NCBI GenBank assembly: GCA_010906935.1
Contig: JAAFHC010000009.1
Span: forward strand, 1-37,074
Source: Gelidibacter sp.
Lineage (GTDB): Bacteria; Bacteroidota; Bacteroidia; Flavobacteriales; Flavobacteriaceae
DNA: 37,074 nucleotides
Direction of reading: 5' to 3'
This document shows positions 1 through 37,074 of the stretch, in pieces. The notes beneath the pieces are model-generated. The model was not told the DNA's origin and ran no database searches. It saw nothing but the letters and a program-made list of their open reading frames with translations. How positions within the stretch are numbered: the first letter of the stretch is position 1; every line of letters begins with the position of its first letter. The position numbers and the translations under genes were made by a program.

Positions 1-227
1 CCTTCTGTGCCAAAAAATCTTGACATGCTGCAGAATGCGCGATACGTAATAAAATTAGGATCTTTAGGTGCGAAAATTATTGTATTAAAGATGAAATCCT
101 TCATTAAAAATGCGGTAATTCCAAACACAAATATTGCAGCGCTAGAACGTACCAAGTGCCATCTCAATTCTTCAACATGGTCTAAAAAAGACATGTCCTT
201 TTCAGGTTCGGCTATTTTTTTTCTCAT
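1..227 (-). CDS. tatC: Sec-independent protein translocase TatC, N-terminal part (runs off the window start)
   Basis: TatC is the multi-spanning inner-membrane receptor of the twin-arginine pathway, which exports folded proteins. Only the first 75 codons are present; the gene continues past the left edge. The reverse strand starts with ATG at 227 and reads a short charged N-terminus, then MSFLDHVEELRWHLVRS, which matches the conserved cytoplasmic N-terminal motif of TatC (H-x-x-E-L-R). A first membrane segment follows (AAIFVFGITAFLM) and then the periplasmic stretch beginning DFIFNTIIFAPKDPNF, typical of flavobacterial TatC. The start lies one base after the kdsD stop, so the two genes are probably co-transcribed. 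No tatA or tatB is visible. The identification rests on the N-terminus only, but the motif and the kdsD neighbour make it fairly secure. Confidence 0.85.
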   Translation of the reverse strand, partial: MRKKIAEPEKDMSFLDHVEELRWHLVRSSAAIFVFGITAFLMKDFIFNTIIFAPKDPNFITYRAFCSMSRFFGTE

Positions 228-228
228 T

Positions 229-1194
229 TTAGAAAATTCCTTCTTTAATTAGATCGTGCAAATGTACGACACCTACGTATACCGAATTGTCTTCAACCAA
301 AATTTGGGAAATTTTATTGTTTTCCATGGTTTCCAGAGCTTCAATAGCCATTGCATCAACATTGATCGTTTTCGGATTTTTACCCATAATATTTTCAGCG
401 AGTAAATTACTAATATCAGGAGAATTAGTCAACATTCTCCTTAAATCGCCATCGGTAATAATGCCAACTATTTTGTTGTTTTCAACAACTGCGGTGGTGC
501 CCAATCGTTTTTTTGAAATTTCAATAATTACATCTTTAATAGGTGTATTAGGCGCAACTTGAGGCATTTCATTTTTTCCGATTAAATCGCTGACCCTCAA
601 ATACAGTTTTTTTCCCAATGCACCACCCGGATGGTATTTTGCAAAATCTTTGCTTGAAAAATTATTGAGCTTCAATAAGCAAATCGCTAAAGCATCACCC
701 ATAACCAATTGTGCAGTTGTGCTTGTTGTTGGCGCTAAATTATTTGGATCGGCTTCCTTTTCAACAAAAGAATTCAACATAAAATCGGCATTTGTGCCTA
801 AAAAAGATGCTGAATTGCCTGTAATTCCAATTATTTTGTTTCCGTAATTTTTAATTAATGGCAATAAAACTTTAATTTCAGGCGTATTTCCGCTTTTTGA
901 AATGCAAACTACCACATCATTTTTTTGAATAATTCCCAAATCTCCGTGTATGGCATCGGCTGCATGCATAAATATTGCTGGGGTTCCCGTTGAATTTAGT
1001 GTAGCAACTATCTTGGTTGCGATGTTGGCGCTTTTACCAATTCCGGTCACAATTACCCTTCCTTTAGAAAGATGTATAAAATTTACGGCATTTTCGAAAT
1101 CTTCATCTAGAAAATTCACTAAATTCGCGATCGCTTTGCTTTCAATTAAAATTGTCTGCTTTGCGTTTTCAATAATTGTATTTTTATTTTTCAA
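229..1194 (-). CDS. kdsD: Arabinose-5-phosphate isomerase (KpsF/GutQ/KdsD family)
   Basis: This enzyme interconverts D-ribulose 5-phosphate and D-arabinose 5-phosphate, the first step towards Kdo for the lipopolysaccharide inner core, in the cytoplasm. The 321-residue length is usual. A sugar-isomerase (SIS) domain covers about residues 30-170, with GIGKSANIATKI and the phosphosugar-binding SKSGNTPE. The family signature HPGGALGK follows near residue 190. Two CBS domains fill the C-terminus (about 205-321); IITDGDLRR is typical of the first. The gene lies one base upstream of tatC on the same strand. It shares an intergenic region with the divergent recQ and has a possible -7 box 49 bases upstream of its ATG. 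Nothing is unusual in the reading frame. Confidence 0.93.
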   Translation of the reverse strand: MKNKNTIIENAKQTILIESKAIANLVNFLDEDFENAVNFIHLSKGRVIVTGIGKSANIATKIVATLNSTGTPAIFMHAADAIHGDLGIIQKNDVVVCISKSGNTPEIKVLLPLIKNYGNKIIGITGNSASFLGTNADFMLNSFVEKEADPNNLAPTTSTTAQLVMGDALAICLLKLNNFSSKDFAKYHPGGALGKKLYLRVSDLIGKNEMPQVAPNTPIKDVIIEISKKRLGTTAVVENNKIVGIITDGDLRRMLTNSPDISNLLAENIMGKNPKTINVDAMAIEALETMENNKISQILVEDNSVYVGVVHLHDLIKEGIF

Positions 1195-1242
1195 AAGATT
1201 TTGATTTTTTTAACAAAAAAAAGTTCTACCTTTAATTTTAAA

Positions 1243-1250
1243 CAAAAATA
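1243..1250 (-). promoter_or_regulatory. Candidate -7 box for kdsD-tatC
   Basis: The reverse strand reads TATTTTTG, matching the Bacteroidota -7 element TAnnTTTG, about 49 bases before the kdsD start. No matching -33 TTTG is seen at the expected spacing, and the region is very AT-rich, so chance matches are likely. Confidence 0.3.
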
Positions 1251-1385
1251 TATTTATTTAATTAGAAATTGAATAAACTGCTAATAAAAAGTAAAAGTCA
1301 AATTTTTTTAATTTTTTTAAATTAGTAACTAATATTTTAGTTTTAGTTGCGAATTTATATTCGTATTAATAATTTAGAAGTGATA

Positions 1386-3584
1386 ATGAACAGTAAAGAG
1401 ATTGATTTACATGATGCTTTGAAAAAATATTTTGGATTTGGTAAATTCAAAGGACTTCAAGAACCAGTTATAAAAAGCATTATTGAAGGAAATGATACTT
1501 TTGTGATTATGCCAACCGGAGGAGGGAAATCGTTATGTTACCAACTTCCCGCTTTGGTTAAAGAAGGAACAGCAATTGTGGTTTCGCCATTAATCGCATT
1601 AATGAAAAATCAGGTTGATGCCATTCGAGGCATTTCGGCAGAACACGGAATTGCCCACGTGCTAAATTCTTCATTAAACAAAACGGAAGTTACCCAAGTT
1701 AAAAATGACATAGAAAAAGGAATTACAAAATTATTGTATGTAGCTCCGGAATCATTGATGAAAGAAGAGTACATCGACTTTCTAAAAAATCAAAATATTT
1801 CTTTTGTTGCCATTGATGAAGCGCATTGTATATCAGAATGGGGACATGATTTTAGACCTGAATATAGAAATCTTCGAACCATTATTCAAAAAATAGATAA
1901 CGTTCCCTTAATTGGCTTAACAGCAACGGCAACACAGAAGGTACAAGAAGACATTATAAAAACACTGGGCATGTCAAATGCCAATACTTTTAAAGCTTCT
2001 TTTAACCGTCCTAATTTATTTTATGAAGTTCGGCCAAAAACTAAAAACATAAATTCCGATATCATTCGATTTGTCCGCCAATTTCAAGGAAAATCGGGTA
2101 TTATTTATTGTTTAAGTCGTAAAAAAGTTGAAGAAATAGCACAAGTATTACAGGTGAATGGCATAAAAGCAGTTCCTTATCACGCCGGATTGGACGGTAA
2201 AACCAGGTCGAAACACCAAGATATGTTTTTGATGGAAGATGTGGATGTGGTGGTTGCTACCATTGCTTTTGGAATGGGAATTGACAAACCAGATGTTCGT
2301 TTTGTGATTCATCATGACATTCCAAAAAGTTTGGAAAGCTATTATCAGGAAACCGGAAGGGCAGGAAGAGATGGTGGTGAAGGATTTTGTTTGGCTTATT
2401 ATTCCTATAAAGATATTGAAAAACTGGAGAAATTTTTATCCGGTAAACCCGTGGCAGAGCAGGAAATTGGGAACGCTTTGCTGCAAGAAGTGGTTGGTTA
2501 TGCAGAAACTTCTATGTCGCGAAGAAAATATTTATTGCATTATTTTGGGGAAGATTTTGATGAAGTAAATGGCTTGGGCGCGCTGATGGATGACAACGCC
2601 ATAAATCCAAAGAAAAAGCACGAAGCTGAAAATGAATTAAAAATGTTATTGGAAGTTGTTGTAAAAACCTACCAAAAATATAAAGCAAAAGACCTTGTAA
2701 ACACCTTGACCGGAAAAGTAAATGCCCAGTTGAAATCCCATAAAACGGATGAACAACCATTTTTTGGCTGCGGAAAGGAACACGACGGAAAATATTGGAT
2801 GGCATTGATCCGTCAAGTATTGGTTGCCCGTTTCATCAACAAAGAGATTGAGCAATATGGCGTTATAAAAATTACGGATAAAGGCAATGATTTCATAAAA
2901 AATCCGTCTTCATTTATGATGACAGAAGACCATGTTTATGATGAAAGCACTGATGCCTCAATTTTAGCAAATGTTAACGGTAGTGGAACTTCTGCAGATG
3001 AAGTGTTGCTTAAAATGCTTAAGGAATTACAAAAATCTGTTGCAAAGAAAAACGGTGTGCCTCCATATGCTGTATTGCTGGAACCATCATTGGAAGATAT
3101 GGCGCTGAAATATCCAATGACCATGGATGAATTAAAAAACATTTATGGTATTGGGGAAGGAAAAGCAAATAAATACGGAAAACCTTTTATTGAATTGATT
3201 GCCAGGTACGTGGAAGAAAATGACATCATTCGTCCGGATGATTTTGTGGTTAAAAGTACAGGCGTTAATTCTGGCTTAAAACTTTATATCATTCAAAATA
3301 CAGACAGGAAAATTCCGCTTGAAGATATCGCAAAGTCAAAAGGTCTAAGTTTTAATGAGCTTATTGAAGAAATGCAAGGCATTGTTTACAGTGGCACTAA
3401 ATTAAATATCGATTATCATATTGAAGATTTATTGGATGAAGACCAACAAGAAGAGATCTTTAATTATTATATGGAATCTAAAAGCGACAGAATTCAAGAT
3501 GCTTTAGACGAATTTGACGGTAATTATGATGAGGAAGAGTTGCGCTTGATGAGAATAAAATTTATGAGTCAGGTCGCAAATTAG
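1386..3584 (+). CDS. recQ: ATP-dependent DNA helicase RecQ
   Basis: This is a 3'-5' superfamily 2 helicase for recombination and replication-fork repair. With ATG at 1386 the protein has 732 residues, as in other flavobacterial RecQ proteins. An upstream in-frame extension to 1347 lacks family similarity and was dropped. The Walker A motif TGGGKSLCYQLP has its lysine at residue 48, and the DEAH box is at residue 144 within IDEAHCISEWGHDFRPEY. QETGRAGRDG marks helicase motif VI. An RQC-like region and a HRDC domain (around YGIGEGKANKYGKPF) follow. The four cysteines that bind zinc in E. coli RecQ are not visible after SRRKYLLHYFGE. The gene is convergent with the ZIP transporter gene, with only three bases between the stops. 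Confidence 0.95.
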   Translation: MNSKEIDLHDALKKYFGFGKFKGLQEPVIKSIIEGNDTFVIMPTGGGKSLCYQLPALVKEGTAIVVSPLIALMKNQVDAIRGISAEHGIAHVLNSSLNKTEVTQVKNDIEKGITKLLYVAPESLMKEEYIDFLKNQNISFVAIDEAHCISEWGHDFRPEYRNLRTIIQKIDNVPLIGLTATATQKVQEDIIKTLGMSNANTFKASFNRPNLFYEVRPKTKNINSDIIRFVRQFQGKSGIIYCLSRKKVEEIAQVLQVNGIKAVPYHAGLDGKTRSKHQDMFLMEDVDVVVATIAFGMGIDKPDVRFVIHHDIPKSLESYYQETGRAGRDGGEGFCLAYYSYKDIEKLEKFLSGKPVAEQEIGNALLQEVVGYAETSMSRRKYLLHYFGEDFDEVNGLGALMDDNAINPKKKHEAENELKMLLEVVVKTYQKYKAKDLVNTLTGKVNAQLKSHKTDEQPFFGCGKEHDGKYWMALIRQVLVARFINKEIEQYGVIKITDKGNDFIKNPSSFMMTEDHVYDESTDASILANVNGSGTSADEVLLKMLKELQKSVAKKNGVPPYAVLLEPSLEDMALKYPMTMDELKNIYGIGEGKANKYGKPFIELIARYVEENDIIRPDDFVVKSTGVNSGLKLYIIQNTDRKIPLEDIAKSKGLSFNELIEEMQGIVYSGTKLNIDYHIEDLLDEDQQEEIFNYYMESKSDRIQDALDEFDGNYDEEELRLMRIKFMSQVAN

Positions 3585-3587
3585 AAC

Positions 3588-4259
3588 TTAAGCCAAATAA
3601 GCCACCCCCATACCAACCAATATTGCAACAAATTTTAAAAGATTAAATTTGTGGTCTTTGGATGTTTCAAACAAAATAATTGTTGAAATATGTAAAAATA
3701 TTCCTATTATAATGGCAGTAATCTCTGTTTTATAATGAGTCAAAATTTGGACATATTCACCGGCCAAACTTCCTAAAGGTGTCATTAGAGAAAAAAGTAA
3801 TAAAAACAGCACAGCATTCTTTTTAGAAATTTTTGAGCTTACAAAAAAGGTTCCTAATATAATTGAAATTGGAATATTGTGAATCACTATTGCCCATAGT
3901 AAATATTCATGACGATGGCTATGTGCTAAAGGAATTCCTTCCAAAAAAGCATGAATATTTAAACTTATGAATAATGCCCAAGGAAAAACTACATTTTTTT
4001 CTACATGAATATGGCCGTGTTCAGCACCTTTCGAGAAAAAATCCAAGATAAGTTGTAACAATAATCCCAAAAGGATAAATAAACCAATGTTTGTGTTTTT
4101 TACAGCGTAAACTTCAGGAAATAAATGTAAAATAGTGATAGAAAGTAAGTAAGCGCCGCTAAAAGCCAACAATAATTGTACTGACTTAAAACTAGGTTTT
4201 AATCCAAAAACGATAACAATACCAACTAATACGGAGGCGATAAGTGCAATATAGCTCAT
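3588..4259 (-). CDS. ZIP family divalent metal transporter
   Basis: ZIP proteins move zinc or other divalent metals into the cytoplasm through the inner membrane. The 223 residues hold about seven or eight hydrophobic segments. The metal-site helices carry the family signatures HAFLEGIPLAHSH (H-x-x-x-E-G) and HNIPISIILG (H-N-x-P). A histidine-rich loop (EHGHIHVE) lies before them, as expected of the variable metal-sensing loop. The start ATG overlaps the stop of the upstream methyltransferase gene by four bases (ATGA), so the two are translationally coupled in one operon. The metal specificity cannot be read from the sequence. Confidence 0.88.
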   Translation of the reverse strand: MSYIALIASVLVGIVIVFGLKPSFKSVQLLLAFSGAYLLSITILHLFPEVYAVKNTNIGLFILLGLLLQLILDFFSKGAEHGHIHVEKNVVFPWALFISLNIHAFLEGIPLAHSHRHEYLLWAIVIHNIPISIILGTFFVSSKISKKNAVLFLLLFSLMTPLGSLAGEYVQILTHYKTEITAIIIGIFLHISTIILFETSKDHKFNLLKFVAILVGMGVAYLA

Positions 4260-4984
4260 TCTAAAACTAAAATTAAACGGTCGGAAGTTTCCTCATTAAA
4301 TTTTTCTAACTGATAATTACCAAAAGTATGTTTAATTTTAAATCCTACAGAATTTACGTAGGAATTAATTTTGGCCAAATCTAAACTTTTTACTTTTTCG
4401 AAATAAGTGTGGTGCTCACCGTCGGCATCAAAATTAATTTCTTTCACAATAAATCCGTTTTTTACGTAGCGATTCATTTTAAAAGTAATGTCATCAATAG
4501 TTAGCACTTCTTCAGCAACAAGTTCAGAAACTACTTTTTTTGAATTCATAAAGTCAATAACAGCAATTCCATTTGGATTTAAGCCATTCTTAATATTTTG
4601 CAAAATGGCGATATCTTCTGCATCGTCTTCAAAAAAACCAAAACTCGTAAACAAATTTAAAATAACATCGAACTTATTTTTAAAAGGGTCTCGCATATCA
4701 TGTTCAACAAATTGCAAAGTTGCTGTTTCAAATTGTTTGGCATATTCGATGCTGTTTTTAGATAAATCGGCACCATAAACATTGAATCCAAGCGAATTTA
4801 AATAGATGGAATGACGACCTTTTCCGCAGGCCAAATCCAATATTAGCTTACTCTTTTCTAATTTTAAAAAGGCAATTAAATTTTTCAAAAAAGACTGTCC
4901 TTCAGAATAATCTCTATGTTTATATAAAATATGGTAATAGCTTGTGTTAAACCAGGAAGCAAACCAGTCTTTGTTTTTAGTCAT
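4256..4984 (-). CDS. Class I SAM-dependent methyltransferase
   Basis: A 242-residue Rossmann-fold methyltransferase of unknown substrate. The SAM-binding motif I is LDLACGKGRHSIYLNSLG, followed by the acidic loop GADLS. Motif post-I to motif IV includes FDVILNLFTSFGFF, typical of the methyltransferase type-25/type-11 group that acts on small molecules. It is the first gene of a two-gene operon with the ZIP transporter (four-base overlap). A TATTTTTG box lies 17 bases upstream of the ATG on the same strand, giving a very short leader. The link to metal transport is positional only. I would not assign a substrate. Confidence 0.85.
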   Translation of the reverse strand: MTKNKDWFASWFNTSYYHILYKHRDYSEGQSFLKNLIAFLKLEKSKLILDLACGKGRHSIYLNSLGFNVYGADLSKNSIEYAKQFETATLQFVEHDMRDPFKNKFDVILNLFTSFGFFEDDAEDIAILQNIKNGLNPNGIAVIDFMNSKKVVSELVAEEVLTIDDITFKMNRYVKNGFIVKEINFDADGEHHTYFEKVKSLDLAKINSYVNSVGFKIKHTFGNYQLEKFNEETSDRLILVLE

Positions 4985-5000
4985 AATATTGAAATGACTG

Positions 5001-5008
5001 CAAAAATA
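5001..5008 (-). promoter_or_regulatory. Candidate -7 box for the methyltransferase-ZIP operon
   Basis: The reverse strand reads TATTTTTG (TAnnTTTG) ending 17 bases before the ATG at 4984. This position suits a short leader. No clear -33 element was found. Confidence 0.45.
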
Positions 5009-5043
5009 AGGATTTGTTTGGTAAAATGTTTATTTGTTGGATT

Positions 5044-5080
5044 TTTAATTGTTTCTCTTCGATTCCCACAGGGTGAAAAT
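5044..5080 (+). repeat. Dispersed intergenic repeat, copy 1
   Basis: This copy shares the core GTTTCnCTTCGAnTC, then a GGGT and an A-rich stretch, with the copy at 24899-24936; a third, reversed copy lies at 21609-21639. Here and at 24899 it is followed within 100 bases by runs of TTTAAC-like units. It is non-coding and lies between divergent genes. Confidence 0.55.
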
Positions 5081-5159
5081 CATTTGAGGGACGAGTTGTT
5101 TCTTGGACTTTAAAAAACTTTTAACTTTTTAACATTTAACATTTAACTTAATAATTCAG

Positions 5160-5167
5160 TACTTTTG
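5160..5167 (+). promoter_or_regulatory. -7 box for the RlmL-like methyltransferase
   Basis: TACTTTTG matches TAnnTTTG exactly and ends 18 bases before the ATG at 5186. It rules out the alternative upstream start at 5165, which falls inside the box. Confidence 0.6.
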
Positions 5168-5185
5168 CAAAATAATGATATAATT

Positions 5186-6349
5186 ATGGAGCGAAATTTT
5201 AAAATGGTTGCCACCACCATGTTTGGGTTGGAAGAAGTATTGGCAACGGAACTTAAAAATTTAGGTGCTCAAGATGTTGAGCCAGGTGTGAGAAGCGTTA
5301 CTTTTTTAGGTGATAAAGGCTTTATGTACAAATCAAATATGGCTTTGCGCACGGCAATTAGAATTTTGAAACCCATTAAAACTTTTAAGGTTGCGGATGA
5401 AGATGATTTGTACAAAAAAATACAACAAATTCAGTGGGAAAAATATATGAGCGTTTCCAGTACCTTTTCTATTGGCGCTGTGGTGAATTCTCAAGGTTTT
5501 ACCACAAATTCGCATTATATCACTTTAAAATCGAAAGATGCCATTGCAGATTATTTCAGAAATAAATATAATGAACGGCCAAGTGTTGACACGAAGCACC
5601 AAGATTTAAAGATTCACGTTCATATCCACAATAATTATTGTTCCATTTCATTAGATAGCTCGGGCGATTCTTTGCATAAGCGAGGTTACAGAAGTGCCAC
5701 GAATATTGCACCCATAAATGAAGTTTTGGCGGCTGGTTTGGTGTTGCTTTCAGGATACACTGGCGATTGTAATTTTATTGATCCGATGTGCGGTTCTGGT
5801 ACTATTTTGATTGAAGCTGCGATGATTGCCAACAATATTCCGGCAAATATCAACAGAAATGAATTTGGATTTGAAAAATGGGCAGATTATGATGAAGAGT
5901 TGTTTTTTACCATTCAAGATTCTTTGATAAAAAAAATACACAATTCCCATTTTAAAATCATGGGATTTGACAAAGCGCCATCGGCAGTTGTAAAAGCTAA
6001 AGAAAATGTGGCGAATGCCAATTTAAGCGAGTTTATTGGCGTGCATCATGTAAATTTCTTTAACTCGGTAAAAGAAGTGTTTGGGCGTACCGTTATTTTA
6101 TTCAATCCGCCTTATGGTGAGCGATTAGATATTGATATGCAAGAATTCTACAAAAAAATTGGAGACACTTTAAAAAGCGGTTATTCAGATTCTACCGTTT
6201 GGTTTATCACTTCAAATATGGAAGCAATAAAGCATGTTGGCCTGCGCACATCGAGAAGAATTCCTATGAAAAATGGGGATTTGGACTGTTTGTTTGTGCG
6301 TTATGATATGTACGAAGGAAGTAAAAAAGCAAAAAAAGCGTTGCAATAA
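5186..6349 (+). CDS. THUMP-domain class I RNA methyltransferase (RlmL/YpsC-like)
   Basis: This protein probably methylates guanine N2 in 23S rRNA, as RlmL does; the exact site is inferred from the family. With ATG at 5186 it has 387 residues, about the size of the one-domain B. subtilis YpsC and roughly half of E. coli RlmKL. The N-terminus (about 1-160) is the ferredoxin-like plus THUMP module, starting with MVATTMFGLEEVLATEL. The catalytic domain has DPMCGSGTILIEAAMIA for SAM binding and NPPYGERL as the N-P-P-Y motif IV typical of methylation on an exocyclic or ring nitrogen. A strong hairpin overlapping the stop codon ends the transcript. An N6-adenine DNA methylase name, often given to this family, is less likely. 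Confidence 0.88.
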   Translation: MERNFKMVATTMFGLEEVLATELKNLGAQDVEPGVRSVTFLGDKGFMYKSNMALRTAIRILKPIKTFKVADEDDLYKKIQQIQWEKYMSVSSTFSIGAVVNSQGFTTNSHYITLKSKDAIADYFRNKYNERPSVDTKHQDLKIHVHIHNNYCSISLDSSGDSLHKRGYRSATNIAPINEVLAAGLVLLSGYTGDCNFIDPMCGSGTILIEAAMIANNIPANINRNEFGFEKWADYDEELFFTIQDSLIKKIHNSHFKIMGFDKAPSAVVKAKENVANANLSEFIGVHHVNFFNSVKEVFGRTVILFNPPYGERLDIDMQEFYKKIGDTLKSGYSDSTVWFITSNMEAIKHVGLRTSRRIPMKNGDLDCLFVRYDMYEGSKKAKKALQ

Positions 6350-6363
6350 TGCAACGCTTTTTG
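6331..6363. terminator. Bidirectional Rho-independent terminator
   Basis: An 11-bp perfect stem (6335-6345 with 6350-6360) has a four-base loop, an A-tract on the left and a T-tract on the right. It can therefore serve both converging genes. The TAA stop codon of the RlmL-like gene (6347-6349) lies in the loop, so translation and termination signals overlap. Confidence 0.85.
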
Positions 6364-6386
6364 TTATTTATTCAATCTGTTAATTC

Positions 6387-7598
6387 TTAATTTCTTCTTG
6401 ATTTTTCATTTTTACCAGAATTTCCATTAGATTCTCTGCTAGTAGCTTGTCCTCTTTGATCATTTCCTGATTTATTATTTTGTTGAACCCTCTCAGTTTT
6501 TTGAGCTGTTCTTTCAGGAGCACGATTTTCTGCCATTCTTCCAGTATTTGCACTACGTTCATTCTGACTTGGTCTGTTCACAGTACTTGTTCTACGTTCC
6601 GTATTGTTACCAGCCTGACTTGTTCTTTCGTTAGAAGTTGGTCTGTTCACAGTATTTGTTCTACGTTCTGTATTGTTACCAGCCTGACTTGTTCTTTCGT
6701 TAGAAGTTGGTCTGTTCACAGTATTTGTTCTACGTTCCGCATTGTTACCGGCCTGACTTGTTCTTTCGTTAGAAGTTGGTCTGTTCACAGTATTTGTTCT
6801 TCTGTCAGTATTGTTCACTGAACTATTGTTGCGATTACCTTGACTTGTTCTGTCGTTGGTATTTCTTCTATCCATATTTTCAGATCTGTCATTTCGTTGA
6901 TCTTCATACCTGTTAGGAACACTTTTAGCAGCTACTCGTCTAGTGTCGTGCCCATTTCTCTTATAATTTTTGTCATAATACTTATTTTTTGAATGGTCAC
7001 TATAATACGTGTAACGTGTTGGGTAATAATGATTTCTGTAAGGATTATAACTTACAATTCTGAAATCAAATAATGGTGCTACAAAATAATTATGATATGG
7101 GTGAAACACATACCCACGGTTGTAATTGTTAATATATCCTGAATAATGGCTATAATAACCTTGTCTGTTATAGTACACATGCAATCCGCCAACGCGAACC
7201 AACCTTCCTGAATCATAAGAAATACGGGTATTTCCAATTCTGCTTACACGACCGTAATAATCATAGTAAATAGGAATATCTTCTATTTGGATAATAGCGC
7301 CATAATCATCATATTGAACATAAGGACCATAATCATAACCAGAGTTGAAGCTAATATTAACGCCATTTCCTTGGTAATTAACGTCTAAACCATCTCTTTG
7401 GTTTCTTTGGTTAATGTAAAAATCAAACTCGCCATTTTGAAAAATAGCAAAAGTTACATCTCTTTCAACGAATGTAAAAGAATCTCCATAATCATTGTTA
7501 TAATAATTTTTTGAAGAATTATCAGTCTTAAAAGTTGAAGCCTGCAAGCCAAACCCAACAAATAAAAACGTTGCAATAAGTAATAATTTTGTTTTCAT
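6387..7598 (-). CDS. Secreted protein with tyrosine-rich N-half and basic tandem-repeat C-half
   Basis: Function unknown. The 403-residue product starts with a clear signal peptide (MKTKLLLIATFLFVGFGLQA). Residues 25-210 are rich in Tyr, Asn, Asp and Gly, contain repeated Y-Y-D-Y-Y-G-like turns (IPIYYDYYGRVSRIG), and look like beta strands. From about residue 220 the protein becomes basic and low-complexity. It includes at least three near-identical 23-residue units starting RRTNTVNRPTSNERTSQAG, plus diverged flanking units, then a Lys/Arg/Asn/Gln-rich tail. This tail is probably disordered and may contact nucleic acid, polysaccharide or the cell surface. No type IX sorting domain or lipobox is seen. 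Its transcript ends at the shared terminator with the RlmL-like gene. Confidence 0.8.
   Translation of the reverse strand: MKTKLLLIATFLFVGFGLQASTFKTDNSSKNYYNNDYGDSFTFVERDVTFAIFQNGEFDFYINQRNQRDGLDVNYQGNGVNISFNSGYDYGPYVQYDDYGAIIQIEDIPIYYDYYGRVSRIGNTRISYDSGRLVRVGGLHVYYNRQGYYSHYSGYINNYNRGYVFHPYHNYFVAPLFDFRIVSYNPYRNHYYPTRYTYYSDHSKNKYYDKNYKRNGHDTRRVAAKSVPNRYEDQRNDRSENMDRRNTNDRTSQGNRNNSSVNNTDRRTNTVNRPTSNERTSQAGNNAERRTNTVNRPTSNERTSQAGNNTERRTNTVNRPTSNERTSQAGNNTERRTSTVNRPSQNERSANTGRMAENRAPERTAQKTERVQQNNKSGNDQRGQATSRESNGNSGKNEKSRRN
6528..6803 (-). repeat. Tandem 69-bp in-frame repeats
   Basis: Three nearly identical 69-bp units (6735-6803, 6666-6734, 6597-6665) and a diverged fourth (6528-6596) encode 23-residue repeats in the secreted protein. 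The DNA copies differ by a few bases only, which suggests recent expansion. Confidence 0.9.
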
Positions 7599-7670
7599 GA
7601 TATAATATTTAAGGTTAAACTAAATTTGCTGGTTAGCAGCATTCCTTTTCACAAATACAAACAACGTGCC

Positions 7671-7702
7671 AAAAAAAAATATGCCCAATAAAATTGGACA
7701 TA
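7671..7702 (-). terminator. Possible terminator or attenuator hairpin on the minus strand
   Basis: Bases 7680-7689 pair with 7693-7702 (10 bp, one mismatch, three-base loop). Read on the minus strand the hairpin is followed by a run of nine Ts. It lies about 75 bases upstream of the secreted repeat protein gene on that strand, so it would end a short leader or a small RNA rather than a coding gene. Confidence 0.45.
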
Positions 7703-7771
7703 TTACCTATTTAAAATCAAAAAATTGAAATTATTCGTTACCAATATTTTCAAGTATTTTTTTCAATTTAG

Positions 7772-7825
7772 TAGTGAAAGTAACTACTTAAACAATCCTT
7801 ACGCATAACAAATGTTACTTCACTA
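7772..7825. repeat. Long inverted repeat with one bulge
   Basis: TAGTGAAAGTAAC at 7772-7784 pairs with GTTACTTCACTA at 7814-7825, leaving one bulged A and a 29-base loop. It lies next to the T-tract hairpin at 7671-7702 and could be part of the same folded transcript. Confidence 0.5.
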
Positions 7826-7914
7826 GGTTTTTTAGTGATTATAAATTAAATTATTCACAAACGCCAATTATTAAATTGATTTTAAATAATTTTACTTTTT
7901 TAAAACCAAAAGCG

Positions 7915-10359
7915 TTGAGCAATTTTATTGATGTTATTTTACCCATTCCTTTACAAAAGTTATTTACTTATAAAATAACCGAATCGGAAGTCTCTTTTTT
8001 GAAAAAAGGGATGCGTGTTGCCGTGGAATTTGGGAAATCAAAAATATATACCGCATTGGTTTATAAAATTCACCAAACACCGCCAATTGGTTATGAAGCA
8101 AAAGAAATTTATCAAATTTTAGATGAAATTCCTGTTGTAAACAACATGCAAATTACACATTGGGAATGGATTTCCAGTTATTATATGTGCTCTTTGGGTG
8201 AAGTTTATAGGGCTGCATTGCCTTCAGCTTTTTTGTTGGAAAGCGAAACAGAAGTCCAATTGGTTAAAGATTTTGTACAAGAAGATGAACTTTCAAACGA
8301 AGAATTTTTAGTTTTTGAAGCGCTGCAGCACCAGTCGCAACTAACCATACAGCAAATTGTTGGAATTCTAGGAAAGAAAACCGTTTTTCCAATTATTAAG
8401 TTGTTAATCGATAAAAATGCTATTGTAGTTAAAGAACAAATTTATGAGCAATACAAACCAAAATTAGAAAAATATATTCGGTTAACAGAAACTTGGAATT
8501 CAAACGAAAAAATCTCTGAATTACTCGATTCACTAAGCAGGGCAAAAAAGCAGCGAGAACTCATTTTAACCTATTTTCAATTGCAAGCTTCAAAAAAACC
8601 GATAAAACAAAGCCAGCTTCAGGAGGAAGCAAACAGTTCTACAGCAGTGTTAAAATCGTTGGTAGATAAAGGTATTTTTGAAGTCTATTTTATCCAAGAA
8701 GACCGAATTAATTTCGAAGGAAAATCGGGCAAGATAAAAGAACTGACAGCACATCAGGAAGAAGCGTTTTTAGCCATAAAAGAGCATTTCAAAACAAAGC
8801 AAACAGTACTTTTAAAAGGAATCACAAGCAGCGGTAAAACAGAGATTTACGTTAAATTAATTAAACAACTAATTGAAGAAAGAAAACAAGTGCTTTACTT
8901 GCTTCCGGAAATTGCGCTTACCACCCAATTAATTGACAGGCTGCAACTTTATTTTGGAGAATATTTGTCCGTTTTTCATTCAAAATACTCCATGAATGAA
9001 AGGGTGGAAGTATGGAACAATGTATTGGAAAACAAGCCAAAAGCACAATTAATTTTAGGCGCTCGTTCTTCTATGTTTTTGCCTTTTTCAAATTTGGGGT
9101 TAATTATTGTTGATGAAGAACACGAACCTTCTTTTAAACAATATGATCCAGCGCCAAGATATCATGCACGTGATTCTGCAATCGTTTTGGCGAATCAACA
9201 TAACGCCAAAGTAATTTTGGGTTCTGCAACGCCAAGCATTGAAACGTATTACAACGCACAACAAGGTAAATACGGATTGGTTGAGCTAAACCGAAGATTT
9301 GGTGATGTTTTACTGCCAGAAATTGAATTGGTTGACATAAAAGAAAAGCATCGAAAAAAACGAATGACCGGCCATTTTTCAGACCGTTTGCTTGAAATGA
9401 TCACAGAAGCACTTGATAATAAAGAACAAGTTATTTTATTTCAAAATCGCAGGGGTTTTGCGCCAGTTGTGGAATGTGAAACCTGTGGTATTTCACCGCA
9501 GTGTCCTCATTGCGATGTGAGCTTGACCTACCATAATTACAGAAAGGAATTGCGTTGCCATTATTGCGGACATCGTCAGGCAATGCCTCATAATTGCGGT
9601 GCTTGCGGAAGCGTAAAATTAAATACCAAAGGTTTTGGAACCGAACAAATTGAGATAGAATTGTTGGAATTGTTTCCAAACGCAAAAGTGGGAAGAATGG
9701 ATTTAGACACTACGCGGGGAAAATACAGTTATCAAAAAATCATTGGACAATTTCAATCGCAGGAAATAGACATATTGGTGGGAACGCAAATGCTTTCAAA
9801 AGGTTTGGATTTTGCAAATGTGTCGTTGGTGGGAATTATGAATGCGGACAATATGTTGAATTTCCCCGATTTTAGGGCGCATGAAAGAAGTTATCAATTG
9901 ATGGTGCAAGTTTCAGGAAGGGCAGGACGAGCCAGTAAAAGGGGGAAAGTTGCTATTCAAACTTACAATCCGAACCACCAAATATTACAGCAGGTTTCTA
10001 CCAACGCATTCGAAGAAATGTTTAAAGAACAAATAGACGAACGCTGGCAATACCATTATCCGCCTTTTTACCGAATTATTAAAATCACCTTGCGCCACAA
10101 GGATTTTAATAGGGTAGAGGAAGGTGCTATTTGGCTCGGAAAATCGTTAATCTCCATTTTTAAAGACGATATTTTGGGTCCGTCAACACCAGGAATTTCC
10201 AAAATCAGAAATTATTATATCAGAACCATTATTATAAAAATACCCCAAAAACAGTCGTTGGTTGTAGGTAAAAACCAAATTCAGCGGGTAAAAAATGCGT
10301 TTCAGTCTATCAATGAATTTCGTGCTATCAAATTCAATATAGATGTAGATAATTATTAA
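7915..10359 (+). CDS. priA: Primosomal replication-restart helicase PriA
   Basis: PriA recognises stalled forks and reloads the replicative helicase. I place the start at the TTG codon at 7915, giving 814 residues that begin MSNFIDVILPIPLQKLFTY, where other PriA proteins begin. No ATG is available in frame near here, and a farther TTG at 7876 adds unmatched residues. The N-terminal DNA-binding domain is followed by Walker A GITSSGKTEIY (lysine 308) and a DEEH box at residue 400. All eight zinc-binding cysteines are present (521, 524, 530, 533, 548, 551, 561, 564) in the CETCG...CPHC...CHYC...CGAC arrangement. The helicase C motif includes QVSGRAGR. A gap of 85 bases separates it from the rpsF operon, which has its own promoter. 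Confidence 0.95.
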   Translation: MSNFIDVILPIPLQKLFTYKITESEVSFLKKGMRVAVEFGKSKIYTALVYKIHQTPPIGYEAKEIYQILDEIPVVNNMQITHWEWISSYYMCSLGEVYRAALPSAFLLESETEVQLVKDFVQEDELSNEEFLVFEALQHQSQLTIQQIVGILGKKTVFPIIKLLIDKNAIVVKEQIYEQYKPKLEKYIRLTETWNSNEKISELLDSLSRAKKQRELILTYFQLQASKKPIKQSQLQEEANSSTAVLKSLVDKGIFEVYFIQEDRINFEGKSGKIKELTAHQEEAFLAIKEHFKTKQTVLLKGITSSGKTEIYVKLIKQLIEERKQVLYLLPEIALTTQLIDRLQLYFGEYLSVFHSKYSMNERVEVWNNVLENKPKAQLILGARSSMFLPFSNLGLIIVDEEHEPSFKQYDPAPRYHARDSAIVLANQHNAKVILGSATPSIETYYNAQQGKYGLVELNRRFGDVLLPEIELVDIKEKHRKKRMTGHFSDRLLEMITEALDNKEQVILFQNRRGFAPVVECETCGISPQCPHCDVSLTYHNYRKELRCHYCGHRQAMPHNCGACGSVKLNTKGFGTEQIEIELLELFPNAKVGRMDLDTTRGKYSYQKIIGQFQSQEIDILVGTQMLSKGLDFANVSLVGIMNADNMLNFPDFRAHERSYQLMVQVSGRAGRASKRGKVAIQTYNPNHQILQQVSTNAFEEMFKEQIDERWQYHYPPFYRIIKITLRHKDFNRVEEGAIWLGKSLISIFKDDILGPSTPGISKIRNYYIRTIIIKIPQKQSLVVGKNQIQRVKNAFQSINEFRAIKFNIDVDNY

Positions 10360-10380
10360 AGCTATTTTATTAAATTTACA

Positions 10381-10411
10381 TTTGCCAATTAAGGAAATAA
10401 CAGTATATTTG
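10381..10411 (+). promoter_or_regulatory. Promoter of the rpsF-rpsR-rplI operon
   Basis: TTTG at 10381-10384 and TATATTTG at 10404-10411 are separated by 19 bases. This is the consensus Bacteroidota primary sigma promoter (TTTG, spacer, TAnnTTTG) and the best match in the window. It lies 33 bases upstream of rpsF. Confidence 0.8.
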
Positions 10412-10444
10412 CACCCTTAAAAGTAAAAACTTAAATTATTAATT

Positions 10445-10792
10445 ATGAATCATTACGAAACTGTTTTCATTTTGAATCCCGTTTTATCTGATGTTCAGGT
10501 AAAGGAAACAGTAAAGAAGTTTGAGGACTATCTTGTTTCTAAAGGTGCCGAAATGATATCAAAAGAGGACTGGGGCTTAAAAAAATTAGCGTACACCATC
10601 CAAAACAAAAAAAGTGGATTTTATCACTTATTCGAATACAAAGTTGCTGGAGAAACCATCACTCCTTTTGAACTTGAATTTAGAAGAGATGACAGTATTA
10701 TGCGTTATTTAACGGTTGCGTTAGATAAACATGCTGTTGCCTGGGCTGAAAAGAGAAGATTAAGAGACGGAAGTAAAGCATCTAAAAAATAA
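10445..10792 (+). CDS. rpsF: 30S ribosomal protein S6
   Basis: S6 binds the central domain of 16S rRNA together with S18. The 115 residues begin [16 protein letters not shown], the conserved S6 start, and include [26 protein letters not shown], shown here only as the region around residues 42-67, which carries the typical G-x-K-K-L-A-Y core. The gene is first in an rpsF-rpsR-rplI operon with a strong consensus promoter. There is no ssb gene between rpsF and rpsR, unlike the order in Firmicutes. Confidence 0.97.
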
Positions 10793-10797
10793 GCGTT

Positions 10798-11091
10798 ATG
10801 TCTATAGAACAACAAGCAAAAGGAGGAAAACAAGGTGATGTTCGTTACCTGACTCCGTTAGATATTGAAACAAAACAAGTAAAAAAATACTGTCGTTTTA
10901 AAAAGAATGGTATCAAATATATTGATTATAAAGATGCTGATTTCTTATTATACTTAGTAAATGAACAAGGTAAAATTTTACCACGTCGTTTAACAGGAAC
11001 TTCATTAAAATTTCAACGTAAAGTGTCTGTCGCCATTAAAAGAGCACGTCACTTGGCTTTATTGCCATACGTTGCAGATATGTTAAAATAA
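10798..11091 (+). CDS. rpsR: 30S ribosomal protein S18
   Basis: S18 pairs with S6 on the small-subunit platform. The 97-residue protein has the family core [18 protein letters not shown] and ends in the RNA-binding helix region [20 protein letters not shown] followed by the ARHLALLPY motif. The N-terminus is about 20 residues longer than in E. coli S18. The gene starts five bases after the rpsF stop and is followed by rplI after 15 bases, so the three are one transcript. Confidence 0.97.
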
Positions 11092-11106
11092 AAACAGCAA
11101 GGAATT

Positions 11107-11559
11107 ATGGAAATTATATTAAAGCAAGACGTTGAAAACCTAGGGTTTAAAGATGATCTTATTACTGTAAAAAATGGTTTTGGACGTAACTATTTGATTC
11201 CTCAAGGATTTGCAGTATTGGCAACAAGTTCAGTAAAGAAAATATTGGCGGAAACTTTAAAGCAACGTGCTTATAAAGAAGAAAAATTAATTAAAGATGC
11301 CACAGAAATTGCAGACGCAATTAAAGCATTGGATATTAAAATTACTGCTAAAACAGCCGATAACACCAAATTATTTGGATCAGTAAATAACCAAGATGTT
11401 GCAGATGCTTTAGCCGCTGCAGGTCAGGTAATTGAGAAAAAATACATTAAAGTTGACGGAGGTACCATTAAAAGAATTGGAAAATACAATGCCACTATTA
11501 GATTGCATAGAGCAGTTGTGGTAGAATTGCCAATTGAAATCGTTGCAGAAGCAAAGTAA
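11107..11559 (+). CDS. rplI: 50S ribosomal protein L9
   Basis: L9 binds 23S rRNA near the base of the L1 stalk and helps keep the reading frame. The 150 residues are full length. The N-terminal domain is MEIILKQDVENLGFKDDLI then VKNGFGRNYLIPQGFA, the conserved rRNA-binding loop (G-x-x-R-N-[YF]-L-x-P). A long connecting helix and the C-terminal domain follow. It is the last gene of the operon; a strong terminator lies 23 bases after the stop. Confidence 0.97.
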   Translation: MEIILKQDVENLGFKDDLITVKNGFGRNYLIPQGFAVLATSSVKKILAETLKQRAYKEEKLIKDATEIADAIKALDIKITAKTADNTKLFGSVNNQDVADALAAAGQVIEKKYIKVDGGTIKRIGKYNATIRLHRAVVVELPIEIVAEAK

Positions 11560-11581
11560 TTAGAAAATTATTTTATATTTG

Positions 11582-11607
11582 AACCGCCCAATCAGGGCGG
11601 TTTTTTT
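11582..11607 (+). terminator. Rho-independent terminator of the rplI operon
   Basis: An eight-base stem (11582-11589 with 11595-11602), GC-rich with a five-base loop, runs straight into seven Ts. Confidence 0.92.
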
Positions 11608-11621
11608 ATGCTTATATTTTT

Positions 11622-12092
11622 ATGAAGTACCAACAATTAACGAAAGAACAGTTTTTAGCTTTACACAAGGAGTTTTCAGAATTTTTGGCAACGCAACAAA
11701 TTGATGTGAAAGAATGGAATAAAATAAAAATGGAAAACCCTTCGATGGCCAATGAGGAATTAAATATTTTTAGCGATGTGGTTTGGGAAGATGTTTTAAC
11801 AAAAACGGAATATTTAGAACACATTTCAGAAAATCACATTAACTTATTTAAATGCGAATCGGATTTGATCATTAGAATTTACATCAAATTAAATGATGAA
11901 AATATAAGTTTTTTAAATGAAGCCAATTTTCAATGGTTTTTGAAAAATCCGCTAAATGAACAGTTTGAATATTTTAAGGCTGAAAAAAAATACACAAAAG
12001 CTCGAAATTCTGAATTATTTGAACTCATTGAAATGGGAAGCCAAATTTCAAAAGGAGCATTATTTAAGGTTATAAGCGAATTAATTGATTAA
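11622..12092 (+). CDS. Small conserved flavobacterial protein of unknown function (possibly DUF6495)
   Basis: A 156-residue soluble protein without signal peptide or membrane segment, starting MKYQQLTKEQFLALHKEF. It is acidic and probably mostly helical, with repeated Trp and Glu residues (WNKIKMENPSMANEELNIF, DVVWEDVLTKTEYLEH). I recall proteins of this type being labelled DUF6495 in flavobacteria, but I cannot confirm the family here and assign no function. Its last 23 bases overlap tail-to-tail with the sirtuin gene on the other strand. It starts 15 bases after the rplI operon terminator, so it needs its own promoter or read-through. Confidence 0.75.
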   Translation: MKYQQLTKEQFLALHKEFSEFLATQQIDVKEWNKIKMENPSMANEELNIFSDVVWEDVLTKTEYLEHISENHINLFKCESDLIIRIYIKLNDENISFLNEANFQWFLKNPLNEQFEYFKAEKKYTKARNSELFELIEMGSQISKGALFKVISELID

Positions 12093-12756
12093 CCACCTTT
12101 ACAACTCCAATTGAAGCTTTTTCGGCCAAAACTGTTAAATTTGAATACTGATTTTGTTGAATAAAAGGTTTTGGATCAATAAAATAAATCGGAATTTCAG
12201 GCTTTGCACAATTAATTAAATGCGCTGCAGGATAAACTTGCATTGAAGTTCCAATGATCATTAAAATATCAGCTTCCGAAGTGATTTCCAACGCTTTGTC
12301 AAACAAAGTCACGTTTTCCCCAAACCAAACAATATGAGGCCTTAGCTGCGAATTTTCTTCACAAATATCGCCTAAATTTAATGCTTGTTTCCAGTCATAA
12401 ATAAGGTTGCTATTTTTAGTACTTCGTGCTTTCAATAATTCTCCGTGCAAATGCAAAACCTGTGAACTTCCGGCGCGTTCATGCAAATCGTCAACATTTT
12501 GGGTGATAATGGCAACCTGATATTTATTTTCTAACGCCACCAAGGCCTTGTGGGCTTCATTTGGAAAAACTTTAAGTAATTGAGACCTTCGTTTGTTGTA
12601 AAAATCCAGCACCTTTTCCTTGTCTTTTTGCCAACCAATTGGTGACGCCACTTCCATAATGTCATGGCCTTCCCACAAACCATTGGCATCTCTAAAGGTA
12701 TTGAGGCCACTTTCGGCACTCATTCCCGCACCTGTTAATACAACTATTTTCTTCAT
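12070..12756 (-). CDS. NAD-dependent protein deacylase (sirtuin, CobB/SIRT5-like, no zinc cysteines)
   Basis: Sirtuins use NAD to remove acyl groups from lysines. The 228 residues hold the NAD-binding GAGMSAESGLNTFR, TQNVDDLHERAGS, and the HLHG motif with the likely catalytic His104. Tyr53 and Arg56 in FYNKRR match the Tyr-x-x-Arg pair that lets SIRT5 and CobB accept succinyl- or malonyl-lysine, so desuccinylation is plausible. The four cysteines that normally bind zinc between HLHGELLKARS and RPHIVWFGE are absent; only one cysteine is there. This seems to be a zinc-free variant rather than a broken gene, since all other motifs are intact. A TACTTTTG box lies 14 bases upstream of the ATG, back-to-back with the trmH box. 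Confidence 0.92.
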   Translation of the reverse strand: MKKIVVLTGAGMSAESGLNTFRDANGLWEGHDIMEVASPIGWQKDKEKVLDFYNKRRSQLLKVFPNEAHKALVALENKYQVAIITQNVDDLHERAGSSQVLHLHGELLKARSTKNSNLIYDWKQALNLGDICEENSQLRPHIVWFGENVTLFDKALEITSEADILMIIGTSMQVYPAAHLINCAKPEIPIYFIDPKPFIQQNQYSNLTVLAEKASIGVVKVVNQLIRL

Positions 12757-12769
12757 ATCGTTATTTATT

Positions 12770-12777
12770 CAAAAGTA
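12770..12777 (-). promoter_or_regulatory. -7 box for the sirtuin gene
   Basis: The reverse strand reads TACTTTTG, an exact TAnnTTTG match, ending 13 bases before the ATG at 12756. It is only six bases from the divergent trmH box, so the two promoters overlap and may compete. Confidence 0.55.
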
Positions 12778-12783
12778 AAATTT

Positions 12784-12791
12784 TATCTTTG
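12784..12791 (+). promoter_or_regulatory. -7 box for trmH
   Basis: TATCTTTG matches TAnnTTTG and ends 18 bases before the ATG at 12810. Confidence 0.55.
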
Positions 12792-12809
12792 AAAAAACAC
12801 CAAATTTAG

Positions 12810-13493
12810 ATGGTAGATTATAAATTTATTGAATATTTAGAGCAATTTGTATCAGAAAAAAGAAGAAATTTATTCAAAGTGGTTTTAGAAAACCGCACAC
12901 GACATTTTACGGTGGCTATTGAAGATATTTTTATGCCGCAAAATGCCAGTGCAGTGGTGAGAAGTTGTGATGTTTTTGGGGTGCAGGATGTTCATATCAT
13001 AGAAACCAAATACAAATTCTATGCTTCAAATCATATTGCTAAAGGCGCCCAGAAATGGTTGGATTTTTCAGTATATAGAAAAAATGACAGCAACAATACG
13101 TTAGATTGTATTGCCGATTTACGTTCAAAAGGGTATAAAATAATTGCGACAACACCGCACAATGATTCTTGTTTGTTGCAGGATTTTGATATTACTGAAA
13201 AATCAGCTTTCTTTTTTGGGGTGGAGAAGGCCGGACTTTCGAAAGATGTGATGGACAATGCTGATGGATTTTTAAAAATACCGATGGTAGGTTTTACAGA
13301 AAGTCTCAACATTTCTGTTGCAGCAGCCATCATTCTTCAAAACTTGACCGATAAATTAAAGAAATCGGAGGTGAATTGGCAGTTGACAACGCTTGAAAAA
13401 GACGAAAAATACCAAGAATGGATGGAGAAATCTATCAAAAGTATTAAAAAGATAAAGGAAAATTATTATTCAAAAATTGCTATTCAATTATAA
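12810..13493 (+). CDS. trmH: tRNA/rRNA 2'-O-methyltransferase of the SpoU family (TrmH-like)
   Basis: SPOUT-fold enzyme, most likely methylating ribose 2'-O of guanosine 18 in tRNA. The 227-residue length and N-terminal extension suit TrmH more than RlmB. The three SpoU motifs are present: NASAVVRSCDVFG, FFFGVEKAGLS, and IPMVGFTESLNISVAAAI; the last two form the knot that binds SAM. A basic, lysine-rich C-terminal helix (EKSIKSIKKIKENYYSK) probably holds tRNA. The gene has its own -7 box in the region shared with the sirtuin gene. Its 3' end overlaps the end of the next gene on the opposite strand by 14 bases. Confidence 0.9.
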   Translation: MVDYKFIEYLEQFVSEKRRNLFKVVLENRTRHFTVAIEDIFMPQNASAVVRSCDVFGVQDVHIIETKYKFYASNHIAKGAQKWLDFSVYRKNDSNNTLDCIADLRSKGYKIIATTPHNDSCLLQDFDITEKSAFFFGVEKAGLSKDVMDNADGFLKIPMVGFTESLNISVAAAIILQNLTDKLKKSEVNWQLTTLEKDEKYQEWMEKSIKSIKKIKENYYSKIAIQL

Positions 13494-13848
13494 TTTTTTC
13501 AATAAAGGCCGTTGAATCGCAGTTTTTAACCGTTAAAGTAATATTTTTCAAATCTCTTCGCCCTTTAATGTTGTATTGAATGCAGGTATCCATTTTAATT
13601 TTGTTCCAAATATCGGCATTTCCTTTTTTCAAAATCTTCGAAATTTGAGCCATGTCAATTTGGTTTGAAAGGATGGCAGTTTTAACATCTTCAGAAAAAA
13701 TGCGCTTTTTTATGCTGATATTTTTTAAAACGCGGGCATTCGGACCATAATCGAAAGTGGCTTCTTTTTTATCAAAAACGAAAAATACGGCAATAATCCC
13801 TAGTGTTAAACCTACTAAGAAATAGGGTAAGCGTTGTTTAAAAGTCAT
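13480..13848 (-). CDS. Small single-pass membrane protein (DUF4258-like)
   Basis: Function unknown. The 122 residues begin with a short basic head and one membrane helix (YFLVGLTLGIIAVFFVF, about residues 9-25), leaving roughly 95 residues on the far side of the inner membrane. The remainder has KKRIFSEDVKTAILSNQIDM and ends in beta-strand-like KNITLTVKNC. Position after alanine dehydrogenase and the phrase YGPNARVLKN fit flavobacterial proteins usually labelled DUF4258; this is from memory and not tested. It starts one base after the ald stop and is therefore the last gene of a tsaE-ald-membrane protein operon. Confidence 0.72.
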   Translation of the reverse strand: MTFKQRLPYFLVGLTLGIIAVFFVFDKKEATFDYGPNARVLKNISIKKRIFSEDVKTAILSNQIDMAQISKILKKGNADIWNKIKMDTCIQYNIKGRRDLKNITLTVKNCDSTAFIEKIIIE

Positions 13849-13849
13849 A

Positions 13850-15052
13850 TTATAAAAACAATAAATTGATATCTCTAAACGGCAAACTAAACCAGTCGGC
13901 CACTGTTTTATTGGTTAAAATTCCGTGGTAAAAGTACATCCCTTTTTGCAAACTTTTATCAAATCGGGCAGCATTTTCGAATCCGCCGTCTTCAGCGATG
14001 CTCAGCAAATAAGGTGTAATATTATTGCTAATTGATACAGAAGCAGTTCTTGAATATCTAGAAGGAATATTGGGAACGCAATAGTGAATAACGCCATGTT
14101 TTTGATAAGTAGATTTTTTGTGGGTCGTAATCTCAGAAGTTTCAAAACAACCGCCACAATCAATGCTAACATCAACAATTATGGCACCATTTTTCATTTT
14201 CATCACCATTTCTTCCGTAACCAAAATAGGAGAACGAGTTTTCCCTCTAACTGCTCCAATGGCAACATCACAGCGCATTAATGCTTTTTGCAATGTTTTG
14301 GGCTGTATGGTTGAAGTATAAATTGGAAAACCCAAACGGTGTTGCAGACTTCTTAATTTAGCGATTGAATTGTCAAATACTTTCACGCTGGCACCTAGGC
14401 CAGTTGCAGAACGTGCCGCAAATTCACTAACGGTTCCTGCACCTAAAATGACAACTTCCGTTGGCGGAACACCACCAATATTTCCAAATAATAAACCCTT
14501 TCCTCCATTGGTGTTGCTCATTAATTCAGCAGCAATTAATATAGAAGCCGTTCCTGCAATTTCACTTAGTGATTTTACAATAGAAAATATGCCTTGATCA
14601 TCTCTAATAAAATCAAAAGCGATGGCTGTAATACGCTTACTTGCCAGAAGTTCAAAATATTTTTTTGTTTGTGTTTTTAGTTGCAGTGCAGAAAAAAGGA
14701 CACTTTGCGGATTAATTAGTTTGATTTCATCAAAGGAAGGTGGTTCAACTTTTAAAATCATTTGGCATCCAAAAGCTTCTTTTATGTCGTAGGATATTTT
14801 CGCGCCGGCTTCAGAATATTGCTTATCCGAAAAGTTTGCGCCTTCGCCGGCTCCGGTTTCAATTACAAATTTATGTCCGTGAGCAGTTAATGCAGCGACA
14901 GCATCAGGGGTTAAACAAACTCTTTTTTCCTGATAATGTGTTTCTTTTGGAATTCCAATAATGAGTTCGCTTTTCCTTTTTGTGATTTCTAATGTTTCCG
15001 CTTGAGGAATTAACTCTTGTTGACTAAACGGTGAAGAAATTTTTTTACTCAT
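13850..15052 (-). CDS. ald: Alanine dehydrogenase
   Basis: NAD-dependent interconversion of L-alanine and pyruvate plus ammonia, in the cytoplasm. The 400 residues match the alanine dehydrogenase/transhydrogenase family. IGIPKETHYQEKRVCLTPDA is the N-terminal signature, with the pyruvate-binding arginine and lysine region. The NAD-binding Rossmann motif is VVILGAGTVSEFAARSATGLGA, shown at about residues 200-222. IVDVSIDCGGCFETSE is the C-terminal signature near the active site. The first 30 residues (to about KRKSEL) are an extension beyond classical Ald and are typical of Bacteroidota versions. The start overlaps the tsaE stop by eight bases, so expression is coupled. Confidence 0.9.
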   Translation of the reverse strand: MSKKISSPFSQQELIPQAETLEITKRKSELIIGIPKETHYQEKRVCLTPDAVAALTAHGHKFVIETGAGEGANFSDKQYSEAGAKISYDIKEAFGCQMILKVEPPSFDEIKLINPQSVLFSALQLKTQTKKYFELLASKRITAIAFDFIRDDQGIFSIVKSLSEIAGTASILIAAELMSNTNGGKGLLFGNIGGVPPTEVVILGAGTVSEFAARSATGLGASVKVFDNSIAKLRSLQHRLGFPIYTSTIQPKTLQKALMRCDVAIGAVRGKTRSPILVTEEMVMKMKNGAIIVDVSIDCGGCFETSEITTHKKSTYQKHGVIHYCVPNIPSRYSRTASVSISNNITPYLLSIAEDGGFENAARFDKSLQKGMYFYHGILTNKTVADWFSLPFRDINLLFL

Positions 15053-15461
15053 TATTTCTAAGTTCTATAGTTCGTAATTGATCACTGTTTGAGGTTATTG
15101 TAATAGTTACCGAGTTTAAAGGTAGTAAATTTTCCACTTTATTTGGCCATTCAATCAAACACCAGCAATCGCTGTAAAAATATTCTTCCACACCAATGTC
15201 TAGAGCTTCATTTTCATGATTAATTCTGTAAAAATCAAAATGATATATTTTATCGCCATTTACAGTATGATATTCATTCACCAAAGAAAAAGTAGGGGAA
15301 CTTGCATTATCCGAACTTTCTAATTGCTTTACAATTTCCTTAATTAAAGTGGTTTTGCCCACGCCCATTTCACCGTAAAAAAGCAACACCTTGCTTTTTG
15401 CCGATTTTATGACTTCTTTCGCAATTGCAGGCAATTCATTTATGGCGTAATTTTTATTCAT
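15045..15461 (-). CDS. tsaE: tRNA threonylcarbamoyladenosine biosynthesis ATPase TsaE
   Basis: TsaE is the small ATPase that resets the TsaB-TsaD complex making t6A37 in ANN-decoding tRNAs. The 138-residue length is normal. The P-loop is FYGEMGVGKTTLIKEI (lysine 36); SSPTFSLVNEY is the family's conserved strand/Switch region; HFDFYRI and CLIEWPNKVENLLP are the remaining signatures. It is the first gene of the operon with ald and the small membrane protein. No other t6A gene is in the window. Confidence 0.93.
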   Translation of the reverse strand: MNKNYAINELPAIAKEVIKSAKSKVLLFYGEMGVGKTTLIKEIVKQLESSDNASSPTFSLVNEYHTVNGDKIYHFDFYRINHENEALDIGVEEYFYSDCWCLIEWPNKVENLLPLNSVTITITSNSDQLRTIELRNNE

Positions 15462-15519
15462 TCACAATGTTATTTATTTGTTTAATTTATTTTTAATTCC
15501 CCTTTCGGGAGATAAGGGC

Positions 15520-17067
15520 CTATTTAGGTACAAATATAGCACAAGGAATGATCATTTCCTGCAAAGAAATTCCGCCATGTTGATAGGTGTTTTTAAAATA
15601 ATTCACAAAATGATTGTAATTATTTGGGTAAGCAAAAAACAAGTCTTCTTTGGCAAAAATAAAGGCGCTGTTTATAGAGATTGAAGGCAATAAAATTTCC
15701 TTGGGATCTTTAACGGCATAAACATCTTTTTCTTCATAACTCAAACTTCTTCCTGTTTTATAGCGCAAATTGGAACTGATATTTTTATCGCCAATCACTT
15801 TTGAAGGAACCTTTGAATTGATGGTGCCGTGGTCTGTGGTAACAATCAATTTTAAACCTAAATTTTGGGCTTTTTGAATGATTTCCAATAAGGGCGAATT
15901 TAAAAACCAACTGTTAGTTAACGATCTGTATGCCTTGTCGTCACTAGCCAATTCTTTAATAACTTCCATTTCAGTTTTTGAATGGGAAAGCATATCAACA
16001 AAATTATAAACAATCACTGTTAAATCGTTTTCCTTTACGGTGTTGAAATTTTCAACCAATTGTTTTCCTGATTTTAGATTGGTTATTTTATAGAATCCCC
16101 ATTTAATATTTTGTCGAAGCCGTTTTAATTGTGCGGTCAAAAATTCTTCTTCATATAAATTTTTACCGCCTTCTTCCACATCATTTCTCCAGTATTCGGG
16201 ATATTGTTTTTCCATTTCTAAAGGCATTAAGCCTGAAAAAATAGCATTTCGTGCATATTGTGTTGCTGTTGGCAAAATGCTGTAAAAAGCAATTTCGTCC
16301 TGTTTTTTGTAATATTTAGTGATGGTTTGTTCTAAAATATTAAACTGGTCATAGCGTAAATTATCGATGACCACCAGTAAAGTTCCTTTTGAAGTGCTAA
16401 CTTCAGGAAGTATCACTTTTTTGAACAACGTATTTGACATAATTGGTGCATCTTCATCCTGCATCCAATCTTTATAATTTTTCTTTATAAATTTAAAAAA
16501 CAATGAATTTGCTTCTTGTTTTTGGCTTTCCAAGATCTCAATCATTCCAGTATCGCTGATATTTTCGAGTTCCAATTCCCAATAAACCAACTTTTTATAA
16601 ATGTCAATCCATTCCTCATAAGAATTTACCATCGCCAAATCCATCGCTATTTTTCTAAATTCCTGCTGATAATTTGAGGTTGTTTTTTCCGAAATTAAAC
16701 GGGAATGGTCTAAATTTTTCTTCAAACTCAGCAATATTTGATTCGGATTTACTGGTTTAATTAAATAATCCGCAATTTTATTTCCTATGGCTTCCTCCAT
16801 AATATATTCCTCTTCGCTCTTGGTAATCATCACAATTGGCAAATTTGGACGTTTACTTTTTATCTGACTTAGCGTTTCCAACCCGCTTAAACCGGGCATA
16901 TGTTCGTCTAAAAAAACAATGTCGTAATTGTTTTCTTCGCACATATCAATGGCATCCGCACCATTATTGGATGTTGAAACGGCGTATCCTTTTTTCTCTA
17001 AAAATAGAATGTGAGGTTTCAAAAGATCTATTTCATCATCAACCCATAAAATGTTTATATTACCCAT
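15520..17067 (-). CDS. porX: PorX-type response regulator with PglZ phosphatase domain
   Basis: PorX controls type IX secretion system genes in Bacteroidota, working with histidine kinase PorY and sigma factor SigP. The 515 residues start with a CheY-like receiver (1-125): acidic pocket D10-D11, phospho-acceptor D54 in VFLDEHMPG, and DYLIKP. The rest is a PglZ-type alkaline phosphatase-fold domain with VVIDNLRYDQF and VTTDHGT carrying likely metal ligands. There is no DNA-binding domain, as in known PorX. It ends 58 bases before tsaE on the same strand and diverges from the HD hydrolase. No porY or por structural gene lies in the window, as is usual because these genes are scattered. Confidence 0.92.
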   Translation of the reverse strand: MGNINILWVDDEIDLLKPHILFLEKKGYAVSTSNNGADAIDMCEENNYDIVFLDEHMPGLSGLETLSQIKSKRPNLPIVMITKSEEEYIMEEAIGNKIADYLIKPVNPNQILLSLKKNLDHSRLISEKTTSNYQQEFRKIAMDLAMVNSYEEWIDIYKKLVYWELELENISDTGMIEILESQKQEANSLFFKFIKKNYKDWMQDEDAPIMSNTLFKKVILPEVSTSKGTLLVVIDNLRYDQFNILEQTITKYYKKQDEIAFYSILPTATQYARNAIFSGLMPLEMEKQYPEYWRNDVEEGGKNLYEEEFLTAQLKRLRQNIKWGFYKITNLKSGKQLVENFNTVKENDLTVIVYNFVDMLSHSKTEMEVIKELASDDKAYRSLTNSWFLNSPLLEIIQKAQNLGLKLIVTTDHGTINSKVPSKVIGDKNISSNLRYKTGRSLSYEEKDVYAVKDPKEILLPSISINSAFIFAKEDLFFAYPNNYNHFVNYFKNTYQHGGISLQEMIIPCAIFVPK

Positions 17068-17072
17068 ATTGT

Positions 17073-17080
17073 TATCTTTG
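17073..17080 (+). promoter_or_regulatory. Candidate -7 box for the HD hydrolase gene
   Basis: TATCTTTG matches TAnnTTTG, 26 bases upstream of the TTG start at 17107. Confidence 0.45.
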
Positions 17081-17106
17081 CATTATCATTTATAAAAATT
17101 ACTATT

Positions 17107-18336
17107 TTGAACGAAAAAAAAACGAACAAACTAAAAATATTAAACGACCCAATTTACGGTTTTATTACGATTCCAAATATTTTAATTTATAATTTGATCG
17201 AACATCCATATTTTCAAAGACTGAGAAGAATATCTCAAATGGGATTGTCATATTTGGTTTATCCTGGCGCACATCATACTAGATTTCACCACGCGATAGG
17301 AAGTGTGCATTTAATGCAAAAAGCTGTCAGAATTTTAAAATTTAAAGGCGTTCAAATTTCAGAAGAAGAAGCAACGGCGGTTTACATCGCAATTTTGTTG
17401 CACGATATTGGCCACGGGCCATTTTCGCATGCTTTAGAGCGACAATTTATTAAAGGTATTTCGCACGAAAATATCTCCTTATTATTTATGGAAGCTTTAA
17501 ATGATGAGTTTAACGGACAGCTTTCATTGGCTATAGAAATATTTAAAGGAAATTATCACCGAAAATTTTTACACCAGCTAATTTCCAGTCAGCTAGATAT
17601 GGACAGATTGGATTATTTAAAACGGGACAGTTTTTATACCGGAGTTGCTGAAGGAACCATAAATTCAGAACGATTAATCACCATGCTCGACGTAAATAAT
17701 GACAATTTGGTGGTGGAAGAAAAGGGGATTTATAGCGTGGAGAGTTTTATTGTTTCCCGCAGAATTATGTATTGGCAGGTTTATTTGCATAAAACAGCGC
17801 TTGTGGCAGAAAAATTATTGGAAAAGATATTGAAACGTGCCAAAGAACTTTCTTTATTGGGCATAGAATTACCAGCAACAAAAACATTGTCCATTTTTTT
17901 AAAACAACCCATTAATAAGGATAATTTTACTGCTGAAAACCTAAAAACATTTTCAAAACTTGATGATTATGATATTTTGGCTGCCATAAAAGAATGGATT
18001 TCATTTGATGATAAGGTACTTTCAAAATTATCAAAAAGCTTAATTAACAGAGATTTACCAAAAGTAATGCTTCAAAATGAACCATTTACAGAGAACCAAC
18101 TGTCAACAATAAAACAAAAGGTTAAAGAAAAGTTTCATTATAGCGATACAGAATTGGATTATTTTGTTTTTCACGGAGAAATTTGCAATCAGGCCTATGA
18201 TTCAACAAAAAATAACATCCAAATAATTTATAAAAACGGAACCTTAAAAGATGTTACTGAGGCATCTGACCATTTAAATATTCAGGCATTGTCAAATCCG
18301 GTATATAAGTACTACATCTGCTATCCGAAGAAATAG
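17107..18336 (+). CDS. HD-domain phosphohydrolase (dNTPase-like)
   Basis: A 409-residue HD-superfamily protein. The start is probably the TTG at 17107: no ATG occurs before the conserved KILNDPIYGFITIP, and a -7 box lies just upstream. The metal-binding HD signature is LLHDIGHGPFSHALE, preceded by the upstream histidine ligand in TRFHHAIGSVHLM. LDMDRLDYLKRDSFYTG is the later conserved aspartate motif seen in dGTPase and SAMHD1-like enzymes. A nucleotide triphosphohydrolase activity is likely from the family, but the substrate is not known. It is followed after about 34 bases by lpxD, which has its own promoter, and such an HD gene often sits upstream of lpxD in flavobacteria. Confidence 0.85.
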   Translation: MNEKKTNKLKILNDPIYGFITIPNILIYNLIEHPYFQRLRRISQMGLSYLVYPGAHHTRFHHAIGSVHLMQKAVRILKFKGVQISEEEATAVYIAILLHDIGHGPFSHALERQFIKGISHENISLLFMEALNDEFNGQLSLAIEIFKGNYHRKFLHQLISSQLDMDRLDYLKRDSFYTGVAEGTINSERLITMLDVNNDNLVVEEKGIYSVESFIVSRRIMYWQVYLHKTALVAEKLLEKILKRAKELSLLGIELPATKTLSIFLKQPINKDNFTAENLKTFSKLDDYDILAAIKEWISFDDKVLSKLSKSLINRDLPKVMLQNEPFTENQLSTIKQKVKEKFHYSDTELDYFVFHGEICNQAYDSTKNNIQIIYKNGTLKDVTEASDHLNIQALSNPVYKYYICYPKK

Positions 18337-18356
18337 GTGGAGTTGAACTTTTTTTT

Positions 18357-18364
18357 TACTTTTG
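18357..18364 (+). promoter_or_regulatory. -7 box for the lpxD-lpxC/fabZ-lpxA operon
   Basis: TACTTTTG matches TAnnTTTG and ends only six bases before the ATG at 18371, so the transcript would start at or next to the start codon. The upstream alternative start at 18362 lies inside this box and was rejected. Confidence 0.6.
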
Positions 18365-18370
18365 CATAAC

Positions 18371-19408
18371 ATGAAATTTACAGCAATTCAAATAGCAGAG
18401 ATTTTAGGAGGTGAAGTTTTCGGAAATGAAAATGTCGAAGTATTTACACTTTCCAAAATTGAAGAAGGAGAAGATGGATCACTAACATTCCTGTCGAATC
18501 CAAAATATACACCATATCTTTATTCAACAAAAGCTTCCATAGTGATTGTTAATAAAGACTTTGTGCCCGAAAAAGAACTTGAAACAACGATTATTAAGGT
18601 AAGTGATGCTTATCAGGCATTTTCTACATTGTTAGAGTTTTATGCCAAAGTAAAGTCGGAGAAATCGGGAATAGAAATACCATCTTATATTAATGAATCG
18701 GCTATTATTGGCACAAATTTATATTTAGGCGCGTTTTCTTATATCAGTTCACGTGTTTCTATTGGTGATAATGTGAAGATTTATCCGAATGTTTATGTTG
18801 GAGATAATGTAAAAATTGGCGATAATACGATTATTCATGCAGGTTCAAAAATTTATTCAGAAACAATAATTGGCGCTAATTGTACATTGCATGCCGGGGT
18901 AATTTTAGGTTCAGACGGATTTGGGTTTGCACCTAGTTCAGAAGGCATTTTCAGTAAAATACCTCAAATAGGCAATGTTATTATTGAAGACAACGTTGAT
19001 ATTGGCGCAGCAACAACTATAGACAGGGCAACATTAGGTTCAACCATAATCAGGAAGGGCGTAAAATTAGATAACCAAATTCAGATAGCGCACAATGTTG
19101 AAATTGGTGAAAACACTGTTATTGCCGCCCAAACTGGAGTGGCAGGTTCAACAAAAATTGGCGAAAATTGTATGATTGGCGGACAAGTGGGTATTGTTGG
19201 GCATATTACTATTGGGAATAATGTAAAAATACAGGCGCAGGCTGGTGTAGGAAGAAATATCAAAGATGATGAAATAATCCAAGGATCGCCAGCAATGGGT
19301 TATTCCGATTTTAATAAATCGTATGTCTATTTTAAAAAATTACCCGAATTGGTTTCCACTATAAATGCATTGGAAAAGGATATTAAAGCATTAAAAGAGA
19401 AAAAATGA
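18371..19408 (+). CDS. lpxD: UDP-3-O-(3-hydroxyacyl)glucosamine N-acyltransferase LpxD
   Basis: LpxD adds the second 3-hydroxyacyl chain to UDP-acyl-glucosamine, the third step of lipid A synthesis, using acyl-ACP. From ATG 18371 the protein has 345 residues, the usual size. The N-terminal uridine-binding domain (1-100) begins MKFTAIQIAEILGGEVFG. A left-handed beta helix of hexapeptide repeats ([IV]-G-x-x-x-x) follows from about residue 105. LDNQIQIAHNVEIGENTVIA contains the catalytic histidine. A C-terminal helix ends the protein. The stop overlaps the next start by four bases, and lpxC/fabZ and lpxA follow at once, so this is the first gene of the lipid A operon. Confidence 0.94.
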   Translation: MKFTAIQIAEILGGEVFGNENVEVFTLSKIEEGEDGSLTFLSNPKYTPYLYSTKASIVIVNKDFVPEKELETTIIKVSDAYQAFSTLLEFYAKVKSEKSGIEIPSYINESAIIGTNLYLGAFSYISSRVSIGDNVKIYPNVYVGDNVKIGDNTIIHAGSKIYSETIIGANCTLHAGVILGSDGFGFAPSSEGIFSKIPQIGNVIIEDNVDIGAATTIDRATLGSTIIRKGVKLDNQIQIAHNVEIGENTVIAAQTGVAGSTKIGENCMIGGQVGIVGHITIGNNVKIQAQAGVGRNIKDDEIIQGSPAMGYSDFNKSYVYFKKLPELVSTINALEKDIKALKEKK

Positions 19409-20802
19409 GGAATAAACAAAAAACTATCAAAAATGAAGTAACACTTTCGGGTGTTGGTTTACATACAGGCAATAAAGTGACCTTAACTTTTAAGCCTGCG
19501 CCCATAAATCATGGGTATGTTTTTGTGAGAAAAGATTTAGAAGGTGAGCCAGTTATTGAGGCAAGTGCAGAATATGTGATAAATACGCAAAGAGGCACAA
19601 ATCTTGAAAAACATGGGGTGTTTGTAAATACTTCTGAACATGTTTTAGCGGCAGTTGTGGCTTTAGATATTGACAATATTATTATTGAAATTAATGCTCC
19701 CGAACCTCCAATTATGGATGGATCGTCTAAACATTTTGTTGAAGCACTTGAAAAAGCGGAAATTAAGGAACAAGATGCGGAGCGGGATGAATTTATTGTT
19801 AAAGAAATCATTTCATATAAAGATGAAGAAACGGGTAGTGAAATTATTTTAATGCCTTGCGACAATTATCAAATAACGGCTATGGTAGATTTTGGCACTA
19901 AAGTTTTAGGAACCCAAAACGCCACAATGAATTCCCTTTCTGAATTTAAAACTGAAATAGCGAATGCAAGAACTTTCAGTTTTCTACATGAATTGGAAAC
20001 TTTATTAGACAATAACTTAATTAAAGGAGGTGATTTAAACAATGCCATTGTTTACGTTGATAAAGAAATATCTAATGAAACAATGGATAAACTTAAAAAA
20101 GCTTTCAATAAAGAAAAATTATCTGTTAAACCAAACGGGATACTTGACAACCTAACATTGCGTTGGGCAAATGAAGCTGCCCGACATAAATTGTTGGATG
20201 TAATTGGTGATTTAGCGTTGGTTGGCTGCAGAATTAGAGGAAAAGTAATTGCGAATAAACCGGGGCATTTGGTAAATACCGTTTTTGCAAAAAAACTTCA
20301 AAAAATTATTAAACAAGAAAAACGGAATTGTGTTCCGAAATTTGATTTAAATCTGCCGCCTTTAATGGATATTCATAAAATCATGAGTATTCTTCCTCAC
20401 AGACCACCTTTTTTATTGATAGACCGAATTTTAGAGTTATCTGATAGGCATGTAGTAGGTATGAAGAATGTCACCATGAACGAATCTTTTTTTATTGGAC
20501 ATTTTCCCGGGGCACCAGTAATGCCTGGCGTTTTGCAAGTTGAAGCGATGGCTCAATGTGGTGGCGTATTGGTATTAAGTACCGTTCCGGATCCAGAAAA
20601 CTACTTAACTTATTTTATGAAAATGGACAATGTTAAGTTTAAACAAAAAGTGCTGCCTGGAGACACTTTAATTTTTAGTGCTGAATTAATTTCACCTATA
20701 AGAAGAGGAATCTGTCATATGCAATCGTATGGTTATGCAAACGGTAAACTTGTGGTAGAGGCAGTATTAATGGCACAAATTGCCAGAAAACCAATAGAAT
20801 AA
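19405..20802 (+). CDS. lpxC/fabZ: Fused UDP-3-O-acyl-GlcNAc deacetylase LpxC and 3-hydroxyacyl-ACP dehydratase FabZ
   Basis: One 465-residue protein joins the committed lipid A deacetylase with the FabZ dehydratase of fatty acid synthesis; both enzymes draw on the same 3-hydroxyacyl-ACP pool. LpxC (about 1-305) has SGVGLHTG, zinc ligands His79 (TSEHVLAAV), His261 and Asp265 (RHKLLDVIGD), and His288 (PGHLVNTVF). FabZ (about 315-465) has MSILPHRPPFLLIDR and the catalytic His366 and Glu380 in GHFPGAPVMPGVLQVEAMAQ. The fusion is standard in Bacteroidetes. It overlaps lpxD by four bases and lpxA by one base. Confidence 0.96.
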   Translation: MRNKQKTIKNEVTLSGVGLHTGNKVTLTFKPAPINHGYVFVRKDLEGEPVIEASAEYVINTQRGTNLEKHGVFVNTSEHVLAAVVALDIDNIIIEINAPEPPIMDGSSKHFVEALEKAEIKEQDAERDEFIVKEIISYKDEETGSEIILMPCDNYQITAMVDFGTKVLGTQNATMNSLSEFKTEIANARTFSFLHELETLLDNNLIKGGDLNNAIVYVDKEISNETMDKLKKAFNKEKLSVKPNGILDNLTLRWANEAARHKLLDVIGDLALVGCRIRGKVIANKPGHLVNTVFAKKLQKIIKQEKRNCVPKFDLNLPPLMDIHKIMSILPHRPPFLLIDRILELSDRHVVGMKNVTMNESFFIGHFPGAPVMPGVLQVEAMAQCGGVLVLSTVPDPENYLTYFMKMDNVKFKQKVLPGDTLIFSAELISPIRRGICHMQSYGYANGKLVVEAVLMAQIARKPIE

Positions 20803-21584
20803 TGAATCAACCTTTAGCATATATACACCCACAGGCAAAAATCGCAACCAATGTAGTTGTTGAGCCTTTTACTACTATTCACAACAATGTAATTATTGGT
20901 TCCGGAACTTGGATTGGTTCAAATGTAACCATAATGGAAGGTGCTCGAATAGGCAAAAATTGCAGAATTTTTCCTGGAGCCGTTATTTCAGCCATTCCTC
21001 AAGATTTAAAATTTGAAGGAGAAGATTCATTGGCCATTATTGGTGACAACACTACAATTAGAGAATGTGTAACCGTAAATAGAGGCACAAAAGCACTCGG
21101 ACATACGAAAATTGGAGACAATTGTTTGATTATGGCGACTACGCATGTGGCGCATGATTGCATTATTGGAAACAATTGTATTTTGGCAAATGGTTCTATT
21201 ATTGCCGGGCACGTAACTATTGGCGATTATGCTATTTTAAGCGGATTGGTGGCTGTTCATCAGTTTATACATATTGGAGAACATTCCATGGTTTCGGGTG
21301 GTTCTTTGGTGCGAAAAGATGTTCCTCCTTTTTCTAAAGCCGGTAAAGAACCATTGTCTTATATTGGTATTAATTCGATTGGATTAAGAAGAAGAGGATT
21401 TGCAACAGATAAAATCAGGGAAATCCAGGATATTTATAGAATCTTATATCAAAAAAATTACAATACTACCCAGGCTTTAGAAAAAATTGAAGCTGAAATG
21501 GAAGCAACCAAAGAAAGAGACCAAATTATACTTTTCATTAAAAATTCTCAAAGAGGAATTATGAAAGGTTATACTGGCAGTTAA
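20802..21584 (+). CDS. lpxA: UDP-N-acetylglucosamine acyltransferase LpxA
   Basis: LpxA transfers a 3-hydroxyacyl chain from ACP to O3 of UDP-GlcNAc, the first lipid A step. The 260 residues consist of left-handed beta-helix hexapeptide repeats through residue 190, followed by a helical C-terminal domain with SYIGINSIGLRRRGF. The catalytic histidine is in ATTHVAHDCIIGNNC, and IAGHVTIGDYAILSG is a family hallmark. It begins on the last base of the lpxC/fabZ stop (TAATG), so all three lipid A genes form one tightly coupled operon. Confidence 0.96.
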   Translation: MNQPLAYIHPQAKIATNVVVEPFTTIHNNVIIGSGTWIGSNVTIMEGARIGKNCRIFPGAVISAIPQDLKFEGEDSLAIIGDNTTIRECVTVNRGTKALGHTKIGDNCLIMATTHVAHDCIIGNNCILANGSIIAGHVTIGDYAILSGLVAVHQFIHIGEHSMVSGGSLVRKDVPPFSKAGKEPLSYIGINSIGLRRRGFATDKIREIQDIYRILYQKNYNTTQALEKIEAEMEATKERDQIILFIKNSQRGIMKGYTGS

Positions 21585-21608
21585 TAATTAACAATTCAAC
21601 GATTTTTA

Positions 21609-21639
21609 CCTTGAGCGGAGTCGAAAGGAAACAAATAAA
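21609..21639 (-). repeat. Dispersed intergenic repeat, reversed copy
   Basis: Read on the minus strand this contains TTGTTTCCTTTCGACTCCG and a CTCAAGG end, matching the copies at 5044-5080 and 24899-24936. It lies between lpxA and efp and is followed by A/T-rich AAATAAAC-type units. Confidence 0.55.
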
Positions 21640-21670
21640 CAGTTAAACGAATAAACAAATAAATATATAA

Positions 21671-22237
21671 ATGGCCACAACATCAGATATTAGAAACGGA
21701 TTGTGTATTAGATACAATAATGATATTTTTAAAGTAATTGAATTTTTACACGTAAAACCGGGAAAAGGTCCGGCTTTTGTGCGTACAAAATTAAAAAGTT
21801 TATCATCTGGGAAGGTATTGGATAATACATTTCCGGCTGGAAGAAAAATTGAGGACATCAGAGTTGAAACCCAAAAATTTCAATTTTTGTATCCAGAAGG
21901 TGATTCATTTCATTTTATGAATACAGAAGATTATAACCAAATTACCTTGCAAAAAGATATATTGGATGCTCCTGAATTGTTAAAAGAAGGTGAAATTGTA
22001 ACCATTATTATCAATACTGAAGATAATTTACCATTGTCTGTTGACATGCCAATGAGTGTAATTTTAGAAGTTACCCACACAGAACAAGGCGTAAAAGGCA
22101 ACACAGCAACAAATGCAACAAAGCCTGCAACTGTTGAAACTGGCGCAACTATCAACGTTCCTTTGTTCATAAATGAAGGCGATAAAATTAAAGTTGATAC
22201 CGCAAAAGGAGCTTATTTAGAACGCGTTAAAGAATAA
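21671..22237 (+). CDS. efp: Translation elongation factor P
   Basis: EF-P rescues ribosomes stalled on proline runs. The 188 residues have the three-barrel layout: N-terminal KOW-like domain with VKPGKGPAFVRTKL, where Lys32 is at the loop tip that is modified in many bacteria; a middle OB domain; and the C-terminal OB domain ending INVPLFINEGDKIKVDT. No genes for known lysine-modifying enzymes are adjacent. It lies 86 bases after lpxA and is followed by a tiny ORF and the second LpxD-like gene, so the lipid A cluster is split by efp. Confidence 0.96.
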   Translation: MATTSDIRNGLCIRYNNDIFKVIEFLHVKPGKGPAFVRTKLKSLSSGKVLDNTFPAGRKIEDIRVETQKFQFLYPEGDSFHFMNTEDYNQITLQKDILDAPELLKEGEIVTIIINTEDNLPLSVDMPMSVILEVTHTEQGVKGNTATNATKPATVETGATINVPLFINEGDKIKVDTAKGAYLERVKE

Positions 22238-22241
22238 ACAG

Positions 22242-22325
22242 ATGAAACGAGCATTACAAATTTTGATACAAAAAGGAGTGATTATTGGCGAACAGCATCT
22301 GTTACCGCTTAAAAATAAAATTTAA
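22242..22325 (+). CDS. Possible 27-codon ORF between efp and the second lpxD-like gene
   Basis: ATG at 22242 to TAA at 22325 reads MKRALQILIQKGVIIGEQHL and seven more residues. It starts four bases after the efp stop and ends four bases before the next ATG. Both its start and the next start are preceded by the same AAACAG and followed by AAA. The tight fit and partly helical sequence suggest translation, perhaps as a coupling leader, but it is short enough to be chance. I do not recognise it. Confidence 0.3.
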   Translation: MKRALQILIQKGVIIGEQHLLPLKNKI

Positions 22326-22329
22326 ACAG

Positions 22330-23253
22330 ATGAAATTACCCCGTAAATATAAGTTGAAAGAAATTGCTGATATTATTGAGGCAAATTTTGTGGGACCTTC
22401 CGATTTTCCAATTTCTGGTTTTAATGAAATCCACGTGGTTGAAGAAGGTGATATTGTTTTTGTTGACCATCCTAAATATTACGACAAGGCGCTTCATTCA
22501 AAAGCTTCCGTTATTTTAATCAATAAAGAAGTGGAATGTCCACAAGGAAAAGCATTGCTGATTTCAGAAGACCCATTCACCGATTTTAACAAACTAACCA
22601 AATATTTTAATCCGTTTAAGGCTGTAAATTCATCAATTTCCGATTCGGCTATCATTGGTGAAAACACGATTATTCAACCAAATGTTTTTATAGGAAATAA
22701 TGTTAAAATCGGAGAGAATTGCCTTATTCATCCAAATGTTACCATTTACGATAATTGTGTTTTGGGAAATAATGTCACCATTCACGCCGGAACGGTTTTA
22801 GGTGCCGACGCTTTTTATTATAAAAAAAGACCAAGTGGATATGATAAATTGGTTTCGGGCGGTAGCGTAATTATAGAAGACAATGTTGATATAGGCGCAC
22901 TTTGTACCATCGACAGAGGTGTTTCTGCCAATACAACCATCAAAAAAGGCACAAAAATAGACAATCAAGTTCAGGTAGGTCACGATACCGTTATAGGCGA
23001 AAATTGCTTAATTGCTGCACAAACAGGAATTGCTGGATGCGTTATCATTGAAAATAATGTTACTTTATGGGGACAAGTTGGCACAACTAGTGGCATTACT
23101 ATTGGTGAAGGCGCTGTTGTACTTGGGCAAACAGGCGTAACAAAATCAATAAAAGGAGGCGTTTCTTATTTTGGAACCCCTGTAGAGGAATCAAGAATGA
23201 AATTGAAAGAAATGGCTGAAATTAAACAATTGCTGAAAAATCAAAAAAAATAA
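22330..23253 (+). CDS. Second LpxD-like acyltransferase
   Basis: A 307-residue paralogue of LpxD with the same plan: an N-terminal uridine-binding-like domain starting MKLPRKYKLKEIADIIEANF and hexapeptide repeats from about residue 110. The catalytic-type histidine lies in KIDNQVQVGHDTVIGENCLIA, aligned with IAHN in LpxD. It differs from the first LpxD by a loop with GADAFYYKKRPSGYDKL, a shorter C-terminus, and GH-D in place of AH-N. It may add a different acyl chain to lipid A or act on another nucleotide sugar; no substrate can be read from sequence. I place the start at ATG 22330 because the 15 residues upstream belong to the overlapping short ORF region. Confidence 0.85.
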   Translation: MKLPRKYKLKEIADIIEANFVGPSDFPISGFNEIHVVEEGDIVFVDHPKYYDKALHSKASVILINKEVECPQGKALLISEDPFTDFNKLTKYFNPFKAVNSSISDSAIIGENTIIQPNVFIGNNVKIGENCLIHPNVTIYDNCVLGNNVTIHAGTVLGADAFYYKKRPSGYDKLVSGGSVIIEDNVDIGALCTIDRGVSANTTIKKGTKIDNQVQVGHDTVIGENCLIAAQTGIAGCVIIENNVTLWGQVGTTSGITIGEGAVVLGQTGVTKSIKGGVSYFGTPVEESRMKLKEMAEIKQLLKNQKK

Positions 23254-23284
23254 TAAATTCAACCATCTTAAACGTAGAAAAAAT

Positions 23285-23292
23285 TACTTTTG
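23285..23292 (+). promoter_or_regulatory. -7 box for sucD
   Basis: TACTTTTG matches TAnnTTTG and lies 36 bases before the ATG at 23329. Confidence 0.5.
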
Positions 23293-23328
23293 TAACACGA
23301 TAAATATTTTAATTCAAAATAAACTTAA

Positions 23329-24213
23329 ATGAGCGTTTTAGTCAATAAAGATTCAAAAATAATTGTACAGGGATTTACAGGAAGTGAAGGTACTTTTCAC
23401 GCAACCCAAATGATAGAATATGGAACAAATGTTGTGGGTGGCGTAACTCCCGGTAAAGGAGGAACATTACATTTAGATAAACCTGTTTTTAATACCGTAC
23501 AAGATGCCGTTGATCAGGTAAAAGCAGATACTTCAATCATTTTTGTGCCACCGGCATTTGCCGCTGACGCCATTATGGAAGCTGCTGCCGCAGGAATTAA
23601 AGTAATTATTTGTATTACGGAAGGAATTCCTGTTGCTGATATGGTAAAAGTGAAAGCTTATATTGACAATAAAGATTGCCGATTGGTTGGTCCTAATTGT
23701 CCGGGCGTAATTACCCCAGGTGAAGCAAAAGTTGGTATTATGCCAGGTTTTATTTTCAAAAAAGGCAATGTGGGCATTGTTTCTAAATCGGGAACATTGA
23801 CTTATGAAGCTGCCGATCAAGTGGTGAAAAAAGGCTATGGAATTACCACAGCCATTGGTATTGGAGGAGATCCAATTATTGGAACAACCACAAAAGAAGC
23901 GGTTGAATTGTTAATGAATGATCCTGAAACCGAAATTATAGTAATGATTGGTGAAATAGGTGGTCAATTAGAGGCTGAAGCTGCACGTTGGGTAAAAGCA
24001 ACTGGAAATAAAAAACCGGTGGTTGGCTTTATTGCAGGTCAAACTGCGCCAAAAGGAAGGACAATGGGCCATGCAGGTGCTATTGTTGGAGGAAAAGATG
24101 ATACTGCACAAGCTAAAATGGAAATTTTAAGAGAAAACGGAATTCATGTTGTGGAATCTCCTGCTAAAATTGGCGAAAAAGTTGCTGAAATATTGGGAAA
24201 ACTAAAAAAGTAA
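23329..24213 (+). CDS. sucD: Succinate-CoA ligase, alpha subunit
   Basis: The alpha subunit binds CoA and carries the phosphohistidine of succinyl-CoA synthetase in the TCA cycle. The 294 residues have the CoA-binding Rossmann domain ([31 protein letters not shown]), [20 protein letters not shown], and the active-site loop [17 protein letters not shown] with the histidine that is phosphorylated. The beta-subunit gene sucC is not in the window, as is common in flavobacteria. A strong terminator follows 36 bases after the stop, and a -7 box lies upstream, so it is transcribed alone. Confidence 0.97.
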
Positions 24214-24248
24214 CCGATTAATAATAGGTTAGTTACAATTTTAAATAT

Positions 24249-24278
24249 AAAAAACCTTTGAATTTCAAAGGTTTTTTT
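24249..24278 (+). terminator. Rho-independent terminator of sucD
   Basis: An A-tract, then the near-palindrome CCTTTGAATTTCAAAGG (24255-24271), then seven Ts. The stem is at least six GC/AT pairs and is extended by the A:T flanks. Confidence 0.85.
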
Positions 24279-24333
24279 ATGTTAGGGCGTAAGGTAATTG
24301 TAAGTATTCCAACTAACCATAAAATAAGAATTT

Positions 24334-24891
24334 ATGAATTTCAAACTAAATAAAAAGTCCATTTCAAACATTGTTTTTGTAATTGCCATTGCGGTACTAT
24401 TATATCCACCTTCAAGAGAATGGTTTATGCGTCAGATTGCTTTTTCGCCTTCTGTAAAAGAAGTGGAAAAAAGTGAAAAGATGAGTTCTTACGATTGGGA
24501 TTTAAAAGGATTAAATGCTGAAAGCATCAATTTTAAAGAATTTGAAAATAAGGTTATTTTTGTGAATTTTTGGGCCACCTGGTGTCCGCCATGCCGGGCA
24601 GAAATGCCAATGATTCAAAAATTATACGCCGATTATAAAGATAAAGTTGCTTTTGTATTTGTAACCAATGAAGATTGGCCTATCGTTGAGGGATTTTTTA
24701 ATAAAAACGGATATGATTTACCTGTATATAATTCAGTGAGCGCTCCGCCAAATAGTTTTACCAAAACAAATAGCATTCCGGCAACTTATTTAATTGATAA
24801 AGAAGGAAATATTCTAATCTCCAAAACTGGCTCAGCAGATTGGAACAGCAATAAAATTAGAAAGTTATTGGATGAATTGGTTGCCAAATAA
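24334..24891 (+). CDS. TlpA/ResA-like thioredoxin-family protein, membrane-anchored
   Basis: A 185-residue periplasm-facing redox protein. The N-terminal segment ISNIVFVIAIAVLLYPP (about residues 10-26) is an uncleaved membrane anchor. The thioredoxin fold follows with the active site FWATWCPPCRAEMP (C-P-P-C, as in TlpA/ResA) and the cis-proline region SIPATYLIDKEG. Proteins of this type reduce disulphides in apocytochromes or other exported proteins; the partner here is unknown. It has no adjacent cytochrome genes. It converges with the CarboxypepD_reg-like gene across a repeat-containing gap. Confidence 0.88.
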   Translation: MNFKLNKKSISNIVFVIAIAVLLYPPSREWFMRQIAFSPSVKEVEKSEKMSSYDWDLKGLNAESINFKEFENKVIFVNFWATWCPPCRAEMPMIQKLYADYKDKVAFVFVTNEDWPIVEGFFNKNGYDLPVYNSVSAPPNSFTKTNSIPATYLIDKEGNILISKTGSADWNSNKIRKLLDELVAK

Positions 24892-24898
24892 GCAACTG

Positions 24899-24936
24899 TT
24901 TAATTGTTTCCCTTCGACTCAACTTAGGGTTAAAAT
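24899..24936 (+). repeat. Dispersed intergenic repeat, copy 2
   Basis: Shares GTTTCnCTTCGAnTC and the following GGGT plus A-rich end with the copy at 5044-5080, and the same core in reverse at 21609-21639. It is followed by repeated TTTAAC units, as in copy 1. Confidence 0.55.
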
Positions 24937-24999
24937 TGTGGGTCTCTGGTTTCAAGTTTATTAGCGTATAACGTTTAACCTCTAACTTTTAACTTTTAA

Positions 25000-25014
25000 C
25001 CTGCCTCCGGCAGG
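25000..25014. repeat. Short GC-rich palindrome
   Basis: CCTGCC, a three-base loop and GGCAGG form a compact hairpin inside an otherwise AT-rich gap between two convergent genes. It is flanked by TTTTAAC on both sides. It could end either transcript, although no clear T-tract follows. Confidence 0.5.
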
Positions 25015-25046
25015 CAAGCTTTTAACTTTTTTAGGAGTTTGAAGGC

Positions 25047-25868
25047 TTACTTTTCCTTAATAGTGCTTCCTTTTTTAATGGCTTTATGATTTTCATAACA
25101 AAGCAAAACCGCTTCAATAAGTTGTAAATCGCTGGCAGATTTTATAAAATAGTCGGAATAGTTGCATTCATTTAACAATTCATTCAATTCTGTAGCAGTC
25201 ATTCCTAAATATTCCATCAACAATTCCCTGTTAAACTTGGCTTCCAACATATTTCTTAGGCTGTCATCGTCTTTAAGTTTCTTGAGCTTTTTTAATTGGG
25301 CTGGACTTTTTCCAAACATATTGTAAACATAATCAATCGGTCTAAAAAGCGCATCAATGGGCGAATTAAATTCTTTGCGCTGTCTTGTGCCAACTTCATA
25401 AGTTTGAGGCACTCCGTTAATGTGAATACGTGCATATTTATCTTTAGGAACATTTTTGGCGTCAATTTCTAAAACACCAATAAGTTTGTGGGAACTCACC
25501 ACAATTTCTTCCATCGCTTCTGTTCTTTCGTACAATTCAATGACCAACTCGTTTCCTTTTAACAAATCATTGGTAATTTTTAATTTTATGGATTGATATC
25601 CTAAGTATGAAACATAGATAGTATCATTTACATTGGTTGCCAGCTGAAACATTCCTTCGTCATTGGAAATTGTACCAATTACGGAGTTTAGGTTAAATAA
25701 ATGCGCTCCAACTAAAGGCAATTTACTGGAATTATCAATAACTTGGCCTCTTAATGTCACTAAGATTGAACTCTTTTTCAGCGTATCAGTTCTTTTAATT
25801 TCTTGGGAAAATCCCTGAAGTGAAAGTAAAAAGAAAGCTGTATATAATATTTTATTTAGCATATGCAA
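25047..25868 (-). CDS. Secreted protein with CarboxypepD_reg-like domain
   Basis: A 273-residue exported protein. Signal peptide MLNKILYTAFFLLSLQGFSQ starts at the second ATG (25862); the first ATG (25868) adds two residues, and either could be used. Residues 35-115 form a carboxypeptidase regulatory-like beta sandwich (LRGQVIDNSSKLPLVGAHLF, GTISNDEGMFQLAT, YVSYLGYQSIKLKI), the domain found at the N-terminus of TonB-dependent receptors. There is no plug or barrel. The C-terminal half is helical (SPAQLKKLKKLKDDDSLRNM, LLMEYLGMTATELNELLN) and not recognised. Such proteins may act in envelope assembly. A TAACTTTG -7 box lies upstream. Confidence 0.8.
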   Translation of the reverse strand: MHMLNKILYTAFFLLSLQGFSQEIKRTDTLKKSSILVTLRGQVIDNSSKLPLVGAHLFNLNSVIGTISNDEGMFQLATNVNDTIYVSYLGYQSIKLKITNDLLKGNELVIELYERTEAMEEIVVSSHKLIGVLEIDAKNVPKDKYARIHINGVPQTYEVGTRQRKEFNSPIDALFRPIDYVYNMFGKSPAQLKKLKKLKDDDSLRNMLEAKFNRELLMEYLGMTATELNELLNECNYSDYFIKSASDLQLIEAVLLCYENHKAIKKGSTIKEK

Positions 25869-25885
25869 TTATACTGATTTATATG

Positions 25886-25893
25886 CAAAGTTA
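25886..25893 (-). promoter_or_regulatory. -7 box for the CarboxypepD_reg-like gene
   Basis: The reverse strand reads TAACTTTG (TAnnTTTG), 17 bases upstream of the first ATG. Confidence 0.5.
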
Positions 25894-26068
25894 TGTTAAA
25901 GATGTGCAAAAAACAGCTTGATAACCTCAAAAAAAGCACGTAATCACAACCGATATTCTTAACTGAAGAAGCCCAATTTTATTTTTGATGACATTCATAA
26001 TATGTATAATGCCTTTTCAGTAAGAAATTAAAAAATTATATTTATTTAGAATATATCGTTATATTTAA

Positions 26069-26076
26069 TATATTTG
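26069..26076 (+). promoter_or_regulatory. Candidate -7 box for the hybrid sensor gene
   Basis: TATATTTG matches TAnnTTTG but lies 187 bases upstream of the ATG. The region is AT-rich, so this may be chance. Confidence 0.3.
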
Positions 26077-26263
26077 ATTGATTCAGGTGATTAATAACAC
26101 AGTATATTTAAAGTTCAGCCCCATTTTATAAACAATATATATTTTTTGTTATTGCTTATTAAAATCATTTTAAAATTAATAATGATTGATGTAATTAAAT
26201 ATTAATTACGACCTCAAATCGATTCATATTACAACGTATCTGTTAAAATATTAAACAGTAAAG

Positions 26264-29200
26264 ATGAATCTATTGATTAAAAAAATAGCTGTACTTTTAA
26301 TTGTTTGGAATGTTCTTCCATTAAAAAGCCTTGCCCAAGATATCCGATTTAAACACCTGACCATTAACGACGGATTGTCTCAAAATCTTGTTTTATCTAT
26401 ATCCCAGGATAGGGAAGGTTTTATGTGGTTCGGAACCAAAGATGGGTTGAATAAATATGACGGATACAAATTTACAATTTTTCAAAATGAACCCAATAAT
26501 CCAAATTCAATTTCATCCAATAATATAAATACGCTGTTTACGGATATACATGGAAAATTATGGATTGGCACCGAAGAGGGAATTGTCAATATTTATAATA
26601 ATGCTACGCAATCATTCCAAAGAATTTTACTCCCAATACCAAATTCAAAAAATAAAAATGATGCAGTTATTAATGCTTTTGCGCAAGGTAAAACAGGTGA
26701 TATTTGGATTGGCACAATTGGCAATGGTCTTTTTAAGGTTCCATTTGAGAATCAAAAATACATTTTAAATAAATTAAAACAATATAAAAATGACACTTCA
26801 AAAAATAATCAACTTTGCAGTAACATCATAAAAAAAATATTGATTGATGAAGAAGGCATTATTTGGATTGGAACCGATAAAGGCTTGAACAGAATGGATC
26901 CAAAAACCGAATTGATTTCGTCTTTCTATTTTGATATAAAACACCCAAATGCTCCTGGAAGTGATACTGATTTTTCCATTTCTGCCATTGCTAAAGCTGA
27001 TGACAATAATTTATGGTTAGGCACCCGAAGCGGACTTGTTAAATTTAATACCATAAACAATTCATTTAAAGTATTTCCGCATCATTTGAACATTTTTAGA
27101 TATGGCTGGGGAGAAATTAATGAAATTACACAAGACAAACAAGGTGATTTATGGCTGGCAACACCCGGAGAATTAATGCGATTTAATACCAAAATATTAA
27201 AATTTGAGTCTGTAAAAAACGACCCTTTAAAACCAGAATCAATTAGTTATAACAGTATTTCAAGTTTGTTTTTAGATCAAACAAATATTATGTGGATTGG
27301 TACAAGTGGAATGGGAATCGATTATTACGATCCAAAAGCCAATAGGTTTGGGTTGTTAAAACGAAAAAACACTAGTAATTCAAGAGTCACAGGTTTCAGT
27401 ATTCGATCTGTTTTAGAAGAAAGTGAACGATATGTATGGATTAGTGCGGAAGTGCTTTATCGTTGGGATCGAAAAACCGGTGAACTTAAAAGTTTTGAAA
27501 CAAGCTCAATTAATCTGAATGCCTTTGGCAATACAAACATTCGGTCTATGATTAAATCCGAAGATGGAAAATTGTGGTTTGCATCAACGGAAGGATTGTT
27601 TGTTTACAATCCGAAAAATGAAAATGCACTACAATTTAAATATGACCCTAAAAATCCCAAAGGAATTCCATATAAAGGGGTTTCCAGTGTTTTTGAAGAT
27701 AAAAACGGCATTATTTGGATAGTTACTGAAAACGTGCTGAGTAAAATGACAAATAGGGGAAAAGGAGAATTTAAACATTATAAATTATCCAACAATCCGA
27801 AGAATAATTTCACAAATCGCTGTGTTATTTATGAAGACGACAAAAACCAATTGTGGTTGGGAACCAAAAACGGTTTGCTGGTTTTTGATAAAAACAAAGA
27901 ACTCTTTTACAGTTATCAAAATAATCCTAAAATACCTAACAGCTTAAGCAATAATCAAGTAAATGCCATATTCCCAGATCCTGTAAAGCCTGAAAGTTTT
28001 TTGTGGATAGGCACTTCTGGCGGGTTAAATTTATTTGATATCAATAAACAGTCATTTATTCATTTCACTCAAAAAGATGGATTGCCAAACAATGTCATCT
28101 ATGGAATTTCTTCAGATTCCCAGGATAACCTGTGGTTAAGCACCAATAATGGAATTTCAAAATACAACTTAAAAACAAAAGAATTCAGAAATTATGATGT
28201 GGAAGATGGCTTGCAAAGCAATGAATTTAATACGGGTGCTGTTTTTAAAGGCTCAAAAGGGGAATTGTTTTTTGGTGGCATTAACGGGTTAAATTACTTC
28301 TTTCCCGATCAAATTAATAACAATCCGTTTCAGCCTTCAATGGGTATTACAGGTATAAAAGTGTACAGACAAAGTAAAAAAAAGAATGAGATTGCAGAAA
28401 TAAACGAAATACCCATCAATCAAAACGAAAACATCACTTTTTCGCCACGTGATGAAATCATTATTTTTGAGTTTGCCGCATTGGATTTTTCATCGCCAGC
28501 CAAAAATAAATATGCTTATAGGCTTGAAAATTTTAATGAAAATTGGATTTATTTAGGCAATACACGAACTGCAACATTTACCCATTTGCCGTCGGGAAAT
28601 TATACCTTAAAAGTGAAAGGCAGTAACAATGACGGTGTATGGAATGAGGAGGGAATTTCCATTCCGTTTAGGGTTTTGCCGCATTGGTCTGGTACTTGGA
28701 TGGCTGTCACCATTTATTTATTACTTTTTCTATTGCTGCTCTATTTTATAAGAAGTTATGAAATGAAGCGAATTAAGATGAAAAACGATTTGGAACTCGA
28801 ACAAAAAGAGTACAATACTTTGAAGGTTTTAGACCAATTAAAATCGCGTTTTTTCGCCAATATTTCCCATGAATTTAGAACGCCGTTAACATTAATTAGC
28901 GGTTATGCCGAAAACTTAATGGAAGCGTTGCCATCAAATTATATAAAAAAGCAAGCAGAAGGCGTTGATCAAAATGCGAAAACACTTTTAAAATTGATCA
29001 ATGAATTGCTGGATATTTCCAAATTGGAAGCAGGAAAGATGAACTTAAAACTTTCTCAGCAAAATATAGTTTTATTTCTCAAAAATCTATTCTTTTCCGT
29101 AGAGTCCTTTTCAGAAAAAAGACAAATTTCTTTAAATTTTGTTTCCGATGAAACGGATATTCAAGCGGTTTTTGATGAGGAGAAAATGGAAAAAATCATC

Positions 29201-30400
29201 ATGAATATTGTGTCAAATGCTTTAAAATTCACACCAGAAAACGGAGAAATCACCTTAACAATCCAACAAAATAATAATGAACGCCTTACCATCTGTATTT
29301 GCGATACCGGAATTGGTATTGAAGAAGAAGCCATTGCTAACATTTTTGACCGATTCTATCAGGCAGACAATTCAGACACCCGTTTGTATGAGGGAACCGG
29401 CATTGGCCTGACCTTGGTAAAAGAATTGGTTGAATTGCATGATGGAACCGTAAAAGTTTTCAGAAATGAAGATTTAACCGGACAAAAAGGAACGACTTTT
29501 TCTATAGATATTCCAATTGGCACTGTTTCTGAAATAATGAGTGAATCTGTGATTGAAATAAAAACCCAAACACCTTCAGGTTTAAAGCACAATCAAAATA
29601 ATAAGCTGCAAATACCCGAAATAAACTTCGATAAAAAAATCATAGTATTGGTGGAAGATAATTTGGCTATTCGAACTTTTATCAAAAATATATTACAACC
29701 AACCTACAAAGTTATTGAAGCTTCTAATGGTGAAGAAGGATTTGAACAAGCTAAAAAAGCAATTCCTGATGTTATTATTACTGATGTAATGATGCCAAAA
29801 ATCGATGGAATTTCCATGGTACACCTGTTAAGAAATGAGGAAAAAACCAGTCATATTCCTATTGTGATTTTAACAGGGAAAGCCGCTCACGAAGATAGGC
29901 TTTCGGGATTGGAAACCGGTATTGAAGCGTATTTAACAAAGCCATTTAGCGTAAAAGAACTTCAAATAATCATCAATAATATCATTCAACAAAGAGAACA
30001 ACTTCTTAAAAAATATCAAAATAAATTCGTGGTTGCTTCCGATGAAATTCCGATGGCATCCGTTGACCAACAGTTTTTGGAAAAGGCCATTCAACACATA
30101 AAGAATCATATAGAAAACACCAGTTTTGGTGTGGAGCAACTCGCGGATAAAATGTGTTTAAGTCCATCACAATTACACAGAAAACTTCAGGCGCTTATTG
30201 ATCAGGCACCTGGTCAATTAATCCGTAATATTCGATTGCAACTAGCTGCAGATTTAATCAAAAAAAATGCAGGGAATTTGGCTGACATTTGCTTTCAGAC
30301 AGGATTTAATGATCAGACTTATTTTTCAAGAGCTTTTAAAAACCAATTTGGCTGCAGCCCGAGTGCCTATAAAAAGGACAATACAGCTCGCTTATCATAG
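26264..30400 (+). CDS. Hybrid two-component system sensor/regulator (HTCS) with AraC output
   Basis: A one-protein signalling system of 1378 residues. Signal peptide ends at about Ala24 (LKSLA-QD). The periplasmic sensor (25-720) is built of two-component propeller repeats, recurring as [IL]-W-[IL]-G-T plus G-L-N-x-[FY/M]-D (for example LWIGTEEGIVNIYN). A Y_Y_Y domain follows (about 722-800), then one membrane helix (808-832). The HisKA domain has His869 in RFFANISHEFRTPLT, and the ATPase domain has NALKFTP, DTGIGI and GTGIGLTLVKEL. The receiver (about 1124-1240) has E1131, D1132, phospho-acceptor D1174 and K1226. The AraC helix-turn-helix is at about 1275-1375. All catalytic residues are intact. 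HTCS proteins usually activate adjacent polysaccharide loci; here the downstream genes are unlike those, so the ligand is unknown. Confidence 0.95.
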   Translation: MNLLIKKIAVLLIVWNVLPLKSLAQDIRFKHLTINDGLSQNLVLSISQDREGFMWFGTKDGLNKYDGYKFTIFQNEPNNPNSISSNNINTLFTDIHGKLWIGTEEGIVNIYNNATQSFQRILLPIPNSKNKNDAVINAFAQGKTGDIWIGTIGNGLFKVPFENQKYILNKLKQYKNDTSKNNQLCSNIIKKILIDEEGIIWIGTDKGLNRMDPKTELISSFYFDIKHPNAPGSDTDFSISAIAKADDNNLWLGTRSGLVKFNTINNSFKVFPHHLNIFRYGWGEINEITQDKQGDLWLATPGELMRFNTKILKFESVKNDPLKPESISYNSISSLFLDQTNIMWIGTSGMGIDYYDPKANRFGLLKRKNTSNSRVTGFSIRSVLEESERYVWISAEVLYRWDRKTGELKSFETSSINLNAFGNTNIRSMIKSEDGKLWFASTEGLFVYNPKNENALQFKYDPKNPKGIPYKGVSSVFEDKNGIIWIVTENVLSKMTNRGKGEFKHYKLSNNPKNNFTNRCVIYEDDKNQLWLGTKNGLLVFDKNKELFYSYQNNPKIPNSLSNNQVNAIFPDPVKPESFLWIGTSGGLNLFDINKQSFIHFTQKDGLPNNVIYGISSDSQDNLWLSTNNGISKYNLKTKEFRNYDVEDGLQSNEFNTGAVFKGSKGELFFGGINGLNYFFPDQINNNPFQPSMGITGIKVYRQSKKKNEIAEINEIPINQNENITFSPRDEIIIFEFAALDFSSPAKNKYAYRLENFNENWIYLGNTRTATFTHLPSGNYTLKVKGSNNDGVWNEEGISIPFRVLPHWSGTWMAVTIYLLLFLLLLYFIRSYEMKRIKMKNDLELEQKEYNTLKVLDQLKSRFFANISHEFRTPLTLISGYAENLMEALPSNYIKKQAEGVDQNAKTLLKLINELLDISKLEAGKMNLKLSQQNIVLFLKNLFFSVESFSEKRQISLNFVSDETDIQAVFDEEKMEKIIMNIVSNALKFTPENGEITLTIQQNNNERLTICICDTGIGIEEEAIANIFDRFYQADNSDTRLYEGTGIGLTLVKELVELHDGTVKVFRNEDLTGQKGTTFSIDIPIGTVSEIMSESVIEIKTQTPSGLKHNQNNKLQIPEINFDKKIIVLVEDNLAIRTFIKNILQPTYKVIEASNGEEGFEQAKKAIPDVIITDVMMPKIDGISMVHLLRNEEKTSHIPIVILTGKAAHEDRLSGLETGIEAYLTKPFSVKELQIIINNIIQQREQLLKKYQNKFVVASDEIPMASVDQQFLEKAIQHIKNHIENTSFGVEQLADKMCLSPSQLHRKLQALIDQAPGQLIRNIRLQLAADLIKKNAGNLADICFQTGFNDQTYFSRAFKNQFGCSPSAYKKDNTARLS

Positions 30401-30446
30401 CAAAAACTCAGCATTAATTTCCAAATCACATTTTTTCATATTTAAA

Positions 30447-30489
30447 CCATTCCTTTTGCCATAAAAGTCCATGTTTTTGCGATAATTGT
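30447..30489 (+). promoter_or_regulatory. Tandem direct repeat, candidate HTCS operator
   Basis: Two abutting units (30447-30468 and 30469-30489) share CCAT, then TTTTGC, then ATAA, then GT, with a few differences. The 21-22 bp period is two DNA helical turns, as expected for direct half-sites bound by AraC-type domains. They lie about 26 bases upstream of the -7 box at 30515-30522, where an activator would act. The binding role is inferred. Confidence 0.5.
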
Positions 30490-30514
30490 GCAAATTTTTT
30501 TGAAGTTAACCGTT

Positions 30515-30522
30515 TAGTTTTG
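30515..30522 (+). promoter_or_regulatory. -7 box for the secreted-protein operon
   Basis: TAGTTTTG matches TAnnTTTG, 30 bases before the ATG at 30553. No TTTG at -33 with normal spacing is seen, which fits a promoter that needs an activator. Confidence 0.45.
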
Positions 30523-30552
30523 GAGCATCTAACCAATTAAATTATCAAAATC

Positions 30553-31275
30553 ATGAGAAAATTATTATTCCTTGTCGTGTTTATTCCAATGTTGGCCATA
30601 TCACAAAATGATGGCAGCAAACTATTAAACATGAGCGAGATTACTGTTAAAGAAGGCCACGAATCGCAATTTATTGCAGGCGTAAAAATGTGGAAAGAGT
30701 GTTATTTGGAAAAAAAGGGAACCGACAAATTTAATGTATGGAGGCGTGTTCAAGGCGAGGGAATTATGTATGTTTTAACTGGCTTAATGGAAAATTGGGC
30801 TGAAATGGACAAAGAAGATGCGGCAGGAAAAGAATGTCGAATGAAAGTGATTGAACTGATTATGCCCCATGTAGAAAAAGTAAATTACAACATTGCCCGT
30901 ACGATGCCGGAAGTGGGCAGTACAACTCCTGCGGAAGGCACAAAATTAGTTTGGGTTTCTTTCTTTAGGACGACTAACGGCACCCTTTTTAATGAGGCAG
31001 TTAAAGAAATGTCTTCAACACTGAAATCAGTTGAAGGTGCCGCTAGAGGAACTTGGTACTCATTTAATGGAGGTGGACCAGATGCTCCGGAATATATGGT
31101 TTCAACACCTTACAAAGGCTTTGCAGATTTAGATATCAAAAGAGAAGGCGTCTGGAAAATCTATGAAAATAAACATGGGAAGAAAAAAACAGATGAATTG
31201 AGGGCGAAATTCAGAGCGTCTCTTGAAAATTCCTGGGCCTATTTATATTCTTTGAATGAAGATTTAAGCAATTAA
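30553..31275 (+). CDS. Secreted protein with two ferredoxin-like (dimeric alpha/beta-barrel) halves
   Basis: Function unknown. Signal peptide MRKLLFLVVFIPMLAISQ is followed by about 222 exported residues with no lipobox. The mature protein looks like two copies of a ferredoxin-like unit, as in monooxygenase-type (ABM) or EthD-like dimeric alpha/beta barrels. Half one has a strand MSEITVKEG, a helix through FIAGVKMWKECYLEK, and strands NVWRRVQGEGIMYVLTGLM. Half two has KLVWVSFFRT, FNEAVKEMSSTLKS and GTWYSFNGGGPDAPEYMVST. A single chain with both halves could form one barrel by itself. It is the first gene after the HTCS and lies 17 bases before the next gene. The fold is my reading of the pattern, not a proven match. 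Confidence 0.72.
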   Translation: MRKLLFLVVFIPMLAISQNDGSKLLNMSEITVKEGHESQFIAGVKMWKECYLEKKGTDKFNVWRRVQGEGIMYVLTGLMENWAEMDKEDAAGKECRMKVIELIMPHVEKVNYNIARTMPEVGSTTPAEGTKLVWVSFFRTTNGTLFNEAVKEMSSTLKSVEGAARGTWYSFNGGGPDAPEYMVSTPYKGFADLDIKREGVWKIYENKHGKKKTDELRAKFRASLENSWAYLYSLNEDLSN

Positions 31276-31292
31276 ACTAAAAAACCAAACTT

Positions 31293-32057
31293 ATGAAAAC
31301 ATTAAATACAACATTGTTACTGGCAATAACACTTTTACTGACACCAATAATTTCAAATGCACAAGGCAATCAAGCATATTGGATTCATGAAGACCAAGTA
31401 AAACCATCTAAAACTGGTGAATATGAAAAAGTTTCCAAAGATTTTATTGAAGCCTGTAAAAAACATGATTTAAAAGACGCAGATTGGGTTACCGCCCAAA
31501 TGGATGATGGCACCTACTTAACGCTTACAGCCATACAAAATATGTCCGATTTGGATAAAAATTCATTGGCGCCATTAGCGGAAAAAATGGGGAATGAAAA
31601 TTTTAGAGCAATTTTTGAACGCTTTAATAAATGCTATGACAAGCATGGTGACTATGTTTTGGTATTAAACAGTGACCTTTCTTATATGCCAACTGGGCTT
31701 ACCATTAATACTGAAGGCAAAAATTATCGTAAATATCATTTTTTATATGTAACGCCAGAAAATGTACAAAATTTAAGAGGAAAAATTAAAGAGCTAAAAG
31801 CACTTTATGAGAAAAAGGGAGCAAAGGAACACTTTAGAATTTATCGCGCCGGATTTGGAACTATGGGCGATTATTTCTTAGCTGTAGTATCAGCCAAAGA
31901 TGCTCAGGACTATGCCAGACAAAGTGATGAAAATGATGTTATATTAGGTGAAGACGGGAAAAAACTATTTGAAGATATGTTTAAATACGTAGAGAAATAT
32001 GAAAGCAAAACAGGAGGCATGCGTCCAGATTTATCATATTCTGCATCAAAAAAATAA
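31293..32057 (+). CDS. Second secreted protein with two ferredoxin-like halves
   Basis: Function unknown. Signal peptide MKTLNTTLLLAITLLLTPII to SNAQG is followed by about 230 residues. The same two-part plan as the gene before it is visible: half one begins AYWIHEDQVKPSKTGEYEKV and has a predicted helix KDFIEACKKH, then strands DWVTAQMDDGTYLTLTAI; half two begins YHFLYVTPENVQNLRGKI and has HFRIYRAGFGTMGDYFLAVV. The two proteins are not close in sequence but share order of elements and size. The 17-base gap indicates one transcript with the upstream gene. A strong hairpin follows in the next gap. No catalytic motif is recognised. Confidence 0.72.
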   Translation: MKTLNTTLLLAITLLLTPIISNAQGNQAYWIHEDQVKPSKTGEYEKVSKDFIEACKKHDLKDADWVTAQMDDGTYLTLTAIQNMSDLDKNSLAPLAEKMGNENFRAIFERFNKCYDKHGDYVLVLNSDLSYMPTGLTINTEGKNYRKYHFLYVTPENVQNLRGKIKELKALYEKKGAKEHFRIYRAGFGTMGDYFLAVVSAKDAQDYARQSDENDVILGEDGKKLFEDMFKYVEKYESKTGGMRPDLSYSASKK

Positions 32058-32082
32058 TCAACTATTAGCTACTAACTAAGCC

Positions 32083-32121
32083 AAATTCGGGTATGATTTT
32101 ATTGTTGTCATGCCCGGATTT
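32083..32121 (+). other. Intercistronic hairpin
   Basis: Bases 32083-32096 pair with 32108-32121 as a 14-bp stem with two G:U wobbles and an 11-base loop. An A-tract, not a T-tract, follows on the plus strand, so it looks like an mRNA processing or stability element rather than a classic terminator. It lies 15 bases upstream of the lipoprotein start. Confidence 0.65.
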
Positions 32122-32136
32122 AAAAAATCAAATCTT

Positions 32137-32658
32137 ATGAAAAAAATAATGCTCATTGTGATTATAATTGCAACAATAACTGCTTGTAAAAATGAAGTCC
32201 GTTATACACAAAATTCACCAGAGATAGAGACCTATAAAAAGGTAATTACAGCTTATGAAATGGGGAGTTGGGAATCCATGGTAATTCATTATTCCGATAC
32301 TGCCAAAATTTTAAATAATGTTAATAAAAAAAATGCGCAAACCGTTGCGCAATTAGTGGCCCAAAACAAACAAGATGCTGCTATTTTTTCGTCATGGAAA
32401 TATGTCCCTGAAGAATCCGAATATGAAATGGTTGTTACAGATAAACAAGAAACTTGGGTTAATTTTTGGGGATTGTGGCAGGGAAGGCTTACGTTAAATA
32501 ACCAATTGTATGAAATTCCCGTTCATATTACAGCCCGATTTATAGATGGAAAAATTGTAAGAGAAGTTGGCTATTGGGATATTTCTGCCATAGCGCTGGA
32601 TCTGCAGCAACTTAAGGAAGACGCTCCGCCGGAAGCTATAATGGAAACAAAGGAATAA
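32137..32658 (+). CDS. NTF2/SnoaL-like lipoprotein, first of a pair
   Basis: A 173-residue lipoprotein from ATG 32137 (an upstream ATG at 32110 lies in the hairpin and leaves the signal peptide displaced). The lipobox is TITAC with Cys17. The mature part begins KNEVRYTQNSPEIETYKK and has a helical start followed by a strand-rich core (ETWVNFWGLWQGRL, EIPVHITARFIDGKIVREVGYWD) typical of NTF2/SnoaL-like cones. It is a clear paralogue of the gene at 33441, sharing RYTQ-x-SPEIE-x-YK, ETWVNFWG and GYWD. It probably sits on the periplasmic or outer leaflet and binds a small ligand; no catalytic residue is clear. Its 3' end abuts the remnant frame at 32642. Confidence 0.78.
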   Translation: MKKIMLIVIIIATITACKNEVRYTQNSPEIETYKKVITAYEMGSWESMVIHYSDTAKILNNVNKKNAQTVAQLVAQNKQDAAIFSSWKYVPEESEYEMVVTDKQETWVNFWGLWQGRLTLNNQLYEIPVHITARFIDGKIVREVGYWDISAIALDLQQLKEDAPPEAIMETKE

Positions 32659-32881
32659 TCAAAATGAAAGTGTTTATAGAGTCGCTACCACAAATGGTTT
32701 ACACGCCAAAAACTATTTAATAAGTAGTGAAAGTTATCCTGTTTCTGATGTTTCATTGATGTTAAACAACCAAGAGCCAAAAAATAAATCAAGAATTATT
32801 TACGGCAACCAATTGGCAAAAAAAGATTTGGGTATCAAATTTAAACCTGCCATTGAGCCTTTGCAGGCGTATAATTCTTGA
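32642..32881 (+). pseudogene. Remnant of a lost gene (C-terminal fragment)
   Basis: A frame free of stops for 79 codons ends in TGA at 32881 and reads like real protein: from VYRVATTNGLHAKNYLISSE through SRIIYGNQLAKKDLGIKFKP to AYNS. It has no usable start, opens inside the end of the lipoprotein gene in another frame, and has coding-like codon use. It is best explained as the 3' end of a gene whose front was deleted. I do not recognise the family. The alternative is chance, as the region is only moderately long. Confidence 0.5.
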
Positions 32882-32911
32882 AAAAACAGATTAATTTAAA
32901 ATCTATTTATC

Positions 32912-33388
32912 ATGAAAAATTTAAAAACATACTTAGCACTCTTTATTTTATTTGTTTCAATAAGTGCAGCTTTCAGCCAGGAAAAGGAAAAATTTTTAGA
33001 CAAGTCTTTTGCCTATAATTCTGTGGATCCGCATTATTGGGACGAACCAGATTATTGGCCGGCAAAATTAGATGCTGTTATTGCAGCACCAAAGAACCAT
33101 AAAATATTAATGGAAAACGATCAAGTGCGCGTTTTGGAAGTTACGCTTGCTCCAGGTGAAACAGAAGAAGTTCATCATCATCGCTGGCCTAGTGTGCTTT
33201 ACATTCAGGAAGCGGGAGATTTTATAGATTATGATTCAGAAGGAAATATTATATTGGATACCCGGCAATTAAAAACGCCTCTTACTTTTCCTATGACTAT
33301 GTGGAAAGACCCAGAAGCGCCTCATTCCGTCGAAAATTTAAGCAAAACCAAACCCATTCGCCTTATTAGGGTGGAGATTAAAAATTAA
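32912..33388 (+). CDS. Secreted cupin-domain protein
   Basis: A 158-residue exported protein with signal peptide MKNLKTYLALFILFVSISAA to FSQ. The mature part is a single small beta-barrel cupin. Motif 1 is near GETEEVHHHRWPSV, giving the likely metal ligands His88 and His90. Motif 2 is PEAPHSVEN (His138, Asn142), matching H-x-x-x-N. Cupins of this kind bind a metal and may be dioxygenases, isomerases or simple binders; activity cannot be read here. It lies between the two paralogous lipoproteins in the same direction, preceded by the gene remnant. An ATTTAAAATC-like A-rich leader precedes the ATG. Confidence 0.82.
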   Translation: MKNLKTYLALFILFVSISAAFSQEKEKFLDKSFAYNSVDPHYWDEPDYWPAKLDAVIAAPKNHKILMENDQVRVLEVTLAPGETEEVHHHRWPSVLYIQEAGDFIDYDSEGNIILDTRQLKTPLTFPMTMWKDPEAPHSVENLSKTKPIRLIRVEIKN

Positions 33389-33440
33389 ATGATTACCAAA
33401 ACATTATACAACCAGTTTACTAACTTAAAAATTTAAAATC

Positions 33441-33953
33441 ATGAAAAAACTAATTTTACTCGCATTCGTCATTATTCTTTATTCAGCTTGTAAAGAACAA
33501 CCAATTAGATATACGCAATCTTCACCCGAGATTGAAGCGTATAAAGCAGGAATAAAAGATTATAGCGACCAAAAATGGGAATCTTTGGTGACTCGTTATG
33601 CGGATACCGCAAATGTGTTTTTTAATACCGCCACAGCAATGAGAGCCAATAAAATACCGGAATTTCATCAAAATAACGAAACGGCATTTTCTTCAAGAGG
33701 ATTTATTGAAAAAGGTCAGGAATATGAAATGGTAATCACAGATAACGGAGAAACCTGGGTAAATTTTTGGGGAACCTGGAAATGTACATTGGCGGCCAAT
33801 AACAAAGTTCTTGAAATCCCTGTTCATTTAACGGCACAATTTATTGATGGTAAAGTTGTAAGAGAATACGGGTATTGGGACAATGCACCTATTGTTTTGG
33901 CAATTCAAGAAATTGAAGCCGCCCCAAAAATGACCGAAGAAGCTACAGAATAG
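33441..33953 (+). CDS. NTF2/SnoaL-like lipoprotein, second of a pair
   Basis: A 170-residue lipoprotein with lipobox YSAC and Cys17. It is a paralogue of the gene at 32137: both have the mature start [E/Q]-x-x-I/V-RYTQ-x-SPEIE, a middle EYEMV[IV]TD, ETWVNFWG-x-W, the segment LEIPVHLTAQFIDGKVVREY and GYWD. The fold is probably the NTF2-like cone with a hydrophobic pocket lined by these Trp and Tyr residues. The two copies flank the cupin, suggesting duplication and insertion, or loss of what lay between. It is followed by the glycine-zipper gene after 58 bases. Confidence 0.78.
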   Translation: MKKLILLAFVIILYSACKEQPIRYTQSSPEIEAYKAGIKDYSDQKWESLVTRYADTANVFFNTATAMRANKIPEFHQNNETAFSSRGFIEKGQEYEMVITDNGETWVNFWGTWKCTLAANNKVLEIPVHLTAQFIDGKVVREYGYWDNAPIVLAIQEIEAAPKMTEEATE

Positions 33954-34011
33954 TAATCGTAAAAACTTTTGTTTATAATGTTGAATTATCTATAAATTTA
34001 AATAATATATT

Positions 34012-34494
34012 ATGAAAAATTTAATTTTTGCAATCACTTTGATTTTAAGCATTAATATTTATTCTCAAAATCGATTCGAAAAAACGAAGGCCTTTGTACG
34101 AGTATACGATTTACAAGGTAAAAAGATAGGAAAAGGAAAAATACTTTCAATTTCAGATACATCACTTCAATTAAACAGAAAAGTAGCATCTGCGGAAATT
34201 CCTGTAAATAGCATCGGCTCAATTAAAACAAAACGTTCTGCAGGACACAATGTCCTTAAAGGTGCGGTAATCGGTGCTTCAACAATGGCAATTTTAGGAG
34301 CCGCTACAGCCAACCCAGATGATTGGTTTTTAGCTTATTCAGCAGGTGAAGGAGTAGCCGTGGGAGCTGTTTTTGGAGGAGCTGGAGGAGCAGCAATTGG
34401 AGGAATTACTATTCTTTTTAAAAATTCTAAATCTTATGAAATAAATGGAGATCTTAAAAAATGGAAAGCATTTAATGAAATTATTATTAAATAA
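34012..34494 (+). CDS. Secreted glycine-zipper protein
   Basis: A 160-residue exported protein of unknown function. Signal peptide MKNLIFAITLILSINIYSQ ends before a small beta-rich domain (30-75: VRVYDLQGKKIGKGKILSIS, SLQLNRKVASAEIPVNSIGS). Two Gly/Ala-rich hydrophobic segments follow, VLKGAVIGASTMAILGAATA (about 81-100) and GEGVAVGAVFGGAGGAAIGG (112-131), spaced as glycine zippers that insert in or line membranes. The C-terminus is soluble. Such proteins are common in Bacteroidota envelopes. It may stabilise the outer membrane or associate with the neighbouring lipoproteins. Confidence 0.75.
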   Translation: MKNLIFAITLILSINIYSQNRFEKTKAFVRVYDLQGKKIGKGKILSISDTSLQLNRKVASAEIPVNSIGSIKTKRSAGHNVLKGAVIGASTMAILGAATANPDDWFLAYSAGEGVAVGAVFGGAGGAAIGGITILFKNSKSYEINGDLKKWKAFNEIIIK

Positions 34495-34502
34495 TTAACA
34501 AT

Positions 34503-34535
34503 AAACCTAGAGGCAATTAGGCCATCTTGGGTTTT
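34503..34535 (+). terminator. Weak hairpin with short T-tract
   Basis: AAACC pairs with GGTTT, then AGA with TCT, then GGC with GCC, with an internal loop and a bulge, followed by TTTT. It lies after the glycine-zipper gene and could be a partial terminator. The stem is imperfect. Confidence 0.3.
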
Positions 34536-34599
34536 ATCAAAAAATTAAATCCATTTTAAAACATTGTATTGCCGAGTATTAACTTTTAAAATTAAAATT

Positions 34600-35382
34600 A
34601 TGAAAAAATTACTAATGCTTATCGCAATAATATTTTTAGGCAACAGTGTTGTTGCACAGGATAAACTTTATTTAATGTTCGAATTCATAAAAGTGGACAA
34701 TGAGCAGGAACAAGCCTATATGGAAACGGAATCATTTTGGGAAAAATTACATGAACAAAGAGTTAAAAATGGCGATATTATAGAATGGGACTTATGGAGT
34801 TTGCAACCTGGCGGTGAAGAACAAGGATTTCAATACTTAACCGTAACGCTTTATAATGATCCTATAAAAATGATGAGCGGTGCAGGAAATTTTGAAGTAG
34901 CCCTAAAAGCAGCTTATCCAAAAATGTCTGAGGAAGAAATTAATAAAAAATTTATGGCCACCTCAAAATCGAGAGACCTGGCAGTACGTGTTTATTTGGA
35001 ACACATAGCTGCCACAAAAGACAATTTTCAGATGCCTCTAGGCACCATAGCAGGAATAAATTTGATGAAAGTATCTGATGAAAATTATGAGAATTATGAA
35101 AAATTTGAAACAGAAATTTTTCAGCCTATAGCCCAAAAAGAGGTAGATGCCGGAGTTAGGGGAAATTGGGGTTTGATGCGTTATATGCTGCCAACAGGAA
35201 GCGACGTTTATGCAACACATATAACTGCAGATATGTACAAAGATTATAATCAATTATTTAATGGAGGTTCTGTAAGCGGACCTGAATTGTCTGAAGCCCA
35301 AATTAAAAAAATCCAGGATGGAATGACTACACGTGATATGAAATATAAATATATGGCTACACTCATAAAAAAAGTGCGTTAA
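34600..35382 (+). CDS. Third secreted protein with two ferredoxin-like halves
   Basis: Function unknown. From ATG 34600 it has 260 residues with signal peptide MKKLLMLIAIIFLGNSVVAQ; the longer frame upstream has no signal-peptide logic. Half one starts KLYLMFEFIKVDNEQEQAYM with strands GFQYLTVTLYND; half two starts GTIAGINLMKVSDENYENYE, with GNWGLMRYMLPTGSDVYATH. This repeats the layout of the genes at 30553 and 31293: strand-helix-strand-strand with a large hydrophobic pocket, twice. An insertion of about 30 residues between the halves (KMSEEEINKKFMATSKSRDL) is unique to this one. It lies at the start of a second sub-cluster, before the long inverted repeat at 35412. Confidence 0.7.
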   Translation: MKKLLMLIAIIFLGNSVVAQDKLYLMFEFIKVDNEQEQAYMETESFWEKLHEQRVKNGDIIEWDLWSLQPGGEEQGFQYLTVTLYNDPIKMMSGAGNFEVALKAAYPKMSEEEINKKFMATSKSRDLAVRVYLEHIAATKDNFQMPLGTIAGINLMKVSDENYENYEKFETEIFQPIAQKEVDAGVRGNWGLMRYMLPTGSDVYATHITADMYKDYNQLFNGGSVSGPELSEAQIKKIQDGMTTRDMKYKYMATLIKKVR

Positions 35383-35411
35383 AAAATATCAAAATAAACA
35401 CAGTTAATCCT

Positions 35412-35466
35412 GAAATTCCTAAAAATAGAATGCACATGAAGTCCCCAATTCTTTTTTAGGAATTTC
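35412..35466 (+). repeat. Perfect 14-bp inverted repeat
   Basis: GAAATTCCTAAAAA at 35412-35425 pairs exactly with TTTTTAGGAATTTC at 35453-35466 across a 27-base loop. It lies between the gene at 34600 and the double-domain lipoprotein. It may be an operator, a terminator-like structure or a processing site. Confidence 0.7.
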
Positions 35467-35560
35467 TTTATAAAAAGGCATATTGTATTCAAAAACTGAA
35501 TTATAAATGAAAATTACGATCGTGAAAAAACAATTTAAAACTATCTTAAAATTTAAACCA

Positions 35561-36442
35561 ATGAAGAATTCAATTCAACTCTTACTTTTTTCAATTGTAA
35601 TATTTTTAACATCCTGTGACATTCTTAATGCACAAATTAAAAAAGACATTAAAATGTACACTGCTACCTGGGATGAAATTATAAATAAAGGGAATTTAGA
35701 TTTATTCAACGAAACGAACTTCGATAAGGATATTACTTTAGTGATGAGTCCTGAAAATATTGTTGGCATTGAGAATGTTAAAGCATTTTATGCCAATTAT
35801 GTCAACGGATTTTCAAATATTGAATTCACCATTTCAGATGTTTTTGGACAGGGTGATAAAATTGTCAAACATTGGAAATTTAAAGGAAAACATACAGGCG
35901 ATTTTTTCGGAATTCCGGCAACAGAAAAGTCGGTTGATTTAGATGGAGTCACTTTAGTCAAAATGAAAAACGGGAAAATTGCTCAGGAACAAGATTTTAT
36001 GGATAATATGCTATTTATGCAACAACTGGGTTTGGTATCTTCTCAGGAAAATATAGGTATTGTTGATAGATTATATAAAGCATTTGCGATGGGTGATATT
36101 CCTTCGGTTCTTGGCGCTATGGATACCAAGGTTGTATGGAACGAGGCTGAAGGGAATGTTTATGCTGATGGAAATCCATATATAGGACCGGATGCTGTTT
36201 TAAATGGTGTTTTTGCACGTATTGGAGCAGAACATGAATATTTCAATTTGGTAGATATCTTGCTGCACGAAATGTCTAATAACCAAGTACTCGCTACGTT
36301 ACGGTACAATGGCAAATTAAAAAAGAATGGAGCCATCTTCGATGCCCAGGTGGCTCACCTTTGGAGTTTGAAAGACGGCAAAGTGATAGGTTTTCAGCAA
36401 TATGTAGATACCAAACAGCTTGCTGATGCTATCAAAAAATAA
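35561..36442 (+). CDS. Lipoprotein with two SnoaL/NTF2-like domains
   Basis: A 293-residue lipoprotein from ATG 35561 with lipobox LTSC (Cys19); an upstream in-frame start at 35507 would bury the signal peptide. Domain one (about 30-165) follows the ester cyclase-like SnoaL pattern: FYANYVNGFSNIEFTISDVF, then GDKIVKHWKFKGKHTGDFFG and KMKNGKIAQEQDFMDN. Domain two (about 170-290) is a general SnoaL-like NTF2 domain: IVDRLYKAFAMGDIPSVLGA, VVWNEAEGN, AQVAHLWSLKDGKVIGFQQY. Two different SnoaL types in one lipoprotein is uncommon. It is the first gene of a tight group with the two genes after it. Catalysis is not certain; these domains also serve as binders. Confidence 0.82.
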   Translation: MKNSIQLLLFSIVIFLTSCDILNAQIKKDIKMYTATWDEIINKGNLDLFNETNFDKDITLVMSPENIVGIENVKAFYANYVNGFSNIEFTISDVFGQGDKIVKHWKFKGKHTGDFFGIPATEKSVDLDGVTLVKMKNGKIAQEQDFMDNMLFMQQLGLVSSQENIGIVDRLYKAFAMGDIPSVLGAMDTKVVWNEAEGNVYADGNPYIGPDAVLNGVFARIGAEHEYFNLVDILLHEMSNNQVLATLRYNGKLKKNGAIFDAQVAHLWSLKDGKVIGFQQYVDTKQLADAIKK

Positions 36443-36471
36443 ATAACCATCATTCAATAAAAAAAAACAAT

Positions 36472-36819
36472 ATGAAAACTATTAGAATTTACTTCGTAAT
36501 TCCATTATTATTTCTTTTTATTGTTAATGTAAGAAGTCAGGACAGTGAAAAATCAGTCAATTCATCATTTGATTATAAAATAGTCAATACATACGATTAT
36601 GTTTATGGACAAGGTTATAAAGTAACTAAACACTGGGTATTTAAAGATAGCGATACGGACTATCTTTTTGATATTCTGCCAAAGGTTAAATATGAAACTA
36701 AAATAGTCAATACATCCAATTATATTTATGGACAAGGATATAAAGTAACTAAGTACCGTGTGTTTAAGGGTAGTGACGCGGACTATCTTTTTGATATTTT
36801 ACCAAAGTTAAAGATGTAA
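36472..36819 (+). CDS. Small secreted protein of two 41-residue repeats
   Basis: A 115-residue exported protein of unknown function. After the signal peptide (MKTIRIYFVIPLLFLFIVNV to RSQ) it consists of two copies of a 41-residue unit: KIVNT at residue 36 and again at 77, then YGQGYKVTK, VFK and DYLFDILPK. Each unit resembles residues 93-123 of the lipoprotein encoded just upstream (DVFGQGDKIVKHWKFKG, then DFFGIP). It therefore seems to have arisen from a fragment of a SnoaL domain that was duplicated. The start is 30 bases after the previous stop and ten bases before the dipeptidase start, so it is in the same operon. It cannot form a full NTF2 cone alone and may form beta-hairpin assemblies. 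Confidence 0.72.
   Translation: MKTIRIYFVIPLLFLFIVNVRSQDSEKSVNSSFDYKIVNTYDYVYGQGYKVTKHWVFKDSDTDYLFDILPKVKYETKIVNTSNYIYGQGYKVTKYRVFKGSDADYLFDILPKLKM
36577..36816 (+). repeat. Tandem 123-bp coding repeat
   Basis: Units at 36577-36699 and 36700-36816 (the second slightly shorter) encode the two 41-residue copies. They share long identical DNA stretches such as GACTATCTTTTTGATATT, showing a recent duplication. Confidence 0.85.
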
Positions 36820-36829
36820 CAAAACGAAT

Positions 36830-37074
36830 TTGAAAACAAAAATCATAATTATCAGCATACTATTTGTACAGCAACTCGTTGCACAATCTTATCAGAAAAT
36901 TCACGATAAAGCAATTTTGGTAGATACGCACAACGATTTCCTAAGCAAAACAACAGATTATGGATTTGTCTTCGACACTGATTTAAGCGGAAAAACGCAT
37001 TCTGATTTGGCAAGGTTAAATAAAGGAGGAGTTGATGTTCAGCTCTTTTCGGTGTTTTGCGACGGCGATAAAAA
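36830..37074 (+). CDS. Membrane dipeptidase (peptidase M19-like), N-terminal part
   Basis: The window ends inside this gene after 81 codons. A TTG start at 36830 gives MKTKIIIISILFVQQLVAQ, a signal peptide, then SYQKIHDKAILVDTHNDFL. The D-T-H-N-D motif carries the first zinc ligands (H-x-D) of M19 renal-dipeptidase-like enzymes, which cleave dipeptides at a two-zinc site. SGKTHSDLARLNKGGVDVQLFSVF then matches the next family strand and helix (residues 54-77). It begins ten bases after the small repeat protein, so it belongs to the same operon. No ATG is available nearby, which supports the TTG start. The rest of the enzyme cannot be judged. Confidence 0.8.
   Translation, partial: MKTKIIIISILFVQQLVAQSYQKIHDKAILVDTHNDFLSKTTDYGFVFDTDLSGKTHSDLARLNKGGVDVQLFSVFCDGDK

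Follow-up and report, generated by a model that had tools for sequence, protein, structure and literature searches.

An HTCS-linked locus of exported tandem DABB proteins and NTF2/SnoaL-like lipoproteins in Gelidibacter sp. and its recurrence in related genomes

The closest described system to the locus presented here is the polysaccharide utilisation locus (PUL) controlled by a hybrid two-component system (HTCS), in which the regulator lies immediately 5' of an operon that encodes exported proteins on the same strand and which is recognised by its SusC/SusD pair. For the proteins themselves the nearest described relatives are the proteins of the ABM and dimeric alpha/beta-barrel (DABB) type (5f9p, PenE 9kdp, 3mcs, 3f44, and 2pgc), the heme DABB proteins chlorite dismutase (Cld) and HemQ, whose proximal His is invariant, and the SnoaL-type polyketide/ester cyclases together with uncharacterised NTF2 proteins. 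Both the DABB and the NTF2 folds have non-catalytic roles too. A description of the whole gene set was not found among the top-ranked matches in open-licence PMC full texts.

The stretch of DNA analysed (hereafter the window, 37,074 bp) is one entire contig of a Gelidibacter sp. genome of 3.3 Mb in 296 contigs. Following sucD, a TlpA-like gene, and a divergent gene, it carries on the + strand (as are all features described below) a gene for a hybrid two-component sensor/AraC regulator of 1378 aa (26264..30400), with a signal peptide, a propeller of 11 Reg_prop stretches, Y_Y_Y, HisKA, HATPase_c, Response_reg, and HTH_18, all these domains above Pfam cut-offs. A single chain thus joins the Reg_prop/Y_Y_Y sensor, the kinase domains, the receiver, and the AraC-type HTH, which is the HTCS architecture found at PULs. 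The SHIP motif read in the translation of its receiver corresponds to the S/CHIP motif described in PMC11253607 for most of the HTCSs studied there. Unlike a PUL, the contig has no SusD: a whole-genome profile search gave 10 matches, all on other contigs, which bears out what had been noticed from the sequence. None of the ORFs that follow the HTCS in the window, where the contig stops at the last of them, is long enough for SusC, so the SusC/SusD pair is not found on this contig, and a Pfam scan of the first nine downstream proteins (A to I) detected no glycoside hydrolase. A further difference is that the same protein families adjoin other classes of regulators in other lineages (see below). 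If the control by the HTCS is true, these regulators serve a locus without SusD too.

The HTCS gene is separated by 152 bp from ten ORFs (A to J), with intergenic gaps of 10 to 253 bp, the largest between C and D, and with the tenth truncated by the contig end. The initial annotation had described one HTCS and, after it on the same strand, ten genes whose products are exported, and this layout is confirmed by the ORF list, the translations, and the Pfam matches. The signal peptides of A, B, D, F, G, I, and J end before a Gln, in agreement with the Bacteroidetes Q-rule (signal peptide followed by Gln) given in PMC5837995, and this Gln does not vary among the aligned sequences of A, B, G, and D. 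Translations of C, E, and H show a lipobox Cys. A simple signal predictor also gave an export signal for 10/10 products; it missed E as a lipoprotein, and the lipobox of E (LYSAC) was read directly from its translation. Together, the signal peptides, the lipoboxes, and the predictor support the proposed export of all ten products.

Two of the three proteins that had been described as two-part and ferredoxin-like, A (30553..31275) and B (31293..32057), are confidently modelled as tandem DABB proteins. The predicted structures (49 sequences, pLDDT 91.7, and pTM 0.84 for A; 14 sequences, pLDDT 87.1, and pTM 0.80 for B) each consist of two ferredoxin-like repeats arranged as a tandem barrel, and the two families match each other in profile comparison (95.8%, E 8e-9). 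Foldseek against the PDB returned the same top group for both, namely 5f9p (anthrone oxidase-like), 3mcs and 3f44 (putative monooxygenases), 2pgc, and PenE, with near whole-length structural matches at a TM of about 0.45–0.62 and identities of about 8–14%. Besides these low identities, they differ from the ABM/DABB proteins in their predicted export and in that no Pfam or NCBIfam model, including the ABM families, was above cut-off for A, B, or G; a match of B to TSC22 and other weak Pfam matches were disregarded. Cld and HemQ share the fold class with A and B in the Foldseek lists. However, none of the 13 invariant columns in the A alignment is a His, so that no counterpart of the heme ligand is evident in A, whereas His32 is invariant in the B alignment. 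Two Cys (50 and 95) are invariant in A, in positions that would be compatible with a disulfide. The third protein, G (34600..35382, from a probable start at 34600; the ORF is listed from a TTG at 34564), is exported and probably a remote DABB relative, the single basis for this assignment being its profile match to A (82.4%, E 1e-5); the comparison with B was not significant (12.7%). Relatives of G are also present at two loci with regulators (L147 and L164).

The three lipoproteins that had been taken as NTF2/SnoaL-like hold as such, H by Pfam and C and E by their relationship to H. The product of H (35561..36442, from a probable start at 35561; ORF listed from 35507) matches Pfam SnoaL (PF07366) at 7.9e-28 and 97.2 bits, against a cut-off of 28.4. 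In profile searches its first half resembles the cyclases 3kkg, 8ysb, and IdmH 6hnn (3e-11 to 1e-9) and its second half the NTF2 proteins 3grd and 3ec9 (2e-28 and 5e-18, respectively). Unlike those proteins, H is a two-domain lipoprotein, and C (32137..32658, from a probable start at 32137; ORF listed from 32110) and E (33441..33953) are lipoproteins with a single divergent domain. These two are paralogues with 44% identity; C reached 15.8 bits with the SnoaL model, under the same cut-off, and E gave no match, and the profile of the two matched the H profile at 99.6%.

Among the remaining products, the short exported protein I (36472..36819) had been noted as a repeat protein. The duplication stands and its identity has to be corrected: it matches H twice, over 25–29 residues (BLASTP 4e-6), indicating a duplicated SnoaL fragment. 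Matches were also found for the cupin-like D (32912..33388; Cupin_2, 16.8 bits, E 0.0055, cut-off 27.2) and the glycine-zipper-like F (34012..34494; Gly-zipper_YMGG, 0.0058), both exported proteins as proposed and both beneath the curated Pfam cut-offs. In D, His88, His90, and His138 are kept in 6/6 aligned sequences and may bind a metal. Finally, J (36830..37074, TTG start) is the beginning of an M19-type dipeptidase whose remainder lies beyond the contig end; the reading as a dipeptidase agrees with its homologue in a Lutibacter sp. (L053:16733-17914), which is a Peptidase_M19 (2.1e-108).

A neighbourhood conserved in relatives had been named beforehand as one of two points on which the proposal would stand or fall, and it was found, both for B with the NTF2 lipoproteins and for a LytTR regulator (see below). 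The closest relatives of A lie at eight loci (79–84% identity over the best segment), five named Lutibacter and three with broader or other names, on which grounds the window is tentatively taken as Lutibacter-like. Three of these, all from Lutibacter sp. (L050, L051, and L053), keep the order HTCS, A, B, C, cupin, E, G, and H and have no counterpart of F or I; in L050 and L051 an extra RidA lipoprotein follows the cupin. Between H and the M19 gene all three carry a DUF4440/SnoaL lipoprotein and a glyoxalase-fold protein, to which L051 and L053 add a cytochrome c lipoprotein and L050 a 323-aa ORF. The window has I alone between H and J, with no DUF4440/SnoaL, glyoxalase-fold, or cytochrome c gene there. 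After the M19 gene the three loci continue with an MFS carrier and an alpha/beta-hydrolase. Elsewhere the similarity is shorter, B and G being missing before the contig end in L049 and the order diverging past C in L055.

At a larger scale (all genome counts include the own genome), A was detected in 24/249 family genomes (E <= 1e-3, 20 of them strong) and 8/296 phylum genomes, and B in 10/296 phylum genomes and 9/38 genus genomes, one of the latter copies with internal stop codons. Among the family genomes B reaches 78/249 and the NTF2 lipoprotein profile 101/249, and yet A, B, and G fall outside the Pfam and NCBIfam cut-offs. B and the NTF2 lipoprotein co-occur in 66/249 of these genomes (Fisher p 3e-22, with relatedness uncorrected). 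An NTF2 lipoprotein gene lies within 3 kb of B on the same strand at 60/85 places, a few of which are fragments of one gene, in 57 of the 78 genomes with B, and 45 of these 60 pairs are within 300 bp; the other 25/85 places have no NTF2 gene within 3 kb. Seven of the 19 B loci that were fetched (L139–L142, L145, L146, and L154) share a single housekeeping context in which B has one or two NTF2 genes beside it and neither regulator nor accessory genes, and the remaining ones show NTF2 and B in other places, several with a kinase and a regulator. NTF2 and B thus form the core of the set, and this core recurs at several chromosomal places. Around A, an NTF2/SnoaL gene lies within 8.5 kb at 56 of 81 loci (the window and 80 named loci, several shortened by contig ends; unnamed copies of the same genomes were left out of the counts).

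A sensor or regulator gene lies within 8.5 kb at 52/81 A loci and none at 29/81. Counted by class, with overlaps, there were 32 loci with a TPR-kinase, 30 with LytTR, 24 with an HTCS or related propeller kinase, and seven with a LuxR-type regulator. Within two genes of the 82 A genes, a regulator was found for 50 and none for 31, and one is at a contig edge. The regulator class beside the set differs by lineage, being an HTCS, a TPR-kinase with LytTR, or a propeller-kinase (Reg_prop, Y_Y_Y, and HisKA_3 domains) with a LuxR-type regulator. Of the proposal that this gene set would be found beside HTCS genes elsewhere, the recurrence of the exported families therefore stands and the HTCS as a constant part does not, given these other classes and the loci with none. 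The LytTR orthologue could be followed by itself, since it is present once per genome in 50/249 genomes (E <= 1e-60). In 12/12 genomes, chosen for having the cluster, its best match was the cluster copy (54–100% identity), and the next paralogue reached at most 35%. It lies within 6 kb of A, B, or NTF2 in 39/50 cases. With looser profiles, for which the counts stand without a background rate, a DABB or NTF2 relative was found within 8 kb for 8 of the 11 misses and for 17/20 of all LytTR loci fetched (the misses and nine others). Combining these two different criteria, 47/50 orthologues have DABB or NTF2 nearby. Neither was found at three fetched loci (L158, L159, and L161), each of them one of the 11 misses. 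L158 and L161 have lipoproteins next to their LytTR pair that were considered as DABB proteins and ruled out, as no DABB profile matched them. No LytTR orthologue was found in the own genome at E <= 1e-60, in keeping with the HTCS there.

The stretch between the HTCS and A is well preserved, with 86% mean column identity across seven Lutibacter-like loci. It contains a candidate HTCS operator (30455..30491), formed by two copies of a 16-bp half-site, TTTGCnATAAnnGTnC, with a period of 21 bp, and, by pattern match, a promoter-like element TAGTTTTG (30515..30522) of the form TAnnTTTG, which we take to be the -7 promoter consensus; a -33 element was not found in this stretch with the pattern used. 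The repeat pattern was derived from the seven loci and matches there by construction. Allowing up to 3 mismatches it has a single match in the own 3.3-Mb genome, against 0 for the reversed control, and with up to 4 mismatches it appears only in the Lutibacter group among all named or later-fetched loci. Two genus genomes outside the pattern set also have it, before A in L133 and directly before B in L135, where A was not detected and B is broken. It is absent in L050, L132, L134, and L136. An assembly gap (NN) removes the HTCS-A stretch in L050, and L132, given its identical best mismatch, is probably the same assembly; in L134 and L136 B is present and no A was detected. Beyond the Lutibacter group, a search upstream of A in twelve loci gave no shared direct repeat. 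At one locus (L099) an unrelated repeat stood above its shuffles. The uniqueness of the repeat in its genome suggests that the HTCS probably controls one promoter and serves this operon alone, and we infer that it binds the repeat itself. Through this conserved repeat the regulatory link that was proposed initially is likely. The locus offers handles that can be tested, namely a single candidate operator with its promoter and the two protein families of the core.

The genes that accompany A in relatives are varied. Over the 81 loci we counted MFS carriers (25), HGSNAT-type acyltransferases (23), DUF418 (19), epimerase-type SDR (15), RidA (13), SDR (13), SGNH-like proteins (12), MBOAT (10), Tricorn (10), YfcC-type (8), amidohydrolases (7), MDR (6), amino-acid permeases (6), and FIST (6). 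The RidA relatives match the Ribonuc_L-PSP HMM and, in the alignment, appear to have Ser or Thr where known RidA has the substrate-binding Arg. According to the simple predictor, and with some genomes counted twice, 7/18 RidA copies have a signal peptide or lipobox and 11/18 have none, so that close relatives would occur in either compartment. One family (K19) considered as a two-domain SnoaL protein was rejected and corresponds to an NAD-dependent epimerase/SDR.

The constant part of these loci consists of two exported pocket-forming folds, often under the control of a signal; what varies around them are carriers, peptidases, acyltransferases, and enzymes of small-molecule metabolism. Both folds frequently bind small molecules and commonly have a sensor-regulator as neighbour, so the set probably detects and handles a small molecule outside the cell. 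The reading that we favour, with somewhat better than even confidence, is that of an envelope module induced by a signal, which would bind a small hydrophobic or carbonyl compound and probably convert it; the pathway, substrate class, and catalysis are those that we infer as follows. A dedicated sensor, here the HTCS, would detect an extracytoplasmic compound or condition and, once phosphorylated, would bind the 21-bp direct repeat before A and turn the operon on. The tandem DABB proteins A, B, and G would offer an enclosed barrel pocket in the envelope, and the membrane-anchored C, E, and H would act beside them, both families binding a small compound, be it hydrophobic, aromatic, or a reactive carbonyl, and probably isomerising, cyclising, or oxidising it. 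The cupin may add steps, as may the RidA, glyoxalase-fold, and cytochrome c proteins in relatives, where cytoplasmic SDR, MDR, and epimerase-type dehydrogenases and an O-methyltransferase could supply further ones. The M19 dipeptidase, joined in relatives by the MFS carrier and the alpha/beta-hydrolase, would cleave or import the products. The ABM-like and SnoaL folds that led the initial annotation to suggest a small molecule are supported, by the predicted models of A and B and the Pfam match of H; the guess itself is a reasonable hypothesis, and the interpretation overall is partly supported.

Several observations weigh on the other side. The strong variation of the accessory genes among the 81 loci counts against this module, and so do the non-catalytic roles of both folds, the 29 A loci that lack a regulator, the 31 of 82 A genes that have none within two genes, the 25 B places that lack NTF2, the seven bare B loci, and the three of 20 fetched LytTR loci that have neither DABB nor NTF2. 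The presence of MBOAT with SGNH-like proteins, of the HGSNAT-type acyltransferases, of peptidases, and of the amino-acid permease suggests surface acylation or peptide use and counts against aromatic chemistry.

A bolder form of the envelope module, which we put forward tentatively as an unlikely case, is that the exported DABB protein and the NTF2 lipoprotein form a new heteromeric envelope complex converting a small molecule and presenting it, or its product, to the neighbouring sensor, which would explain the same two families beside at least three regulator architectures. Equally improbable, in our judgement, is a nutrient-acquisition locus, whose regulator would sense a peptide or acylated amino compound that the exported proteins help to capture and that the M19 peptidase, amidohydrolase, Tricorn, MFS, amino-acid permease, YfcC-type, and SCFA transporters would use. 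The M19 gene that begins in the window, the consecutive M19, MFS, and alpha/beta-hydrolase genes of the three Lutibacter sp. loci, the Tricorn, YfcC-type, amidohydrolase, and permease genes counted above (10, 8, 7, and 6 of the 81 loci), and an SCFA transporter in L089 speak for it. However, transporters and peptidases belong to the variable part and are absent from the seven of 19 fetched B loci with DABB and NTF2, and the contig is devoid of SusD.

An envelope-stress response appears less probable still. Here oxidative damage or damage to the membrane would induce ligand-sequestering or protective proteins, and one output in some genera would be surface O-acylation (MBOAT and the SGNH-like protein, at 10 and 12 of the 81 loci), and the glycine-zipper-like, glyoxalase-fold, cytochrome c, and RidA families would fit such a role; but the direct repeat, unique in the genome, makes the HTCS look like the regulator of a single operon and not of a general stress regulon.

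The weakest case, a doubtful one, is an oxygen-using pathway with A and B as true ABM-type monooxygenases outside the cytoplasm, for which the nearest folds include 5f9p, PenE, 3mcs, and 3f44, but at the low TM values and identities given above and with no Pfam or NCBIfam model above cut-off. An oxygen-dependent step is allowed under the preferred envelope module as well. The family PF00115 (COX1) also includes NO reductases. The idea that A is a protein of anaerobes, and hence uses no oxygen, was tested and failed, as PF00115 was found in 10/10 of the A-bearing genomes tested, all MAGs named Bacteroidales, Lentimicrobium, Sphingobacteriia, or Bacteroidetes, which may therefore meet oxygen. 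Neighbours found in other loci comprise an O-methyltransferase (L150), a PaiB-like FMN protein (L149), and an AHSA1-fold protein (L056).

The type of regulator that accompanies the exported proteins varies even inside the genus of the window, since one genome of that genus (L155, G047:C58) carries a version of the cluster with the TPR-kinase and LytTR regulators. In a second relative of the genus (loci L135 and L137, G259:C14), the tandem DABB gene B is interrupted by internal stops and A was not detected, and the 21-bp-period direct repeat, the candidate HTCS operator, is retained there in front of B. Lipoproteins also adjoin the kinase pair at two LytTR loci devoid of DABB or NTF2 genes (L158, 11853–13516, and L161, 12737–13513), and judged only by eye, these proteins look like SH3-type domains.

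Further genes accompany A in other loci. In several MAGs of Bacteroidales or Bacteroidetes (L102, from 16085–17224 onward, L099, L107, L112, and L124), the A cluster is followed by two or three FIST-family genes in tandem, which adjoin a histidine kinase in L112 and a member of the family of that kinase in L102. At L041 (9758–13279) and similar loci, a protein of 345 aa that matches no Pfam family and appears SGNH-like by visual inspection is present in one to three copies in front of an MBOAT gene, an arrangement that we take to resemble polysaccharide O-acetylation pairs. RidA-family lipoproteins are encoded at other loci (L045, 10122–10640; L050, 6902–7411; L051, 12628–13137), whose near relatives from other genera have no signal.

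Within the window itself, two hexapeptide acyltransferase genes (18362–19408 and 22285–23253), with about 3 kb between them, were grouped in a single family (K52) when the proteins of the compared loci were clustered. Both are presumably LpxD-like, and of the genes that they enclose, one would be, we assume, an LpxC-FabZ-like fusion and another LpxA-like. A response regulator (15520–17067) presumably resembles PorX of type IX secretion. Finally, the translation of 6387–7598 gives an exported protein of 403 aa whose C-terminal half contains Asn-, Arg-, Ser-, and Thr-rich tandem repeats.
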